NCBI RefSeq assembly: GCF_030230605.1
Contig: NZ_JASPDO010000003.1
Coordinates: 1-64,000 of the forward strand
Direction: 5' to 3'
Source of the DNA: Brevibacterium sp. UMB1308A
GTDB lineage: Bacteria > Actinomycetota > Actinomycetes > Actinomycetales > Brevibacteriaceae
Length of the DNA stretch: 64,000 nt
In this document: piece after piece, positions 1-64,000 of the stretch
Numbering within the stretch: the stretch's first letter is position 1
How the letters are laid out: every line of letters starts with the position of its first letter
Translations under genes and position numbers: made by a program
Notes under the pieces: model-generated
Seen by the model: only the letters and a program-made list of their open reading frames with translations
What the model was told of the DNA's origin: nothing
Database searches by the model: none

Positions 1-488
1 ATCTGGGCCGCGGGCGACGTGACCGGGCACCCCGAGTTCGTCTACGTCGCCGCCCACCACGGCACCCTCGTCGCCGAGAACGCGTTCGCCGACGCCGACC
101 GGTCCGTCGACTACGCCCGCCTGCCGCGGGTGACGTTCACCGGGCCCGCGATCGGCGCGGTCGGGATGACCGAGAAGGACGTCCTCGCTGCGGGGATCCG
201 CTGCGACTGCCGCGTCCTGCCCCTGCACCACGTGCCCCGCGCCTTGGTGAACCGCGACACCCGAGGGTTCATCAAGATCGTCGTGAACGCCGAGACGTAC
301 GAGATCCTCGGCCTGACCGCCGTCGCCAAGGACGCCGGGGAGCTCGCCGCCGCAGGCGTCCACGTGCTCGGCAGGACCGTCGCCGAGGTCGCCAACGCCT
401 GGGCCCCTACCTGACCATGGCCGAGGGCATCCGGATCGCCGCGAAGGCCTTCACCACCGACCCGTCGCTGCTGTCGTGCTGCGCATGA
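1..488 (+). pseudogene. merA: Mercuric reductase, C-terminal part, frameshifted
   Basis: The reading frame enters from outside the window with an FAD-binding signature (IWAAGDV) followed by the pyridine-nucleotide disulfide oxidoreductase dimerisation domain, with MerA-like stretches (VAKDAGELAAAGV). MerA reduces Hg(II) to Hg(0) with NADPH in the cytoplasm. The open frame stops at 412-414. If one base is added to the C run at 404-407, the frame instead reads WAPYLTMAEGIRIAAKAF and ends in LLSCCA at 488. That is the normal MerA tail with the vicinal cysteine pair that takes up Hg(II). The gene therefore seems to have lost one base, unless this is a sequencing error. GC content is clearly above that of the core genes further right. 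The family call is firm; loss of function is inferred. Confidence 0.85.
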
Positions 489-528
489 ACGGCAACGCAG
501 GCAATCGGGGAGATCTCATCCTGAAGAG

Positions 529-705
529 ATGCAGACGATGAGCGCCGATCAGGACCGCGACGAAGGGCGCGCCGGTCCCGTCGTCGCTGCAGGGACCGGG
601 CTGCTCTTGCTGGCATGCTGCGCGCTTCCGTCGCTGCTCTGCTGCGGCCTGCCGTTCATCGCGGCGGGCGGAGCGGGAAGGAATCGTCGAAGCGCGCAAG
701 GATAG
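529..705 (+). CDS. Small Cys-pair membrane protein, mercury-transport-like, probably chimeric at its end
   Basis: This 58-residue frame starts at ATG 529 (a second ATG is at 538), 40 bp after the merA tail. Its central hydrophobic segment contains two cysteine pairs (LLACCALPSLLCCGLPF). Vicinal cysteines in the first membrane helix are the hallmark of small mercury importers such as MerT and MerF, and a place next to merA fits that role. Only one membrane segment is present. After AAGGAG the sequence turns basic and runs into bases that read better as part of the next gene in another frame, so the natural C-terminus has probably been replaced at a junction near 665-680. The family assignment is inference from the cysteine pattern and position only. 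Confidence 0.45.
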   Translation: MQTMSADQDRDEGRAGPVVAAGTGLLLLACCALPSLLCCGLPFIAAGGAGRNRRSAQG

Positions 706-1102
706 ATTGGAATCGACCACCCGCCGTTTGCTCGCGATGGATTCAGCCATCCGCGATGCAGCCAAACTGAGCAATCAGGTCTGGGTGACCAGCCCGATTC
801 GCGCACACCACATCACCGCACACGCGAACAGTATTCACGACATCATCAACGCGTTCGCGCAGCATGTGCGGATGAATGTGGAGGATGCGGAACGTCTCCA
901 GGTCCAGGGCCGGCGTCAATCTGTGATGTCGCGAGCGGGAGACACGGTCAATGCTGCGAATCGCGCCCGTCAGTCTGCGGTGGAACAGGCGCAGAAGGCC
1001 ACCGAGAAAATTCGCGACATGAACGAAGACCGGCTGCTTGCGAAGGCCGCTGAAATCGAAGCCCGACGGGAGAAGGAGGAGCAAAAAGCGTTACGAGGAT
1101 AA
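671..1102 (+). pseudogene. Headless fragment of an unrecognised charged helical protein
   Basis: An open frame in phase 2 has a coherent, strongly helical protein character from about base 671 (EREGIVEARKDRLE) to the stop at 1102. It is rich in Arg, Glu, Ala and Gln, and its tail (RREKEEQKALRG) looks like a coiled coil. A TTG lies at 707, but protein-like sequence continues upstream of it without a proper start or ribosome-binding site. The 5' part therefore seems to have been removed when the mercury segment was joined on. I do not recognise the family. Charged helical proteins of this type occur on plasmids and integrative elements, which would suit the surrounding mosaic, but nothing in the sequence proves a function. 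Confidence 0.4.
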
Positions 1103-1187
1103 TACTGAGGCTGGATCCCGGCCGTCGCGACGCGGTCTCCGCTTCCGCCGAGACGAGAAAGGGTTGTGGGCACCTAGGCTGGGCGGC

Positions 1188-1455
1188 ATGAACGACCTGA
1201 CCATAGCACCCGGCCCGGGGATCCCCGACGGTGCGGTCATCGCCGCCGCCGATCTCGCGGAGCGTTTCGCGAAATCGTCGGCTCCAGGCGGCCAGGGCGT
1301 CAACACGACGGACGGCAAAGTCCAGCTTTCCATCGATGTCGCCGAATACGCATCGCTTACCGACGCCCAGCGTCACCGTATCTCGCGCAACCTCGAGCAC
1401 CGCCTAGACGGCTCCGTCTTTACCGTGACTGCGTCGACTCAGCGGTCTGTGTTTC
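1188..1455 (+). pseudogene. arfB: Truncated ArfB-like peptidyl-tRNA hydrolase (GGQ domain)
   Basis: Starting at ATG 1188, the protein matches the release-factor-like domain of ArfB/YaeJ, including the catalytic loop SAPGGQGVN. ArfB rescues stalled ribosomes by hydrolysing the peptidyl-tRNA ester bond with this GGQ motif. The match holds to about residue 88 (TVTASTQRS) and then stops abruptly. The following residues (VFRSWSPRLHL and onward, to a stop at 1580) do not resemble the family, which continues with a basic C-terminal tail that inserts into the ribosomal mRNA channel. The 3' part is therefore missing and the frame reads into foreign sequence. The gene is very probably non-functional. 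The 1456-1583 stretch behind it has no recognisable gene. Confidence 0.75.
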
Positions 1456-1583
1456 GCTCCTGGTCCCCTCGCTTGCACCTGCGACACAGTCTCGTGCCCC
1501 CGGGCCGTAGCATTCGGGGGAGCACAATAGCCCCAGTCCTCATCACGTCCCGGGATCAAAGAGTTCATCGCAGAGGTTAAGCA

Positions 1584-2669
1584 CTACACGTTAAACCGGA
1601 ACTCGACCACGTCGCCGTCGGCCATAACGTAGTCCTTGCCTTCCATACGGACCTTGCCAGCGGCCTTCGCCTCGGCCATCGAACCCAGCTCATCCAGGTC
1701 CTCAAACGAGACGATCTCAGCCTTAATAAAGCCCTTCTGGAAGTCCGTGTGAATGACACCTGCCGCCTCGGGAGCGGTCCACCCCTTACGGATAGTCCAC
1801 GCACGAGCCTCCTTAGGGCCCGCCGTCAGGTAGGTCTGCAAGCCCAGCGTGTCGAAACCAACCCTGGCCAGCTTGTCCAAACCAGGCTCATCCTGGCCGG
1901 TGGATTCGAGCATTTCGGCGGCTTCTTCCGGATCAAGCTCAATGAGCTCAGCTTCGAACTTCGCGTCCAAGAAAATCGCCTCAGCTGGCGCTACGAGTTC
2001 GCGCATCTTCGACTGCATAGCTTCGTCGGCCAGCCCGTCCTCATCAGTGTTAAACACGTAGATGAACGGCTTGGCAGTCATGAGCTGCAGTTCCTTGAGC
2101 TGGTCGACATCGATACCAGCCTTCTCTGCCCCCTGGAACAGCGTGGTGCCACCTTCCAGCAGCTCCTTCGCCTGGTCCATTGCTGCCAGGACATCCGGCT
2201 CCACAGCCTTACGCTTCACCTCTTTTTCAATCCGAGGTCGTGCGTTCTCCAGAGTCTGCAAGTCCGCAAGGATAAGTTCGGTCGAAATCGTGTCCATGTC
2301 GCCAGCGGGGTCTTTCGAACCCTCTACGCGCGTCACATCGGGGTCGCTAAACGCACGGGTCACCTGGCAGATCGCGTCAGCCTCGCGGATGTTGGCCAGG
2401 AACTTGTTCCCCAGCCCTTCACCCTCAGACGCGCCCTTCACAATGCCAGCAATATCAACGAAGCTCACGGTTGCAGGCAGGATCTTCTCTGAGCCAAAGA
2501 TCTCAGCCAACCGGTTCAGTCGCGGGTCCGGGAGCGGAACCACACCCACGTTGGGGTCGATCGTCGCAAACGGGTAGTTCGCTGCGAGTACTTCAGCACG
2601 GGTCAAAGCGTTAAACATGGTCGACTTACCCACATTGGGGAGTCCCACAATTCCAATAGTTAAAGCCAC
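1584..2669 (-). CDS. ychF: Redox-regulated ATPase/GTPase YchF (Obg family)
   Basis: This is a 361-residue P-loop NTPase, close to the usual 363 of YchF. It begins ALTIGIVGLPNVGKST, with G1 at about residues 8-16. The middle contains a coiled-coil region, and the C-terminal TGS domain ends in YVMADGDVVEFRFNV, typical of the family. YchF binds the ribosome and preferentially hydrolyses ATP; it acts in stress and translation control. I chose GTG 2669 as the start because family members begin with MALTIG or similar; an in-frame extension to 2750 has no family support. It lies 28 bp downstream of jetD on the same strand, so it may be read through from the Wadjet operon. In M. tuberculosis the orthologue (Rv1112) sits near ispH. 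Confidence 0.95.
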   Translation of the reverse strand: MALTIGIVGLPNVGKSTMFNALTRAEVLAANYPFATIDPNVGVVPLPDPRLNRLAEIFGSEKILPATVSFVDIAGIVKGASEGEGLGNKFLANIREADAICQVTRAFSDPDVTRVEGSKDPAGDMDTISTELILADLQTLENARPRIEKEVKRKAVEPDVLAAMDQAKELLEGGTTLFQGAEKAGIDVDQLKELQLMTAKPFIYVFNTDEDGLADEAMQSKMRELVAPAEAIFLDAKFEAELIELDPEEAAEMLESTGQDEPGLDKLARVGFDTLGLQTYLTAGPKEARAWTIRKGWTAPEAAGVIHTDFQKGFIKAEIVSFEDLDELGSMAEAKAAGKVRMEGKDYVMADGDVVEFRFNV

Positions 2670-2697
2670 GGGATGTAAGTCTAGTCGGTTGCGAACG

Positions 2698-3861
2698 CTA
2701 GGTTCTACCGCACTGGTCCAGCGCCCTTGGTGCGATGGCCTCGAGTGCATTTTTCCACGGGATTCTCTCCTGCTCCAAACGCACGTTACCTTCCGCTCGC
2801 ACCCGCGCTAACGCCCGCTCCTCCGAACTAGTCAACCCCGCAACCGACCCAGTATGCGGCTTCGGCTCCTCTACCCACAGGTCGCGGTGAGCCACGAGCG
2901 TCTCAACGTCCATAAGTATCGAAACCGCGCCCGGCACCTGTTTTCTAAACTTTGCGAGAATAGCGAACCCATGACTATCCAGGTCACCCCAGTACACCAC
3001 GCGCGCATTGCGTAACCACGGAAGCCGCGCAAGCAGGTCCACAGAATAACCGCCACCATGAATCACAACAGCTCCGGCACACCTCGGCATCGACAGCACC
3101 GACTCCAAGTTCTCAAACACGAACACTGTCTCCGGCTCAATCTCCATGCACGCTAACTCGTCAACGGGAGCCGTGACATCGCATAACGCCTCACACGGCG
3201 CGAGCTGAGGGTCCAAAAACCTCACGTGCAAACGAGGCTCCGGTTCAAGAACTGAAACGGCATCTTCCCTGCCATACGCCTTCAACAAGGCCGTCACCGC
3301 GGTTTTGTGCGTAGAAAACCACTTCGAGTCAACACCGCGAATAGGTAACTGCCGAGGTCGCAGCTGCCCCACCGGGTTGTCCCCTAACCATGTGACGACT
3401 TCGAGGACCCGGCCGAAATCTTCGTCGTTTAAGCCCACGAGGCGCTGTCCGTTCGCACGTATGGCCCCGGCGACCGTAGCAGAATCCCCGCACACCTCTC
3501 GAATACACGTAGCACGGTCTTTCATCCGCCTAAAACGCGACGCAGGTTCCCCACCAACAAAACGTGCAACGACCTCGGCGTCCTTCAACACAAACCGCAC
3601 GGGCACACTTTGCCTACCTACCCGCGACCACGCCCGCTCTTCCCACGTCACAGCCCCCGCAAACTCAGGTTTATCACTCACGTGACGCCACTGAACGACC
3701 CAGTCAATGGCCGCCTGCTGATCGACAATTGCCTGTTTTTCCGTGGGCGGGTGGAGGGCAAACTTGATAGGCAAAAAACTGTCAGGCGAAGCAACCCACC
3801 CGGACATGTTCCGTTGAAGACGCTCCCGCAAAGTGGACCGCGCTTCCTCAACTCCGCGCAT
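2698..3861 (-). CDS. jetD: Wadjet component JetD, TOPRIM nuclease subunit
   Basis: This 387-residue protein is of the DUF3322/DUF2220 type. The C-terminal half is a TOPRIM-like domain with a candidate catalytic Glu in FVFENLESV (about residue 250) and the DxD pair in YWGDLDSHGFAIL (about residues 293-295), the layout seen in JetD and topoisomerase VI subunit A. In Wadjet, JetD is the nuclease that cuts circular DNA once the JetABC motor has extruded it. The start at ATG 3861 is supported by AGGGGA 7 bases upstream; a longer version from 3903 has no such signal. It overlaps the end of jetC by 14 bp, so translation is probably coupled. It is the last gene of the four-gene operon and all key acidic residues are present. 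Confidence 0.9.
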   Translation of the reverse strand: MRGVEEARSTLRERLQRNMSGWVASPDSFLPIKFALHPPTEKQAIVDQQAAIDWVVQWRHVSDKPEFAGAVTWEERAWSRVGRQSVPVRFVLKDAEVVARFVGGEPASRFRRMKDRATCIREVCGDSATVAGAIRANGQRLVGLNDEDFGRVLEVVTWLGDNPVGQLRPRQLPIRGVDSKWFSTHKTAVTALLKAYGREDAVSVLEPEPRLHVRFLDPQLAPCEALCDVTAPVDELACMEIEPETVFVFENLESVLSMPRCAGAVVIHGGGYSVDLLARLPWLRNARVVYWGDLDSHGFAILAKFRKQVPGAVSILMDVETLVAHRDLWVEEPKPHTGSVAGLTSSEERALARVRAEGNVRLEQERIPWKNALEAIAPRALDQCGRT

Positions 3862-6800
3862 CACTGTCCCCTGCCGTGTGGCCTGACCAATCGATATTGG
3901 CAACCGTACTCAACTGCCTCGTGGGGTTATCAATCTCAGTCACTGCTCCCACATACGGTTCGATCGTCTGTAAGAGCTTCTGCGGGGTTGCCAACACCAA
4001 ATGAAAACCAAACTCGACAAAAATATCCAGAGCCATCCGCGTGTACCTGGTATCTGCTTTGTCGAACGCTTCGTCCAAGATCACGGTGCCGTACAGGGGC
4101 ACATCGTCGTCACGCTGTGCGAGCTGGTACCGCAACGCGGCCGCCAAGCAGAACACAACCAACTTTTGCTGCTGGCCACCTGACATGGCTGCCCCAGAGT
4201 CGTACGTTGCTCTCACCGTGCCGTGTTCGTCGACCTCATCGGCCAGGAACTTCACATGCGTTCGCGTATCCAAACACTGATTCCGCCACGCCTTGTCAAC
4301 GTGCTCACCAGAGTCAAACCGCCGCATGATTTCTGCCAACACCGCGTACTTGCTTTCTGCGGTCTGCATATCTTGGTCATCCCAACTACCGTCCACGATC
4401 GTGCGGAGTTGCCCCATGAAGTCTTCAACAACAGCGCTCCGTTGGGTTTTCACGCGCAAGTGCAAAAATCGGGCCTCATCGAACGGTTTCCGCGCCAGGG
4501 CCGAATTAATGGGCACCACCCGGTCCCTGATTTCGTTGGGCGCGGACATGATTTCGTTCAGCAGCTCGCCCACCAAGTCCTGCGAACGCTCCTGCAACAA
4601 CTTCCTAAACCGAGTCTCATACGTAGGCAGCCCGTTCGTGAGGATTTCGTCCAGAATCCGCAAGAACCCGGCCCGGTCTTCCACCCCAGGCATCAAATCG
4701 CTGGCAACCGCTTCCCACCGTTCTTTAAATTCGGTCGTCAGTTGCGTCACTTGATGCGAAGCCCGGTCAGCAGCATCCCGCGCTGTGTCTTTTTCTTTCT
4801 GTAGCGCTGTGGACACACGTTGACCCACCTCGTGAATGTTGTCCAAGCGGATGGCCCGCTTTTCACGTCGCAGCCGCTCTTCTAACCGCGTAGCCGTGTC
4901 TTCTGGCACGTCTTCGAGTTCGCCTGCCGCAATCCGCGCTTTGATCTCACCGGCTTTCTCTTCGCACACTGCCAGGTCGCGTTCGGCCATGCGCACCTCG
5001 TGCCTCGTGTCCTCCGTGGCGCTCCTTGCGGCGTCGTAGGCCGCCTTCGCTTTCTGCTCTGCTTGCACTGCCCGGCTGAGAGTCGCGTCTCCCGAGGTGA
5101 GAGTCCGCAAACGCTGTTCAATCGAGTCGACTTTCTTCTGACTTGAAACAGTGTCGTATTCCGCCCATGACCCGTCAAGGATGCTTTCAAGGCGACCTCG
5201 CCGAATATTGCGTTCCTGTTCTTGCCGGGTTGCCGCGTCCACAACCTCTTGGGCTGCGTTGAATTCCTCCTGTGCTTCTTTCAAACGGTCTGCGAGCGCA
5301 GAGAGTTTACCTGCACGGTCGCCCAGCACCCAGTGGCTACGGTCGTTGATGCCCCGGCGGTCATCTTTTTCGTAGCGCGTAGCCGAGGTTTTCATCTGCC
5401 CGCGGATCGTAACTGCCCGCGAGTGGTCCCCCAGATCGTCGGGAGTTTCTACACACACGTAGTTGTAGCGCACGGAAAGCGCCCACGAAACCCACGCGCC
5501 TACTGCTGAGTCTGCTATTTCGATGCGGTTGATGAGCGAGTCGCGGTGAAGCACCGGCTGCGGTCGTTCAATGCCGTCAGCAACTTCTTCGTAGACGAGT
5601 CGGCCACGTATTTCGTTGTTATCTACCCACTCGCGCACCGCTGGGAGATACTGGCTCCGCACCAGCATCGTGAGCGCAAACGGACGTAGAACCCGCTCAA
5701 TCGCGCCCGTCCATTCTTTGAAGTGTGGTTTCACTTCAATGAGTTCCGCTGCGAACGGCATCGATTCGGCGGGAATCCCGATACGTGTTGCAATGGCTTG
5801 GCGCACACGTTGCAAGTTGTCTGGAACTGTTGAACCGGACTGCCGGAGCGTGCGTATCTGGGCCTCGATTTCACGAACGTCACGCCTCGCTTTCGCAAGC
5901 CGGTCATTGTCTTCGTAAGACGCGCCTACCGACTGCTCTTGAGACTTGGTTTCGGCAGCAATTTCCGTGTGGAGTTCAGCAAACTCGTCTGCGGTCTGTG
6001 GCATGCGCATGATCCCAACCGACTGCAGTTGCGCTTCGAACCGACGTCGCCGGTTTTCAGTTGCACTGTGATCGTTCCTGGCGCCGTCCAGTGTGGCCTG
6101 CAGGACTTCAACTTCTGCACCACCGCTTTGTCTAACAACCCGTGTAGCCGTGTCAAGTTCTGACTCCGCCCTACCTTCTTCCGCGCGATTCTCTTCGAGT
6201 TGCGCTCGTTTCTGCGCGAGCGTACGCCGTAAGTGCTGTTGCTGCTCGTTGAGCATCGCAAGTTCGCGCCGCTTTAAGAACGGGCTGAGTAAGTCGTTCA
6301 GAGTGTTGAGGTCAACATGTTTGGCCCAGCAGGTGTCGTACTCTTCCGAGGCGGTGCGCAGTTTGAGGAGAAGATCTCGCTGTTTCCGCAGTTCGACAAC
6401 GTGCGCGTGAGCGTCCCGCAGGTCACCAAATTGCTGAACGGCAGTGTCAGCGATTTCGAACGTGTCCGGCACAGGCAGCATGAAATCGCGGAACAGCCGG
6501 TCAAGGTTGTCGAGGCTTTTTGCTGATTGTGTCCTGTGGAGGAGTTGCAGGGCAGATTCGTTTTCGATCCCGAACGCACGGCGTAACCGGGCATAAAACT
6601 TCGTGTGTGTGCCATTGGACGTGACGATAGCGGCGGGATGATCGGCTTTGAGTTTTTTGGTCTCCAACCCACCCGCGGCGTACTTTTGCAGGTCAATCAG
6701 GTCAAGCTCAGTCTCCTCAAGGACGCAAATATCGCCGAGGTCGCGCGCACTGACGCTGGACCCTTTGAGGAAGAAAAGGCGGGCGAGGCTCAGGGTCTTG

Positions 6801-7171
6801 CCCTCACCGTCGTGAAAGCGCAACACGATTCCGCTCCACGTAGAACTGGGTCGCAAATATTTACTCACAACCCGGTCTTGGTCGTCATCCGTGACTCTGG
6901 TCCACGCACCTCGGACGTAGCTGACCAAACTGCGTTGATCGGAACGCGAGGTTGACCCCTGTGCTGCCAAGTTAAATCGCAACCACTTGTCCGGGGTGAG
7001 CACACACGCGATCGCATCCAACAGGGACGACTTACCCGACCCAGACGGGCCGGTGATCAGGTGACCTTTGCGCGCAATATTGACAATGGAGATCTGCTTG
7101 TCGAACGTTCCCCAATTGGCCAGCTGCACTTGAGCCAGGCGCCACTGTCTGGGTTCCGCGTGCTCACTCAC
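3848..7171 (-). CDS. jetC: Wadjet component JetC, SMC-like ATPase
   Basis: This 1107-residue protein has an SMC/MukB layout. The Walker A motif GPSGSGKS lies at residues 41-48. Two long charged coiled-coil arms surround a central hinge. The signature SGGQQQK is at about 997 and Walker B VILDEAFD at about 1030-1037. The sequence ends with the ATPase head motif LVLATPQKLLQTI. JetC dimers form the ATP-driven loop-extruding motor of Wadjet, working with the kleisin JetA and the small subunit JetB on DNA. The GTG start at 7171 overlaps the jetB stop in a GTGA arrangement. The length is normal for the family, and all ATPase motifs are intact, so the motor should be active. Confidence 0.93.
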   Translation of the reverse strand: MSEHAEPRQWRLAQVQLANWGTFDKQISIVNIARKGHLITGPSGSGKSSLLDAIACVLTPDKWLRFNLAAQGSTSRSDQRSLVSYVRGAWTRVTDDDQDRVVSKYLRPSSTWSGIVLRFHDGEGKTLSLARLFFLKGSSVSARDLGDICVLEETELDLIDLQKYAAGGLETKKLKADHPAAIVTSNGTHTKFYARLRRAFGIENESALQLLHRTQSAKSLDNLDRLFRDFMLPVPDTFEIADTAVQQFGDLRDAHAHVVELRKQRDLLLKLRTASEEYDTCWAKHVDLNTLNDLLSPFLKRRELAMLNEQQQHLRRTLAQKRAQLEENRAEEGRAESELDTATRVVRQSGGAEVEVLQATLDGARNDHSATENRRRRFEAQLQSVGIMRMPQTADEFAELHTEIAAETKSQEQSVGASYEDNDRLAKARRDVREIEAQIRTLRQSGSTVPDNLQRVRQAIATRIGIPAESMPFAAELIEVKPHFKEWTGAIERVLRPFALTMLVRSQYLPAVREWVDNNEIRGRLVYEEVADGIERPQPVLHRDSLINRIEIADSAVGAWVSWALSVRYNYVCVETPDDLGDHSRAVTIRGQMKTSATRYEKDDRRGINDRSHWVLGDRAGKLSALADRLKEAQEEFNAAQEVVDAATRQEQERNIRRGRLESILDGSWAEYDTVSSQKKVDSIEQRLRTLTSGDATLSRAVQAEQKAKAAYDAARSATEDTRHEVRMAERDLAVCEEKAGEIKARIAAGELEDVPEDTATRLEERLRREKRAIRLDNIHEVGQRVSTALQKEKDTARDAADRASHQVTQLTTEFKERWEAVASDLMPGVEDRAGFLRILDEILTNGLPTYETRFRKLLQERSQDLVGELLNEIMSAPNEIRDRVVPINSALARKPFDEARFLHLRVKTQRSAVVEDFMGQLRTIVDGSWDDQDMQTAESKYAVLAEIMRRFDSGEHVDKAWRNQCLDTRTHVKFLADEVDEHGTVRATYDSGAAMSGGQQQKLVVFCLAAALRYQLAQRDDDVPLYGTVILDEAFDKADTRYTRMALDIFVEFGFHLVLATPQKLLQTIEPYVGAVTEIDNPTRQLSTVANIDWSGHTAGDSDARS

Positions 7172-7788
7172 TGTGCCTCACCTTGCTTTTTTGACTTTTG
7201 ATTTTCACGAGCGATTCGTTCATACGTCTCAGTGAGTTCCTTCACCCGGTCCTCATCAACGAGGAAACGCACGATCGGTGAAATCTCATAGCGGTCCTCA
7301 CTCGCCTTGTGCAACACGCGCACAGTGTTGATCATCCGCCTCCACGAAGCGTTCAAGTTTCGCTGAAAGGTTGTTTCGTCACCTGTCCGGAACACTGAAA
7401 GCTGTTCGTAGATCTCACTCTGATCAACGATCACACGGCGAACACCTTGCGCGGCCAGCAACCGTTGGCGCAAAACTAAGAGCATGGCAGTGTCAAGAAA
7501 CTTGAGGTTTTCAGCTCGTAGTGCGACCGGAGCTTGGATCTCATTGGTCACAACCCGCCGGGTGAACGCAAACGAAGCACTGTGGTCTATGACAAGGTCC
7601 ACGAACACATCGTTCAAACGCGACCTAATCAAACCTTCATCTGCAACTAAAGCCGCCCACAACTGAGGTTTCTGTTCCCCTGAAACGTAGGGCCCCTTCA
7701 ACAGTTCGAGAAGCACCCGGCGAGTGTCGAACGCCAGCTGTCCTTCGTCACCATTCCACAGACCACCGTCTACCGTGTCTTCACTCAT
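7168..7788 (-). CDS. jetB: Wadjet component JetB (DUF4194)
   Basis: This 206-residue protein is of the DUF4194 family, the MukE-like small winged-helix subunit of Wadjet that binds the kleisin JetA. Family-like stretches are the RVLLELLKGPYVS segment near the N-terminus, the SEIYEQLSVFRTGDETTFQRN region, and RMINTVRVLHKASEDRYEISPIV near the end, followed by a charged tail. I chose ATG 7788 (MSEDTVDGG) because it overlaps the jetA stop codon as ATGA, a common coupling signal in this operon. The in-frame extension to 7860 would lie wholly inside jetA. The gene ends in a GTGA overlap with jetC. The context of four adjacent jet genes makes the identification secure. Confidence 0.9.
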   Translation of the reverse strand: MSEDTVDGGLWNGDEGQLAFDTRRVLLELLKGPYVSGEQKPQLWAALVADEGLIRSRLNDVFVDLVIDHSASFAFTRRVVTNEIQAPVALRAENLKFLDTAMLLVLRQRLLAAQGVRRVIVDQSEIYEQLSVFRTGDETTFQRNLNASWRRMINTVRVLHKASEDRYEISPIVRFLVDEDRVKELTETYERIARENQKSKKQGEAQ

Positions 7789-9248
7789 GCACGGATCCTT
7801 TCGGTAAAGTGCCAACGCGCGACAGTGGCAGAGCGCGCCACGTCGTCCAATCCAACCCACTCCAGAGTGTCACTCTCACCTGGCACAGACTCACCGTGGT
7901 TGACCGCCAAGGACACCAACCCCACCACGCTGGCAACCCCCTGGGTGGCCGGAAACTGGGATAACACCTCGGCGACGGTCACCGGTCTGCCTTCTTCCAC
8001 AGCCGCATTGACGTTGCCAACGAGCTCAACGATATCGATTTCAGACTCACGGGCCAGCGCAACCAAAGCGCGGTAGTCGACCTCAGTAGCCTCAGCAACA
8101 CCTAGTTCGTCGCCAATGATGTACTCGTCAGGGTCGTGAAGCTGAATCTCACCCACACTCGTCATGCGCACTGAAGGCAACTCAAGCGTGATGCCAATGT
8201 CCGCCGTTGGTTTGCACACATCCGTAATGCTGGCGGCCTGCGACATCGCCTCCCTAGTGAGAGCCAGAAGCACCCGGTCTGTTTGAAACTCACGCGAAAA
8301 CACATAGTTGCGCAAGCCTCGCGTGAACTCCGACAGCGTTTGTTGAACGTCCCGCGCCCCAGTCTTCATGTGTCGCATGAGCAGACGCAGAGCTTGCCGT
8401 TCATCGCGGTTAAGTTGTAGTGCGAAGTCCCGGTCCAAAATGCGCGAAATGTCTTCGTCAAAGGACGCGGCATGCTCCGGTTCCCGCAATAACGTAGCAA
8501 AGGCCGCGAACGTCCGGCCTTCATCGGATGACGCGATCAAGTCGACACCACGAAAAATCTCGTCAAGGACCCGCGACTGCGACTCGTCAGACTCCAGGAT
8601 TGACACCCGCAACTCGTGATTGAGTTCCTCGAACCGCGCTCGCACTCGGGCAAAGTCACCCGGGAGCCCGGCTGCCTGTTGCAGAATATCGCTCACACGC
8701 TCACGCGCCATACGGTTATCCAGCATCGTCGTATCACCGTCGCCTCGGTGAATCAGCTCGATCTGCTGCTCGATGCGACGTTTCTCTGCCTCCAGCTGGC
8801 CGAGCCTGCGTGATTGGTCGGGGTCGGTCTCAAGGGCCAGGTTGTGGACGGCTTGCGAAAGGCTCACCAGCCGCGACTGCGTGGTGGTCTGGGGTGGGGT
8901 TCGCAGCTGGTCAAGAATGCGGATTGCGTCAAATCCGGCCGCGGACAGTTCGTAGATTTCACCCCGGACGGCTGTTGCGGGACGTCGCACCAGAATGCCT
9001 TTTCGGCGCCAGTCGTCACAGAATGCTTTTCCGCGCTTGTCACCTGTGTCAAAGTAATCGCGAAGCTCTTCAAGGTCCGCTTCAATTCGTTCGTGCAGTT
9101 CGTCTGTGGGCATCACAGCCCCTGGTTTCCCGAGGTGGGCGCCCAGGATTGCCGCCATGATGGGTAGGTTGTCTGCCCGGAGCATGCCCAATGCACTGTC
9201 GGACTCCATGAGGCGTTTAAACGCCAGGGCAGAGCTGAGCACACGCAT
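7785..9248 (-). CDS. jetA: Wadjet component JetA, kleisin-like (DUF3375)
   Basis: This 487-residue protein is of the DUF3375 type, the MukF-like kleisin that bridges the JetC ATPase heads. The N-terminal winged-helix region (MRVLSSALAFKRLMESDSALGMLRAD in two parts) is followed by a helical coiled segment (RRLGQLEAEKRRIEQQIEL) and a C-terminal domain ending in TLEWVGLDDVARSATVARW. It is the first gene of jetABCD. The ATG at 9248 is followed on the other side by a 103-bp divergent intergenic region shared with a PucR-like regulator. No strong Shine-Dalgarno sequence precedes the ATG, and a CATACT box lies only about 8 bases upstream, so a leaderless transcript is possible. Length and content agree with complete family members. 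Confidence 0.9.
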   Translation of the reverse strand: MRVLSSALAFKRLMESDSALGMLRADNLPIMAAILGAHLGKPGAVMPTDELHERIEADLEELRDYFDTGDKRGKAFCDDWRRKGILVRRPATAVRGEIYELSAAGFDAIRILDQLRTPPQTTTQSRLVSLSQAVHNLALETDPDQSRRLGQLEAEKRRIEQQIELIHRGDGDTTMLDNRMARERVSDILQQAAGLPGDFARVRARFEELNHELRVSILESDESQSRVLDEIFRGVDLIASSDEGRTFAAFATLLREPEHAASFDEDISRILDRDFALQLNRDERQALRLLMRHMKTGARDVQQTLSEFTRGLRNYVFSREFQTDRVLLALTREAMSQAASITDVCKPTADIGITLELPSVRMTSVGEIQLHDPDEYIIGDELGVAEATEVDYRALVALARESEIDIVELVGNVNAAVEEGRPVTVAEVLSQFPATQGVASVVGLVSLAVNHGESVPGESDTLEWVGLDDVARSATVARWHFTERIRA

Positions 9249-9300
9249 AGTGACAGTATGACAAATCAGGGACGGTCATGAGCCGGATTTCTAATGTCTT

Positions 9301-9321
9301 GACTGTTAGTTAGACACAGTC
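9301..9321. promoter_or_regulatory. Inverted repeat in the jetA/regulator intergenic region
   Basis: GACTGT and ACAGTC form a perfect 6-bp inverted repeat separated by 9 bases, between the divergent starts of jetA (9248) and the PucR-like gene (9352). Spacing of about 15 bp between half-site centres fits a dimeric regulator on one and a half helical turns. Binding by the adjacent regulator is a guess. Confidence 0.3.
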
Positions 9322-9351
9322 TCTTTTTCGTGACAATGACACAATCAGAGC

Positions 9352-10503
9352 ATGGTCACTTCTGCCATTCGTGAGCGGATCGCGCAACAGCTTCGCACGC
9401 ACAAGGACACACTTCTTCCGGTCATCATTGACTACGTGCGTAAAGAGTGCCCGCTCTACATCGATGTCACGGACAGGGAGATAGAAGAGTCACTAGAACA
9501 AAACATCGAAATGTGCATCCGCGCAGGAGTGACCCGTACCGGAAACTCGGATTCGCACTTTCTCAACTGGGCGCAGATCTCACGATCCCGCTTCGAAAAA
9601 TCAGTGCCCATGGAAGAAATCTTCCAGACTTACCGCTTCAGCATTGAGCTCATCGTCGCGGAGTTAATCGTTCTGCTCAACGACTCCGGGTGCACCGCAA
9701 GCGAACAGACATCTGCAATTACCAAGGTCTGGCAGTCGGCAAATGCGTACACGGTCAAACTTGCTCAGGTGTACAACCACCATCAGCACATGCAAGCCTC
9801 ACAGGATCAAGCGCAAAAGGCGATACTTTTTGACGCAATCAAATCGGGGGCTCAGCTCGATCACCACGTGTGCCAGGCCGCCGATTTCTTCCAGCTCAAT
9901 GACCGGACTCCCTACAGTTACTTCATCGTGGCAATCCCAAAGGGCTCGACGCTACCGGCACATGAAGTCTTACGGACTCTTGAGTCTCGCCTCACCAATG
10001 GACGTGGAGTGTGCATGGCTACCGGCTCAACCATCGAAGGGTTCTCAACCGATGCCATCTCTTTTCCTCACACAAGCATCGCGATTGGCCCACCACGAAC
10101 CCTAAGCGAGCTCCACTACTCCTACAACGTGGCTCATCAGATCTCCCGCACGTCCGTGGGTCAAAAGCTGGGCACCCACTTCATTTCGGATGTTGGCTGG
10201 CGCGTCGCTGTTCTCTCACACCCCGAGGTGCTCCTCCCCTACAAAGAGAAGTATGTAACTCCGCTGGAGCGCTCAGGCGCGGACGTCTCGACACTTCTTA
10301 CGTCACTTGAGGCTTATCTTGCCCACGATGCACATGCCACAGATGCCGCACGCATCCTGCACTGCCACCCAAACACACTCAGGTATCGAATCACGCGCTT
10401 TGAGGAATTGACGTCATGCTCGGTCGATCACTCTGAAACCCGCGTTGAGCTCGCCTGGCTGTTCGAAGCGTTAAAAGTGCACGAACTTCACCAGTTGTCA
10501 TGA
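9352..10503 (+). CDS. PucR-family helix-turn-helix transcriptional regulator
   Basis: This 383-residue regulator has an N-terminal all-helical sensor region (residues 1-170, RsbRD-like), a weak GGDEF-derived middle domain, and the C-terminal PucR helix-turn-helix (about 315-375: SLEAYLAHDAHATDAARIL, then HPNTLRYRITRFEELT). The latter binds DNA. Regulators of this family usually control adjacent catabolic operons in response to a metabolite. Here the next genes on the same strand are an AtoE-type transporter and acetoacetyl-CoA synthetase, so an acetoacetate or short-chain-acid signal is the natural inference. It could also act on the divergent jet operon. The ATG at 9352 is the first in frame. 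A 16-bp RNA hairpin follows 12 bases after the stop. Confidence 0.88.
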   Translation: MVTSAIRERIAQQLRTHKDTLLPVIIDYVRKECPLYIDVTDREIEESLEQNIEMCIRAGVTRTGNSDSHFLNWAQISRSRFEKSVPMEEIFQTYRFSIELIVAELIVLLNDSGCTASEQTSAITKVWQSANAYTVKLAQVYNHHQHMQASQDQAQKAILFDAIKSGAQLDHHVCQAADFFQLNDRTPYSYFIVAIPKGSTLPAHEVLRTLESRLTNGRGVCMATGSTIEGFSTDAISFPHTSIAIGPPRTLSELHYSYNVAHQISRTSVGQKLGTHFISDVGWRVAVLSHPEVLLPYKEKYVTPLERSGADVSTLLTSLEAYLAHDAHATDAARILHCHPNTLRYRITRFEELTSCSVDHSETRVELAWLFEALKVHELHQLS

Positions 10504-10514
10504 CACACAAACAC

Positions 10515-10554
10515 CGCCTGTAAGTTTTGTGCGTTGGGACAAGGTTTACAGGCG
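10515..10554 (+). terminator. 16-bp hairpin between the regulator and the atoE-like gene
   Basis: CGCCTGTAAGTTTTGT pairs along all 16 positions with ACAAGGTTTACAGGCG around an 8-base loop, 12 bases after the regulator stop. Three of the pairs are G-U wobbles that form only in the plus-strand RNA, which favours an RNA structure over a protein-binding palindrome. No T tract follows, so it may be an attenuator or a mRNA-stability element instead of a full terminator. The outer 9 bp are also a perfect DNA inverted repeat and could be an operator. Confidence 0.5.
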
Positions 10555-10613
10555 AAGTGACTCCTAGCATTGAGACGACGTTGATGTAGACGATCGATTG
10601 CAAAGGAGCAACC

Positions 10614-11936
10614 GTGAGAACCCTCTCGAGAAGCCTCAACATACTGGTTGAAAAACACTTACCAAGCGCGTTTCTTTTTGCGCTGATCCTGACAATTATT
10701 GCCGCAGCGATGGGCGTGTTTTTAGGCGGCGCCAGTCTCCCAGAAGTTGCCAACATGTGGTACGCCGGTTTCTGGAAGTTCCTCGAATTTGGTATGCAAA
10801 TGGTGGTGGTTCTGGTCACCGGGTATGCCCTTGCCAAAGCTCCTTTAGTCAACCGGCTCCTGGCTAAGTTCGCCACTATCCCGAAAACCCAGTTCGCTGC
10901 ACTCACAGTAGTGATGGTCGTCTCTGCGATTCTCGGAATCATCAGCTGGGGACTGGGCTTTGTGGGCGGAACCATCATCGCGATCGAAGTAGCGAAGCGC
11001 ACACAGACAGCTGATTTCCGCCTCCTGGTCGCCTCGTCATACTCAGCGATCATCGCTACTCAGCCCATGTCTCTAGCGCTCACAGCGCCTCTTCTCGTGA
11101 ACACGCCGGGCCACCCGCTCGAAGAGAAAATCGGCTTGATCCCGGTGACAGAAACAATCTTTAGCCCCACCATGCTACTGGTGTCGATTGTGGGCTTCCT
11201 TGGCATCTATGCGGGCTTCGCTTTTATGGCACCCAAGCCCAACGAGGTCATTCCACTGAACGGAGACATCGCCGAACCACCTGCAGATCCAAAGCCTCAG
11301 ACCGCAGCCGAAAAAATCGACAACAGCATCATCGTTAACACCATTGTTGTCGTATTCGGAATCCTCGCCATCAGCCTCTACTTCATCGCCAACGGCTTCA
11401 ACCTCGAACTCAACATCATGAACTTCATCTTCCTGGTGGTTGGAATTGGGTTGCATGGTAGCCCGGCAAAGTACGCGAAATGCATCACTGACGGCATCCC
11501 TGCCGCTTCCGGAATTGTCCTCCAGTTCCCGTTCTATGCGGGCATCATCGGAATCATGGCTGGCTCAGGCCTCATCGTCATGATTGGTCAGTGGTTCGCT
11601 TCCATCTCCACCGAAGCGACGTTCCCACTTTTCACGTACATTGCCGCGATGATCGTCAACATTTTTGTTCCATCTGCCGGTGGCCAGTGGCAGGTGCAGG
11701 GGCCGGTCATGATTGAAGCGATCCAAAACATGAACATTAACCCTGCCACCATTGTGAACGCCGTTTCCGTTGGTGACATGACAACCAACCTGCTCCAGCC
11801 GTTCTTTGTGCTCCCCACCTTGGGTCTGGCAAAACTGGGCCTCAAGGACATTTGGGGATACTGCATGACCGCAATGCTCATTTTGATGGTCATTTCCGGA
11901 ACAATTTTCCTCCTCGTACCCGTTCTAGGATGGTGA
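10614..11936 (+). CDS. Short-chain fatty acid transporter, AtoE family
   Basis: This 440-residue multi-pass membrane protein matches the AtoE short-chain fatty acid transporter family from end to end. Recognisable family stretches are EVANMWYAGFWKFLEFGMQM, VTGYALAKAP, ISWGLGFVGG and NIFVPSAGGQWQVQGPV. AtoE-type carriers take up butyrate, acetoacetate and related acids across the cytoplasmic membrane. The GTG start at 10614 has AAAGGAG seven bases upstream. The next gene, acetoacetyl-CoA synthetase, begins at or within a few bases of the stop codon, so the two are almost certainly cotranscribed and the likely substrate is acetoacetate. Substrate identity is inferred from this neighbour. Confidence 0.9.
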   Translation: MRTLSRSLNILVEKHLPSAFLFALILTIIAAAMGVFLGGASLPEVANMWYAGFWKFLEFGMQMVVVLVTGYALAKAPLVNRLLAKFATIPKTQFAALTVVMVVSAILGIISWGLGFVGGTIIAIEVAKRTQTADFRLLVASSYSAIIATQPMSLALTAPLLVNTPGHPLEEKIGLIPVTETIFSPTMLLVSIVGFLGIYAGFAFMAPKPNEVIPLNGDIAEPPADPKPQTAAEKIDNSIIVNTIVVVFGILAISLYFIANGFNLELNIMNFIFLVVGIGLHGSPAKYAKCITDGIPAASGIVLQFPFYAGIIGIMAGSGLIVMIGQWFASISTEATFPLFTYIAAMIVNIFVPSAGGQWQVQGPVMIEAIQNMNINPATIVNAVSVGDMTTNLLQPFFVLPTLGLAKLGLKDIWGYCMTAMLILMVISGTIFLLVPVLGW

Positions 11937-11941
11937 TACAC

Positions 11942-13930
11942 ATGACCGACAACACCCCGACCCAGTTCTGGTCCCCCACCCAAGAATCCATTGACCGGAG
12001 CCAACTCGCGCGCTTCACACGGTTTCTCAACGACTCCTACGGCGCCGCCATCAACCTCGGCGACTACCAGGCACTGCACACGTGGTCTGTTGAGCACAGC
12101 GACCGCTTTTGGTCAGCTGTATGGGAATACTTCGACGTTCGCGGGCAACGCTCCGATACACCAGTGACGCAAACCGTAAGTGACACAGAAACCACGTGGT
12201 TTAGTGGCTCACAGATCAACTACGCTGAGAACATTCTGCGCTGGACCCACGAACGCCCGGATTCTCCCGCACTCATTGGTCTCCACGAAACAGCGCAACG
12301 CGAAGAGATCAGTTGGAAAGAACTCGCAGGCCAAGTAGGTGCGCTCGCACAGCATTTCCGCTCCCGAGGTGTCCGCCCAGGTGACGTTGTTTGCGCAGTT
12401 TTGCCGAATATCCCCCAAACGGTCGTTGCTCTCCTAGCCACCGCATCCGTTGGCGCGATCTGGACCGTGGTCAATACAGACTTTGGTACCCACGGAGTCA
12501 AAGAACGCTTTGAACAACTCCAGCCAAAAGTACTCCTCACAACCGACAGTGTTCACTTCGGAGGAAAGGTCGTTGACAAAACGGCGCAGCTCCCTGAACT
12601 TCTCGAAGCACTGCCTACTGTTAAACATCACGTCCTCGTCGACACAGACGTAGACAGTGACGAAACATTGCCAGCAGCCTCTGCCCGTTTAAGCGACATC
12701 CTCGCGTCACCCCAAGAACCGGATTTCACCCGCGTGGAGTTCAATTCGCCCTTGTGGGTTCTGTATTCTTCTGGAACAACGGGTAAGCCCAAGGGAATCG
12801 TGCACTCTCACGGCGGTGTCGTGCTTGAGTCGCTCAAAGCGAACGCGCTTCAGTACGATGTCCGCCCCGGCGACCGTACACACTTTGCGGCTTCAACCAC
12901 GTGGGTCATCTGGAACATGATGATCGCGACACTCTTTGTGGGAGCGACCGTCGTCACCTACGACGGCTCCCCTGCCCACCCAGATACTCTTCAGCATCTG
13001 AAGATTGTGTCAGAGGAACAGGTTGCCTTCTTTGGCACGGGTGCCGCCGTTTTAACCATGGGAGAAAAGTCTGGCCTGTCTCATGCCAACAACTGGGACT
13101 TCTCACATCTGCGATTCGTTCTCTCAAGCGGTTCGGCACTCCCGCCTACAACGTGGAAATGGCTCCGGGAACAGATCGGAACGGACTTTCATTTGGGTTC
13201 CGACTCAGGAGGCACCGACATCGCTACCGGCATCATTGGTTCAAACCCGTGGGATGTACAAAACATCGGGGAGCTTCAAGGCCCGTATCTGGGTGTTGAC
13301 GCACGGTCCGTTGGACCTGACCAGGAAACCGTCACTGATGAAGTTGGCGAGCTTATTATTGCCAACCGGATTCCGAGTATGCCCATCTACCTGTGGGGCG
13401 ACACCGACCGTTCCCGCTACACCGAAACCTACTTCTCCACCTACAAAGGAATTTGGCGCCAAGGAGACTGGGTAACAAACACCTCGGCGGGAGGGTGGAT
13501 TGTGCACGGCCGCTCAGACTCAACCATCAACCGCGGTGGAGTGCGCATGGGGTCTGCCGATATCTGCCGGGTTGTCGACGAAGTCGACGGAGTGACGTCC
13601 TCCATGGTCATTGGCGCAGAACTCAAAAACGGCGGCTACTACATGCCCCTGTTCGTCGTGACAACGCGTGATGAGGCTGAACACGACGCGTTAGAAAAAG
13701 AGATTGTGGCTGCGATCCGGCAAAAGGTGTCTCCGCGGTATGTGCCCGATGCCGTCATTTTCGCACCTGATGTGCCCCTCACGCGGACCGGCAAGCTCAT
13801 GGAGGTTCCGGTTAAGCGCCTGTTCCAAGGGGCCTCGCCCGACTCGCTGAACCGCACGGCAAGTCAGAACCCCGAGGTGCTCAACTGGTATTCGGAGCAG
13901 GCCACCAAGTTCGCACAATGGGAGGACTGA
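11942..13930 (+). CDS. aacS: Acetoacetyl-CoA synthetase
   Basis: This 662-residue ANL-superfamily adenylate-forming enzyme activates acetoacetate to acetoacetyl-CoA with ATP. The N-terminal acetyl-CoA-synthetase-type cap is followed by the P-loop-like motif LYSSGTTGKPKGIVHSHGG (about residue 275). The glycine-rich block FHLGSDSGGTDIATG is typical of acetoacetate-CoA ligases, unlike acetyl-CoA synthetases. The hinge and C-terminal domain end with the catalytic lysine in LTRTGKLMEVPVKRLF. ATG 11942 is preferred, with AGGA 11 bases upstream; an in-frame ATG at 11930 overlaps the transporter stop and cannot be excluded. Length is normal for the family. With the upstream transporter it forms an acetoacetate uptake and activation pair. 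Confidence 0.92.
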   Translation: MTDNTPTQFWSPTQESIDRSQLARFTRFLNDSYGAAINLGDYQALHTWSVEHSDRFWSAVWEYFDVRGQRSDTPVTQTVSDTETTWFSGSQINYAENILRWTHERPDSPALIGLHETAQREEISWKELAGQVGALAQHFRSRGVRPGDVVCAVLPNIPQTVVALLATASVGAIWTVVNTDFGTHGVKERFEQLQPKVLLTTDSVHFGGKVVDKTAQLPELLEALPTVKHHVLVDTDVDSDETLPAASARLSDILASPQEPDFTRVEFNSPLWVLYSSGTTGKPKGIVHSHGGVVLESLKANALQYDVRPGDRTHFAASTTWVIWNMMIATLFVGATVVTYDGSPAHPDTLQHLKIVSEEQVAFFGTGAAVLTMGEKSGLSHANNWDFSHLRFVLSSGSALPPTTWKWLREQIGTDFHLGSDSGGTDIATGIIGSNPWDVQNIGELQGPYLGVDARSVGPDQETVTDEVGELIIANRIPSMPIYLWGDTDRSRYTETYFSTYKGIWRQGDWVTNTSAGGWIVHGRSDSTINRGGVRMGSADICRVVDEVDGVTSSMVIGAELKNGGYYMPLFVVTTRDEAEHDALEKEIVAAIRQKVSPRYVPDAVIFAPDVPLTRTGKLMEVPVKRLFQGASPDSLNRTASQNPEVLNWYSEQATKFAQWED

Positions 13931-13983
13931 CGTCCAGACTGGAAATCAAAAACTGTGTCAGTGCCTCATGGCACAGTGAGAAC

Positions 13984-15129
13984 ATGAGCATTTCAGTTGT
14001 CGCCGTAGTGTTTGGGGCACTTATTCTGGGCCTTGTTGCCGGGGCCGTGTTGGGTCTTTTAGCAGGCTCAGCACGGGCACGGTCACGTTACTCTGTTGAA
14101 CTTGCACAAGCTCAAACAAAAACAGAGCTCCTCACCGAACGGACTGCCAACCTCGAAGCAGACGCAGCAATCGCCGCTGAGCTCACCGCCGCAGTTGGCC
14201 CTCTCGCCGCGAGCGTGCGTGATCTCAAGGCTCACATGCACAAGCAAGACCACGAACGAATCGACCAGATCGCTCGGCTGTCAGAAAACATCACATCCCT
14301 GACACAACAAAACGCTCAACTCCACGCATCAACCACACAACTGTCAAACGCTCTACACTCCACGTCCGCGCGTGGTGACTGGGGCGAAGTACAGCTCAAA
14401 CGCATCGTCGAATACTCCGGCCTACTCCCCCACGTCGACTTCGACACTCAAGTCTCCACGCAGCACGGTCGCCCCGACATGGTCGTCCACCTCCCCGGCG
14501 GAGGCACCATCGTCGTCGACGCGAAAGTCCCACTTTCTTCCCGGCTCAGCGAGAACAACAAGGAATCAGCTAAACAGCACGCTCAAGCGCTTCTTCGACA
14601 CGTCGACGCACTCGCCAGCAAAACCTACTGGAAGTCCTTCGACCAGTCCCCCGAATTCGTCGTGTGCTTCATCCCCACTGACGGCCTCCTCTCCCACGCC
14701 GCCGCCACCTACCCGGCACTCATCGAACAAGCACTCAGCAAAAACGTCGTCATCGCCTCACCCTCAACCCTGCTCGTGCTCCTCAAAACAGTCGCACTCA
14801 ACTGGCGCCACTACAACATCTCCACCTCGGCAGCCCAAGTCCTCAAACTGGGCACCGAACTCTACGAACGCACCGGGCTTCTCACCGAGCGACTGACAAA
14901 ACTCGGCGCCACACTCGAGCGAGCCACCCAGGAATACAACAGCTTCATCGGATCATTCGAAACCAGGTTCCTCGTCACTGCTCGCAAACTCACCCAGACC
15001 GGAATCACCAACACACAACTCGACGAACTCAACGGCATCACCACCCCCACCCGCAACATCACCGCACAAGAACTCGCCTACCCCACCAGCCCAGAAACCC
15101 TGCCACAGCACCGCAACACAGGAACGTGA
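13984..15129 (+). CDS. rmuC: DNA recombination protein RmuC homologue
   Basis: This 381-residue protein begins with one N-terminal membrane helix (VVAVVFGALILGLVAGAVLG) and continues with a coiled coil (about residues 30-130) and the RmuC nuclease-like domain. The domain contains GDWGEVQLKRIVE, the MVVHLPGGGTIVVDAKVPL block (with the PD-D/E...K-like DAK), and SPSTLLVLLKTVALNWR. RmuC limits recombination at inverted repeats and has also been linked to defence against foreign DNA. I chose ATG 13984 because it opens directly into the membrane helix; an earlier in-frame start at 13918 would overlap aacS. The gene lies 53 bp behind aacS. All family blocks are present. Confidence 0.92.
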   Translation: MSISVVAVVFGALILGLVAGAVLGLLAGSARARSRYSVELAQAQTKTELLTERTANLEADAAIAAELTAAVGPLAASVRDLKAHMHKQDHERIDQIARLSENITSLTQQNAQLHASTTQLSNALHSTSARGDWGEVQLKRIVEYSGLLPHVDFDTQVSTQHGRPDMVVHLPGGGTIVVDAKVPLSSRLSENNKESAKQHAQALLRHVDALASKTYWKSFDQSPEFVVCFIPTDGLLSHAAATYPALIEQALSKNVVIASPSTLLVLLKTVALNWRHYNISTSAAQVLKLGTELYERTGLLTERLTKLGATLERATQEYNSFIGSFETRFLVTARKLTQTGITNTQLDELNGITTPTRNITAQELAYPTSPETLPQHRNTGT

Positions 15130-15170
15130 CCTGCCACGCACCTGCTCCAACCAACGCACCTACCGCGCAC

Positions 15171-15202
15171 AAAAAGGCGCCCCCGAAAACTCGGAGGCGC
15201 CT
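15171..15202 (-). terminator. Rho-independent terminator of the ferritin gene
   Basis: Read on the minus strand, AGGCGCCTCCGA pairs with TCGGGGGCGCCT (12 bp including one G-U) around a 4-base loop and is followed directly by five T. It starts 18 bases after the ferritin stop codon. Confidence 0.85.
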
Positions 15203-15220
15203 CTAGAAAAGCTATACCTA

Positions 15221-15733
15221 TTAGGCCTCAGTTCCAGAAGAGGTCCGCGAACCCAACTCTGCGTCCAAACGCAACAGGCCGTTACCATCGTCCCCAGCCA
15301 AAACAAGCTGATCCACGATCTCACCCACTGTTGCTTCTTCCTCAATCTGTTCATCTAAGAACCAGTTGAGCAGCGGACGTGAATCCAAGTCGCCTTGAGC
15401 ATCGGCCGCACGGTACAGCTCACGAATCGCTTCGCTCACCTTCTGTTCGTGCGCCAAAGCAGCCTTAAAAAGGTCCAACGGCTTCACATCAACACCCACC
15501 TTGGGCGCCGGAATGTCGCCGATCTGCACATGACCCCCACGGTCAACCACGTGGTCAATGAACTTGTTCGCGTGCACAATTTCCTCATCGGCCTGCGCCC
15601 GCAACCACTGCGCCATGCCCGGAAAACTCTGCACATCCGCGACAACCGCCAACTGGCGATACGTCATCGATGCCTCAAACTCCAAGGTGATCTGCTCGTT
15701 AAACTTCGCTTCCAACGCGTCAGCAAGCTTCAT
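15221..15733 (-). CDS. ftn: Ferritin
   Basis: This 170-residue four-helix-bundle ferritin stores iron in a 24-mer cytoplasmic shell. Ferroxidase-site residues are visible: Glu in LEFEASMTYRQLA (helix A), the ADEEIVHANKFIDHV block with E and H (helix B), Glu in AHEQKVSEAIREL (helix C) and the EQIEEEATVGEIV segment (helix D). These are the non-haem ferritin pattern and no bacterioferritin haem Met is evident. The ATG at 15733 has a very strong AAGGAGG seven bases upstream. It is a single-gene unit with its own terminator, 36 bp downstream of the ispH stop on the same strand, so readthrough from ispH is possible. Confidence 0.93.
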   Translation of the reverse strand: MKLADALEAKFNEQITLEFEASMTYRQLAVVADVQSFPGMAQWLRAQADEEIVHANKFIDHVVDRGGHVQIGDIPAPKVGVDVKPLDLFKAALAHEQKVSEAIRELYRAADAQGDLDSRPLLNWFLDEQIEEEATVGEIVDQLVLAGDDGNGLLRLDAELGSRTSSGTEA

Positions 15734-15769
15734 GTTTCCTCCTTAAGAAACCCAAAATCCACTGTCCAA

Positions 15770-16846
15770 TTACCGCAAGTCGTGCTCGCGGTTGGCCCCA
15801 TTCTTCTTATTCGACGTGTTCTCACCAGCGGCTTTCAAATCAGCACGCAACTCACGAGGCAAGCTAAACATCAAATCCTCCTCGGCAGTCCGCACTTCTT
15901 CAACATCGGCATAGCCGTATTCAGCCAAAAGCTCCAACACACTCTTCACCAACAAGTCCGGAACACTCGCGCCACTCGTCACACCAACAGTAGCCACGCC
16001 GTTAAACCAGTCCTCGTCAATTTCACGCGCAAAATCCACGCGGTACGAAGCCTTCGCCCCGTGGTCCAATGCAACTTCAACAAGCCGCTTCGTGTTCGAC
16101 GAATTGTTCGACCCCACCACAATCACCAAGTCACACTGTGGCGCAATCTTCTTCACCGCCACCTGACGGTTCTGAGTCGCATAACAAATGTCGTCACTGG
16201 GCGGATCAATCAGTTGCGGAAAACGTTCACGCAGAATCGACACCGTCTCCATCGTCTCGTCAACACTCAACGTGGTCTGCGAGATCCACACCAGCTTCTC
16301 TGGGTTACCCAGATCAACCTCTCGGGCCTCGGCCGGGTCCTGCACCAGCACAATCGACTCAGGTGCTTCACCCATGGTGCCTTCGACCTCTTCGTGGCCT
16401 TCGTGACCCACCAACAAAATGGTGTAGCCCTGCTTAGCGAAGCGCACGGCTTCCCGGTGCACCTTCGTCACCAACGGGCACGTAGCGTCAATCGTCTTCA
16501 AGTCCCGCTCAGCGGCTTCTTCATGCACTGCAGGAGAAACACCGTGAGCAGAAAACACCACTCGCTCACCGTGCGGAACCTGATCAGTTTCTTCAACGAA
16601 AATGGCGCCCCGTTCGGTCAACGTCTCGACGACGTGACGGTTGTGCACAATCTCCTTACGCACATACACCGGCGCGCCATAGTGCTCCAAGGCCCGTTCA
16701 ACAGCGATGACAGCACGGTCAACACCGGCGCAGTATCCGCGAGGTGCCGCCAGAAGAACCTTCTTCTCACCATCTGGCTGTTCAATATCTTCAGGTGCTT
16801 TACGGGTTCTGGGCATCGAAGGCATTGGCATAGTTACAGTAGACAC
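15770..16846 (-). CDS. ispH: 4-hydroxy-3-methylbut-2-enyl diphosphate reductase
   Basis: This is the last enzyme of the non-mevalonate isoprenoid pathway, reducing HMBPP to IPP and DMAPP with a 4Fe-4S cluster. The three cluster cysteines are in [12 protein letters not shown] (about residue 39), [11 protein letters not shown] (about 120) and [11 protein letters not shown] (about 220), and the catalytic Glu is in the [15 protein letters not shown] block. The protein has 358 residues with an unconserved 30-residue N-terminus. The GTG at 16846 is taken as the start, but ATG 16831 is equally possible because neither has a clear ribosome-binding site. It is divergent from xseA with about 80 bp between. 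In M. tuberculosis lytB2 (Rv1110) is likewise next to xseAB. Confidence 0.95.
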
Positions 16847-16928
16847 AACACCATTCTAAGAAACCCTGGCACTAAGAGCCAGGTTAGACTGCCCACACGC
16901 GAACAATCACACCACGAACGGATAAGTC

Positions 16929-18242
16929 ATGGCCCCACGGATCAGCGGCACACCCGGCACAGTCGGTGGTGAACCTCCCAGCAGCCTGCCCGCCACCGCG
17001 CTTGAAACAACTCCTGAGAACCCGTGGCCGGTCTCGCTTTTAAGCAAAAACATCAAGCGCTACATCGAACGCATGTCCGTGGTGTGGGTCGAAGGTCAAA
17101 TCATCGAGTTCAACTCTCGCGGACGAGCCTCCTACCTCACTATCCGCGACCTCAACGACCAAATCTCACTACCCGTTCAAGTGTTCTCTGACGTGCTTGA
17201 CAGGCTCGAAACTCCCGTCAAAGCCGGTGACCACGTGGTCGTACAACTCAAAGCGAACTTCTGGATGAAAATCGGTCGCCTCTCTATGCAGGCCCGCGAC
17301 ATCCGCCCGGTGGGACTCGGTGAACTTCTCGCCCGCCTCGAACGTCTCAAGCGGCTGCTCGCTGCCGAGGGCCTTTTCGACCCGGCCCTCAAAAAACCAA
17401 TCCCGTTTTTGCCCACCAAAATCGGGCTCATCACCGGCCGTAACTCCGATGCAGAAAAAGACGTCATCCGCAACGCCACACTGCGCTGGCCATCTGTCGA
17501 ATTCGACGTCATCAACACGGCAGTCCAAGGCACGGGGGCCGTCACCCAGATCATCGCTGCACTCGATCAATTAGATGCAAGACCAGACGTTGACGTCATT
17601 ATCATCGCCCGAGGTGGTGGCAGCTTAGAGGACCTCCTCCCCTTTTCGAATGAGTCCCTCATCCGAGCTGTAGCGGCCGCTAAAACTCCAATCGTTTCGG
17701 CAATTGGTCACGAAGCAGACCGCCCGATCCTCGACGAAGTCGCAGACCTCCGAGCTTCCACCCCCACCGACGCCGCTAAACGGGTCGTGCCTGATTTCTA
17801 CCAAGAAGTCATGGACATCATGCAAGCTCGCGCCGTTATGACAGGCATTCTTGAGCGCTTCATCACTAACGAACAAAAGGGCCTCGACAGTGTCCGGAGT
17901 CGCCCCGTATTGGCAAACCCGCACACCATCATCGCTACTCGCGCCGAAGAGATCGCCGACTGGCGGGCGCGTGCCGCTTCATTGACTAAGCGCATACTCC
18001 AACACGGAGACGCCACCGTTGAGCACCTCCGCACACAGATTCGTGCCCTCAGCCCGCTCAACACGCTGGCCCGCGGTTACGCGATCGTGCAGGACACCTC
18101 GGGAACGGCAGTCCGGAACACGCAAGATTTAAGCACTGGCGACAAACTCACCGTCACAGTCGAACAAGGCACTTTCGACGCCACTGTCACGAAAATCCAT
18201 CCACACCGGCAAACTACGCCCCAAACAAAGGACACACCATGA
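16929..18242 (+). CDS. xseA: Exodeoxyribonuclease VII large subunit
   Basis: This is a 437-residue subunit of ExoVII, which degrades single-stranded DNA to acid-insoluble then short oligonucleotides. The N-terminal OB fold (WVEGQIIEFNSRGRASYLTI, about residues 53-72) is followed by the catalytic core with LPTKIGLITGRNSDAEKD, the IIARGGGSLEDLLPFSNE block (about 221-238) and SAIGHEADRPILDEVADLRA, and then a helical C-terminal arm that binds the small subunits. ATG 16929 starts a 40-residue low-complexity leader before the OB fold, so a later start is possible. The stop overlaps the start of xseB (ATGA), ensuring paired synthesis of both subunits. Confidence 0.95.
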   Translation: MAPRISGTPGTVGGEPPSSLPATALETTPENPWPVSLLSKNIKRYIERMSVVWVEGQIIEFNSRGRASYLTIRDLNDQISLPVQVFSDVLDRLETPVKAGDHVVVQLKANFWMKIGRLSMQARDIRPVGLGELLARLERLKRLLAAEGLFDPALKKPIPFLPTKIGLITGRNSDAEKDVIRNATLRWPSVEFDVINTAVQGTGAVTQIIAALDQLDARPDVDVIIIARGGGSLEDLLPFSNESLIRAVAAAKTPIVSAIGHEADRPILDEVADLRASTPTDAAKRVVPDFYQEVMDIMQARAVMTGILERFITNEQKGLDSVRSRPVLANPHTIIATRAEEIADWRARAASLTKRILQHGDATVEHLRTQIRALSPLNTLARGYAIVQDTSGTAVRNTQDLSTGDKLTVTVEQGTFDATVTKIHPHRQTTPQTKDTP

Positions 18243-18475
18243 CGCAGATCAACGAAATGAGCTACGAACAGGCCCGCGAAGAACTCATGAACACGGTCAA
18301 GGCTTTAGAAGCCGGAAACCTCAACTTGGAAGAATCTCTGACCCTGTGGAAGCGCGGCGAACTCTTAGCTGACCGGTGCCAAGCTTGGCTCGACAGCGCC
18401 CGCGAGGCTCTCGACAAAGCTCAAGCAAAACAAGCGGGCGAAAACGAAACTAGCTCAGAGCAAGAAGCAGAATAG
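18239..18475 (+). CDS. xseB: Exodeoxyribonuclease VII small subunit
   Basis: This is a 78-residue acidic two-helix protein with the family pattern SYEQAREELMNTVKALEAGN followed by LNLEESLTLWKRGE and a second helix (CQAWLDSAREALDKA). Several copies wrap around the C-terminal arm of XseA to make active ExoVII. It starts within the xseA stop codon (ATGA overlap) and has normal length. It converges on the DUF4245 gene with a 27-bp gap. Confidence 0.93.
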   Translation: MTQINEMSYEQAREELMNTVKALEAGNLNLEESLTLWKRGELLADRCQAWLDSAREALDKAQAKQAGENETSSEQEAE

Positions 18476-18502
18476 GCTCGCCGCGTCACGCGCACACCGC
18501 GC

Positions 18503-19069
18503 CTAATGCTTCTCCAGAGCGCGCCCTACAAACATGTCAACAGACTCAGCCGTGGCGACCGCCTGAACCACAAACCAGGTCCCATTGGCTTGACCTACGA
18601 ACGCCTGTTCGCGGTTCTTGCCTTCATAGGTTGCGAACTTCACACCTTGAATGTTCTGCTCCCCAACAGGCGCGAACTCCTTGACAAATGACTTCGCCCA
18701 ATCTTCTTCGGCCTGTGCTTGACGGATCGACAACCACTGCTCATCGGGACCCACATATGAGGCGTACCACGTCTCTACCGACGGCTCCCCCATGGGCCCA
18801 AGCCGAGCCTCGTTCGAGTGCCAACCTTCCGGAGTTTCAAACCACGCAACCGGCCAATCAACTGCGTCATCTGCCGTTTGACCAATTCCCTGAGCATCCA
18901 CCTTGCGAATGGGGTCACCCTTGGGCTGAGGTGCGATCATGAGCGCTAGCACCATGATCAGAACACACGCCAGCAGAGCGATCACCATGTTCATCCAGTT
19001 GGCTTCCAACCGGAGTTTCCGCATCTCTGCGCGCGAGCCGGGCTGAGGTTGGGCAGATTTTTCAGTCAC
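18503..19069 (-). CDS. DUF4245 family membrane-anchored protein
   Basis: This 188-residue protein has a short cytoplasmic tail, one membrane helix (MVIALLACVLIMVLALMIAP, about residues 30-50) and an extracytoplasmic DUF4245 domain. The domain contains PVAWFETPEGWHSNEARLG, WYASYVGPDEQWLSIRQA and a C-terminal VGQANGTWFVVQAVATAE. The function of DUF4245 is unknown; in mycobacteria a member (Rv1100) lies beside glpX, as here. GTG 19069 is chosen as start with a weak TGGGG upstream. A longer frame reaches 19420 but would overlap the divergent glpX gene. It is divergently transcribed from glpX. Confidence 0.85.
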   Translation of the reverse strand: MTEKSAQPQPGSRAEMRKLRLEANWMNMVIALLACVLIMVLALMIAPQPKGDPIRKVDAQGIGQTADDAVDWPVAWFETPEGWHSNEARLGPMGEPSVETWYASYVGPDEQWLSIRQAQAEEDWAKSFVKEFAPVGEQNIQGVKFATYEGKNREQAFVGQANGTWFVVQAVATAESVDMFVGRALEKH

Positions 19070-19185
19070 CCCAGTATTGTGCCCACACTGTTCGCAACTC
19101 ACAAACGCACGGTGAAAAAGCTCACCTGCCCATCTTCTCTCTAACCCACCGCAAACTGAAACGTCGTTAGTGGCACAATGAAGAT

Positions 19186-20304
19186 ATGACAGAGCTGAAT
19201 GCGTCACAAGAAAAGGCTCACCACAATGGCGGGCGTGCAGAAACCGAACCCGTTGCTGTGACCGATGAGTGGTCCCAGCGACTCCGCATCGAAGAAGGCG
19301 AACCCGATCGTAACCTCGCGCTCGAATTGGTCCGCGTGACCGAGGCGGCAGCAATTGCCGCTGGACCGTGGGCTGGTCGCGGGGAAAAGCTCGCTGCCGA
19401 CGGCGCTGCCGTCGCAGCAATGCGCAATGTCATCTCGACCGTCCGCATGGATGGCACCGTCGTCATTGGCGAAGGCGAAAAAGATGAAGCCCCCATGTTG
19501 TTTAACGGCGAAAAAGTGGGTGACGGGACAGGCGCCCACGTAGACGTCGCCGTCGATCCCATCGATGGAACCACTTTGACGGCTAAAGGTATGCCCGGCG
19601 CGATCGCTGTGATGGCAGTGTCCGAAGGTGGTTCCATGTATGACCCTTCAGCCGTGTTCTATATGGAGAAACTCGTCGCCAGCGACCAATACGCTGACGT
19701 CGTTGATCTGCGCTTGCCCGTAAGCGAAAACATCCGCCGTGTGGCCAAGGTTAAAGGAAGCACCGACGACGCATCAGCCGTCACTGTCGTGATTCTGGAC
19801 CGTCCGCGCCACAAGGAACTCATCCAAGAAGTCCGCGATGCCGGAGCCCGCATCAAACTGATCTCAGACGGTGACGTCGCAGGGGCCATTGCGGCGTGCC
19901 GCCCCAACACCGGAACCGATCTCCTCATGGGAATCGGTGGAACCCCCGAAGGCATTATCACAGCATGCGCAGTCAAAGCGATGGGCGGAGTCATTCAAGG
20001 TCGCCTATGGCCACAGTCCGACGAAGAACGCCAAGGTGCAATCGACGCCGGTCTGAAACTAGACACGGTTCTTTCCACTGATGACCTGGTCAAAAGCGAC
20101 AACACGTACTTCGTCGCCACCGGTATCACCACCGGCGACCTCCTGGACGGAGTGCGTTATGAGGGCCAGCACGTCATGACCCACTCGCTTGTCATGCGTT
20201 CCAAGTCCGGAACTGTGCGCAACGTGTACGCAGAACACCGCATTGAAAAGACCCACTCGTATGAAGAAGCTGCCCGGGAAGCAGCTCGCAGGGGTCTTGT
20301 TTAA
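19186..20304 (+). CDS. glpX: Fructose-1,6-bisphosphatase, class II
   Basis: This 372-residue enzyme is the actinobacterial gluconeogenic FBPase that dephosphorylates fructose 1,6-bisphosphate in a metal-dependent way. The metal-binding motif [15 protein letters not shown] and the [12 protein letters not shown] block are intact, as is [17 protein letters not shown] further on. The N-terminus has a 20-residue non-conserved extension before the family start at about [14 protein letters not shown]. The stop TAA overlaps the start of the carbonic anhydrase gene by one base (TAATG), and fumC follows by a GTGA overlap, so all three are probably one transcript linking gluconeogenesis, bicarbonate supply and the TCA cycle. 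Confidence 0.95.
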
Positions 20305-20951
20305 TGCCCAACTCCCGTACATACAACACCCCACAAGCGGCATTTGACCGTCTGATCGACGGAAACAAACGCTTTGTGACAGATACCCCGGAACATGCTC
20401 AACAGGACGCCACGAGGCGGCGCGAACTCCGCACTTCGCAATTGCCTTTCTCGACGCTGTTCGGTTGCTCTGACTCTCGTGTTGCAGCTGAACTGATCTT
20501 TGACGTAGGCCTAGGCGAAATGTTTGTGGTCCGCACAGCCGGGCAGGTCACCGACTCTGTCACGATTGGCAGCCTGGAATACGGTGTCGAACAACTAGGA
20601 ACCCCGCTCGTCGTAGTTCTGGGACACGACTCCTGCGGCGCTGTCACCGCGTCCGTCGACGCCTACCAGAACGGAACGTTCCCTGGCGGTTTCGTTGACG
20701 ACGTCGTATCCAACATCCTTCCCGCAGTCGCCCGCGCCCACTCGCAAGGCAAGAACGACATCGGGGCGGCAGTGGAACAGAACACCGTCGACACCGTGGA
20801 ACGGCTCTACGCACGTTCCTACACCATTCGTAAAGCAGTAAATGAAGGCCGTACCGCACTCGTGGGTCTCACCTACGCTCTGGCGGACGGAAAAGTAAAT
20901 GTTGTTGCCGTTCGCGGCGAACTCAACACCGACAGCAAGGAGACACAGTGA
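20304..20951 (+). CDS. Beta-class carbonic anhydrase
   Basis: This 215-residue enzyme interconverts CO2 and bicarbonate. Zinc ligands are visible as CSDSR (Cys and the Asp-Arg dyad, about residues 55-59) and HDSC (about 110-113), exactly the beta-class pattern. The family stretches [20 protein letters not shown] and [15 protein letters not shown] are present. It sits between glpX and fumC with overlapping start and stop codons on both sides, so it is translationally coupled. Bicarbonate for biotin-dependent carboxylases (one is encoded at 31 kb) is a plausible use. Confidence 0.94.
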
Positions 20952-22354
20952 GCCAAGAATTCCGCATTGAACACGACACCATGGGTGAGGTTAAAGTCCC
21001 CGTCAACGCCCTGTACCGCGCTCAGACCCAGCGCGCAGTTGAAAACTTCCCCATCTCTGGCAAACCACTCGAAGCTGCCAACATCGCCGCCCTGGGGCAC
21101 GTGAAGAAGGCGTGCGCACGAGCCAACAACGACCTCGGCGTTCTTGACGACACCCGTGCCAAGGCGATCATCGCCGCAGCTGAGGAAGTCATCGCTGGGA
21201 CCCACAACGGCGAATTCCCTATTGACGTGTTCCAGACCGGTTCAGGTACCTCGTCAAACATGAACACCAATGAGGTCATTGCAACCCTGGCCAACCGTGC
21301 TGTTGAAGGCCAGGACTCTGAGATCCACCCCAACGACCACGTCAACGCGTCACAGTCGTCCAACGACGTCTACCCCACCTCGGTACACGTAGCCGTCACC
21401 CAGGCTCTAGTGAATGATCTGGTTCCTGCCATGGACTACCTGGCGAGCGCGCTGGAAGAGAAGGCCACTGAGTTCCGCAACATTGTGAAGTCTGGCCGTA
21501 CTCACCTCATGGACGCCACCCCAGTGACCTTGGGTCAGGAGTTCTCCGGTTACGCCGCCCAGGTGCGTTACGGCATCGAACGTATCGAAGCTTCGCTGCC
21601 GCGTGTTGCTGAAGTTCCTATGGGTGGAACCGCAACCGGTACCGGAATCAACACACCTGAAGGGTTCCCGCAGGCCGTTGTGAAGTACCTGGCCGAACAG
21701 ACCGGTCTGCCTATCACGGAAGCACGTAACCACTTCGAGGCTCAGGCCAACCGTGACGGTCTGGTTGAAGCGTCCGGTCAGTTGCGCAACATCGCGTACT
21801 CGTACATGAAGATCAACAACGACATCCGCTGGATGGGTTCGGGCCCCAACACGGGTCTGGGTGAACTTCACATTCCTGATCTGCAGCCTGGCTCGTCGAT
21901 CATGCCCGGTAAGGTCAACCCGGTTATTTGTGAGGCTGTTATCCAGGTATGCGCACAGGTGGTTGGTAATGACACCGCCGTGTCGCTGTCCTCGACCAAC
22001 GGCGCGTTCGAGCTCAACGTGGGTATCCCAGTCATGGCTTCGAACCTGCTGGAGTCGATCCGCCTGTTGGCCAACTCCAGCCGCGTTATGGCCGACAAGA
22101 TGATCAAGGGTCTGGAAGCCAACGAAGACCGTTGCCGCTTCCTCGCAGAAGCTTCCCCTTCGATCGTGACTCCGCTGAACAAGGTCATCGGTTACGAAGC
22201 TGCCGCCAAGATCGCTAAGCACGCTGTTAACAACAAGATGACGGTGAAAGAAGCGACGGTGGAGCTGGGCTACGTAGAAAACGGCACCATCACGGAAGAA
22301 GACCTGGATAAGGCGCTTGACGTGACCACCATGCTGGGTGAGTTCAACCGCTAG
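20948..22354 (+). CDS. fumC: Fumarate hydratase, class II
   Basis: This 468-residue class II fumarase hydrates fumarate to L-malate in the TCA cycle without an iron-sulfur cluster. The fumarase/aspartase signature [12 protein letters not shown] is at about residue 318, the substrate-site [14 protein letters not shown] at about 98 and [17 protein letters not shown] near 187, which places it with fumarase and not aspartase. GTG 20948 overlaps the preceding stop codon. Codon use is strongly biased to GC-ending preferred codons, as expected of a well-expressed gene. A long hairpin follows 30 bases after the stop. Confidence 0.96.
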
Positions 22355-22383
22355 TAAAAGACCGCCGAGGTCGTAGAAAGTCC

Positions 22384-22414
22384 GGCGCCCCACACCAGTT
22401 TGGTGTGGGGCGCC
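22384..22414. terminator. Bidirectional hairpin between fumC and the phoH-like gene
   Basis: GGCGCCCCACACC pairs perfectly with GGTGTGGGGCGCC (13 bp) across a short loop, between two convergent genes. There is no clear T tract on either side. Confidence 0.65.
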
Positions 22415-22445
22415 GCTTCGTTAGCGTGAGGTGGTGCGTTGGGAG

Positions 22446-23768
22446 TTACGTGTGCATGTCGAACTCTTCGAGCACTTGGGTTACCAGTGCCGCAATCGCA
22501 GAACGCTCCGAACGTGTCAGAGTGATGTGCGCGAACAGCTTGTGTCCTTTGAGTTTTTCAATGACGGCTGAAATACCGTCATGGCGTCCCACCCGCAGGT
22601 TGTCACGCTGAGCTACATCGTGCGTGAGTACCACCCGGGAATTTTGCCCCAAGCGTGAAAGCACAGTGAGGAGGACGGTGCGTTCCAGCGACTGCGCTTC
22701 GTCCACGATGACGAACGCGTCGTGCAATGAGCGACCTCGAATGTGCGTGAGCGGGAGAACTTCCAACATGCCACGGTGAATCACCTCGTCGATGACGTTG
22801 CGGGAGACCAGTGCTCCCAGAGTGTCGAATACTGCTTCTGCCCACGGGTTCATCTTGTCTGACTCATCGCCAGGCAAGTACCCCAGGTTTTGACCACCAA
22901 CTGCGTACAGTGGCCGGAACACCATGATTTTTTCGTGCGTGCGGTCCTCTAGAACCGCCTGCAAACCAGCCATGAGAGCCATTGCTGATTTACCAGTTCC
23001 AGCACGCCCACCCAAGGACACAATGCCCACTTCTTCGTCGGTGAGCATGTCCAAAGCGATACGCTGTTCAGCCGACCTGCCGTGGATGCCAAACACGTCA
23101 CGGTCACCACGAACCAGCTTGATCGTCCCCGTGCCTGCCTGCTCGTTAAGCGCTACCACGCGCCCTAACCCGGAACCACGCGAAGAGGACAAAACCAGCC
23201 CGGTATTTAACACCTCGGCGCCGGCGGCCTTGGTTTCAACGAAACCTGAGTCAAACAACTGAGCCATTTCCGCTTCATCCAACATGAGTTCACTCAGACC
23301 CGTGTAACCAGAATCCACGGCCTGTTCAGCCAAGTACGCTTCCGCGGCCAGACCAAGCGCGGACGCTTTGACACGCATGGGCACATCCTTGGTCACAACA
23401 ACAACCGAATGCCCTTCAGCCTGCAAATTACGCGCAACAGCGAGAATCCGCGTGTCGTTTTCCCCCCGGTCAAAAGCCACCGGCAAACCTGACGCGTCAA
23501 CGTGGTTGAGCTCGACACGCAACGTGCCACCTTCGCTGCCAATCGGAATCGGTGCGTCTAAACGCCCAAACTCCTCGCGCAAATCATCCAGAATTCCCAA
23601 CGCTCGGCGCGCTGTGAAACCCAATTCCGGATGATGCCTTTTCGCTTCCAGCTCACTTACCACAATGAGCGGGATCACCACATCGTGTTCATCGAAGCGG
23701 TAGATTGCGCGCGGGTCAGAAAGAAGAACAGAAGTATCGAGTACGTACGTGTGAACAGTGGTAGTCAT
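22446..23768 (-). CDS. PIN domain-PhoH ATPase fusion protein
   Basis: This 440-residue protein has an N-terminal PIN ribonuclease domain ([18 protein letters not shown], with acidic residues at about 10, 45 and 100) followed by a C-terminal PhoH-type P-loop domain. The Walker A motif is [16 protein letters not shown] (about residues 247-262), Walker B is FVIVDEAQ, and [22 protein letters not shown] is the PhoH family block. PhoH2-type proteins are reported to act as RNA helicase/ribonucleases. ATG 23768 is chosen because AGGGGAG lies 5 bases upstream; an extension to 23879 lacks support. It converges on fumC. The mycobacterial phoH2 gene is near fum in the same chromosomal neighbourhood. Confidence 0.93.
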
Positions 23769-23941
23769 GGGCTCCCCTGTACTTAAGGTCCAAGGTGCCC
23801 TACTCAATCCTTCCCCGACGAGGCTGACACCTCGGGTTGGTCCCTCACCAACTGTTTCCAACCTAACGTGAGAATCCATGCCCGAGGTGGGGCCCGGCTC
23901 GGCGGGTCGATGACGTTTAGGTGAATGAGTTGTGAACTGGC

Positions 23942-24715
23942 TTATTTGCCGTAGCGGCGCTGTCTTTGCGAGTAGTCGCGCACGGCTCGCAAAAAGTCGG
24001 TCTTTCTGAACGCAGGCCAGTAGGCTTCACAGAAGAAGAACTCAGAGTATGCGCTTTGCCAGATGAGGAACCCACTTAACCTTTGTTCCCCTGAAGAACG
24101 GATGATGAGGTCGGGGTCCGGTTGTCCCTTGGTGTACAAGTGTTCTGCCAGGCTTTCTTCTGTCAACGCGTTAATCGCGTCTTCCATGCTGGTGCCTGCG
24201 GCGGACTCTGCTCGCAAATACGACTTGATTGCGTTAACGATTTCCTGGCGCCCGCCGTACCCCACGGCCACGTTGACGTGCACACTGGGCTGGCCGCCAC
24301 GTGAGCTCTCTTGCGCTTTTTCCAGCCTGGCACGTAGCGGTTCAGGCAGAACGCTCAAATCACCCACCAGGTTCACGGCGTATGTGTCTGACTGGGCGAT
24401 CTGCTCAACCATGTCAGAGATGATGGCGACCAAGGCTTCAACTTCATCCGGAGTGCGCTGCAGGTTTTCGCGTGACAGCACGTACAGGGTGACGACTTCG
24501 ATGCCAATTTCATCGCACCACCCCAGGAACTCAACGATCTTTTGCGCCCCGGCCCTATGGCCCTGTTCAGTGGTTGCGCCGAACTCTTTGGCCCATCTGC
24601 GGTTGCCGTCGGTAATCACGCCCACATGCCGTGGAATCCGGTCTGACGGGGCGAGTTCGCGCACGATCTGACGGTTGTACAACCGATACAGCCAGCCTGC
24701 GATTTGCCTGCGCAC
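23942..24715 (-). CDS. uppS: Isoprenyl transferase (cis-prenyltransferase)
   Basis: This 257-residue UppS-family enzyme condenses IPP units in cis. The catalytic Asp lies in [15 protein letters not shown] (about residues 29-43), and the C-terminal [20 protein letters not shown] carries the conserved Arg and Ser residues. Actinobacteria often have a short-chain (Z-farnesyl) and a long-chain enzyme. The place beside a hemolysin III gene matches the mycobacterial Rv1086 short-chain synthase, so a short-chain product is the better guess, but chain length cannot be read from sequence. GTG 24715 has GGAGGAGGG just upstream. It is divergent from the hemolysin III gene. Confidence 0.93.
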
Positions 24716-24802
24716 TCGCCCTCCTCCAAATCTCTACCACTACTGTATAACTTGATTATGGACCGAGTCTGAGGCTCAGAGCGCACCGCCTAGAATAGGT
24801 AT

Positions 24803-25570
24803 ATGGGCGCTCATGACACACTCGATCCGGTCAGTGACAGAAATCGCGACAAGAAACGTGACAGAAAACTAGCGGCGGCGAAGTCTCAGCACGCCCGCCG
24901 GTTGCGCAATTTGCGCGTCGACATCACGCGCTTTATGGAAATACGCCCCAGTTGGCGTGGCTGGATTCACGCAGGTGCGTTCCCCCTGGCCGTCGCTGGT
25001 GGACTTGCTGCTGTCATTTTGTGTCCCACGATCGCTTCACGCCTCGCGTCCGCGATTTTCGCTATCACGGGCATGATGCTGTTCGGAACGTCTGCCATGT
25101 ATCACCGAGGTTCGTGGCGGGTGCGCGTGCGCATCCTATTGCGCCGACTCGACCACGCCAACATTTTCCTCATCACCGCTGGAACGTACACGCCACTTGC
25201 GGTGTTGCTTTTGGACCCGCCTGCGTCGTGGTGGCTTCTGGGCATCATTTGGACAGGCGCTATTTTGGGCGTGATTTTCCGCCTCATCTGGATCAGTGCC
25301 CCGCGCTGGCTTTTCGTCCCTGTGTACATTGGCATTGGAATCGCCGGAATTGGTTTCATCCCGTCCATGTGGATGCACAACTTGGCCGCGGGAATCCTCA
25401 TTGTGATCGGTGGCGCCTCCTACATTACGGGCGCTGTCATTTACGCGTTGAAGCGCCCCAACCCGTTTCCAGCGCAGTTCGGTTTCCACGAAATTTTCCA
25501 CACCGCAACCGTGATTGGTTACGGGTGCCATTTAGCGGCAATTCTCGTGTCGGCAGTAGCCGCGCTCTAG
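24803..25570 (+). CDS. Hemolysin III / TrhA family membrane protein
   Basis: This 255-residue, seven-helix membrane protein is of the PAQR/hemolysin III superfamily. After a 50-residue charged N-terminus come the conserved motifs TSAMYHRG (Ser-His after helix 2), RRLDHANIFLITAGTYTP (Asp-His) and GFHEIFHTATVIGYGCH (the final HxxxH). These putative metal-binding residues are all present. Members are often called hemolysins, but membrane energetics or lipid-related roles are more likely than cytolysis. The gene order with uppS, mca and greA matches that of M. tuberculosis (Rv1085c region). The start at ATG 24803 lies 6 bases after an AGG. Confidence 0.9.
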   Translation: MGAHDTLDPVSDRNRDKKRDRKLAAAKSQHARRLRNLRVDITRFMEIRPSWRGWIHAGAFPLAVAGGLAAVILCPTIASRLASAIFAITGMMLFGTSAMYHRGSWRVRVRILLRRLDHANIFLITAGTYTPLAVLLLDPPASWWLLGIIWTGAILGVIFRLIWISAPRWLFVPVYIGIGIAGIGFIPSMWMHNLAAGILIVIGGASYITGAVIYALKRPNPFPAQFGFHEIFHTATVIGYGCHLAAILVSAVAAL

Positions 25571-25600
25571 GGGAGCAAAGACCGCCGAGGCGGTTCCCGG

Positions 25601-25903
25601 TTAGGATTCGTCCTTCTGGTTGCGCTGTTTTTGCTCCATGATCGCTTCTGCTTCTTCTCGCGACTGGCGGGGATCCACGCGCACGGGCAGAGCGTTCGAC
25701 TCAACGGCCCCATCACGGGCTCGTAGCTTTCGCACTTTACGTGCAGCGAGGTTCGCCAGCACGATTCCGGCAACGACTACCGCAAACGTGATGAGGAATC
25801 CGATTGTCCCAGGTGTTACGAGTTCTTCGTCGGGAATGGGTTTTTTAGTGGGCGGTGCGGTCGCTGCCCATAGGGCGATGGTGGTCATTGTCATGGCTGT
25901 CAT
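25601..25903 (-). CDS. Small single-pass membrane protein downstream of mca
   Basis: This is a 100-residue protein with a hydrophobic N-terminus (MTIALWAATAP region), an acidic spacer and one clear membrane helix (TIGFLITFAVVVAGIVLANLAA, given here in full as the hydrophobic core), followed by a basic-acidic cytoplasmic tail (RQSREEAEAIMEQKQRN). I do not recognise a named domain. It begins inside the mca stop codon (ATGA), so it is translationally coupled to mca. In M. tuberculosis a small uncharacterised gene (Rv1083) holds the same position, which suggests a conserved partner of the mycothiol amidase, although the function is unknown. Confidence 0.75.
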   Translation of the reverse strand: MTAMTMTTIALWAATAPPTKKPIPDEELVTPGTIGFLITFAVVVAGIVLANLAARKVRKLRARDGAVESNALPVRVDPRQSREEAEAIMEQKQRNQKDES

Positions 25904-26856
25904 GACTGTTCTCCTGAACGTTGGGCACACGCTTGCTTCAGTTCGTCTTCGCCAATGACCGTGCCGTCTTCCAGAGTCACTCCTGCGAAGAGATCACTTT
26001 CGACGAAATCTGCACGAGGATCAAGTCCACGACCCGTGTTGTCGACTGCGAGTTCAAACTCCTCTGTTGGCCAGTATTCCGAGGCGAGCTTACGGATGTC
26101 AGAGAAGAAACCGCCATTGGGGTCGATTTGGGTTGCGTGAGCGAGAAGTGCCCGGCGTGCCGTATCCATAAACTCCTGCGATTCGATACGTGCAGTGAGC
26201 CAGGTTTCGCGTGCGGGTCGCTCTTTATACTTTTTCACCATGCCCGCAAGTGGTGATTCGAGCCCTTTCTCTTCAAGGAGAGCATGAACCCGCATCCACT
26301 TAGCGGGAGATAGATCCTGGTTGTAGTACACCTTTTGCACATTCCACGGTTCTCCCAGTTCAGGGTGTTCCGTAGGATCAGCCGCCGCTTGAATCGCAGC
26401 CATCGTCACCGTGTGCGTGTGGATGTGATCGGGGTGTGGGTAACCGCCCAGTTCGTCATATGTGGTGATGACATGCGGCTTAAATCGCCGAATGATGTTG
26501 ACCAAAGGACGCGCAGCAACATGGGCAGGGACCCGGTAGAAGCACCCGTGAGGAACCTGGGTCTCAAAGTCGCCGTCGGGAAGTCCCGAGTCAACAAACC
26601 CTACCCACTGGTGATCAGCACCCAGAATCGACGCCGCAGTGGCCATTTCACGGCGGCGTAGTTCCGCAATGTCACGTTCTGCCGCCGGGGAGTCGGCTAG
26701 GGCAGGATTGAGAATGTCACCGGCTTCTCCCCCGGTCATGGTTGCAATCAAAACTTGGGCGCCCAACGAGGTGTACAGAGCTGTTGTGGCCGCACCTTTA
26801 GACGATTCGTCGTCTGGGTGTGCGTGAACGGCGAGCATCCGAAGGGCCGAATACAT
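25900..26856 (-). CDS. mca: Mycothiol S-conjugate amidase
   Basis: This 318-residue enzyme is of the MshB/Mca zinc amidase (PIG-L/LmbE) family. It cleaves mycothiol S-conjugates to a mercapturic acid for export and GlcN-inositol for reuse. The metal motif AVHAHPDDESSKGA (His-Pro-Asp-Asp) is at the N-terminus, and GGYPHPDHIHTHTVT supplies further ligands. The catalytic-region residues TTYDELGGYPH and the long C-terminal section favour Mca over MshB. ATG 26856 is supported by AAGGAG four bases upstream. Presence of mca shows that the organism makes mycothiol, an actinobacterial trait. It is divergent from the DUF4307 gene. Confidence 0.92.
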   Translation of the reverse strand: MYSALRMLAVHAHPDDESSKGAATTALYTSLGAQVLIATMTGGEAGDILNPALADSPAAERDIAELRRREMATAASILGADHQWVGFVDSGLPDGDFETQVPHGCFYRVPAHVAARPLVNIIRRFKPHVITTYDELGGYPHPDHIHTHTVTMAAIQAAADPTEHPELGEPWNVQKVYYNQDLSPAKWMRVHALLEEKGLESPLAGMVKKYKERPARETWLTARIESQEFMDTARRALLAHATQIDPNGGFFSDIRKLASEYWPTEEFELAVDNTGRGLDPRADFVESDLFAGVTLEDGTVIGEDELKQACAQRSGEQS

Positions 26857-26933
26857 GCATCTCCTTAGAGATCTATATGATGAAAGCAACTATCATAGAT
26901 TAGTCGTTTTGCCTCGCGTTTACGAAAGCTCCC

Positions 26934-27329
26934 ATGGAATCACTTGACTCTCGGTACGGTCGCCAGGGCGTTAACAGACGCCCACTTCTGTTGGCACTGA
27001 CCTGCGTCGTCGTCATTTTGATTGCCGGAGCGGCATTTCTCGCATTTAAACCACGTACCCACCCGCATGCACCTCAAACGTCACACTTCACAGCTCATGA
27101 CGCCGCTAACGCCTCTGTGACTTTCTCCATAGTCCCCGATCCCCAACGGGATATCCGGTGTGCAGCTGTCATTCGGAACCAGTTCGAAGCAGTCGTGGGC
27201 TACAAAGAAGTCACGATTCCCGCAGACCCCCAAGCGACCTCGGCATCTATGCACCACGACAGTGTCGACATTCGCACTACCCAAAAAGGAGCACAAGGAA
27301 ACGTGGAATCTTGTGCCTATGTGGGATAA
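26934..27329 (+). CDS. DUF4307 family membrane protein
   Basis: This 131-residue protein has an N-terminal cytoplasmic segment with SRYGRQ, one membrane helix (about residues 20-42, LLLALTCVVVILIAGAAFLA) and an extracytoplasmic domain (VTFSIVPDPQRDIRCAAVIRN... GNVESCAYVG) with two cysteines that could pair. It matches the DUF4307 family, which regularly lies between mca and greA in actinobacteria, as it does here. The function is unknown. ATG 26934 has no strong ribosome-binding site. A terminator-like hairpin follows before greA. Confidence 0.8.
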   Translation: MESLDSRYGRQGVNRRPLLLALTCVVVILIAGAAFLAFKPRTHPHAPQTSHFTAHDAANASVTFSIVPDPQRDIRCAAVIRNQFEAVVGYKEVTIPADPQATSASMHHDSVDIRTTQKGAQGNVESCAYVG

Positions 27330-27344
27330 GATAGCGGTTTAAAC

Positions 27345-27383
27345 TATCCCGAGTTCCACCAAAGGAACCCGGGATATGTTTTG
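27345..27383 (+). terminator. Terminator between the DUF4307 gene and greA
   Basis: ATCCCGAGTTCC pairs with GGAACCCGGGAT (12 bp, one mismatch, extendable by one outer pair) across a 6-base loop and is followed by ATGTTTTGTT on the plus strand, 16 bases after the DUF4307 stop. Confidence 0.65.
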
Positions 27384-27430
27384 TTCCAGCTAGCCAAACG
27401 ACCACTGGCGCAGCATAGAAAGGCACAATT

Positions 27431-27922
27431 ATGACCGCGGAAAACACCGCAGACCAGACGTGGCTCACGCCCCAAGCGTTTGAACGTCTCACCAAGGAGC
27501 TCGAGCATCTGTCGGGACCCGGTCGCACGGAAATTGCCGAGCGCATCGAAGCTGCTCGTGACGAAGGCGATCTCAAAGAAAACGGTGGCTACCACGCAGC
27601 ACGTGAAGAACAAGGAAAGCTCGAAGCGCGTATTCGCGAACTCGAGCACCTGTTGCAAAACGCAAACGTGAGCGAAGCGGATGGCGATGATTCGACCGTT
27701 ACTCCCGGCAAGCTCGTCACTCTGAAGATGGGACGTCGCAAGATCGAGTTCCTGTTGGGCTCGCGCGAAATCATCTCAGAAGAAGACGACATCGACGTCT
27801 TCTCTGAAAAGTCACCTTTGGGTGCAGCCGTGAACGGTAAGAAGGTAGGCGACAAAGTGGAGTACGAAGCTCCTAACGGTCGCATGATCGAAGTCACTAT
27901 CGAATCGGCAAAAGCTTACTGA
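27431..27922 (+). CDS. greA: Transcription elongation factor GreA
   Basis: This is a 163-residue protein with the N-terminal coiled coil that enters the RNA polymerase secondary channel (RIEAARDEGDLKENGGYHAAR, with the acidic tip D-E-G-D-L-KEN) and a C-terminal FKBP-like domain (EEDDIDVFSEKSPLGAAVNGKKVGD). GreA stimulates cleavage of backtracked transcripts. ATG 27431 has AGAAAGG 8 bases upstream. A very stable terminator hairpin starts 3 bases after the stop. Confidence 0.96.
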   Translation: MTAENTADQTWLTPQAFERLTKELEHLSGPGRTEIAERIEAARDEGDLKENGGYHAAREEQGKLEARIRELEHLLQNANVSEADGDDSTVTPGKLVTLKMGRRKIEFLLGSREIISEEDDIDVFSEKSPLGAAVNGKKVGDKVEYEAPNGRMIEVTIESAKAY

Positions 27923-27925
27923 TTC

Positions 27926-27983
27926 GCGGGGCGTGAGAAAAGCCGTGGAACCTTCTGGTTCCACGGCTTTTCTCATGCCCCGC
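27926..27983. terminator. Strong bidirectional terminator, greA and AI-2E permease genes
   Basis: A stem of 27 bp (GCGGGGCGTGAGAAAAGCCG and onward, one G-U pair) closes on a TTCT tetraloop. It lies 3 bases after the greA stop and 2 bases from the stop of the convergent gene. The A-rich/T-rich middle of the stem replaces a separate T tract. Confidence 0.85.
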
Positions 27984-27985
27984 AC

Positions 27986-29383
27986 CTACTTCTCAGCAGT
28001 CGTTTCCGCTCCGTGTTGTGGCTCCTCAGCCTCCGCATCCTGCTTTGCCTTTTGAGCTTCCACCTGTTCTGAAGTGGCTTTTTTCGCTTTCGTTAAAGCT
28101 TCGCTATCTCCTTTGATCTTCGCCAACGCTTCGTTAGCTTTCTTCATATATTCGGGGTTTCCGCTCAAGGTGAGCACCACCGTGTTAAGCATGGCGACAA
28201 AAGGAACAGCGAACAGCGCACCTGGGATACCGTACAACACACCGCCACCGGTAACTGCCAAAACAACAGCCAACGGGTGAACCGCAACGGCCTTACCCAT
28301 GAGGAAGGGTTGTAACACATTTCCTTCGAGTTGCTGAACACCGACCACCACAATGAGCATGATGATGGCAGTGACTAGGCCTTTGGAAACGAGAGCCACG
28401 AGCACGGCGATAACGCCGGTCAGCACGGCACCTACCAGAGGAATGAAGGATGCCAAAAACACCAGCACCGTCAGCGGAAAGGCCAGCGGAATACCCAGAG
28501 CAAAGGCACCGATACCAATACCTACAGCGTCAATGCCGGCAACGAGCACTTGGACGCGTACGTACTGAACAAGTGTGTTCCATCCGTTGACTGCAGCGGC
28601 AACCGACTTCGGTTGGGCTGGTTTGGGTAGCAGACGCACAAACCACTGGAAGATACGTCCGCCGTCATACAAGAAGAAGAACGATGCAAACAGGGTGATC
28701 AACATGCCGGTGACAAAGTTGCCAATACTCGATGCGGCCCCCAACGCACCGGAAGCGATCTGGCCCTGTGACTGCTGAAGCCAGTCGAGTGCCTTGGTGC
28801 TGAGCTCGTCGAGATAGTTTGTGATGACTGTGGAATCAACACCAAACGGGTTGTTCTGAACAAACGCGTTCAGTTTGTTGACACCCAGAACGACCTGGTG
28901 AGCAAGGGCAGGAAAACCGACCACAATCTGCTGACCTGTAAATGCCAGAAGCCCCAAGACCACAAGAATAAAACCAAGAAACGTGGTGATCACGGAAAGC
29001 ATGTGCGGCCACTTGTGGCGGTCAAGGAAACTCACAACTGGTGCCATCAAGGCCGCGAGAAGAAGCGCAATCAAACACGGCAGCACCAAAATTGAGACCT
29101 TCGACAGCCCCCAGAATGCCACCGCAACAGCAGCAATAACGACCAGGGATCGCCAACTCCACGCCGCAGCCAGCTTCAGTCCGGGCGCAACGTACGGGGG
29201 TTTCTGGCTTTCTTCGCGTGCTTGCTCAATTTCACGGTCATTAAAATCGTCCAGGCTGATTGCCTGTGTGGGTTCCGGCTCTTCTTCGCGAACCTTGTCC
29301 ACATTGCGCAACCACCTACCCAAAATGGGTTTGCGACGGCTCTTCGAGTTCATGACAAATAGCTTACCGTTGCTTTTATTCAT
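27986..29383 (-). CDS. AI-2E family transporter (PerM-like permease)
   Basis: This is a 465-residue multi-pass membrane protein with about eight helices and long charged cytoplasmic tails at both ends (EEPEPTQAISLDDFNDREIE at the N-terminus and a KAKQDAEAEEPQH-type tail). The family blocks are PVVSFLDRHKWPHMLSV, RVQVLVAGIDAVGIGIGAFA, and LEGNVLQPFLMGKAVAVHPL near the end. Members are annotated as AI-2 exporters, but other members are ion/proton antiporters, and nothing here identifies the substrate. M. tuberculosis has one (Rv1101c) near glpX. ATG 29383 is used; ATG 29353 is an alternative, and neither has a good ribosome-binding site. Only 12 bp separates it from the divergent SGNH gene. Confidence 0.88.
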   Translation of the reverse strand: MNKSNGKLFVMNSKSRRKPILGRWLRNVDKVREEEPEPTQAISLDDFNDREIEQAREESQKPPYVAPGLKLAAAWSWRSLVVIAAVAVAFWGLSKVSILVLPCLIALLLAALMAPVVSFLDRHKWPHMLSVITTFLGFILVVLGLLAFTGQQIVVGFPALAHQVVLGVNKLNAFVQNNPFGVDSTVITNYLDELSTKALDWLQQSQGQIASGALGAASSIGNFVTGMLITLFASFFFLYDGGRIFQWFVRLLPKPAQPKSVAAAVNGWNTLVQYVRVQVLVAGIDAVGIGIGAFALGIPLAFPLTVLVFLASFIPLVGAVLTGVIAVLVALVSKGLVTAIIMLIVVVGVQQLEGNVLQPFLMGKAVAVHPLAVVLAVTGGGVLYGIPGALFAVPFVAMLNTVVLTLSGNPEYMKKANEALAKIKGDSEALTKAKKATSEQVEAQKAKQDAEAEEPQHGAETTAEK

Positions 29384-29395
29384 AGACTCAAACCG

Positions 29396-30268
29396 ATGAA
29401 AGCATCCACGAAACTTCTTGTTACATCGCTCACCCTCCCGCTTATAGCTGGGGCTGGGGCAGCGCTGTTGCGCATGCAGTCAAACCGGATGCGCGCCCTG
29501 TTCGAACGCGACCTCACGTTGCCTGGCGAAGACATCGCCATGACGATCGGCCCTGACGACACGTCCGCGGATGCGGGAACCACCTCGGCGCCCTTAGACA
29601 CTCACTCCGAAGACTTGCCGGCGTTGGCAGTGATTGGGGATTCGTGGATTGCCGGAATGGGACCGGGCGCCCCATCCCCGGCCGCCCTCATGGGCCGAGG
29701 TCTTTCCACCTTGCTAGGACAACGCGTCCGGGTGCGCGCCTGCACCCAGCCCGGGGCCCGAGGTGAAGAGATGAGTGAACAGATTGCCACAGTGTTGGCA
29801 GACTCGAGGATGCGACGTTCGCGTTTGGGTTCAGCGGGGCCACGTTTTGCGGTTATCTCGATGGGGTCTGCGGACCTTGTTCGCCCCAGTGTGACCCGTA
29901 GTGGTGTCGCTGTTTTTAGTAGTGCTCTCAACCGTTTGGAGCGTGAAGGCGGCTACCGGGTTGTGGTTCTCACGTGCCCTAACCTGGGGCTACTTCCTGG
30001 GGTGCGTCGCCCGCTTCGCACCATTCTTCGTCGTTCTTCACGCGTGGTGTCTGGTTCGCAGTGGCTCATGGCGGTGAGTTCGCACGCGCTTCCCATTTCT
30101 CTTAACCAGGTGCTCTCAGGCACCGCGCAGGTAGGGTTGCTGGCTGATTCGCGTCGTAGCCCTTCTCCCCTGGGATATAAGCAGATCGTGGCCGCTGTTC
30201 TTGCACGCATTTCAGCCGATCTTGAGTCGCAAATTTCGTCTACACCCGATTCGGAGGAGCAAAAGTGA
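29396..30268 (+). CDS. SGNH/GDSL hydrolase-like protein with altered catalytic motifs
   Basis: This 290-residue protein has an N-terminal signal-anchor (LLVTSLTLPLIAGAGAALL) and an SGNH fold. Block I is LAVIGDSWIAGMG with the nucleophile Ser. The block that should read GxND is GSAD (VISMGSADLV), and the usual DxxHP of the C-terminal block is DSRRSPSPLGYKQ, with Ser where His is expected. Block III Asn and the catalytic His therefore seem to be replaced. The protein may be a non-catalytic or altered esterase-like protein outside the membrane. Its stop overlaps the maf start (GTGA), so it is co-expressed with maf. The fold is clear and the substrate unknown. Confidence 0.8.
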   Translation: MKASTKLLVTSLTLPLIAGAGAALLRMQSNRMRALFERDLTLPGEDIAMTIGPDDTSADAGTTSAPLDTHSEDLPALAVIGDSWIAGMGPGAPSPAALMGRGLSTLLGQRVRVRACTQPGARGEEMSEQIATVLADSRMRRSRLGSAGPRFAVISMGSADLVRPSVTRSGVAVFSSALNRLEREGGYRVVVLTCPNLGLLPGVRRPLRTILRRSSRVVSGSQWLMAVSSHALPISLNQVLSGTAQVGLLADSRRSPSPLGYKQIVAAVLARISADLESQISSTPDSEEQK

Positions 30269-30939
30269 GCACTGTCACCACCGTCCTTGCTTCGAGTTCG
30301 CCCAGCCGACTGTCCCTGTTGCGGCAAGCCGGGATTGAGCCGGTTGTTATTCGCCCGCAGGTCGACGAGCACGCTGTTGTTGACGAGCTTTCTCCTCAGT
30401 CCGTGATCGACGAGGTCGCTCTTTTGGCGCAAACGAAAGCGCGCGCGGTCACCACGGCTCTGGCACAGGACCTGCACGAAAACCTTGTGGGTACGGCAGA
30501 CACGTGCGTTCTGATCGCGTGCGATTCGCTTCTGGAGTTAAACGGTGAGTCGGTGGGCAAACCGGGTAACGCACCGGCCACGGCCGAGGTGTGGAAGCGT
30601 TTACGTGGAAAGTCGGCTGTTCTGCACACGGGGCACAGTGTTGCTCTGTTGCGCAGAGGGCGCGCGGGTTGGGATCTGATTGACCAGGCTGACGCTGTTG
30701 GTTCAACCACGCTTCACACCGCTGACATCAGCGACGAAGAGATTGCAGCCTACTGCAAAACAGGCGAACCGTTCCATGTAGCCGGCGCCCTGACGATCGA
30801 CGGGTACGGGGCGGCGTTTGTTGAATCACTCGAAGGTGATCACACAAACGTCATTGGGTTGAGTATTCCGCTTGCCCGCACCCTGATCACTGGTTTAGGC
30901 ATCAGCTGGCCAGATCTATGGAAAATAACTTCCACGTAG
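30265..30939 (+). CDS. maf: Maf-like nucleoside triphosphate pyrophosphatase
   Basis: This 224-residue house-cleaning enzyme hydrolyses non-canonical or modified dTTP/UTP to monophosphates. The N-terminal LASSSPSRLSLLRQAGI (P-loop-like substrate site), the Lys in AKARAV, the acidic IACDSLLELNGESVGKP block (about residues 83-100) and the HTGHSVALL stretch match the Maf family. It carries an internal region (TTALAQDLHENLVGTADTC) slightly longer than usual. GTG 30265 overlaps the preceding stop. In mycobacteria maf also lies close to the acyl-CoA carboxylase alpha gene (accA3), as it does here. Confidence 0.93.
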   Translation: MSTVTTVLASSSPSRLSLLRQAGIEPVVIRPQVDEHAVVDELSPQSVIDEVALLAQTKARAVTTALAQDLHENLVGTADTCVLIACDSLLELNGESVGKPGNAPATAEVWKRLRGKSAVLHTGHSVALLRRGRAGWDLIDQADAVGSTTLHTADISDEEIAAYCKTGEPFHVAGALTIDGYGAAFVESLEGDHTNVIGLSIPLARTLITGLGISWPDLWKITST

Positions 30940-30960
30940 TTTTGTAGCGTGTCTACAAAA
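30940..30960. promoter_or_regulatory. AT-rich inverted repeat upstream of the carboxylase gene
   Basis: TTTTGTAG and CTACAAAA form a perfect 8-bp inverted repeat with a 5-base spacer, immediately after the maf stop and 65 bp before the carboxylase start. The TTGTA-N-TACAA shape resembles GntR- or TetR-type operators. A weak terminator is the alternative. Confidence 0.35.
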
Positions 30961-31024
30961 GATTTGGAGACGGTAGCAAGCTCTCATAGATTTGCCTCGT
31001 CAGATTTTCGTGACGGGAGATTGA

Positions 31025-32767
31025 ATGAGCGCCCAGTTTTCAAAGGTTCTTATCGCCAACCGCGGTGAGATCGCACTCCGGATCGTGCGTGCATGCCGTG
31101 ACCTTGGACTGCAGTCGGTTGCCGTGTACACCAGCGCTGAATCCAACGCCGATTTCGTCCGGTTTGCCGATGACGCTTGGCTCCTGCCAGGAACGGGCGC
31201 AGCGACGACCTACCTGGATATGCGGGCGCTTATCGACATTGCGCACCGCTCCGGTGCTCAAGCGATTCACCCTGGGTACGGCTACCTCGCCGAAAGCCCT
31301 GAGTTCGCCCGCGCAGTCACTGAAGCGGGCCTCACGTGGATCGGCCCGGCCCCAGACGCTCTCGAAGCTCTTGGCGACAAAGCTGGGGCTCGCGCTGTCG
31401 CGGAAGCCGTTGGTGCCCCAACAACACCGGGCTCCGGGCGTGCGGTCAAGGACATCGAAGACGCACTCACCATTGCCGACTCGATTGGCTACCCGGTCGC
31501 AGTGAAGGCCGTTCACGGTGGTGGTGGACGCGGTTTCCGCACCGCAGCCAACCGCGAAGACCTTCCAACGGCGCTCGAATCAGCCAGCCGCGAAGCGGTG
31601 GCCGCTTTTGGCCGTGGCGAATGCTTGTTGGAAAAGCAGATTGTGCGACCACGCCACATCGAAACGCAGTGCCTCGCAGACTCGCACGGCAACGTTGTGG
31701 TGGTTTCTACCCGCGATTGCTCACTTCAGCGGCGCCACCAAAAAGTCGTTGAAGAAGCACCCGCACCTTTTTTGAGCGATGAACAGAATCAGGTTCTGGT
31801 TGAAGCCTCCAAGAAAATCCTGTCTCACGTGGGGTATGTGGGGGCTGCCACGTGCGAATTTCTTTTGGGCCAAGACGGCATTATCACCTTCATGGAAGCC
31901 AACGCCCGTATTCAGGTTGAGCACACAATCACAGAAGAAGTCACAGGGGTCGACCTTGTGGCGTGGCAACTCAAGATTGCCCGCGGCGAACAGCTCCCTT
32001 CTTCTCTGCCCGCTCCACGTGGGCACGCTTTCCAGTTCCGCATTAACGCGGAAAACCCAGCTAACCGCTTTATCCCCGCAACTGGCCGGATCGTTGAACT
32101 TCACGAACCAGCAGGCCCTGGTATTCGGATGGACTCCGGTGTCAAAGAAGGCACTGTTGTAGGAACCGACTTTGACCCCATGCTGGCCAAGCTGATTGTG
32201 ACAGGTGAAGACCGCGAACAGGCGCTTGCACGTGCTAAGCGCGCTCTCGACGAGTACGTTCTCCACGGGGTCGCTACCCTGCTTCCTCTGCACCGCGAGT
32301 TGGTGCGTACCCCAGCGTTCACCACTGACTTTTCGGTCTACACGCTGTGGTTAGAACAAGAGTTCATGCCATCTTTCTCAGCGCCACAAGAACTCACTGC
32401 TGAAACCAGCCCCGAAGACACCACCACCGACGTCGTGGTGGAAGTTGACGGCCACCGTCTCACAGTGAAAGTTCCAGCGAGCCTCACCACCGGTGGGCAA
32501 CAGGCCAAGGTGAAACCACCTCGGCGACGGAAAACCACCCGCGTTGCTACCAACTCCGGTGACCTCACTGCCCCCATGCAAGGCACCATCGTGGCTGTTG
32601 ACGTACAGCCCGGAGACACCGTGAACGAAGGCGACCGCCTGGCAGTCATCGAAGCGATGAAGATGGAGCAACCACTCACCGCCACCCGCACCGCCACAGT
32701 CAGCGAAGTGTGCGTAGAAGCTGGTTCGGCTGTGAAGTCGGGAGCACCCCTGGTGAAGTTCCAATAG
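31025..32767 (+). CDS. accA3: Acetyl/propionyl-CoA carboxylase alpha subunit (biotin carboxylase + BCCP)
   Basis: This 580-residue fusion has a biotin carboxylase domain (residues 1-445: KVLIANRGEIALRIVRACRD, AVKAVHGGGGRGFRTA as the ATP-grasp loop, FMEANARIQVEHTITEEVTG). A linker is followed by a C-terminal biotinyl carrier domain with the biotin Lys in VIEAMKMEQPL (about residue 548). It carboxylates biotin with ATP and bicarbonate for acyl-CoA carboxylases that make malonyl- or methylmalonyl-CoA for lipid synthesis. GGGAG precedes ATG 31025. No carboxyltransferase (AccD) gene is present in the window, so its partner is encoded elsewhere. A strong hairpin ends the unit. Confidence 0.95.
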   Translation: MSAQFSKVLIANRGEIALRIVRACRDLGLQSVAVYTSAESNADFVRFADDAWLLPGTGAATTYLDMRALIDIAHRSGAQAIHPGYGYLAESPEFARAVTEAGLTWIGPAPDALEALGDKAGARAVAEAVGAPTTPGSGRAVKDIEDALTIADSIGYPVAVKAVHGGGGRGFRTAANREDLPTALESASREAVAAFGRGECLLEKQIVRPRHIETQCLADSHGNVVVVSTRDCSLQRRHQKVVEEAPAPFLSDEQNQVLVEASKKILSHVGYVGAATCEFLLGQDGIITFMEANARIQVEHTITEEVTGVDLVAWQLKIARGEQLPSSLPAPRGHAFQFRINAENPANRFIPATGRIVELHEPAGPGIRMDSGVKEGTVVGTDFDPMLAKLIVTGEDREQALARAKRALDEYVLHGVATLLPLHRELVRTPAFTTDFSVYTLWLEQEFMPSFSAPQELTAETSPEDTTTDVVVEVDGHRLTVKVPASLTTGGQQAKVKPPRRRKTTRVATNSGDLTAPMQGTIVAVDVQPGDTVNEGDRLAVIEAMKMEQPLTATRTATVSEVCVEAGSAVKSGAPLVKFQ

Positions 32768-32781
32768 ACACACAGTGAAGA

Positions 32782-32832
32782 AAACAGTTTGGGCCCGGAG
32801 TTGATCCGGGCCCAAACTGTTTGTTGCTTTTT
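32782..32832. terminator. Bidirectional terminator, carboxylase and LpdA-like genes
   Basis: AAACAGTTTGGGCCCGG pairs perfectly with CCGGGCCCAAACTGTTT (17 bp) over a 7-base loop and is followed by GTTGCTTTTT on the plus strand. It lies between the two convergent stops; the last bases of the T tract enter the neighbouring gene. Confidence 0.88.
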
Positions 32833-34261
32833 AGTCGCGGAATTCGCGACGGTGGTGCAAGCGACGGGTCGCTTCTGACAACGAACCACTCACCGACGGG
32901 TACACCATAAACGTTGACGACAACTGATCGACCGTCAGACGGTTTTCGACCGCGAGCGCAATAGGCGTGATGAGTTCGCTAGCCTTGGGCCCCACGACCA
33001 CTCCACCGAGTACTGATCCCGATCCACGGCGCGCAAACACCTTAATGAAGCCTTCTTCATTACCTTGCATCTTGGCACGCGGATTCGTCGCTAGCGACAC
33101 CATGGACCATTCGACGTCGTGACCCGTAGTCGCAAGATCAGCCTGGGTGAACCCCACCGTGGCGATCTCCGGGGCCGTAAACACGTTCGAAGCCACGTTA
33201 CGCAATTTCAGTGGCGCAACCGCGTCACCCAGAGCGTGCCACATGGCTATGCGTCCCTGCATCGCAGCAACGGATGCCAACGGGAATACGCTGGTGCAGT
33301 CCCCTGCCGCATAGATTCCCGGGACCGAGGTGCGAGAAACTCCGTCGACAATAATGTGTCCGCTGTCCTCCACGTGGACTCCGGCGGCCTCCAGCCCCAA
33401 GTCAGCCGTGTTCGGGATGGAACCGACCGCCATGAGGCAGTGGCTCGCGCGCACCTTACGGCCGTCGGCAAGAACCACCTCAACACCGTCGTCAGTGCGT
33501 GTCACCGAATCGGCGCGCGAACGCGACAACACGTTCATGCCACGGCGACGGAAAGCCGATTCAATCACCTCGGCAGCATCTTCATCCTGCCCCGGAAGCA
33601 CCCGGTCACGGCTAGACACGAGCGTCACTTCGCTGCCCAACGCGTTGTACGCAGACGCGAACTCTGCACCTGTCACACCTGAACCAACAACGACGAGGTG
33701 TTCAGGAAGTTCCTTCAAGTCATACAACTGAGTCCACGAAAGAATACGTTCGCCATCAGGCATCGCAGACCCAAGTTCACGGGGGTGCGCGCCCACCGCG
33801 ATCAGAATCGTGTCAGCGGTCAGTTCATACTCAGTGCCGTTTGTTTCCGTCACATGCACTTCAGACGCGCTCGTGAGGCGACCCTCACCAGTAATCACTT
33901 TCACGCCCTCTGACACCAAGGAATCATGAATGTCGCTGGCCTGCGCGTTTGCCAGTTTCATGATGCGGCGGTTCATCGCGGCGAGGTCAACCCACACCTG
34001 ACCATCCAGGTCGGCTTCCCCTTCACCTACTCGCAACCCAAGCTGCGAGGACTCGGTGAACTCAACCATGACCTCGGCGGTTGCGATCAAGGACTTTGAC
34101 GGCACCACGTCAGTGAGAACAGCTGAGCCACCAGTACGGTTCTTCTCAATGAGCATGACGTCGGCACCAGAACGAGCAGCGACCAAAGCGGCCTCATATC
34201 CGCCCGGTCCTCCACCAATAATGACGACACGATTTTGCGAGGGGTCAAGAACGTTTTTCAC
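32831..34261 (-). CDS. lpdA: LpdA-like NAD(P)H-quinone dehydrogenase
   Basis: This 476-residue flavoprotein is of the pyridine-nucleotide disulfide oxidoreductase family. The N-terminal FAD motif VVIIGGGPGGYEAAL, the second Rossmann motif VVVGSGVTGAEFASAYNALG, the FAD motif GIYAAGDCTSVFPLASVAAM and a C-terminal dimerisation domain are all present. Where dihydrolipoamide dehydrogenases carry CxxxxC, this protein reads GGSAVLTDVVPSKSLI with neither cysteine. That rules out disulfide chemistry and fits the LpdA/Rv3303c type of NAD(P)H:quinone reductase. The GTG start at 34261 has only a weak GGA upstream. It is divergent from whiB1. Confidence 0.88.
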   Translation of the reverse strand: MKNVLDPSQNRVVIIGGGPGGYEAALVAARSGADVMLIEKNRTGGSAVLTDVVPSKSLIATAEVMVEFTESSQLGLRVGEGEADLDGQVWVDLAAMNRRIMKLANAQASDIHDSLVSEGVKVITGEGRLTSASEVHVTETNGTEYELTADTILIAVGAHPRELGSAMPDGERILSWTQLYDLKELPEHLVVVGSGVTGAEFASAYNALGSEVTLVSSRDRVLPGQDEDAAEVIESAFRRRGMNVLSRSRADSVTRTDDGVEVVLADGRKVRASHCLMAVGSIPNTADLGLEAAGVHVEDSGHIIVDGVSRTSVPGIYAAGDCTSVFPLASVAAMQGRIAMWHALGDAVAPLKLRNVASNVFTAPEIATVGFTQADLATTGHDVEWSMVSLATNPRAKMQGNEEGFIKVFARRGSGSVLGGVVVGPKASELITPIALAVENRLTVDQLSSTFMVYPSVSGSLSEATRRLHHRREFRD

Positions 34262-34368
34262 AGTTCCATTGTGTCAGCCAATGTGACTAATCCAAAGACC
34301 AGGGTTACTGTAAAAGAGTTGAATGCGACTCAAGGCACGCTTAGCCGTGATACGCAAGAGTTTTGTGC

Positions 34369-34384
34369 TGTCAGAAATTTCACA
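34369..34384. promoter_or_regulatory. Near-consensus CRP-type site upstream of whiB1
   Basis: TGTCAGAAATTTCACA matches the actinobacterial cAMP-CRP consensus TGTGA-N6-TCACA at 9 of 10 fixed positions. It lies about 125 bp before the whiB1 start, in the 246-bp divergent region. In M. tuberculosis whiB1 is a known target of CRP (Rv3676). Confidence 0.5.
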
Positions 34385-34507
34385 CTGCAGACCCCTTGTA
34401 TCAGGCTTGCCATTGTGTGAATCTTAGGTTAACCAAGAATTTTCTTCCCAACCCCGTGCACGCCGACCATGAGCCATATGCACGCGGAACACCTGAGAAA
34501 GGACACC

Positions 34508-34756
34508 ATGGACTGGCGTCACCGTGCAGCTTGCCTCAACGAGGATCCTGAACTTTTCTTCCCCATCGGCAACACCGGCCCAGCCCTGCTCCAAATTGAA
34601 GAAGCGAAAAGCGTGTGCCACCGCTGCGAAGTTGCCGAAACATGCCTTCAGTGGGCTCTTGAAACCGGACAAGACGCAGGCGTATGGGGAGGCTTGAGCG
34701 AAGACGAACGTCGCGCCCTCAAACGCCGTGCTGCGCGTGCACGTCGCGCAGGCTAA
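34508..34756 (+). CDS. whiB1: WhiB1-type iron-sulfur transcription factor
   Basis: This 82-residue Wbl protein has the four cluster cysteines at C9 (RAACLNED), C37 (KSVCHRC), C40 and C46 (AETCLQWAL), followed by the G[VI]WGG turn (AGVWGGLSEDERRALKRR) and a basic DNA-binding tail. WhiB1 carries a nitric-oxide-sensitive 4Fe-4S cluster and binds sigma factor A. The sequence resembles the WhiB1 subgroup (PELFFPIGNTGPAL) more than WhiB2, 3 or 7. ATG 34508 is chosen because AAAGGA lies 5 bases upstream; an earlier in-frame ATG at 34469 lacks one. Downstream, convergent, is a pdtaS-like kinase, the arrangement of Rv3219-Rv3220c. Confidence 0.92.
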   Translation: MDWRHRAACLNEDPELFFPIGNTGPALLQIEEAKSVCHRCEVAETCLQWALETGQDAGVWGGLSEDERRALKRRAARARRAG

Positions 34757-34811
34757 CGACGCTCGGGGCGCTGAGCTTTACGCAGTTCGCCCGTTCCTAC
34801 GTTTCTGGATG

Positions 34812-36278
34812 CTACGTCCCTGACCGTAACGGGAAGTCCAAAACCACCTCGGTCCCCCCGCCCTCCCGGGAACGCCACTCAATAGTTCCATCCAAATCGG
34901 TTGTCACCAGAGTCTTGACAATCTGAGTGCCCAAGCCATTTCCAGGGCCCTCGCCATCGCCGATCCCAACACCGTTGTCTGCGATAACGACTTCGAGCCG
35001 ATCGTCGTATCTGCGTGAACGGATCCACACATTGCCATGCACGGGCTCATCTTCTGTTTCGCACACAAACCCGTGTTCAATCGCGTTCGTGACCAGCTCG
35101 GTCACAGCCAAAGCAAGCGATGTTGCATCAGCTGAGGAGATCGTCCCAAACTTCCCAATCTGCTCCAGCACAATATGTTTGTTTGGGTTCGCCAAAGTGG
35201 GCCCCAAGCGCACACCCTTGCTGACAACTTCATCGAAATCGACCTCGGGGTCCACCCCCTGACTCAGCACGTCGTGAACAACCGCAATCACAGAAACCCT
35301 GCGCATCGCTTCTTCCAAAGCTGCCCGCGCTGCCGGGGACTCCACCCGCCGCTTCTGCAGACGCAAAAGCGCCGACACTGTCTGCAGATTGTTCTTAACT
35401 CGGTGATGCATTTCCCGGATCATCGTGTCCCGGGACAACAGATCACGCTCACGCCGACGAATCTCAGAAATGTCCCGCACCAGCAACAGCGCCCCAGTAC
35501 GGAACTCCCCACGACGGAACGGAATGGAACGCAGGGCCACCGAAACCTTCTTCGACTCCAGCTCTGTGCGCCACGCAGCCCGCCCGGTGAGAACCAACGG
35601 AAGGATTTCGTCAACCGGTCGTAGCTTCGACAGCAGATCCGACATCAATTCCGCTAAATAACGGCCCTCGAGCTCGCCTTTGTACCCCAAGCGGTACAAA
35701 ACCGAAATCGCATTGGGCGAGGCATACCGCACACGACCTTCACGGTTGAGAACGAGCATGCCATCGCCCACGCGAGGCTCACCACGTCGCACACCCGACG
35801 GGGCTTCCACATCAGGGAAGTACCCTTCCGCAATCATCGACAAAAGCATCACGCCGGCCGAACGATAATTGCGTTCCATGCGCGAATAGTTAGCCTTGCG
35901 CTCCACGTCCGAATGGATCGTGAGAACCGCGATCACTGAGCCGTCACGCACAACTGGAACGGCCTCGGCTCCTTGCAACAGGCCCTCATCCGAACCGTAC
36001 TGGCGGGTTTGAGCGGACTCCATCGCATCAGAAATCAGCGACCTTTCGGCATCGTTTGCCACGGTCCCGATCTCGTCATGTGGGTACACTGTCGACCCCG
36101 TGTTGGGTCGACAGTGAGCCACAACCGTGAACGTGTCGCCCTCTTTCACCCACAAGACAAGGTCAGAGAAGGCCAGATCAGCGATCATCTGCCAGTCTTC
36201 AACAAGCAGATGCAACCACTCGATATCGTCTTCGTCGGTAATTCCCTTACTGTGCAGCAGATCAGCGAATGCGCTCAT
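34812..36278 (-). CDS. pdtaS: Sensor histidine kinase, PdtaS type
   Basis: This is a 488-residue soluble kinase without membrane helices. An N-terminal GAF domain (about residues 20-140) is followed by a PAS domain (about 170-280, GDGMLVLNREGRVRYASPNA), a HisKA_2 dimerisation helix with the phospho-His in IREMHHRVKNNLQTVSALL (about 295), and a HATPase domain with VIADNGVGIGDGEGPGNGLG. PdtaS signals to the RNA-binding antiterminator response regulator PdtaR, encoded elsewhere. It starts 3 bp after the stop of the glutamate dehydrogenase gene on the same strand and is probably read from that transcript as well. It faces whiB1 as in mycobacteria. Confidence 0.92.
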   Translation of the reverse strand: MSAFADLLHSKGITDEDDIEWLHLLVEDWQMIADLAFSDLVLWVKEGDTFTVVAHCRPNTGSTVYPHDEIGTVANDAERSLISDAMESAQTRQYGSDEGLLQGAEAVPVVRDGSVIAVLTIHSDVERKANYSRMERNYRSAGVMLLSMIAEGYFPDVEAPSGVRRGEPRVGDGMLVLNREGRVRYASPNAISVLYRLGYKGELEGRYLAELMSDLLSKLRPVDEILPLVLTGRAAWRTELESKKVSVALRSIPFRRGEFRTGALLLVRDISEIRRRERDLLSRDTMIREMHHRVKNNLQTVSALLRLQKRRVESPAARAALEEAMRRVSVIAVVHDVLSQGVDPEVDFDEVVSKGVRLGPTLANPNKHIVLEQIGKFGTISSADATSLALAVTELVTNAIEHGFVCETEDEPVHGNVWIRSRRYDDRLEVVIADNGVGIGDGEGPGNGLGTQIVKTLVTTDLDGTIEWRSREGGGTEVVLDFPLRSGT

Positions 36279-36281
36279 CTG

Positions 36282-39200
36282 CTAGTCCAGCTGAGACTGG
36301 TACACAGTCGAACGCACCAGCGAACGAATCATGCGCAACAACACGGACAGAGGCGCCTGGTCAACGTGGTCGAGTGCAAAGACCTCGAGCGCGGTTTCGC
36401 GGACCTTACGCAAGGACGTTTCGTTGTGAACCTGCCATTGAGCAAGACGGTCATCCGAGCGGTCCTGAGCCGTGGCCCTATCTGAATGCGTCGACTCCAG
36501 TACCGCATCCACAATCGCCGCGGCTGCTTGGTAGTAATCGTCCCGCAACGCGCCACGAGCAAGCGCCGTCCACCGCGATGAGCGGTCCAGAGCGCCAATG
36601 TTCTCCAGGATCTTGACCCCGTGGATCAGCTCAGTCACACCGAAGTAGATTTCGGCGACCTCGTCTGCTTCTGCTTCCGAGGTTGCCGCAATTTGCGCGA
36701 CCGTGAGCAACGCGTACTCGTCGAGCATTCCCGCTGCACGGTACGACAGCGCGGTGGGAACACCGCGGCGCACAAAGTCACCAACCCGACCTTCGAGCTT
36801 GTCACGGTCAGAGCCTCGCACCAGAGTTGGCAACTGTGGGCGAAGCTCAGTCACCGTTGGCCGGTAACGCGCAATCTCATCTTCGACTACGAAGAAGTCC
36901 GGCGCCTGGTTAACAAACCAGCGCGAAGCCCGGTCCAGAAGACGAATGTAGTTGTTCTGCAAAGCAACTTGAGTCGCAGTGTCGACCTTGTTGTCCAGCG
37001 CAAAGATCTCGTCGAAGTGTTCATCGAGGTCGAACACTTCACTCACCGTGGTGAACACGCGAGCGATGTGTGGAATCGACGCACCGGTTTCTTCCACGAG
37101 TCGGAAGATGTATGTCAGGCCCCCTCGGTCAACCATGCGATTCACCAGGTGTGCCGTCGCAATTTCCCGGAACAGCGGGTGCTCGGTGAGCTGTTCAGCG
37201 TACTTCTCCGTGAGCGTTTTGGGGAAGTACTGCAACACGTGCTTCTTCATGAACGGTTCGTCTGGAACGTCAGAAGCAAGAATCGCATCGGCCGCGTTCA
37301 TCTTCACATATGCGAGCAGAACGGCCAGTTCTGGCGAGGTGAGTCCTACACCCTGTTCAGCTACCCGCTTGTTGAGTTCCTTGCTAGTTGGGAGGAACTC
37401 AACGATCCGGTCTAGGCCTTGGTTGTTCTCCAAGTACTTCATCAGACGGCTCAGTGTGCCAGTGAGACGCAGGCTGTTACTGCGAGCCTCACCCATCGCC
37501 ACGTTCTGTGAGTAGTTGTTGGCAAGAACCAGATCAGCGACTTCGTCAGTCATTGATTCCAGAACGTTCACACGGTCTTCTGCCGGGAACTCGCCGTGCT
37601 CAATCAGCGTGGACAGAAGAAGCTTGATGTTCACTTCGTTGTCCGAAGAGTCCACTCCTGCTGAGTTGTCGACAGCGTCAGTGTTGATCTTCTGACCGTT
37701 CAACGCTGCTTCAATACGACCCAGCTGCGTGACACCCAGGTTTCCACCTTCGCCTACCACACGGGCACGCAAATCCGCTCCGTTGACTCGGACCGCGTCG
37801 TTGGCCTTGTCTCCTACTTGCGCGTGGGTTTCAGCCTCCGACTTGATGTACGTTCCGATTCCCCCGTTGTAGACCAGATCAACCGGGGCGCACAGAATTG
37901 CACGAATCAGATCGGGTGCCGTGTACGCACCAGCTTTCATCCCCAAAGCTTCAGCTGCTTCAGGTGAGACTTCGATCGATTTCGAGGACCGCGAGAACAC
38001 TCCACCGCCAGCGGAAATCAGGTCCCGGTTGTAGTCCTGCCAGCTAGAACGCGGCAGTTCAAACAGGCGTTTCCGCTCGTGATACGAGGTCGCCGCATCC
38101 GGGCATGGGTCGATGAAAATGTCACGGTGGTCAAAGGCCGCCACCAGACGGATGTGTTCGGAACGCAACATTCCGTTACCGAACACGTCACCGCTCATGT
38201 CACCGATACCTACAGCAGTGAAGTCGTCCGTTGCTGTGTTGACACCCAGCTCGCGGAAGTGACGTTCAACCGACTTCCACGCACCGCGGGACGTAATCGC
38301 CATGGCTTTGTGGTCATACCCAGTTGAACCACCCGAAGCGAAGGCATCTTGGAGCCAGAAGCCCCGGTCCACCGCGATCTTATTCGCGACGTCAGAGAAC
38401 CTGGCCGTGCCCTTGTCGGCTGCGACCACAAGATACGTGTCGTCTTCGTCGTAACGAACCGTACGTTCTGGGTGCACCGTCTTCTGTTTACCGTCTTCAA
38501 CCACCAGGTTGTCGGTCACGTCCAGGAGCGAACTGATGAAGACTTCATAAGCAGCCTGCCCAGCCGCACCCCACGCATCGCGGTTCACAGCAGGATCTGG
38601 CAGGCGCTTAGGGTAGAACCCACCCTTAGCTCCTGTAGGCACAATGAGCGCGTTCTTCACCATTTGAGCCTTCACCAGGCCCAACACTTCAGTGCGGAAG
38701 TCATCTCGCCTGTCAGACCAGCGCAGACCACCACGTGCCACGCGACCAAACCGCAAGTGGACACCCTCAACTTCAGGCGAGTACACAAACATTTCCAACG
38801 CTGGGCGCGGCTTAGGACTGAACTCGAGAAGCTCCGGCTTGATCTTGAATACGTTTGCCGGGCGAGGATCACCGTTCTCATCACGCTGGAACACGTTCGT
38901 GCGTACGGTAGCCGCGATCACCTCGGCGGTGGCACGCAAAATCCTGTCAGCGTCCAAGGACGTCACCTGAGCGAGTGCCTCGTAGATTTCTTCCGTTTTC
39001 TCTGCCACTGCGCTTTCGCGGTCCTGTGCAAAGTCCGGATCGAACTTCGCGGTGAACAACTCGACCAAAAGTCCCGAAATTTCAGGGTGGCTCGAGTAGA
39101 CATCCCCCATGTTCTTTTCTGACAAGGAGAAGCCACTCTGTCTCAGATAGTGCGAGAAACCACGCAGAAGCGCGACGTCTTGCCACGTCAGACCAGCCAC

Positions 39201-41168
39201 AATGAGCTTGTCCATGCGACCGTGTTCACGCTTACCTTGCCACCCGGCTTTGAACGCGTCTTCAATCCGTTCAAAGTCAGATTCGGAAACGTCTTGTGAG
39301 AATTCCAGACCAAAGTCGTAAATGTACCGGCTGGTGCCGTCGGCGAGTTCTAGGTGGTACGGACGCTCATCGACGACCTCGGCGCCCAAGTTAGCCATGT
39401 ACGGCAAGATGTCGCTCAAGTTGGCAGGCTCAAAGCGGTACAGTGCCAAGCGGATGTGACGGTTGGACGAACCCTTAGCCCGCGTGACGTGCACATACGG
39501 CGTCTCATCGCTTTCCATGGCTTCGAAGCGCTGAACATCAGCAACGGCGTCGTGCGGCGTGAAGTCGTCTTGGTAGGACGGCGGGAAGGCTTGTCCCCAC
39601 AGTCCGCCCCGTTGCGCTACAGCATGGCTCAAACGTTCAGAGGACGGCGACAAGAACTCGCGCACATCTTCATTCCACGACCGCAGAGCACCCCGGATCC
39701 GGTTCGACACCTGCCCTGAAGGAATCTCTGGCAACAGGTCCTTGGGGTCAACCCGCACAACAAAGTGCAAACGAGCCAGAGCTGAGTCAGAGAGCAACAC
39801 GTCAAAGTCAACACTGCTTGCCCGGTAGAGTTCGCGCAACACATTTTCGACCCGCGTGCGCGAAGCGGTGTCGTACAGATCGCGTGGAACATACACCAAC
39901 ACCGACACGTAACGTTCATATGTGTCCCGGCGGATGAAAACGGATGCTTCACGCTTTTCTTGCAGGTTGACCACCGACATTGCGATGTCGAGGATCTCTT
40001 CCTTCGTCGCGTGGAACATGTCGTCACGCGGATAGGTTTCGAGAATCGATGCCAGTTCATCCCCCGAGTGCGTGTTGCGTGAAATTCCGGACTCCCGCAG
40101 GATCCATTCACACTTTTCACGCACCACCGGGATCGTCAGAACCGAAGCCGTGTACATCGACGAGGTGTACAAGCCTACAAAACGGCGTTCACCGATGATG
40201 CGGCCATTTTCGTCGAATGTTTTGACACCCAAGTAGTCCAGGAAACCACGACGAATGAGTTTGGAGCGCGAGTTCGCCTTGGTGAGCACCAAGACGTGAC
40301 GGTCCGATGCGTGTGACGCAACTGCCCGTGACAGTGGGGACGTTTTGGGTTCGCGCAGAGCGCTGATACCGCGGGCTGTTCCAGGAATTGGTTCAAGCGA
40401 GGTAGTTTCGCCGTTGTTTTCCAAGCGGTATTCGCGGTATCCCATGAACGCGAATCGCCCGTCGAGCCAGTCCAGAAGATCGGCCGCCTGGGCTGCTTCT
40501 GTCCGCAAATCGATCCCAGGAGGTTGGTTGCGAAGCTCCGTTGCGATTTCTTTAGCCTTTGCCGCCATGTCTTCGCGGTCGCGGTCTGCCGCACCTACGA
40601 ACTCAATGGTCTGCGCGATCTTCTTACGCAAAGTGTCAAATTCGGATTCGGGGATCGCCTCAATTTCAATGTGCGTCCACGACTCCAGTGTTTCGTTATC
40701 TTTGGTGGCGTCGGCGGTGATGATGGGCAGGACCGAGGTGGCTGTCTCCGTGGTGTGTGCCGTACCCTGGGGCGCGATGATGCGCAGGTCGTCACCGGTT
40801 CGTTCGGTGATGATTTGGGGGTGGTGAACGGCTCGAACAGCGTAACCTTCGCCCGTAAGGTCTGCGGTCAGGGAAGACAGCAGGTAGCGCATGTCACTGA
40901 CCACAATGTCAATTACGGTGCGACTACCAGAGTAGTCAGGGTCGGATGGTTGAGGGTTGTGGATGTCGATAACCGCTTGTTCACCAGTGTATTGACCGGC
41001 CACTTCCCAATGGTGGAGCGCTACGGCAGCGAGCGTTTTAGCCCCGAAGGTTTCGAAGTCCGAAGAAGCTATGCGCGGGTAGTAGGTTTCAAGCAAATTG
41101 TTGGGCGGGGTGTGCCCTGTCAATGAGTGCCATGCTTGGGCGATCTCGGCCGGGTAGACCTCGGTCAC
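36282..41168 (-). CDS. gdh: NAD-specific glutamate dehydrogenase, large (180-kDa) class
   Basis: This 1628-residue enzyme is of the L-GDH180 class, which oxidatively deaminates glutamate to 2-oxoglutarate with NAD. The N-terminal half holds ACT-like regulatory segments. The catalytic core (about residues 720-1190) contains RGGLRWSDRRDDFRTEVLGL and TGAKGGFYPKRLP around the catalytic Lys. The Rossmann region includes GIGDMSGDVFGNGMLRS and VYNGGIGTYIKSEAETHAQVG. The C-terminal domain is helical. GTG 41168 is preferred as start because AGAGGTGA lies 5 bases upstream; a longer frame begins at ATG 41207. In mycobacteria the orthologue (Rv2476c) is controlled by the GarA regulator. It is divergent from the DUF2505 gene. 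Confidence 0.94.
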   Translation of the reverse strand: MTEVYPAEIAQAWHSLTGHTPPNNLLETYYPRIASSDFETFGAKTLAAVALHHWEVAGQYTGEQAVIDIHNPQPSDPDYSGSRTVIDIVVSDMRYLLSSLTADLTGEGYAVRAVHHPQIITERTGDDLRIIAPQGTAHTTETATSVLPIITADATKDNETLESWTHIEIEAIPESEFDTLRKKIAQTIEFVGAADRDREDMAAKAKEIATELRNQPPGIDLRTEAAQAADLLDWLDGRFAFMGYREYRLENNGETTSLEPIPGTARGISALREPKTSPLSRAVASHASDRHVLVLTKANSRSKLIRRGFLDYLGVKTFDENGRIIGERRFVGLYTSSMYTASVLTIPVVREKCEWILRESGISRNTHSGDELASILETYPRDDMFHATKEEILDIAMSVVNLQEKREASVFIRRDTYERYVSVLVYVPRDLYDTASRTRVENVLRELYRASSVDFDVLLSDSALARLHFVVRVDPKDLLPEIPSGQVSNRIRGALRSWNEDVREFLSPSSERLSHAVAQRGGLWGQAFPPSYQDDFTPHDAVADVQRFEAMESDETPYVHVTRAKGSSNRHIRLALYRFEPANLSDILPYMANLGAEVVDERPYHLELADGTSRYIYDFGLEFSQDVSESDFERIEDAFKAGWQGKREHGRMDKLIVAGLTWQDVALLRGFSHYLRQSGFSLSEKNMGDVYSSHPEISGLLVELFTAKFDPDFAQDRESAVAEKTEEIYEALAQVTSLDADRILRATAEVIAATVRTNVFQRDENGDPRPANVFKIKPELLEFSPKPRPALEMFVYSPEVEGVHLRFGRVARGGLRWSDRRDDFRTEVLGLVKAQMVKNALIVPTGAKGGFYPKRLPDPAVNRDAWGAAGQAAYEVFISSLLDVTDNLVVEDGKQKTVHPERTVRYDEDDTYLVVAADKGTARFSDVANKIAVDRGFWLQDAFASGGSTGYDHKAMAITSRGAWKSVERHFRELGVNTATDDFTAVGIGDMSGDVFGNGMLRSEHIRLVAAFDHRDIFIDPCPDAATSYHERKRLFELPRSSWQDYNRDLISAGGGVFSRSSKSIEVSPEAAEALGMKAGAYTAPDLIRAILCAPVDLVYNGGIGTYIKSEAETHAQVGDKANDAVRVNGADLRARVVGEGGNLGVTQLGRIEAALNGQKINTDAVDNSAGVDSSDNEVNIKLLLSTLIEHGEFPAEDRVNVLESMTDEVADLVLANNYSQNVAMGEARSNSLRLTGTLSRLMKYLENNQGLDRIVEFLPTSKELNKRVAEQGVGLTSPELAVLLAYVKMNAADAILASDVPDEPFMKKHVLQYFPKTLTEKYAEQLTEHPLFREIATAHLVNRMVDRGGLTYIFRLVEETGASIPHIARVFTTVSEVFDLDEHFDEIFALDNKVDTATQVALQNNYIRLLDRASRWFVNQAPDFFVVEDEIARYRPTVTELRPQLPTLVRGSDRDKLEGRVGDFVRRGVPTALSYRAAGMLDEYALLTVAQIAATSEAEADEVAEIYFGVTELIHGVKILENIGALDRSSRWTALARGALRDDYYQAAAAIVDAVLESTHSDRATAQDRSDDRLAQWQVHNETSLRKVRETALEVFALDHVDQAPLSVLLRMIRSLVRSTVYQSQLD

Positions 41169-41305
41169 TTTTTCACCTCTTATGTAGGGTTGTTTCCTCG
41201 TGTTCATCCTTGAACTTGTCTCTACTGTACGTCGAATATGTGCTTGGTTCGAAGTATTGGGCCTGGTCTTCGTCAGAAATAACTCAGACGTGTAACACTT
41301 GCCTC

Positions 41306-41770
41306 ATGAAGTCCATTCGCATGCATCAGAACTATGACCGGTCGCCTCAAGAACTTCTCGAATTACTTGCTTCTGAAAAGTTCTGGAAGGAACACGATTT
41401 TGAGTTCTCGCGTGAAGGTGGCGTTGATTCCGGTTGGCACGTACGTGTCGCGTGTCCCGTTGATAAGGACCAGGTTCCGTCCCAGTTCGCACAGTTCGTC
41501 TCACCCAATGTGCGCGTCACGCAGGAGGCCCGTGTTCCCGCTGCGAAAAGCGACGGCGGAGTTGTCTCATATCAAGCGTATGCACCTGGCATTCCAGCCA
41601 AAGTGGAAGCCCACATCACGGTCGAGGGCCAAGAAGGCTCATCAACGGTTACAGTCGATGCCACTCTGGGGATCAACGTTCCGTTTGTTGGCCCTGCGCT
41701 CGAAAGCAAAGCTGAGCCCACTGCCCGCAAACTACTTCAGCGTCAGCTCGATAAGCTCGCGAAACTCTGA
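41306..41770 (+). CDS. DUF2505 family protein
   Basis: This 154-residue protein is of the DUF2505 type, a START/SRPBCC-like fold with conserved stretches LLASEKFWKEHDF, AHITVEGQEGSSTVTVDA and a C-terminal helix (ESKAEPTARKLLQRQLDKL). Such folds bind small hydrophobic ligands, but the function of DUF2505 is not known. ATG 41306 is chosen because it opens on the family N-terminus (MKSIRMHQNYDRSPQEL); longer versions would overlap the divergent dehydrogenase. Its 3' end overlaps the convergent DUF6912 gene by 39 bp. Confidence 0.82.
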   Translation: MKSIRMHQNYDRSPQELLELLASEKFWKEHDFEFSREGGVDSGWHVRVACPVDKDQVPSQFAQFVSPNVRVTQEARVPAAKSDGGVVSYQAYAPGIPAKVEAHITVEGQEGSSTVTVDATLGINVPFVGPALESKAEPTARKLLQRQLDKLAKL

Positions 41771-42172
41771 GGCGTCGTACCACACCAAGGACGTGTCGCG
41801 CAGAATCGACAGATTGGCCTGAGCGTCGCTGCCCAGTCGGCTCAGTTCGTCCGGGTCGTCGATATGCGCACTGACCACTTTGGACGGGTCGAACTGAGCG
41901 GGTTCAAACGCCAACACGTTACCCCCAGCGTCCGTTGTGTTCTTGGGTGCTGGGATGTCAGCTGCCAACACCACGCGGCCTTCGCCAGCCTGGGCTGCGT
42001 GTTCTTCAAGAGCTGCGGCAGCGTAGCTCATCGCCAACCATTCGACTTCGTCGAGTGCGTCGCCTTTGAGGCCGTGCGTGCGCGGGTGTGGGGTGAACGC
42101 GATAGAGGGCGTGACGTTGGGCCACGCGCGAAATTCGGAAACTGTCAGTGGGAAGTACGCTCGAACGCTCAT
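41732..42172 (-). CDS. DUF6912 family protein
   Basis: This is a 146-residue conserved actinobacterial protein. The N-terminus MSVRAYFPLTVSEFRAW and the middle VEWLAMSYAAAALEEHAA are followed by RVVLAADIPAP and an acidic C-terminal half (HIDDPDELSRLGSDAQAN, LVWYDASEFRELIEL). No catalytic motif is evident and the function is unknown. It begins inside the stop codon of the CpaE-like ATPase gene (ATGA), so it is the third gene of that operon. Its last 39 bp overlap the end of the convergent DUF2505 gene. Confidence 0.75.
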   Translation of the reverse strand: MSVRAYFPLTVSEFRAWPNVTPSIAFTPHPRTHGLKGDALDEVEWLAMSYAAAALEEHAAQAGEGRVVLAADIPAPKNTTDAGGNVLAFEPAQFDPSKVVSAHIDDPDELSRLGSDAQANLSILRDTSLVWYDASEFRELIELTLK

Positions 42173-43383
42173 ACTGCCATCTTCCGCTTTCGCCTGCGTG
42201 TGCGCGAAGGTTCGGCTCGGCGTGGCGCAAACCGTTCGCTCAGTTCTGTAATGGCTAGGGAAAAGGGCGCCCGAGGTGTCAGTTCCGTTGCCGTCCGACC
42301 GGCAAGTACCGCTCGGTCGACGTCTTTGACGGATTCGGGGATAAAAACAGGGTCGTTGACATGCGTGAACTTTGACAGTGTGGCCGAAAGCGTTTTCTCT
42401 GGTGACTGTCCAACCGCGCTCGCCCGAACCCGGTTAATCACAGTAGTGAAATCGGGGAGGTTGCGGATGCGGTCACTGTCCAGGAGTTCTACGAGTCGCT
42501 TAAGCCCCATGGGGTCTCCCGTTCCCACAACAACCGTATGGTCTGCTCCGTCCAGAACTACTCGAGTCGCGCTATGCCGGTCATAGTACGGGTCGGCAAA
42601 GTCGTCGTCGGGATCAATCCTGTCCGATATATCCACCACGACCCAGGTGTAGTGGGCGCGCAAAGTCTGTAACACCTCGGCCAGGTGCGCCGGTTTCACT
42701 TCCGGCCACCTCACTGCCCGCGACAGACCTGTCACCACATGAAAGTCTGGATCAAGCACGGTGACAGACTCTTCGATTGTGTTGGCAGTCAAGTTTTCGA
42801 CATTCCGACACAGGGTGACCAGTTGAGGAGTGTCAGACAGAATTCCTAAGAGCGCTGCCTGAACAGAGTTCACCGTATCAGCGTCGACGAGAACTGTTGA
42901 GTCGTGTTGTGCAAGAACATGCGCCAGATTAGCGGCGACCGTTGAACGCCCCGGCGCTGAGCCTGTCCCCCACACCGCAATGACTTTTCCTTGTGCGGTA
43001 GGTGAAGGTGCGGGGGCGAAATCAGGTTTGGGCGGAGCTATCACCGATGCTGAAACACGCCTCAAAGCCGCAGCGAGTTCATTGGGCGATGCCCACGGTG
43101 ACACATGTTCGTCTACATCCCACGCTGTAACTGCTGAATCAGCTTCACCGAAGCCCAACACCTTTCCTGAGTTCCCGCGAATCCGACGGACCAACTCACG
43201 GTCGGCTCCGGTGAAGTACTCACCCAAGATGACCACATCGCCAGTTCCCGCAACAACTGCCGCTAGGAGCTCGGTTTCGTCAGCAGGGCGGGCGTGAACT
43301 GAAACTCCGTCAAGATCGTTGAGAACAGACACCAGTTGCGCTTCGAACTCCACGTCGACTGCAACAATGACGTGAATGGTCAT
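42169..43383 (-). CDS. CpaE/MinD-like ATPase with altered Walker A
   Basis: This 404-residue protein has an N-terminal receiver-like domain (residues 1-105, without an obvious phospho-acceptor set) and a C-terminal ParA/MinD-type domain. The P-loop is VWGTGSAPGRSTVAANLAHV (about residues 134-153). The usual deviant Walker A KGGxGKS/T has lost both lysines, with Arg before Ser-Thr. VLVDADTVNSV follows as the Walker A' block and WVVVDISDRID as Walker B. CpaE-type proteins help localise tight-adherence pili, but no pilus genes lie nearby. It overlaps the upstream SAF gene (ATGA) and the downstream DUF6912 gene. Septum-site or secretion localisation are alternatives. Confidence 0.8.
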   Translation of the reverse strand: MTIHVIVAVDVEFEAQLVSVLNDLDGVSVHARPADETELLAAVVAGTGDVVILGEYFTGADRELVRRIRGNSGKVLGFGEADSAVTAWDVDEHVSPWASPNELAAALRRVSASVIAPPKPDFAPAPSPTAQGKVIAVWGTGSAPGRSTVAANLAHVLAQHDSTVLVDADTVNSVQAALLGILSDTPQLVTLCRNVENLTANTIEESVTVLDPDFHVVTGLSRAVRWPEVKPAHLAEVLQTLRAHYTWVVVDISDRIDPDDDFADPYYDRHSATRVVLDGADHTVVVGTGDPMGLKRLVELLDSDRIRNLPDFTTVINRVRASAVGQSPEKTLSATLSKFTHVNDPVFIPESVKDVDRAVLAGRTATELTPRAPFSLAITELSERFAPRRAEPSRTRRRKRKMAV

Positions 43384-44000
43384 GAGGTTTCCTTGGGGTA
43401 CGCCACGATCGAGACCCGGTGATCAGTCGCGACGACTTCGAGTACCTGTTGGAGCTTGTCATTAGGCACATAGATTTCAAGGCGCGTGCCAGCAGTCGAG
43501 GTGAAACCGCCTTCGTCACGTCCCACCGCATGCACATGGGCACGCGAAAGCACCTCAACAGGTTGAGCTTCTTCGTCTTTCGTATCCGTTGCCCACACGT
43601 CGACAAAAGCACCCACTTGAACTGTTTGCGGCAGGTGTCCCGGGATATCCAACGCGATCACGCGGCCTTCCAAACGAGCAGGATCAACGAGAACAGACGC
43701 GGGAACCAGTTCACCTGCAGCGACTGAACCAGTGACAGACATACCGACAGGCGAGGACTGATCTGCGCGCACATACTTGTCCTCTGTATCTGGAAGTCGC
43801 ACTTCAACTGCAGTGAGTGAGTCGTGGTCAATGGTGCTTCCCGAAGCAAGTGGTTTAGACGCCGCCCACACGGTGACGGTGTTTGCAACGCGCGTGATGA
43901 CAGCCCACGTACCTAAGAGCGAGGCGATCACGAGGATGATTCCCACGAGAACTCGCGGATCTCGCATTCGAGGGAGAGTAAATCTGGGTGTTTCTTTCAT
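43380..44000 (-). CDS. SAF-domain membrane protein (CpaB/RcpC-like)
   Basis: This is a 206-residue protein with a short cytoplasmic basic end, one membrane helix (VLVGIILVIASLLGTWAVI, about residues 17-36) and an extracytoplasmic SAF domain. The domain contains VTVWAASKPLASGSTIDHDSL and VTGSVAAGELVPASVLVDPA, the layout of CpaB/RcpC pilus-assembly and FlgA-like proteins. The C-terminal part (VGAFVDVWATDT onward) agrees with CpaB. GGAGAAC precedes ATG 44000. It is the first gene of a three-gene operon with the CpaE-like ATPase, divergent from a BldC-like gene. With no pilin or TadA gene in sight, its role is open; cell-envelope assembly is the best guess. Confidence 0.82.
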   Translation of the reverse strand: MKETPRFTLPRMRDPRVLVGIILVIASLLGTWAVITRVANTVTVWAASKPLASGSTIDHDSLTAVEVRLPDTEDKYVRADQSSPVGMSVTGSVAAGELVPASVLVDPARLEGRVIALDIPGHLPQTVQVGAFVDVWATDTKDEEAQPVEVLSRAHVHAVGRDEGGFTSTAGTRLEIYVPNDKLQQVLEVVATDHRVSIVAYPKETS

Positions 44001-44056
44001 GGTTGTTCTCCGTTGAACTACATGACAGTGAACGAAACTCCAACGTCAAATGGTAT

Positions 44057-44072
44057 CATTTGATATCAAATG
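44057..44072. promoter_or_regulatory. Perfect 16-bp palindrome in the SAF/HTH divergent promoter region
   Basis: CATTTGATATCAAATG is its own reverse complement. A second, overlapping copy of CAAATGG lies 20 bp to the left (44047 and 44067). The site sits 57 bp before the SAF start and 59 bp before the BldC-like start, so it can serve both as an operator. Confidence 0.5.
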
Positions 44073-44130
44073 GCATTTTTTCGTCCATTTGCATTCATTC
44101 TATGTACGTTTCACACGAAAGGGAACCCTC

Positions 44131-44349
44131 ATGGCTATTGAAACTCGATTCCTCCCCCTCACCGATGTAGCAGAAATACTGAGCGTTTCGATCGCACAAG
44201 CTCGCGCTTTGGTGCGCTCAGGCGAACTGCGCGCAATTAAAGTCGGGGGACGCGGACAGTGGCGCGTCGAAAAAGGAGAACTGGAAGACTACATCCAGCG
44301 CATGTATCGCCAGGCTCAAGAAGAAGTCGAATCGCTTTCACGGAACTAG
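44131..44349 (+). CDS. BldC-like (MerR-type) helix-turn-helix protein
   Basis: This is a 72-residue DNA-binding protein of the excisionase/BldC family. A winged helix-turn-helix covers nearly the whole length (LPLTDVAEILSVSIAQARAL, then RSGELRAIKVGGRGQWRVEK, GELEDYIQRMY). Such small proteins act as chromosomal regulators in actinobacteria. ATG 44131 with AAAGGGA upstream is the only plausible start; a longer frame from 44050 runs across the palindrome. Autoregulation at the palindrome 59 bp upstream, and control of the divergent SAF operon, are likely but unproven. Confidence 0.85.
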   Translation: MAIETRFLPLTDVAEILSVSIAQARALVRSGELRAIKVGGRGQWRVEKGELEDYIQRMYRQAQEEVESLSRN

Positions 44350-44352
44350 TCA

Positions 44353-44856
44353 CTATTCGGGAAGCGCCCACACTGCGCGAATCCCAGCCAGTGGCACAAC
44401 ATCAAACTCTCCACCAGACCGCAATTGCACATAGTCGCGGCCCACTGCATCAATACTCCCCTCAGTGAAACCGCCAGCAAATTCCACGCGCACAAAAACC
44501 CTCTCACGAGCCCACGCACGTAACACCGACATCGCACTCATCATCCCCGGCTCACCGTGGACCCGCGACGCCATGCGAACAAGTTCCACATGAGCAAGCA
44601 TCACCAATACCGCTCGTGCCTCCTGCACCAGCACGACCCATGTACTGCCGCATCGGTCAACGACTCCGCTAATCCCCCGCTTTTCGACCCACAGCGTGAC
44701 CTTTTGCCCATGAGCCCCGGACAGCCTCTCCGCTAAGCTCCGTTCGGCAAACGCCTCCTCCACCAGATCAGCCTGTTGCCCCATGCGTTCATACGCATCA
44801 CTGGAGTCTAGGCGTGCCGCCATATCGTCAAAAAGCTGGTCCCATCGATCTGTCAT
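44353..44856 (-). CDS. Conserved hypothetical protein
   Basis: This is a 167-residue soluble protein. An acidic N-terminus (DRWDQLFDDMAARLD) is followed by two beta-rich, Sm/SH3-like stretches (GQKVTLWVEKRGISGVVDRC and VFVRVEFAGGFTEGSIDAVG) flanking a helical middle. The repeat of an RNA-/ligand-binding small barrel is my reading of the pattern, not a recognised family. It ends 3 bp from the convergent BldC-like gene and is divergent from the LysM gene. Proteins of this kind are regularly found between the BldC-like and LysM genes in Micrococcales, but I cannot name a function. Confidence 0.7.
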   Translation of the reverse strand: MTDRWDQLFDDMAARLDSSDAYERMGQQADLVEEAFAERSLAERLSGAHGQKVTLWVEKRGISGVVDRCGSTWVVLVQEARAVLVMLAHVELVRMASRVHGEPGMMSAMSVLRAWARERVFVRVEFAGGFTEGSIDAVGRDYVQLRSGGEFDVVPLAGIRAVWALPE

Positions 44857-44899
44857 ACCGACATATTGTCATACCCGAAAAATAGTTATTCGAACATCA

Positions 44900-44930
44900 T
44901 TGACTTTTAGAGTCACGCCATGGGTATATT
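44900..44930 (+). promoter_or_regulatory. Likely promoter of the LysM gene
   Basis: TTGACT (44900-44905) and TATATT (44925-44930) are separated by 19 bases and lie 28-58 bp before the LysM start. The spacing is 2 bases over the optimum. Confidence 0.4.
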
Positions 44931-44957
44931 CAATTATTGGTGTTTCAAGGAGGAAAC

Positions 44958-45686
44958 ATGCTTCGTCGGATAATCGGTGTCTCAGTAGCTCATGTGGCTC
45001 TCTGTTGTATGGCTGCCCTATGGCACCAACCCGCCCTTCAAGCAATACGATCGGGCGATCTGAGTATGGCGCTCATCGCTGTTTGCGTAGGCTTAGCAAT
45101 TGTTGCCGGTATCCGGCTTCAGCTCGCAGTTATGGCGGTGCTCACCGCCTGGTGCGTTCGCCACTTTGCTCCTCAGCGCGGCCACGCACTGTCCCAACTC
45201 GCACTCTGGTTAGCCCCTACTCACTTCAAAAAAGGTATCGCTGTTGCTGTTGGACTCGTCATTGCGAGCGCGTCCCAGGCCACCGCTTCACCCATGTGGC
45301 CCACCAGCAGTCCGCCCTCGCATGCGATAGAAGCACCTGAGCTCACGACTCCGTCACCCATATGGCCCACAAGCACTTTGGCATCACCCCACGTAGAAAC
45401 ACCTGGACCGCCACTTCCCTCACCCACGTGGCCCACCACCAACTCTGAACGACCTCGGGAAAGTGCGCCACCCGCGCACTCACCGGCACGCACAAGCGAG
45501 CCCGCCCTTAAGAAGAAACCAGCACCCAAGGAACAGCGAACCTACACAGTTCGCACGGGCGACTCGCTATGGAAAATCGCGCAGAAGATGCACGTCGACC
45601 CCGACGCGCTGTTTAACGCGAACCGCACAACAATCGGAAAGAATCCCAACTTGATCTTCCCCGGACAGGAACTGATCGTGCCATGA
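44958..45686 (+). CDS. LysM-domain membrane protein with tandem Pro-rich repeats
   Basis: This is a 242-residue protein. Two N-terminal membrane helices (LRRIIGVSVAHVALCCMAAL, then LSMALIAVCVGLAIVAGIRL) and a third hydrophobic segment lead into a Pro/Ser/Thr-rich stalk with three 22-residue repeats (each beginning SP-x-WPT). A basic spacer and a C-terminal LysM domain (YTVRTGDSLWKIAQKM... FPGQELIVP) follow. LysM binds peptidoglycan, so the protein probably spans the membrane and reaches the wall. ATG 44958 has a perfect AAGGAGG 6 bases upstream. The stop overlaps the Rv3235-family start (ATGA). In other actinobacteria the same pair lies just before secA. Confidence 0.85.
   Translation: MLRRIIGVSVAHVALCCMAALWHQPALQAIRSGDLSMALIAVCVGLAIVAGIRLQLAVMAVLTAWCVRHFAPQRGHALSQLALWLAPTHFKKGIAVAVGLVIASASQATASPMWPTSSPPSHAIEAPELTTPSPIWPTSTLASPHVETPGPPLPSPTWPTTNSERPRESAPPAHSPARTSEPALKKKPAPKEQRTYTVRTGDSLWKIAQKMHVDPDALFNANRTTIGKNPNLIFPGQELIVP
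45288..45485 (+). repeat. Three tandem 66-bp units in the LysM gene
   Basis: Units start at 45288, 45354 and 45420, exactly 66 bp (22 codons) apart. Each begins SPMWPT, SPIWPT or SPTWPT; the rest of the unit has diverged but stays rich in Pro, Ser and Thr. Confidence 0.7.
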
Positions 45687-46114
45687 CCGCACAACTCGAT
45701 GCGCCCGTCATTCGTAAACCACACGCGCGCACATCACACACCCGCCCCACTCCAGCAACTCCTCGCGAACCACGCGTGGAGACCAGCGGAGTTGACAACG
45801 TGGTGACGGCTCTGGCCGTTGCGTGCGTTGAAATCCTCCAAGGGCGCCGCTCCGCTTCAACGCTCGTCAGATGGGCAACCCCTGAACTCATTGACCGCTT
45901 ACGCAGGTTTGCCCAAGTACGAACCAAACTGGCTCGCACGCGCCCGGCACCGGCAGCCCGTATTTCACCAGGCGCCGTCCGAGTGTGTCATCTGAACCCA
46001 AACGTGGTGGAAGCAAGCGTCAATATCATGAGCCCTGACCGCAGACGCGCAGTTGCGTTGCGCCTAGAAAGCACGTCCGGGCGTTGGGTTCTGCACGAAC
46101 TCGTAATCGTCTAG
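45683..46114 (+). CDS. Rv3235 family protein
   Basis: This 143-residue protein has a Pro/Arg-rich N-terminus and a conserved C-terminal domain (VVTALAVACVEILQGRRSA, STLVRWATPELIDRLRR, then RVCHLNPNVVEASVNIM and RWVLHELVIV). It matches the Rv3235 family, small actinobacterial proteins of unknown function encoded beside secA. The start ATG 45683 overlaps the LysM stop. It would converge directly on secA if the cmx transposon had not inserted 34 bp behind its stop codon. Confidence 0.8.
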   Translation: MTAQLDAPVIRKPHARTSHTRPTPATPREPRVETSGVDNVVTALAVACVEILQGRRSASTLVRWATPELIDRLRRFAQVRTKLARTRPAPAARISPGAVRVCHLNPNVVEASVNIMSPDRRRAVALRLESTSGRWVLHELVIV

Positions 46115-46147
46115 CATGGCCACGCACACTGGCACAGCCTCACACGA

Positions 46148-46153
46148 GCTAGC
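46148..46153. repeat. Target-site duplication, left copy (GCTAGC)
   Basis: GCTAGC directly precedes the left end of the cmx element and is repeated at 48575-48580. It fits the NCTAGN target reported for IS481-type elements. Confidence 0.85.
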
Positions 46154-46178
46154 TGTTGCTGGCCATGAGGTTGTTGAC
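46154..46178. repeat. Left terminal inverted repeat
   Basis: It starts TGTTGCTGGC and ends CATGAGGTTGTTGAC, matching the reverse complement of 48550-48574 at 20 of 25 bases. Confidence 0.85.
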
Positions 46179-46210
46179 GTGCTTTGGGGGTGGCGACGTA
46201 AGCGGCTACG

Positions 46211-46285
46211 ATGAGTCGTATGTCGAGCCCTGAATCGGACACTCAGGGGCTTTCGGTCACGCCGTCAGCCCCTCACCTCAGCTGA
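46211..46285 (+). CDS. Candidate leader peptide upstream of cmx
   Basis: This 24-codon frame starts with ATG at 46211 (second ATG 46220) and ends TGA at 46285. The peptide would be rich in Ser and Pro (SSPESDTQGLSVTPSAPHLS). No good ribosome-binding site precedes it. It lies among complementary segments (AGGGGCT at 46245 and AGCCCCT at 46267 and 46285) that could form alternative hairpins, as in drug-induced attenuators. This is inference and needs expression data. Confidence 0.3.
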   Translation: MSRMSSPESDTQGLSVTPSAPHLS

Positions 46286-46356
46286 GCCCCTAGCTCCCTG
46301 CTGCCCGCTACGCGCAGCATGTCATTCGGGTGCTCCTTGGGCGCTGACCGTGGTGA

Positions 46357-46399
46357 CGAGACGATCTCCTGTTCGTACTCTCGCTTCGGAGCTATCTCG
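46357..46399 (+). promoter_or_regulatory. Hairpin that can hide the cmx ribosome-binding site
   Basis: CGAGA-cg-aTCTCC at 46357-46369 can pair with GGAG-ctA-TCTCG at 46388-46399 (two short helices around a small internal loop). GGAG at 46388-46391 is the cmx Shine-Dalgarno sequence, 8 bases before ATG 46400, so the fold would limit translation until opened. Confidence 0.4.
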
Positions 46400-47581
46400 A
46401 TGCCTTTCGCTCTTTATCTTCTTGCCCTGGTGGTCTTTGCCATGGGTACTTCCGAATTCATGCTCGCCGGCCTCGTGCCCGACATTTCCACATACTTCGG
46501 CGTTTCAGTTGGGACCGCTGGTCTCCTGACGTCGGCGTTCGCCGCAGGGATGGTAATCGGTGCACCTGTGATGGCCGCGTTCACTCGTCGCCTCCCTGTA
46601 AAAGCGACACTCCTGGGTTGCGTGATCGTTTTCGCGCTGACCCATATCATCGGGGCTCTCACCCCGGACTTCACTGTTCTGTTTATCACGCGCGTGATCG
46701 CGGCGATCGTCAATGCAGGCTTCTTGGCGGTCGCGTTGGGTGCGGCAACAAAACTCGTAGCACCCGATGCCAAAGGTCGGGCCGTGGCGGTTCTGCTGGC
46801 GGGTACCACCGTCGCCACCGTCGCAGGCGTCCCCGCGGGTACGCTACTTGGGACGGCACTCAACTGGCAGTCGACGTTCTGGGCGATCGCACTTCTCTGC
46901 ATCCCCGCTGCGATCGGCATCGCTGCGGGCTTCACCACTCAAGCCGACGACTCGTCAAAGGAGGAGTCGTCCTCGACCTCGTTGCGCGTGGAGCTGGCGC
47001 AGCTGTCCTCCCCGCGCCTCGTCCTAACGATGCTGCTCGCTGCCCTGGTGAATGCCGGCACATTCGCCACGCTGACCTTTCTCGCGCCGATCGTTACGGA
47101 CACCGCCGGCCTGACCCAGTGGTGGGTGCCGGTGGCGCTTGTGCTCTTCGGCGTCGGCTCCTTCATCGGCGTCACCGTTGCGGGACGGCTCTCGGATGCC
47201 CGACCCCGCATCGTCATCGTGGGCGGTGGCAGCGTTCTGGTGCTCGGGTGGGTCGCGCTGGCGCTCTTCGCAACGAACCCCGTTGCCCTGCTCGGTCTCG
47301 TTTTCGCTCAGGGAGTGGTGGGGTTCGCCGTCGGGAGCACTCTGATCACGCGAGTGCTTTATGCCGCGGCGGGTGCGCCCACCATGGCGGGGTCATACGC
47401 GACAGCGGCACTCAACGTGGGCGCAGCCGTCGGTCCCGTGCTCGCCTCTGCCGCACTCAGCGTTATGCCGGGCGCGCTCGGACCCGTTTGGGTAGCCGTG
47501 CTCGTGACCACCACGGCACTACTGCTCGCAGTTCCGCTTCTTCGGCTGATTGCACCCGTCGAGAGCGAGGTGGTCAAGTGA
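46400..47581 (+). CDS. cmx: Chloramphenicol efflux MFS transporter, Cmx type
   Basis: This 393-residue 12-helix major facilitator exports chloramphenicol, giving resistance. The opening MPFALYLLALVVFAMGTSEF, the motif-A-like region, NAGFLAVALGAATKL, AGTTVATVAGVPAGT and the C-terminal GSTLITRVLYAAAGAPTM all match the actinobacterial Cmx/CmrA family. ATG 46400 has GGAG 8 bases upstream. The frame is open back to ATG 46319 but that start lacks a ribosome-binding site. The stop overlaps the transposase start (GTGA), so the resistance gene is transcribed and translated ahead of the transposase as part of the element. The resistance phenotype is inferred from family. Confidence 0.88.
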   Translation: MPFALYLLALVVFAMGTSEFMLAGLVPDISTYFGVSVGTAGLLTSAFAAGMVIGAPVMAAFTRRLPVKATLLGCVIVFALTHIIGALTPDFTVLFITRVIAAIVNAGFLAVALGAATKLVAPDAKGRAVAVLLAGTTVATVAGVPAGTLLGTALNWQSTFWAIALLCIPAAIGIAAGFTTQADDSSKEESSSTSLRVELAQLSSPRLVLTMLLAALVNAGTFATLTFLAPIVTDTAGLTQWWVPVALVLFGVGSFIGVTVAGRLSDARPRIVIVGGGSVLVLGWVALALFATNPVALLGLVFAQGVVGFAVGSTLITRVLYAAAGAPTMAGSYATAALNVGAAVGPVLASAALSVMPGALGPVWVAVLVTTTALLLAVPLLRLIAPVESEVVK

Positions 47582-48579
47582 CGCACGCAAACTCTCCCCT
47601 GACGGTCGAAGGTCGTCGTCGACTCGTCGCGCGCTGTCGGACTCGACCCATTTCTCATGTTGCCGCCGAGATGGGGGTCTCCCGTGCGACCGCCTCGAAA
47701 TGGGTCAACAGATACAAACGATTCGGGAAGGTCGGCCTACTGGACCGCTCGTCGTCTCCTATCCGACAACCATCTGCAACGCCTGGCCGCCTCGTGCAGC
47801 AGATCGAGTCAATGCGACGAGAACATAAATGGTCGGCGTCGCGTATCGCATTCGAGCTCGAGCAAGCAGGAACACCGGTCAGCCGGCGCACCATCACCCG
47901 GCTCCTCGCGCAGCTGGGCCTGAACCAGCGCAAGTTTATTGACCCCAACGGCGAGACGAACCGGGAACCGCAACACATCACCACCAAACGTCCCGGCCAC
48001 ATGGTGCACCTGGACGTGAAGAAGGTCGGGCGCATCCCCGACGGCGGCGGGTGGCGCGTGCACGGCAAAGGCAGCGAGAAAGCCAAAGCTGTTGCACGTA
48101 AGAAGACCCGCGGAACAAAGACCGGGTACGTCTATCTGCATTCGGCCATCGACGGACACACCCGACTCGCTTACACCGAAGCGCTACCGGACGAGAAAGC
48201 CGTCACTGCCGTCGCGTTCCTCGAGCGGGCCAGAGCCTGGTTCGCCGAGCACGGCATCACCCGGATCGAGCGCGTCGTGACCGACAACGGCTCCTGCTAC
48301 CGATCCGCAACTTTCCGCGACGCAGTCGGGACCAGCCGACACCAGCGCATCACCCCATACACGCCCCGACACAACGGCAAAGTCGAGCGCTACAACCGGA
48401 TCCTCGCCGAAGAGTTTCTCTACGCTCGCACCTGGCACTCAGAAGACGAACGCGCTACCGCGCTCGAAGTGTGGAACCGGCACTACAACTACCACCGTCC
48501 CCACGGCGCTCACGACGGGCAACCGCCCGCCTCTGCGACACCGACACGAGTCAACAACCTCATGACCTCATACAGCTAG
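47578..48579 (+). CDS. IS481-family transposase (DDE)
   Basis: This is a 333-residue transposase. Its N-terminal helix-turn-helix ([20 protein letters not shown]) is followed by a second DNA-binding domain and an RNase H-like core with the DDE triad visible in [22 protein letters not shown] and [18 protein letters not shown] 47578 overlaps the cmx stop. The element ends at 48574, inside the penultimate codon. The last two bases of that Ser codon and the TAG stop come from the target duplication GCTAGC. The family is known to target CTAG, so the stop codon is supplied by the host DNA. No frameshift or truncation is seen, so the enzyme should be active. Confidence 0.9.
48550..48574. repeat. Right terminal inverted repeat
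   Basis: It begins GTCAACAACCTCATG and ends CTCATACA. It is the imperfect reverse complement of 46154-46178 and lies within the 3' end of the transposase gene. Confidence 0.85.
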
Positions 48580-48580
48580 C
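48575..48580. repeat. Target-site duplication, right copy (GCTAGC)
   Basis: The palindromic GCTAGC holds the TAG stop of the transposase on the plus strand (48577-48579) and the TAG stop of secA on the minus strand (48576-48578). Confidence 0.85.
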
Positions 48581-51278
48581 GCTTCTTCTTTTTCTTCGCC
48601 TGCCTGCGTTGCTGACGGTTCTTCGGAGCTTCATCCTGGGGTTCGTCTTCTGGGGTCACTTCGGTTCCGCCGTCTTCAGAAGGCGCAGACAAGAGAAGTC
48701 TAGTCTTCTTCTGCTTGAGCTCTTCAGCCTCGACTTCGACAAAGTCATCGGACGGATCTTCTAGATCCTTCCCTGGGTTGACGGTCACCTTAACCTCGAG
48801 CGTGTTGGTCAGACGAACCACGTCTTCCTTGATGCCTTCTTGCATCTGGTTGAACATGTCGAAGCCTTCACGCTGGTACTCCACAAGAGGGTCGCGCTGT
48901 GCCATAGCGCGCAGGCCGATCCCGTTCTTGAGGTAGTCCATTTCGTACAGGTGATCACGCCACCGCTTGTCGATCACGCTGAGGATAACTCGACGTTCCA
49001 TTTCGCGTGCGCCTTCTTCGCCCAGCTGCTCCTCGCGGTCGCCGTAGGCCACTTCCATGTCGGACAAAAGCTCAGTGAAGACTTTGTCGCGCGTCAAAGA
49101 AGCCTTACCGCCGGCGTCTTCCACAAGCTCTTCAGCTGTGATAGTAGGCTCGTAAAGTTCGCCAACGGCGCTGAACAGTTCGTCCAAGTTCCAGTCTTCT
49201 GGGCTGCCCGAGGTCGCACCGTTCACATATGCCTGCATAACGTCTTCTCGGAAGTTCGCAACCTGTTCGGCGAGGTCTTCTCCCTCAAGAACCTTGTTGC
49301 GCTCACCGTAGATCACCGTGCGCTGACGGTTGAGAACATCGTCGTACTTCAAAACGTTCTTACGCTGTTCAGCGTTACGCTGCTCGATCTGAGTCTGAGC
49401 AGACAAAATCGCGCGAGTCACCAGCTTCGATTCAAGCGGCTCATCTTCCGGCGCTTTTGTCATCGTCAAAATACGCTCAGCCGCATTTGCACCAAACAAG
49501 CGCATCAAGTCATCGGTCAGTGACAAGTAGAACCGCGATTCACCTGGGTCGCCCTGACGGCCAGCACGACCTCGGAGCTGGTTGTCGATACGGCGCGATT
49601 CGTGGCGTTCAGTACCCAGAACGTACAAACCACCGAGCTCACGAACCTCTTTAGCTTCTTCCTCTACGCGCTCTTCAATCTCAGCCAGGACATCCTGCCA
49701 CGCTTCTTCATAAGCTTCAGGGTCCTCGTGCTGGTTGTATCCGCGCTTTTCCATTTCGGCAACAGCCAGGTGTTCAGCGTTACCACCCAACATGATGTCT
49801 GTACCGCGCCCGGCCATGTTGGTGGCCACGGTAACCGAACCCTTCCGACCGGCAAGTGCGACAATCGCAGCTTCCCTTTCGTGGTGTTTAGCGTTGAGAA
49901 CCTCGTGGCGAACTCCACGCTTGGCGAGCAAGCGGGACAAGTATTCGCTCTTTTCCACGCTGGTGGTACCCACCAGGATGGGCTGTCCTTCTTCGTGACG
50001 CTCAGCGATGTCGTCGACGACCGCGTTGAACTTCACTTCCATGTTGCGGTACACGATGTCTGTGTGGTCGACACGCTGATTGGGTTTGTTGGTGGGGATA
50101 GGAACAACACCCAGTTTGTATGTGGAGTTGAACTCTGCCGCTTCGGTTTCTGCAGTACCTGTCATTCCCGACAGTTTGTCGTACATGCGGAAGTAGTTCT
50201 GCAACGTGATGGTGGCAAGCGTCTGGTTCTCAGCCTGAACTTTCACGCCTTCTTTAGCTTCAATTGCCTGGTGCAAACCTTCGTTGTACCTACGGCCTTT
50301 AAGAATACGTCCCGTGTGTTCATCAACGATGAGCACTTCACCGTCAAGAACCACATAGTCCTTGTCGCGGGTGAACAGTTCTTTTGCCCGAATCGAGTTG
50401 TTGAGGAAGCTGATGAGCTGGGTATTGGCTTCGTCATACAGGTTGCCAATGCCCAGGTAGTTTTCCACCCGTTCAATACCGGCTTCCATCACACCTACGG
50501 TGCGCTTCTTTTCGTCGACTTCGTAGTCACGGTCGCGCTTCAAACGCTTCACAACGGTTGCGAAATCGCCGTACCAGCGGTCGGCATCACCCTCAGAAGG
50601 GCCAGAAATAATCAATGGTGTACGGGCTTCGTCAATCAGAATTGAGTCAACCTCGTCAACGATCGCAAAAGAGTGGCCACGTTGCACTTTTTCGTCGGCC
50701 GTCCACGCCATGTTGTCGCGCAAATAGTCGAAACCAAATTCGTTATTCGTGCCGTACGTGATGTCAGCGGCGTACTGCTTACGGCGAACATCAGGCGTTT
50801 GTTGAGCCAAGATGCACCCCGTTTCCATTCCCAAGAAACGGAAAACACGGCCCATCAGTTCAGACTGATAGCTAGCCAGATAGTCGTTCACCGTCACCAC
50901 GTGAACGCTTCCCCCGGTCAGGGCATTGAGATATGCCGGCGCAGTCGCAACCAGTGTCTTACCTTCACCGGTCTTCATTTCAGCAATGTTGCCTAAGTGT
51001 AGGGCGGCACCACCCATCAACTGCACGTCATAGTGTTTAAGCCCCACCGTTCGGGAGCTGGCTTCACGGACGGCCGCGAACGCCTCGGGAAGAATCGAGT
51101 CCAGTGATTCGCCGTCTTTGAACCGTTCTTTAAAACGATCTGTCTCTTCACGAAGTTCGGTGTCTGACAGCTTTTCGAACTCTTCCGACAGTTCGTTGAT
51201 CGCCGTGGTGTAGTTACGCAGTTTTTTGAGTGTGCGTCCTTCACCCCTCCGGAGCAACTTCTCCAGGATATTGGCCAC
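48576..51278 (-). CDS. secA: Preprotein translocase ATPase SecA
   Basis: This is a 900-residue motor of the Sec pathway that drives secretory proteins through SecYEG. It has the Walker A motif [20 protein letters not shown] (about residues 100-120), [19 protein letters not shown] (about 208-226), the helicase-like motif [17 protein letters not shown], and [20 protein letters not shown]. The C-terminus is a lysine-rich tail ([13 protein letters not shown]) without a zinc-binding Cys motif, as in many actinobacterial SecA1 proteins. GTG 51278 has GAGGAGA upstream. The cmx element inserted exactly at the stop codon but the duplication restored TAG, so the protein is unchanged. It lies downstream of hpf, separated by tandem hairpins. 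Confidence 0.97.
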
Positions 51279-51322
51279 GATTCTCCTCGACTGTTAGGCG
51301 GACGGTTTACCGCATGATAAAT

Positions 51323-51343
51323 CCGCGCCTCAGTTTAGCGCGG
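51323..51343 (-). terminator. Second, weaker hairpin upstream of secA
   Basis: CCGCGC and GCGCGG pair (6 bp) around a 9-base loop, 45 bp before the secA start. On the minus strand it is followed by GATTTATC, a poor T tract. Confidence 0.35.
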
Positions 51344-51361
51344 TTAAATGGCGAACACACA

Positions 51362-51389
51362 ATGTGGCCGGCTCTTTGGCCGGCCACAT
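51362..51389 (-). terminator. Hairpin after hpf, possibly a partial terminator
   Basis: ATGTGGCCGGC pairs perfectly with GCCGGCCACAT (11 bp) over a 6-base loop, 9 bases after the hpf stop. A run of T is lacking, so some transcription may pass into secA. Confidence 0.6.
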
Positions 51390-51398
51390 GCGCAGAAA

Positions 51399-52055
51399 TT
51401 ACTCTTCAGTCAGTTCTGGGTCCAAGGTAATAACGCCGTAGCTCCACCCGCGACGCTTATACACCACTGACGGCTTCTTATTTGCTTCATCGATGAAGAG
51501 GTAGAAGTCGTGTCCCACCATTTCCATGCGGTTGATCGCTTCGTCTAGCGCAATGGGGGTTCCGGCGAAAGTTTTTTCGCGGAGAACCACAGGTGAGTCA
51601 CCCTCTGATGGAACGCGTCCACCCGTCTGGTCGATGTTCTGGGGTGTTTCGCGCTTTTCGTCCGTCTCGTCTTCAGAAGGAATGATCGGGTCGACGACTT
51701 CCATGCTGGCCAAGACTTCTGCCGTCGAAGCACTCCTGTGCTTACCCTGGCGCGAAATCTTCTGCCGGTCACGTGCGCGACGCAAACGTTCAAGCAGCTT
51801 CGCCCAGGCGAGGTCCAAAGCGGCGTATTTGTCTGACGCTGTCGCTTCTGCACGCAAGACTGGCCCTTTAGCAATTACCGTGATTTCAATGCGCTCGGTG
51901 TTTTCCGGCTGACGCACGTTGGGGTCGTGAGTCAGAACAACTTCAACGCGGAGTGCGCGAGGTGCGAGTTGTTCAACTTTGGAGACTTTGTCCTCTACAT
52001 GCGACCGGAAGCTTTCAGAAAGGGTGACGTTGCGTCCTTTGACTACGATGTCCAC
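51399..52055 (-). CDS. hpf: Ribosome hibernation promoting factor, long form
   Basis: This is a 218-residue long-form HPF. The N-terminal HPF/RaiA domain (VDIVVKGRNVTLSESFRSHV... ALDLAWAKLLERLRRARDRQ) binds the decoding site. A charged linker (DETDEKRETPQNIDQTGG) leads to the C-terminal dimerisation domain (EAINRMEMVGHDFYLFIDEA... VVYKRRGWSYGVI) that pairs 70S ribosomes into 100S dimers. GTG 52055 is chosen because AAAGGAG lies 7 bases upstream and the family begins at VDIVVKGRN; a longer frame to 52181 has no such signal. It sits between comF and secA, the normal actinobacterial order. Confidence 0.94.
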   Translation of the reverse strand: MDIVVKGRNVTLSESFRSHVEDKVSKVEQLAPRALRVEVVLTHDPNVRQPENTERIEITVIAKGPVLRAEATASDKYAALDLAWAKLLERLRRARDRQKISRQGKHRSASTAEVLASMEVVDPIIPSEDETDEKRETPQNIDQTGGRVPSEGDSPVVLREKTFAGTPIALDEAINRMEMVGHDFYLFIDEANKKPSVVYKRRGWSYGVITLDPELTEE

Positions 52056-52104
52056 GATGCTCTCCTTTGCACCTCGAAAACTGTTCACCATAAATGGTGA
52101 TAGT

Positions 52105-52806
52105 TCATTCTTCCCTATTTTCTTCGCAGTTTCTATTCTCTGAGCCCGTAATCCCGATACTTGCAACAGCGGCGATATCAATGTGGGATTCGCGCAAAAC
52201 CCTCGCTGATTCAGCCACCGTCGCCCCAGTCGTCACAATGTCGTCCACAACGATCACCCGGACATCCCGTGGCCACTGAGCAACGACCTCGGGATGGGAA
52301 ATTCTGTGGGTTCCCCGCACATTCCGGCGCCTCCCGTGCGCCCCTGATCCCACCTGATCGCCGCGTCCACGGACCGCCAGAACCGGCGCTACACGCATGG
52401 GGAAGCCGTCACGAATGAAGTGTTCAGCGGCGTTGCGGGCGAGTGTTTCCACATGGTTTCCGCCGCGTTTTCGGGCCGAGGTGGCCCTAGCTGGCACAGG
52501 CACCAACAGTACCGGTGTGGAACTCACAGGAGCCTCTGCAAGAGCGCTAGCGATTGCGCGTGCAAGCATGAGCCCAAGAACAGGGGCGAGGTCGCGTCGG
52601 TCGTGTTCTTTGTAGTTGACGATAACGTTGCGCAACACGCCTTCGTACGAACCCGCCCCGTAGGCTTTGACCGTTCCGTACCGTGGCATGGTGGCGACAG
52701 GTTCGGTGTCGAGGCTCCTCACACAAGCTGAGCACAGGGACACAGTTTCACAACCGCACCCGGCACACACGCGCGGAATCAGAAGGTCGACGAACTCCGA
52801 GAGCAT
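52105..52806 (-). CDS. ComF family phosphoribosyltransferase-like protein
   Basis: This is a 233-residue protein with an N-terminal zinc-ribbon-like cysteine set (CAGCGCETVSLCSAC, residues 15-29) and a type I PRTase domain. The PRPP-binding loop is VRVIVVDDIVTTGATVAESA (about 182-201). The family is named for ComF of DNA uptake, but in actinobacteria competence is rarely shown and the role is uncertain. ATG 52806 lies 3 bp after the lpqB stop, so the gene belongs to the mtrA-mtrB-lpqB transcript. No ComEA/ComEC genes occur in the window. The four cysteines are intact. Confidence 0.9.
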   Translation of the reverse strand: MLSEFVDLLIPRVCAGCGCETVSLCSACVRSLDTEPVATMPRYGTVKAYGAGSYEGVLRNVIVNYKEHDRRDLAPVLGLMLARAIASALAEAPVSSTPVLLVPVPARATSARKRGGNHVETLARNAAEHFIRDGFPMRVAPVLAVRGRGDQVGSGAHGRRRNVRGTHRISHPEVVAQWPRDVRVIVVDDIVTTGATVAESARVLRESHIDIAAVASIGITGSENRNCEENREE

Positions 52807-52809
52807 GTG

Positions 52810-54486
52810 TCACCCGGGGTAAGCGGGGTCCTTGATGTTGGAGTCGAGCAGGCGTTGCCACGAGCCTGATGTGTACGTGAAAAGTTCGCCGTTGCGCGTC
52901 CCCACGCGCACGGACGACGTGTCCGCGCCAGAAGTGATGGAAACACCTTCGGACACGGTTCCCAGCGCTTCAGAGTTTCCTCCAACTTTCTGAATGTACG
53001 GCTGGGCGGGCTCGTCTTTGGTGCGGGCCGCCAGCATCGCCAAGTCTTGGGAACCAGCCCACGAAACGTCCTCGATTTTCTTAAATCCGGTCGCTACCTT
53101 TAGCGTTCCGTTGCCGGTGAGTTTGGTGGGTTTGTTTTCGCTGTCGCGGGCAATTCCCACAATGTCGATGTGTGATTCGTCGTTACTGTGGGAAAGAACC
53201 ATGAGTCGTGTTCCGTCTGGGGAAACACGTATAGCTCGGATGTCTTTATTCTTGACGAACCCAATCTTGATGCGCGCTAGCTCACCTGAAGCGCGGACTG
53301 CCATCAGATCGTTTCCGTCACGTTCTGCCGTCCAGATCCACCCGAAGCGGTCAAAGCTGGGGGCAAGAAGGTCACGTCCTACAAGAATCTGAGTGGAGGA
53401 TCCTTGTGCGCGGTCAAAGTGATTGATTTCTTTGCCCGATTTGCTCAACCACGCAACCGCGTCTGCGTCCATGCTCAAAGCTGGCGCGCGTCCCCCGTCC
53501 ACGCGCGGTGATTTGTCGATGGTGTTTCGTTCGTTGCCATTGAGCAAAACCAGGGAGTCGTTCGATATGGCAACAGCAACCGGTTCGCTGGGAACTCGAG
53601 CGTTGACCGACACTCCGCCAGTGAGGGTCGCGTCGGGGGTTTGAAGTTGAAGCGAGGTCACGGATCCCAACGAGAGGAGCGTCGTTTCGAGTTGGGTGAA
53701 AATCCGTTCGCGCGTTTTGTTGTCTAAGCCAGTTGCACTGAGTCCCACCTCGGCCTGGCCATCGTGGATTGTGACTGACTGAGGTGTCAAGGAAGTGTTG
53801 TCGGGAATGGGAGAGACGACAGCGCCGGCCAGGTATTTGGCGGGGCCATCCAGGGTTGCGCGCACCATGTCCGTTGTGGTGGAGGAAGTGCGAAGGAACC
53901 ACCGTAGGTCTGGGACTAAGTAGTTGAAGTCGGGGGTGTAGAAGTGCAGAGGGATCGGGCGGAACATGTTGTCAAAGTTGGTGCGGGACACCAACAGCCC
54001 GTCAGGTGCTTCGGAGATACGCCATTCACCGTTGACTTGGCGTAGGTGGAATTCCATGGTGGCCGAGGTGTCCGCTTCGTTTTCGTGGAAGACTCCCCTT
54101 TCGTCGAGTCCGGCGCTCACAGGGATCTCGAATGACACTGTTTGTGAGTCGGTTGCGATGTTCGTGGTGACTGAGTCCAGGCTGACTTCGCGTTTGACGA
54201 TTTTGACGCTCGATGTGGGGTTCCATTCTGCGGCCAGTGAGTCGGTGAGGAAGGAACGTGCGACGCTGAAGTTGTTGTTAAAGCTGGCGCCTGCGGTGAT
54301 GAAGCCACGCACAATTGCATCCGGCCCGTCACCTGGTTTGGGTCCTTCGGCGTCTACTCGGGTTTGGGCTCCCGATTCGGGGTCGACAGTGATCGTTCCC
54401 ACTTGGCTGTCAGACGGAATTCGGGCACAAGCGCTGGCTCCTGCAAACAGGAAGATGCAGGCGAGCACTGCGAATAGTCGGCGCAT
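52810..54486 (-). CDS. lpqB: Lipoprotein LpqB, MtrAB accessory protein
   Basis: This is a 558-residue lipoprotein. The signal peptide (MRRLFAVLACIFLFAGASAC) ends in a lipobox-like ASAC. A GerMN-type domain follows (about residues 190-310, VSPIPDNTSLTPQSVTIHDG), then a C-terminal beta-propeller-like domain (WIWTAERDGNDLMAVRASG, VSPDGTRLMVLSHSNDESH). LpqB interacts with the sensor MtrB outside the membrane and modulates MtrA phosphorylation. ATG 54486 overlaps the mtrB stop (ATGA); a longer frame extends into mtrB and is not used. Together with mtrA and mtrB it forms the classical actinobacterial cell-division and envelope signalling operon. Confidence 0.93.
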   Translation of the reverse strand: MRRLFAVLACIFLFAGASACARIPSDSQVGTITVDPESGAQTRVDAEGPKPGDGPDAIVRGFITAGASFNNNFSVARSFLTDSLAAEWNPTSSVKIVKREVSLDSVTTNIATDSQTVSFEIPVSAGLDERGVFHENEADTSATMEFHLRQVNGEWRISEAPDGLLVSRTNFDNMFRPIPLHFYTPDFNYLVPDLRWFLRTSSTTTDMVRATLDGPAKYLAGAVVSPIPDNTSLTPQSVTIHDGQAEVGLSATGLDNKTRERIFTQLETTLLSLGSVTSLQLQTPDATLTGGVSVNARVPSEPVAVAISNDSLVLLNGNERNTIDKSPRVDGGRAPALSMDADAVAWLSKSGKEINHFDRAQGSSTQILVGRDLLAPSFDRFGWIWTAERDGNDLMAVRASGELARIKIGFVKNKDIRAIRVSPDGTRLMVLSHSNDESHIDIVGIARDSENKPTKLTGNGTLKVATGFKKIEDVSWAGSQDLAMLAARTKDEPAQPYIQKVGGNSEALGTVSEGVSITSGADTSSVRVGTRNGELFTYTSGSWQRLLDSNIKDPAYPG

Positions 54487-56162
54487 CAGCTGTCCTCCTC
54501 TTCCACCACAATAGGGATGCTTCCAGTGTGCACACGAACGGAGCCGTCCGAGGTGGATGGCCCGGCCACGATTGACGCACCTTGTACACGGGCGTCTGCA
54601 GGGGGTAGGGGTAGCGGTGAGCGCGTAATGGTGCTTCCTGCTCGTCGCGGAATGGTGAGCCGGAAGCACGTTCCGTTTCCTTTTTGGGACCACACTTGGA
54701 GCCATCCGTTGTGGAGGTGGGCATCTTCGAGTGAAATTGCAAGCCCGAGTCCAGATCCGCCGAGTGTTCGTTTGCGGGAGGGGTCGGCTCGCCAGAATCG
54801 GTCAAAAACGTTTTCTAGTTGGTCATCTGTCATGCCGATTCCGTGGTCGCGCACTGAAACGGCGACGGCTTGTGCGTTTGATCCCACGTACACGTCGATC
54901 CGTTTTTGGTCGCCGTGTTCTACCGCGTTGACTACTAAGTTGTTGACGATCCGGGTGATACGAATTCTGTCTGCTTCAGCCATAACGGGTGCCGATGGCG
55001 CGTGGATGAGGATTTCGGTGTTCGCCTGGTTGGCGACCATAGACACACTTTCAACGACCTCGGACACGATCTCAGTGATGTCCAAAGGCTTGGCGAGCAG
55101 ATTTGCCGCCCCAGCGTCATGGCGAGAGATCTCCAGAAGATCTTCGAGTAGAACTTCGAAACGTTCGACTTGCGAGTTAAGCAGTTCGGCTGATCTGCGG
55201 GTCGATTCGTCGAATTCGTCGCGTGATTCAAAGATCATGTCCGAGGCGATGTGGATGGTGGTCAGCGGCGTGCGAAGTTCGTGAGACACATCGGAGACGA
55301 ACTGGCGTTGCAAGACAGTGAGTCGCTCCATGCGTTCAATCTGGTCCTGCAGGTTGTCGGCCATGTCGTTAAATGACTGTGCCAGTGTTGCGATTTCATC
55401 ATGACCAGAGACAGGCATGCGCTGATTGAGGTCACCGTCAGCAATTTTGCGGGCAACTTCAGACCCAGCTTTGACAGGAACCACGACGAATCGGGTCACT
55501 AGCCATGCGACTCCACCGACCAGAATGCTGAGAACCACGCCGGAAACCCCTAGGGCACGTTGCACAAAGTCCAGGGTCCCTTGTTCCTCTGTCAGGTCTG
55601 CCACCGTGTACAGAATAAAGTCGCCTTGCCCGTTAACCGTCAGACGCTGCGCGACGATCAGCCCAGGGGCCTCTGTTCCGGCCAGTTCAACTGACTGAAA
55701 CTTTTGGTTGCCCGCGGGTGATTCACGGATCGATTCGCGTAGCTCAGGGCTGATGTCCGACATGGAAATCGGTTCATACCCAGTTGTGATGGCAACGAGG
55801 GGTGGCACTGTGGAATTGCTTGCTGGCTCAAGTGCGATGGCTTGTAGTTGCAAGGACGAGCGCGACAGCATGGAACGCAACTGTGCGTTCAGGGCGTCGG
55901 CGGCTTCTTGAGAATCCGACAAGCCTGACAGGGCTTCCAGTTCTGCCACATAGCCGTTTGTTGTGGCTGAGACATCGGACTGTTTGGACTCAAACAGTCC
56001 GCGCGCAATTTGTTGAGACAAGTACGCGCCCACTCCGTAAATTGCGACGATGGTGAACACCACGGTCACCGCAACGACGCGAACCTGGAGTGAGTGCGTA
56101 AAGGTCCGAACTACTCCTCGAAAGAGAATGCGGATCCACGCCTGAATCCGGCGCAGACTCAC
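54486..56162 (-). CDS. mtrB: Sensor histidine kinase MtrB
   Basis: This is a 558-residue membrane kinase. Two membrane helices (about residues 30-50 and 205-225) enclose an extracytoplasmic sensor domain. A HAMP domain follows (PVKAGSEVARKIADGDLNQR), then HisKA with the phospho-His in FVSDVSHELRTPLTTIHIAS and an HATPase domain (DHGIGMTDDQLENVFDRFWR, GGSGLGLAISLEDAHLHNG). It phosphorylates MtrA. The protein is shorter at the C-terminus than some but all boxes are present. GTG 56162 overlaps the mtrA stop (GTGA), and the stop overlaps lpqB. Confidence 0.95.
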   Translation of the reverse strand: MSLRRIQAWIRILFRGVVRTFTHSLQVRVVAVTVVFTIVAIYGVGAYLSQQIARGLFESKQSDVSATTNGYVAELEALSGLSDSQEAADALNAQLRSMLSRSSLQLQAIALEPASNSTVPPLVAITTGYEPISMSDISPELRESIRESPAGNQKFQSVELAGTEAPGLIVAQRLTVNGQGDFILYTVADLTEEQGTLDFVQRALGVSGVVLSILVGGVAWLVTRFVVVPVKAGSEVARKIADGDLNQRMPVSGHDEIATLAQSFNDMADNLQDQIERMERLTVLQRQFVSDVSHELRTPLTTIHIASDMIFESRDEFDESTRRSAELLNSQVERFEVLLEDLLEISRHDAGAANLLAKPLDITEIVSEVVESVSMVANQANTEILIHAPSAPVMAEADRIRITRIVNNLVVNAVEHGDQKRIDVYVGSNAQAVAVSVRDHGIGMTDDQLENVFDRFWRADPSRKRTLGGSGLGLAISLEDAHLHNGWLQVWSQKGNGTCFRLTIPRRAGSTITRSPLPLPPADARVQGASIVAGPSTSDGSVRVHTGSIPIVVEEEDS

Positions 56163-56839
56163 TGGCTGTGACCAGCCTTGTAACCCACACCTCGGACGGT
56201 AACAACGATGTCAGGCTTCTCTGGGTCTTTTTCAATTTTGGACCGCAGACGTTGCACGTGAACGTTGACCAGACGCGTGTCAGCTGCGTGACGGTAGCCC
56301 CACACTTCTTCAAGGAGGGTTTCCCGGGAGAACACTTGCCACGGTTTCCGTGCCAGGGCCACCAGAAGTTCGAACTCCAGTGGCGTGAGGCTCACGGGCT
56401 TGCCTGCTTTTTCTACCGTGTGACCGGCGACGTCGATCGACACGTCGCCTACCTTCAGAATTTCTGGAGCGGAGGGTTCACTCATGCGTAGGCGTGCGCG
56501 CACGCGAGCCACGAGCTCTTTGGGTTTAAACGGTTTGGGGACGTAGTCGTCGGCTCCGGACTCGAGGCCCTTCACAACGTCCATCGTGTCGGACTTCGCA
56601 GTGAGCATCACAATCGGCACACCGGATTCTTCTCGGATTTCACGGCACACTTCCAAGCCGTCTTTTCCTGGCAACATGAGGTCCAACAGGATGAGGTCGG
56701 GACGCACGGATCGGAATGCTTCTACGGCACCGTCACCTGTTGCACAAAAGTGGGGCTCAAACCCTTCACTTTTCAAAACGATACCGATCATTTCAGCAAG
56801 TGCGGTGTCGTCGTCTACGACCAAGATTCGTGCGTTCAT
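56159..56839 (-). CDS. mtrA: Response regulator MtrA
   Basis: This is a 226-residue OmpR-family regulator. The receiver domain begins MNARILVVDDDTALAEMIGI and contains the phospho-Asp in LILLDLMLPGKDGLEV (about residue 52) and the switch Lys in YVPKPFKPKELVAR. The winged helix-turn-helix spans about 130-220 (FSRETLLEEVWGYRHAADTR, VNVHVQRLRSKIEKDPE). MtrA is an essential or key regulator of division and replication genes in actinobacteria. ATG 56839 is used; the extra in-frame TTG at 56854 lacks a ribosome-binding site. Head of mtrA-mtrB-lpqB-comF, divergent from the membrane-protein operon to the right. Confidence 0.96.
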   Translation of the reverse strand: MNARILVVDDDTALAEMIGIVLKSEGFEPHFCATGDGAVEAFRSVRPDLILLDLMLPGKDGLEVCREIREESGVPIVMLTAKSDTMDVVKGLESGADDYVPKPFKPKELVARVRARLRMSEPSAPEILKVGDVSIDVAGHTVEKAGKPVSLTPLEFELLVALARKPWQVFSRETLLEEVWGYRHAADTRLVNVHVQRLRSKIEKDPEKPDIVVTVRGVGYKAGHSQ

Positions 56840-56941
56840 ACCCCTATTGTCCAATACTGTGTGCGCGTTCCCAATTGTTTAGATACTTTTCGCGTGTGTG
56901 GCAACATTTTGCGCCAACTTTTTACTGAGTCTCAAGTTGCA

Positions 56942-56970
56942 TTGACCTGAGTCGCTTTACGTGCATTTAT
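56942..56970 (+). promoter_or_regulatory. Possible promoter of the 57-62 kb operon
   Basis: TTGACC (56942-56947) is 17 bases from ATTTAT (56965-56970), about 70 bp before the first gene of the plus-strand operon. The -10 match is weak. Confidence 0.3.
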
Positions 56971-57041
56971 GCTGAACGCGTGCCCTGAATCTTTGTGTAC
57001 CCTTGAGGAAGATTTGTCAGTAGAACACCAGAGGAGGCGCC

Positions 57042-58175
57042 GTGTTTAGTCCCCAAAGCGCCTCATGGTCTGTGTCTACGGACTGGCGCACAGGTCGTCA
57101 TACCCATGAGATTGCCCAGCCCCTGTCTGATGCGTGGACTCCCCCTGTTGCGGCGGGGGTCATTCCCAAACGCCCCCTGACTGTGGGCGAAATTCTGGAC
57201 TGTAGTGTGCGTTTGATGCGCACGTCTCCGGCAGTGAACTTTGGGCTGCCCGTCATTGTGTCCACTTTGCTGGCGCTTTTAGCAGGAGCGATTGGGGCCG
57301 CGTTCTTGTGGCTCACGTTCGACTACCTCAACACACTTTCTGAAAATGACTATGCGACCAGCGGCGCGTTCGTCATCGTTCAGACCGTGGCGGCTATGGC
57401 CTCGTTCGTGTTCTTGACCATCATTCAGTTCTTCGCCGGAATCGCTGCCACGTCCGGCCGCGACGCTTTTGACGGCAAGAAAGTGCCACTGTCACTTGCC
57501 TGGAAACGCGCCCGAGGTCGTCGCTGGGCTCTCGCGGGATTTACCGTTGCGTTGTTGGGCGGGTTTATCGTTTCAGCCTGCGCTTTCTTTGCCCCGTCGA
57601 TTGTGCTTTCACTTATGGTGAACGAAATCGCTGGAGTCCTGGCGATCGTTGTAGGTGGTGCTCTTTGGGGTGTTTTGAGCGCGTTCTTCTTGGTCAAGTT
57701 CGCGTTTGTGGGCCCTCTCATCACATATGAGCGGCTTTCAGTCAAAGATGCTGTGAAGCGGTCATGGAAACTTACCAATCAAGGTTTCTGGCGGATTCTT
57801 GGCGAGTTAGCTTTAGGATATTTTCTGTCCAGCCAGGTGGTTCAGATCATCGTGACGCCGTTGGTCATCCTGGTCCCAATCATCATGGCCATTCTGACTA
57901 TTGCGACCGGGTTCGGGACAGCCGCTTTTGAATCGGTTGTCCTTGCCATGTTTAGCCTGTTCTTCATCGCGTTGAGCATTGCCGTAGCGGGGCTCATGTA
58001 CGGCTATTGGTCAGCGCTTGTAGTGGTCGTGTTCTTTGACCAAAAGATTCGCCTAGAAGGGTTCGATCTGGTGATGTTGCGCGAGGCAGAAGATGAGATT
58101 CGGGCGCGCACACGCAACGAGGGAGAATCGGTGACAAAAGATGAGTGGCTCACGATCCCGCAGGAGGCCACGTGA
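57042..58175 (+). CDS. Multi-pass membrane protein, GDPD membrane-domain-like
   Basis: This is a 377-residue protein with a 45-residue cytoplasmic N-terminus, then KRPLTVGEILDCSVRLMRTS and about six membrane helices arranged as two similar halves. KDAVKRSWKLTNQGFWRILG is the characteristic cytoplasmic loop of the glycerophosphoryl diester phosphodiesterase membrane-domain family. The catalytic phosphodiesterase part is absent, so this is a membrane domain only and no reaction can be assigned. GTG 57042 has AGGAGG upstream. It is the first of five overlapping genes (GTGA, ATGA, ATGA, TAATG junctions), the actinobacterial MoxR/DUF58 operon. Confidence 0.85.
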   Translation: MFSPQSASWSVSTDWRTGRHTHEIAQPLSDAWTPPVAAGVIPKRPLTVGEILDCSVRLMRTSPAVNFGLPVIVSTLLALLAGAIGAAFLWLTFDYLNTLSENDYATSGAFVIVQTVAAMASFVFLTIIQFFAGIAATSGRDAFDGKKVPLSLAWKRARGRRWALAGFTVALLGGFIVSACAFFAPSIVLSLMVNEIAGVLAIVVGGALWGVLSAFFLVKFAFVGPLITYERLSVKDAVKRSWKLTNQGFWRILGELALGYFLSSQVVQIIVTPLVILVPIIMAILTIATGFGTAAFESVVLAMFSLFFIALSIAVAGLMYGYWSALVVVVFFDQKIRLEGFDLVMLREAEDEIRARTRNEGESVTKDEWLTIPQEAT

Positions 58176-58816
58176 TTTGTTCCCCAATTCTAACTCTTAC
58201 CCCCGGGCGTGATGAGGCGCGCCGGTGGGCAGAAAAGGAACTGGCAAAACCGGAGTATCGCGACTCTGACATTTCGTTCTTTGAACGAATTGGTCGCGCT
58301 TTTCAGCGTCTAGTGAATGACGCCGTCGATAAGGCGCTCGATCTGAATAACCCGTGGCTCATCATTGTTTTCGCTCTGGTCATTGTGGGCATCATTGTGT
58401 TTTTTGTGTGGCGAGCGAATCGCGGTACGGGCGATGCTTTCTCACCGCAGCTGTTCGACAAAACTGACGTCGCTGGAGTTGAGAAACCCAGTGAGTATCG
58501 GAAACGGGCTGCTGATGCGGCGTCCAAGGGCGACTGGAATACCGCGGTTCAAGAAATGGTGCGTGCCAGTGTCGCCCATTTGGCTCGGGCTGGAGCCGTC
58601 GAGCTCAGAGCTTCGTCCACAGCACACGAACTCACGCAAAGCGCCGCCACAACCTATCCACACCTCGGGCAAGACCTCAGCGAAGCCTCCAACCTGTTTG
58701 ACGCGGTGAGTTTCAGCACATACCAGGCCACCCAGGAGGACTACGCTTTTACCCAGGCTGTTGACGCCAAGGTCACTCAAGTGACTAAAACGACGCCAGA
58801 AAAGGTTGACGCATGA
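58172..58816 (+). CDS. DUF4129 domain membrane protein
   Basis: This is a 214-residue protein with a helical N-terminal segment (DEARRWAEKELAKPEYRDSD), one membrane helix (WLIIVFALVIVGIIVFFVW, about residues 58-77) and a cytoplasmic DUF4129 domain (PSEYRKRAADAASKGDWNTA, STAHELTQSAATTYPHLG, LFDAVSFSTYQATQEDY). DUF4129 occurs at the C-terminus of transglutaminase-like proteins and as stand-alone partners of MoxR operons. GTG 58172 overlaps the previous stop; starting earlier would put it within the preceding gene. The function is unknown. Confidence 0.85.
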   Translation: MICSPILTLTPGRDEARRWAEKELAKPEYRDSDISFFERIGRAFQRLVNDAVDKALDLNNPWLIIVFALVIVGIIVFFVWRANRGTGDAFSPQLFDKTDVAGVEKPSEYRKRAADAASKGDWNTAVQEMVRASVAHLARAGAVELRASSTAHELTQSAATTYPHLGQDLSEASNLFDAVSFSTYQATQEDYAFTQAVDAKVTQVTKTTPEKVDA

Positions 58817-60015
58817 GCGCACATCTTGACGTTGCAGTGCGCGGAACCGTTGGCGACACCTCTGCGAGCGCAGGTCAAAAAATCGCTGCTTTCGGTAAAT
58901 CCGCTGTCGTGTGGATCGTGGTGGTTGCGCTCGTCCTCATTGCCGCGATCATTGGTTTTTTAAGCTCCACGGACGCTGGAGAGGAACGCTACCTGCACTA
59001 CGACAACACGGGCGAAGACGGTACGGCGGCACTTGCAGGTGTGCTCCGGTCTCACGGAGTGAAGGTCTCGACGACCGAAGACTATGAGAAAGCGCTCGCT
59101 GGCGCTAAAGACCCAGACACTACCGTATTGGTTTTCAACCCCGACACAGTTGAACAGGCCAAACGCAACAGAATTCGTGACGCAGTCAAGGAGCATGGTT
59201 CACATCTGGCGCTGGTCGACCCTGGTTTTGAAGTTGCCGGCTATTCCTCGCACGTGTTATTCGCGGGTGACTCGACCTATACAAACACCCACCCCGAACC
59301 GTCATGTGACTTTGGGCCTGCGTCTAGGGCGGGAAAAGTCGAACGTAATGGTGCTGGTTACCGAGTTCTTTCCGGGAATGGCTACGAAGGCTGCTACCCC
59401 ACGGACGGGGATGCCTATTCGCTCATTCATGCCCCAGAAGGCAAAGGGTCTGTCACGGTCTTGGGCGAAAGCACATGGTTCACAAACGCAAAACTTCGTG
59501 AAGACGGCAACGCTGCCCTGTCGGTTGGAACCGCGGGGCTTAAACCCAATGTGGTCATCTACTTTGCGATGTACGACTTTGACGAAGGCGCCGACCCGCT
59601 AAGCACTGTCCCTGGATGGTTCTTCATGACGCTTCTGTGGCTATTGCCAATTGGCCTCGTTGCAGTCATCTGGGCAGGGCGCCGGTTTGGCCCGCTTGCC
59701 GTTGAAACTCTTCCAGTGACAGTGCCACCCATCGAAACCGTCACCGGTTTGGCTGGACTCATGCACCGCACGGGTAATCGCAGTGAGGCTCTCAGGATTC
59801 TTCGCGCATCTGCACTCGTCAAGATGGGGCGAACCCTGGCAGTTCCGGCCAATGCGGAAAGTGCCGAGGTGTGCCAGGCTGTCGCTTCCCGCACCGGGTA
59901 CGATTACGCCGAACTTGAGTATCTTTTCATCACAGCTGTCCCCGAGAACGACGCACAGCTATCAGATCTTGCAACTCGAATCGCGAATATCGAAAGAGAG
60001 GTCCGCGCACTATGA
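58813..60015 (+). CDS. DUF4350 domain membrane protein
   Basis: This is a 400-residue protein with one N-terminal membrane helix (VVWIVVVALVLIAAIIGFLS) and an extracytoplasmic DUF4350 domain (YDNTGEDGTAALAGVLRSHG, TTVLVFNPDTVEQAKRNRIR, LALVDPGFEV, VTVLGESTWFTNAKL). A second helix (WFFMTLLWLLPIGLVAVIWA) is followed by a cytoplasmic helical region. The domain resembles the glutamine-amidotransferase-like fold found beside MoxR ATPases. Ligand and function are unknown. It is joined to its neighbours by ATGA overlaps on both sides. Confidence 0.87.
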   Translation: MSAHLDVAVRGTVGDTSASAGQKIAAFGKSAVVWIVVVALVLIAAIIGFLSSTDAGEERYLHYDNTGEDGTAALAGVLRSHGVKVSTTEDYEKALAGAKDPDTTVLVFNPDTVEQAKRNRIRDAVKEHGSHLALVDPGFEVAGYSSHVLFAGDSTYTNTHPEPSCDFGPASRAGKVERNGAGYRVLSGNGYEGCYPTDGDAYSLIHAPEGKGSVTVLGESTWFTNAKLREDGNAALSVGTAGLKPNVVIYFAMYDFDEGADPLSTVPGWFFMTLLWLLPIGLVAVIWAGRRFGPLAVETLPVTVPPIETVTGLAGLMHRTGNRSEALRILRASALVKMGRTLAVPANAESAEVCQAVASRTGYDYAELEYLFITAVPENDAQLSDLATRIANIEREVRAL

Positions 60016-61232
60016 CCACACCTGAAAAGCCACAGACCCCCCCAGGTCAGCCAGCTCAGGGCCAGCCATATCAGCAGCAGACGCCACAGCAAGAGCCGTT
60101 TAACCCAGAGCAGGCTCCATATCAGCAGTTCCAGCAGCCACAGCAGGGAACGGATTACCAGCAGTTCCAGCCCCAGGGGCAACAGTATGCTCAGCAACAG
60201 ATGCTTCCACAGGAGCAAGCACACCCGAACGCGCACTCAGAACAAGCTGACCAGCGCTGGGCCTCTGAGCATCAGCTCGACGAAACGGACCGTGAACTTC
60301 GTGAAAGCTTCGAAAAGGCGCGCGCAGAAGTAGGCAAGGCGGTTGTCGGGCAGACCGAGGCGGTTGAAGGGATTCTGGTTGCCCTCCTGTCCGGCGGGCA
60401 CGTGCTTCTCGAAGGTGTGCCAGGTGTTGCCAAGACCTTGTTGGTCCGGTCGATCGCCAGCGCTTTGGACCTTGAATCGACACGTATCCAGTTCACGCCA
60501 GACCTCATGCCTGGTGATGTGACGGGGTCCATGATTTACAACGCGCAGACGTCGAGCTTCGAATTCCGCGAAGGACCTGTCTTTACCAACATTCTCATCG
60601 CTGACGAAATCAACCGAACACCGCCCAAAACCCAGTCCGCTCTTCTCGAAGCCATGGAAGAACGCCAGGTTTCGGTTGACGGTCTCACCCGGAAGCTCGA
60701 CGAACCGTTTTTGGTAGCAGCTACCCAGAACCCGGTCGAATACGACGGAACCTATCCGTTGCCTGAAGCGCAACTGGACCGTTTCCTTTTCAAGCTCATT
60801 TTGGACTTGCCTCCACGGAACACCGAAGTCGAAATCCTCACCCGCCACGCAGCCGGTTTCAACGCCCACGACCTCTCCCGCATCGAACCTTCGCTGAGCC
60901 GTGACGCTATTTTGGAGGCCAGCCAGCGTGCTCAAAACGTGTACTGCGCACCAGAAGTGCTCGAATACATTGTGGATTTAGTGCAGGCTACCCGCCGCGC
61001 ACCGTCTTTCGCTTTGGGAGTTTCTCCCCGAGGTGCCACCCGCCTTCTCGCTGCCACCCGTTCACGTGCGTGGTTGCACGGTCGCGCGTTCATCACACCC
61101 GACGACGTCAAAGCGCTCATGGGCATCACGTTCCGTCACCGTGTCCAGTTGCGCCCCGAAGCTCAAATGGACGGCATTGGAATTGACCAGGTGCTCGACT
61201 CGATTGTGTCAACCGTGGCGGTCCCCCGCTAA
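60012..61232 (+). CDS. MoxR-family AAA+ ATPase with Gln/Pro-rich N-terminus
   Basis: This 406-residue protein begins with an 85-residue low-complexity region rich in Gln and Pro. A MoxR AAA+ domain follows: Walker A LLEGVPGVAKTLL (about 136), Walker B ILIADEINRTPPKTQSALLE, sensor 1 FLVAATQNPVEYDGTYPLPE and the Arg-finger region EAQLDRFLFKL. MoxR ATPases act as chaperones that mature partner complexes, here most likely the DUF58 protein that follows. The Gln/Pro tail is unlike the core of the family and is probably disordered. It overlaps its neighbours as ATGA and TAATG. Confidence 0.93.
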   Translation: MTTPEKPQTPPGQPAQGQPYQQQTPQQEPFNPEQAPYQQFQQPQQGTDYQQFQPQGQQYAQQQMLPQEQAHPNAHSEQADQRWASEHQLDETDRELRESFEKARAEVGKAVVGQTEAVEGILVALLSGGHVLLEGVPGVAKTLLVRSIASALDLESTRIQFTPDLMPGDVTGSMIYNAQTSSFEFREGPVFTNILIADEINRTPPKTQSALLEAMEERQVSVDGLTRKLDEPFLVAATQNPVEYDGTYPLPEAQLDRFLFKLILDLPPRNTEVEILTRHAAGFNAHDLSRIEPSLSRDAILEASQRAQNVYCAPEVLEYIVDLVQATRRAPSFALGVSPRGATRLLAATRSRAWLHGRAFITPDDVKALMGITFRHRVQLRPEAQMDGIGIDQVLDSIVSTVAVPR

Positions 61233-62524
61233 TGGCACTGACGTGGCGTTTTCTGGTACTCACGGTCCTGCTCACGTTCCCCATTGCGTTGGGAGGATCG
61301 TGGGAGTTCCTTGTTGCCGGATTAGCGTTCCTCATTTTGGTGGGAATAGGTGACTTCTTTTTAGCCCCCTCTACCAGATCCATCCAAGCCTTGCGCTCCC
61401 CCGGTTCCAGAATCCGCTTAGGGGCTCCCACCTCGGCGACCTTGACCCTGGTCAACACGGGAAAACGCACGGCCCGCCTGCACGTCCGCGACGCATGGGC
61501 GCCCACTGCCGGTGCCAGTGACAACCGCTTCCGTGTGGTCATCAAACCCGGTGACACCTTTGAGAGGGTTCAGCACCTGCTGCCTGTCCGCCGTGGCGTC
61601 CTGCCAGCCGACAAACTCACCTTGCGGTCTACCTCGGTGCTGGGGCTGGTAGCGCGGCAAAAGAGTTTCGACGTTCCCGCGAACATCAGGGTGATGCCGC
61701 CGTTCCATTCGCGTAAGCACTTGCCGTCGAAGCGACAGAAACTGCGTGAACTCGACGGGCGAACGGCACTCATGGTGCGCGGAATGGGAACTGAGTTTGA
61801 TTCGCTACGCGAATATGTCCGTGGCGATGACATCCGGTCGATCGACTGGCGAGCTACCGCGCGAGCTCAAAAACTCATGACGAAGACGTGGCGGCCAGAA
61901 CGTGACCGGCGGGTGGTCATTGTGATCGACTCGTCGCGCTTAGCCGCACGCCGGGCCGACACCGGAACCGTTTTCGACGCAGCAGTCGAATCGGCCATGT
62001 TGCTTGCCGCTTTGGCAGCTGGAGCCGGTGACCGGGTCGATGTCATCGTCGCCGATGCGCGCGTCCGCTTAAGCGTGGGTCCCCTTTCCGGAAAAGACCC
62101 CCTAGGAGTGCTCACCAACAAACTCACCCCTATTGATCCCGAACTCATCGATACAGACTGGGCGGCTCTCACCTCGGCGGTCATGGAAACCTCCCCCAAC
62201 CACGCATTCGTCGTGTTCGTCACCAGCCTGGACGCGCTCACAATCGCCGAGGACGTGCTCCCAGCTATCCCGCTTTTGCGTTCGCGTCACACGGTCGCAT
62301 TTGCCAGCGTCGAAGACCCGCAACTAGGCCCCATGAGCCAGAACACGTTTACCCCAACGCAGACATATCAGGCAGCGGCGGCCGCTCAACAGCTCATGAC
62401 TGAGTCCTCACTTCAGGGTGCGCTCACCCATTTAGGGATTCATACGGTAAGCGGGTTCCCCGAAGACCTTCCGCCACGTCTGGCAGACCTTTACATTCAC
62501 TTGAAGTCGATCGGTCGCTTGTAG
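61232..62524 (+). CDS. DUF58 domain protein (MoxR partner)
   Basis: This is a 430-residue protein with two N-terminal membrane helices (FLVLTVLLTFPIALGGSWEF, LVAGLAFLILVGIGDFFLAP), a beta-rich segment and the DUF58 domain. The family signature GTEFDSLREYVRGDDIRSID with WRATARAQKLMTKTW lies at about residues 185-222. A von Willebrand A-like domain follows (VVIVIDSSRLAARRADTGTV) with a DxS metal site but otherwise degenerate. DUF58 proteins are MoxR partners in envelope or stress functions. The start ATG overlaps the MoxR stop by one base. It is the last gene of the operon and faces the DUF1772 gene with 13 bp between. Confidence 0.92.
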   Translation: MALTWRFLVLTVLLTFPIALGGSWEFLVAGLAFLILVGIGDFFLAPSTRSIQALRSPGSRIRLGAPTSATLTLVNTGKRTARLHVRDAWAPTAGASDNRFRVVIKPGDTFERVQHLLPVRRGVLPADKLTLRSTSVLGLVARQKSFDVPANIRVMPPFHSRKHLPSKRQKLRELDGRTALMVRGMGTEFDSLREYVRGDDIRSIDWRATARAQKLMTKTWRPERDRRVVIVIDSSRLAARRADTGTVFDAAVESAMLLAALAAGAGDRVDVIVADARVRLSVGPLSGKDPLGVLTNKLTPIDPELIDTDWAALTSAVMETSPNHAFVVFVTSLDALTIAEDVLPAIPLLRSRHTVAFASVEDPQLGPMSQNTFTPTQTYQAAAAAQQLMTESSLQGALTHLGIHTVSGFPEDLPPRLADLYIHLKSIGRL

Positions 62525-62537
62525 AAGACCTGGTCGT

Positions 62538-63002
62538 TTAGTACACCCACAGGGCCCCTGCGCAACAGGCGAGTGCAATGCAGCTGGCGATGGTTCGCAC
62601 GAGGTGTGCGCGTTGCCACGCTTGCGAGAACGCACCCCAGGCTTCTTGGGGCGGGCGTTGTGTGCGCGCCAGTTCCTCGTTGAGTGGAACGTTCATTGTC
62701 CTCGTCACCACGATGACTCCCAGGAGCTGAAGCCCTGCGGCAAGACCGAGCAAAATGGAAGCGACGGGAGCGCGTTCTATTGCGCATGCGATCGTTCCTA
62801 CAAGACAGACCACTGGAGACGCGAAGAAGGGTATGAGGAACGCCGGAGTCAGTACTGATTCGTTGAGCGAACGCATCGACGTGACAGCGGCTGCAGGTGA
62901 CACCTTGTCCAACGCGGGTAGCACGATGATTCCCCACGTACACCAGAAGCCTGCCAACACGGCAGTTACACACGTCGCGAGAAGAATAACGACCAGAGTC
63001 AT
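62538..63002 (-). CDS. DUF1772 family membrane protein
   Basis: This is a 154-residue protein with four membrane helices (VVILLATCVTAVLAGFWCTW; FLIPFFASPVVCLVGTIAC; ILLGLAAGLQLLGVIVVT; VRTIASCIALACCAGALW) and the conserved VPLNEEL motif in the third loop (TRTMNVPLNEELARTQRP). The DUF1772 family includes fungal anthrone oxygenases, but bacterial members have no proven reaction. ATG 63002 has no strong ribosome-binding site. It lies 34 bp downstream of the SpoIIM-like gene stop on the same strand. Confidence 0.85.
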   Translation of the reverse strand: MTLVVILLATCVTAVLAGFWCTWGIIVLPALDKVSPAAAVTSMRSLNESVLTPAFLIPFFASPVVCLVGTIACAIERAPVASILLGLAAGLQLLGVIVVTRTMNVPLNEELARTQRPPQEAWGAFSQAWQRAHLVRTIASCIALACCAGALWVY

Positions 63003-63036
63003 GACCGTTTTACCTCAACCGGCTCGAAAACCACCG

Positions 63037-64000
63037 TTACGCTGCCGTCACCACGCGGTAGCCTGCGCGACTCTCTTCCAGGTCTCCCGTCAGACCCTGC
63101 TTCACCGCCGGGCGACCCAAGCCAATTGCGTACGCACAAATTCCCACTGTGAGGAGTGCGCCAAAGAACATCTTGACAGGAAACGGCATGTTAGAAGGCG
63201 TGACGAAACCTTCGATGAGACCCGAAAGAAACAACATGAAAATGAGCCCCACACCCACGGTAATGAGGGAACGCGCAGCGTGAGCCAGTGACTCCATGCG
63301 CGACATGTTGACGGGAATCATCCACGACGTAAAGATCTTGAGCCCGGCTGCCGCCGCAATCAGAATGCATGTGATCTCCGGAACGCCGTGAGGCAAGATG
63401 TACCCGAAGAAATCTCCGACACGGTCAAAGTGAAACATCACTGCACCGGAGATTCCCACGTTCACAGCGTTCATGACAAGCCCGATGATCACGTAGATTC
63501 CGGTTATCCCCAAAACAACCCACTGAAGAGCAATCCACGCGTTATTCGTCCACACGCCAACAGCGAACACACTGTTGGGGTTCTCTTTGTAGTAGTTCAC
63601 GAAATCGTGTTCAGCCAGCCGTTTTGCGTCCTCGTACGGCACCATGGTGAACAGGGTCTGGGTGTCGTTAGCCAGCCACACGGTAGTCAGAATGCTGAGC
63701 CCTACGAACCCAATGAACACGCCCACAAAATACCAGCGAATCGAATACAAGGCCGCTGGGAGTGAGGTCGCAAAGAAGTCGAGCACAGTAGCTTTTGCTC
63801 CCCGCGGTACACCCGTGAGTTGCATACGCGACCGGTGAATAACATTCGACAGTCGCACCGCCACATCTGAATCGGGAGCTACCGACTGGACACGCGAGAG
63901 GTCCTTTGACGCCCGCCGGTACAGTTCGCGAAACTCAGTAGCTTGTTGCGTAGTGAGCTTCTTCTTGCCCGCGAGGACAGAAAGCCTGTCCCACTGACTT
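63037..64000 (-). CDS. SpoIIM-like membrane protein (DUF95), 5' end outside the window
   Basis: The open frame continues to the window edge, so the start lies beyond 64000. The visible 320 residues begin SQWDRLSVLAGKKKLTTQQA, followed by LYRRASKDLSRVQS, which is the family N-terminal helix. About six membrane helices follow (for example RWYFVGVFIGFVGLSILTTV and WVVLGITGIYVIIGLVMNAV), with the SpoIIM core motifs PHGVPEITCILIAAAAGLKI and a C-terminal basic tail. SpoIIM of Bacillus helps peptidoglycan hydrolysis in engulfment. Non-sporulating actinobacteria have homologues next to MoxR/DUF58 operons, where they probably act on the envelope. A start placed at residue-level MAVRL (63864) would cut the family N-terminus. 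Confidence 0.88.
   Translation of the reverse strand, partial: SQWDRLSVLAGKKKLTTQQATEFRELYRRASKDLSRVQSVAPDSDVAVRLSNVIHRSRMQLTGVPRGAKATVLDFFATSLPAALYSIRWYFVGVFIGFVGLSILTTVWLANDTQTLFTMVPYEDAKRLAEHDFVNYYKENPNSVFAVGVWTNNAWIALQWVVLGITGIYVIIGLVMNAVNVGISGAVMFHFDRVGDFFGYILPHGVPEITCILIAAAAGLKIFTSWMIPVNMSRMESLAHAARSLITVGVGLIFMLFLSGLIEGFVTPSNMPFPVKMFFGALLTVGICAYAIGLGRPAVKQGLTGDLEESRAGYRVVTAA

Follow-up and report, generated by a model that had tools for sequence, protein, structure and literature searches.

A complete, probably working type I Wadjet operon at the ychF/pucR junction of a Brevibacterium mcbrellneri-like genome, within a chromosomal tract that was probably exchanged recently

Wadjet systems consist of the kleisin, KITE and SMC subunits JetA, JetB and JetC and the Toprim subunit JetD; they cleave small circles once loop extrusion is completed, and linear DNA and circles above about 100 kb escape (PMC10586767). 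They have been reported as present in 42% of actinobacterial genomes (PMC10482375), and in the genus Brevibacterium, Wadjet genes with the same four-gene composition as described here have been published for B. linens, B. epidermidis and B. aurantiacum (PMC6579920). For B. mcbrellneri, we found no treatment of Wadjet in the literature as judged by titles, which is not proof of its absence from print. The closest described systems with solved structures are MksBEFG of Corynebacterium glutamicum and JetABCD of Escherichia coli GF4-3 and Pseudomonas aeruginosa PA14. Here we analyzed the first 64,000 nucleotides of contig NZ_JASPDO010000003.1 of Brevibacterium sp. UMB1308A, in the following called the window, and we conclude with good confidence from these sequence analyses that it encodes, in a Brevibacterium resembling B. 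mcbrellneri, a complete type I Wadjet that probably works, that the operon was inserted at the ychF/pucR junction, and that the surrounding tract was recently exchanged. The four genes, all of them complete, adjacent and co-oriented, run on the minus strand from position 9248 to 2698:

7785..9248, minus strand: jetA, kleisin-like (DUF3375), 487 aa; Pfam DUF3375 407.7 bits, PADLOC JetA1 583 bits, PDB JetA 8dk1_A with E 1e-17
7168..7788, minus strand: jetB, KITE/MukE-like (DUF4194), 206 aa from ATG; Pfam DUF4194 120.9 bits, PADLOC JetB1 258.7 bits
3848..7171, minus strand: jetC, SMC-like ATPase, 1107 aa, GTG start; PADLOC JetC1 1289.9 bits, PDB JetC 8as8_A with E 1.3e-68
2698..3861, minus strand: jetD, TOPRIM nuclease, 387 aa from ATG; Pfam DUF3322 and JetD_C, PADLOC JetD1 391 bits, PDB MksG 8b7f_A with E 5.3e-38

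The initial annotation had read this stretch as four co-oriented jet genes with overlapping ends, encoding DUF3375, DUF4194, SMC-like and TOPRIM proteins that correspond to JetA, JetB, JetC and JetD, with intact JetC ATPase motifs and JetD acidic residues. This reading is borne out: coordinates and junctions agree (ATGA between jetA and jetB, GTGA between jetB and jetC, and a 14-bp overlap of jetC and jetD), the Pfam matches lie above their cut-offs, all four subunits match the jet profile models by large margins (583, 259, 1290 and 391 bits in PADLOC), and every motif and residue could be located in the sequence or in an alignment. Above the Pfam cut-offs are SbcC_Walker_B (84 bits) and AAA_29 (78 bits) for JetC, as well as DUF3322 (122 bits) and JetD_C (155 bits) for JetD, and weaker SMC_N, AAA_23, ABC_tran and DUF2399 matches in the Jet proteins remain below. 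NCBIfam gave no family for JetA, JetB and JetD, and none above cut-off for JetC. The assignment to type I is clear in PADLOC, as JetC scores 1290 bits with JetC1 versus 22 bits with JetC2 (among 25 of 27 families) and JetD scores 391 bits with JetD1 versus 19 bits with JetD3, and for JetA (11 families) and JetB (19 families) only type I models were matched. With four adjacent genes, type I models as the best matches, the JetC motifs and the JetD residues found together, the locus is, by sequence, a complete type I Wadjet. No defence model was matched in three further proteins, two from the window and one from locus L025.

JetC carries the motifs that we take to be Walker A (GPSGSGKS at 41), signature (SGGQQQK at 997) and Walker B (VILDEAF at 1030), and JetD contains E250, Y272, D293, D295, E363 and E365. 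For MksG of C. glutamicum, its authors assign metal binding to E236 and D279 and regard Y258 as the probable tyrosine of the active site, with E349 and E351 given as alternatives (PMC10123090). JetD aligns with MksG at a constant offset of 14, and E250, Y272, D293, E363 and E365 are the same residues as E236, Y258, D279, E349 and E351. As all these catalytic positions are kept, the JetD nuclease appears to be intact and to belong to those that bear the tyrosine.

MksG (8b7f) of the type I Wadjet MksBEFG is the best PDB match of JetD, with the catalytic tyrosine kept, but the sequences are distant (134 bits over 348 residues); in the window, ychF lies directly downstream of the operon, whereas the comparison with C. 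glutamicum covered the protein sequences. Among further solved relatives, 8as8 and 8dk2 were found together with others for JetC, 7til and 8q72 for JetD, and 8dk1 with others for JetA; 8as8, 8dk2, 8q72 and 7til we take to be from E. coli GF4-3 and P. aeruginosa PA14, for part of these entries according to PMC10123090. In comparison with these two systems, JetC matches strongly (E 1.3e-68 with 8as8 and 1.2e-67 with 8dk2) and the TOPRIM residues of JetD align, whereas the JetD matches are weaker (43 and 34.5 bits) and JetB is unmatched by sequence; a PDB sequence search with JetB at E 0.001 gave no match at all. By homology with the studied systems, JetABC would act as a loop-extruding SMC motor. 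Once a small closed circle leaves this motor no more DNA to extrude, JetD would cut, and small circular plasmids would thereby be destroyed.

JetC is matched in 50 of 57 Brevibacterium species genomes, and in 47 of 54 if only the more complete genomes are counted. The best JetC piece is 48–57% identical in 44 of the 50 matching genomes and 100% identical in G001, and more distant proteins are found in G012, G030, G011 and G023 (35–39%) and in G031 (29%). The JetC tree has 41 rows, which represent the window, 13 loci and 27 proteins selected out of 120 listed ones. It was computed by a quick method without mixture model and came with warnings about long branches for G031 and about an unusual letter composition in four rows. 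In this tree, the window groups with four proteins that are 95, 83, 69 and 58% identical and come from the sources ena and lgn, presumably metagenomes, and this group sits in a Brevibacterium clade that also holds one Citricoccus sequence. Some jetC loci of the genus are possibly disrupted, as the match lies in two pieces in different open frames in G004 and contains one TGA in G012 and G030 (possibly disrupted loci: L092 7824–11079, L086 7643–10957 and L087 7460–10774). Split jetC matches in G013 and G014 are due to separate contigs and that in G002 lies in one open frame, with no sign of damage.

More informative than the identity of the system are its insertion site, the displaced ychF gene, and the tract that is common with B. 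mcbrellneri ATCC 49030. At the site, the following features are relevant:

2685..9334, no strand: jet insert without counterpart in the relative G025, 6,650 bp, with sharp ends; blastn to G025 stops at 2684 and restarts at 9335
1584..2669, minus strand: ychF, complete, GTG start inferred; NCBIfam TIGR00092 418.6 bits; same open reading frame in ATCC 49030
9352..10503, plus strand: PucR-type regulator gene (pucR), divergent from jetA and to the right of the insert; Pfam HTH_30 66.7 bits; 88% identical to the G025 orthologue beside ychF

G025, in which we found no JetC match, shows the empty site: ychF and pucR are divergent neighbors whose starts are 80 bp apart, 48 unmatched bp lie between the two genes, and the further order pucR, scfA, acyl-CoA synthetase gene (AACS) and rmuC-like gene, the last two named by eye, is the same as in the window. 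The comparison thus shows the difference, and its likely direction is an insertion of the operon between ychF and the PucR-type gene in this lineage. The start of ychF (2669) lies 28 bp downstream of the jetD stop (2698) in the same direction, so that ychF may be transcribed with the operon. The insert has separated ychF from the ychF/pucR intergenic region, and its expression now probably requires either read-through from jetD or a promoter located within that gene. The promoter scan gave one site versus 1.6 expected, and the terminator scan eight versus 7.4 expected.

Two vehicles for the operon were considered and rejected. For a transposon, no repeat joins the insert ends (2600–9450; among 20 of 28 direct-repeat families and 25 of 31 inverted pairs), and for a plasmid, the jet stretch has no match in 72,556 plasmid records by blastn in distant mode.

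The window was further compared with ATCC 49030, the nearest among the genomes used here, and one feature stands out:

1..10708, no strand: tract nearly identical to ATCC 49030 (10707 of 10709 columns identical); its left end lies beyond the window

Over the 10,709 columns of this tract, operon included, there is one mismatch (8337) and one gap, and the JetC proteins are 100% identical. Mismatches start at 10709, with 19 of them within 10709–10995. From 10709 to 18000, 7149 of 7291 columns are identical, with 141 mismatches (about 2% divergence), and from 18001 to 46110, 26120 of 28124 (92.9%, about 7% divergence), with 1940 mismatches and 64 gap columns; the stretch 48576–62523 is 94.2% identical. 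The longest identical runs within the tract are 7929 and 2371 bp, and that outside is 881 bp (15170–16050). Judged from the window only, the genome is a sister lineage of ATCC 49030, perhaps a separate species. The tract holds shared chromosomal genes (ychF and pucR), and G025 differs from the window by 14–19% over 9335–10500, so that conservation does not explain the identity. The likeliest and simplest reading is a recent homologous exchange of a chromosomal tract: a stretch of at least 10.7 kb with the jet genes would have been exchanged between lineages that otherwise diverge by about 7% in the window. Homologous recombination would most likely have taken place in the common flanks, formed by ychF at one end and by pucR with the beginning of scfA at the other. 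The intermediate divergence of about 2% at 10.7–18 kb points to a layered history and not to one clean event.

Three other explanations have to be weighed against this interpretation. SMC-like complexes are able to serve the chromosome, and the operon could be a housekeeping condensin of the MksBEF kind and not a plasmid defence, for which one may invoke that JetB matches the MksE model, albeit at a sub-threshold 22.3 bits (cut-off 27). However, the MksBEF housekeeping condensin is defined by the absence of a nuclease subunit, and here the fourth gene, jetD, is present and complete and encodes a TOPRIM nuclease with its catalytic residues. In addition, the nearest solved JetD relative by sequence belongs to C. 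glutamicum MksBEFG, a Wadjet of type I according to its authors (PMC10123090), and we regard a housekeeping role in place of defence as highly improbable. The near identity of the tract could also be an assembly artefact: sequence from a strain resembling ATCC 49030, as reads or as contigs, would have been fused near 10.7 kb to that of a second lineage, and only one of the two would then possess the Wadjet. The abrupt break at 10708/10709 is in line with such a joint, but identity to the right of the break stays at about 98% for 7.3 kb and includes the 881-bp identical run, a mosaic-like pattern that suggests several exchanges, and a single unbroken alignment extends from 1 to 46110, which makes an artefact unlikely.

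More weight, although still on the doubtful side, can be given to the third explanation, in which the jet genes already resided between ychF and pucR in the common ancestor with G025 and were then lost from G025. A JetC at 95% identity (P0001) suggests that jet was present in the species complex before the exchange, and the seven of 57 genus genomes without JetC match indicate that losses or non-detections happen. Against an ancestral position stands the genus-wide comparison of sites: unlike in the window, none of 20 other Brevibacterium jet loci that were fetched as 20-kb stretches, out of 50 genomes with a match, lies at ychF, and pucR and scfA were likewise absent in all 20. Conversely, among ten further Brevibacterium ychF loci (up to 20 kb), rmuC is divergent from ychF in seven, directly adjoining it in six and about 2.3 kb off in G002, with no match to pucR, scfA or AACS in these seven. 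Jet therefore must have reached the site at some time. In the other three ychF loci (G031, G040 and G012), none of the nine query genes besides ychF was seen, rmuC included, and the ancestral gene order is therefore not certain. Two additions seem to be stacked at the junction, with the pucR block having arrived first and jet afterwards. As to the genes that accompany jet elsewhere, the neighbor of jet in L080, by eye a transporter-like gene, gives no more than weak matches in G001, G025, G031 and G040 (best E 2.9e-6), and an asparaginase-like gene of the same neighborhood (named by eye) lies in G001 on a different contig from jet.

The system itself is ordinary for Actinobacteria, and what adds some interest is that it was probably exchanged recently and may be coupled to ychF. 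Since the empty site is available, the insert has sharp ends and the tract is nearly identical across diverged lineages, the locus represents a case of the movement of an anti-plasmid system, in which one can directly test how the system spread and how it affects a neighboring housekeeping gene. Tentatively, and as a possibility to which we would give less than even weight, we propose that Wadjet passes between close relatives within chromosomal tracts, through homologous exchange rather than on plasmids, that it did so here very recently across about 7% divergence and took the housekeeping gene ychF along, and that ychF was drawn into the jet transcription unit. If this is true, the loss of Wadjet may have become costly.

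Foreign DNA is present nearby, as had been noted in the initial annotation. The mercury-resistance DNA beside jet is found again in that window positions 1–674 match the merA region carried by a Micrococcus luteus plasmid at 98.7% identity, and the resistance transposon about 37 kb away corresponds to 46111–48575 (46.1–48.6 kb), where a Cmx/CmrA-type chloramphenicol efflux gene (483 bits, cut-off 400) stands beside an IS481 transposase gene (293 bits, cut-off 224) and ATCC 49030 has only about 42 bp. It had further been pointed out that a chromosome with anti-plasmid defence still takes in foreign genes. This is factually right, but it is no paradox: since linear DNA and circles above about 100 kb escape Wadjet (PMC10586767), the defence and the captured genes do not contradict each other. 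Both the mercury patch and the resistance insertion are now in chromosome-like surroundings, and G025, which is without JetC match, carries similar mercury-patch DNA.

Some smaller observations concern these regions. The mercury/cadmium patch covers window positions 1–1580 and L025 4317–12096, and in ATCC 49030 it comprises complete genes for MerA and a cadmium-type P-type ATPase, both scoring above their family cut-offs, and a merR-like open reading frame named by eye. The window begins inside merA, and compared with the complete gene of ATCC 49030 this merA has an interrupted reading frame close to its 3′ end, possibly through a sequencing error. Another stretch of about 0.5 kb (62524–63037) has no counterpart in the ATCC 49030 contig. 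Extra copies of the ychF 3′ end (about 450–490 bp) occur in ATCC 49030 and G025, at L025 3800–4252 (93% DNA identity to the window ychF), L071 13487–13977 (94%), and G025:C1 419151–419600 (97% at the protein level), as would result from the repeated joining of islands or circular elements to this end of the gene; no integrase was recognized by eye among the open reading frames. In G025, a piece of an IS110-type transposase gene (L071 14366–14911; 99 bits, cut-off 140) lies between the ychF fragment and the full ychF.
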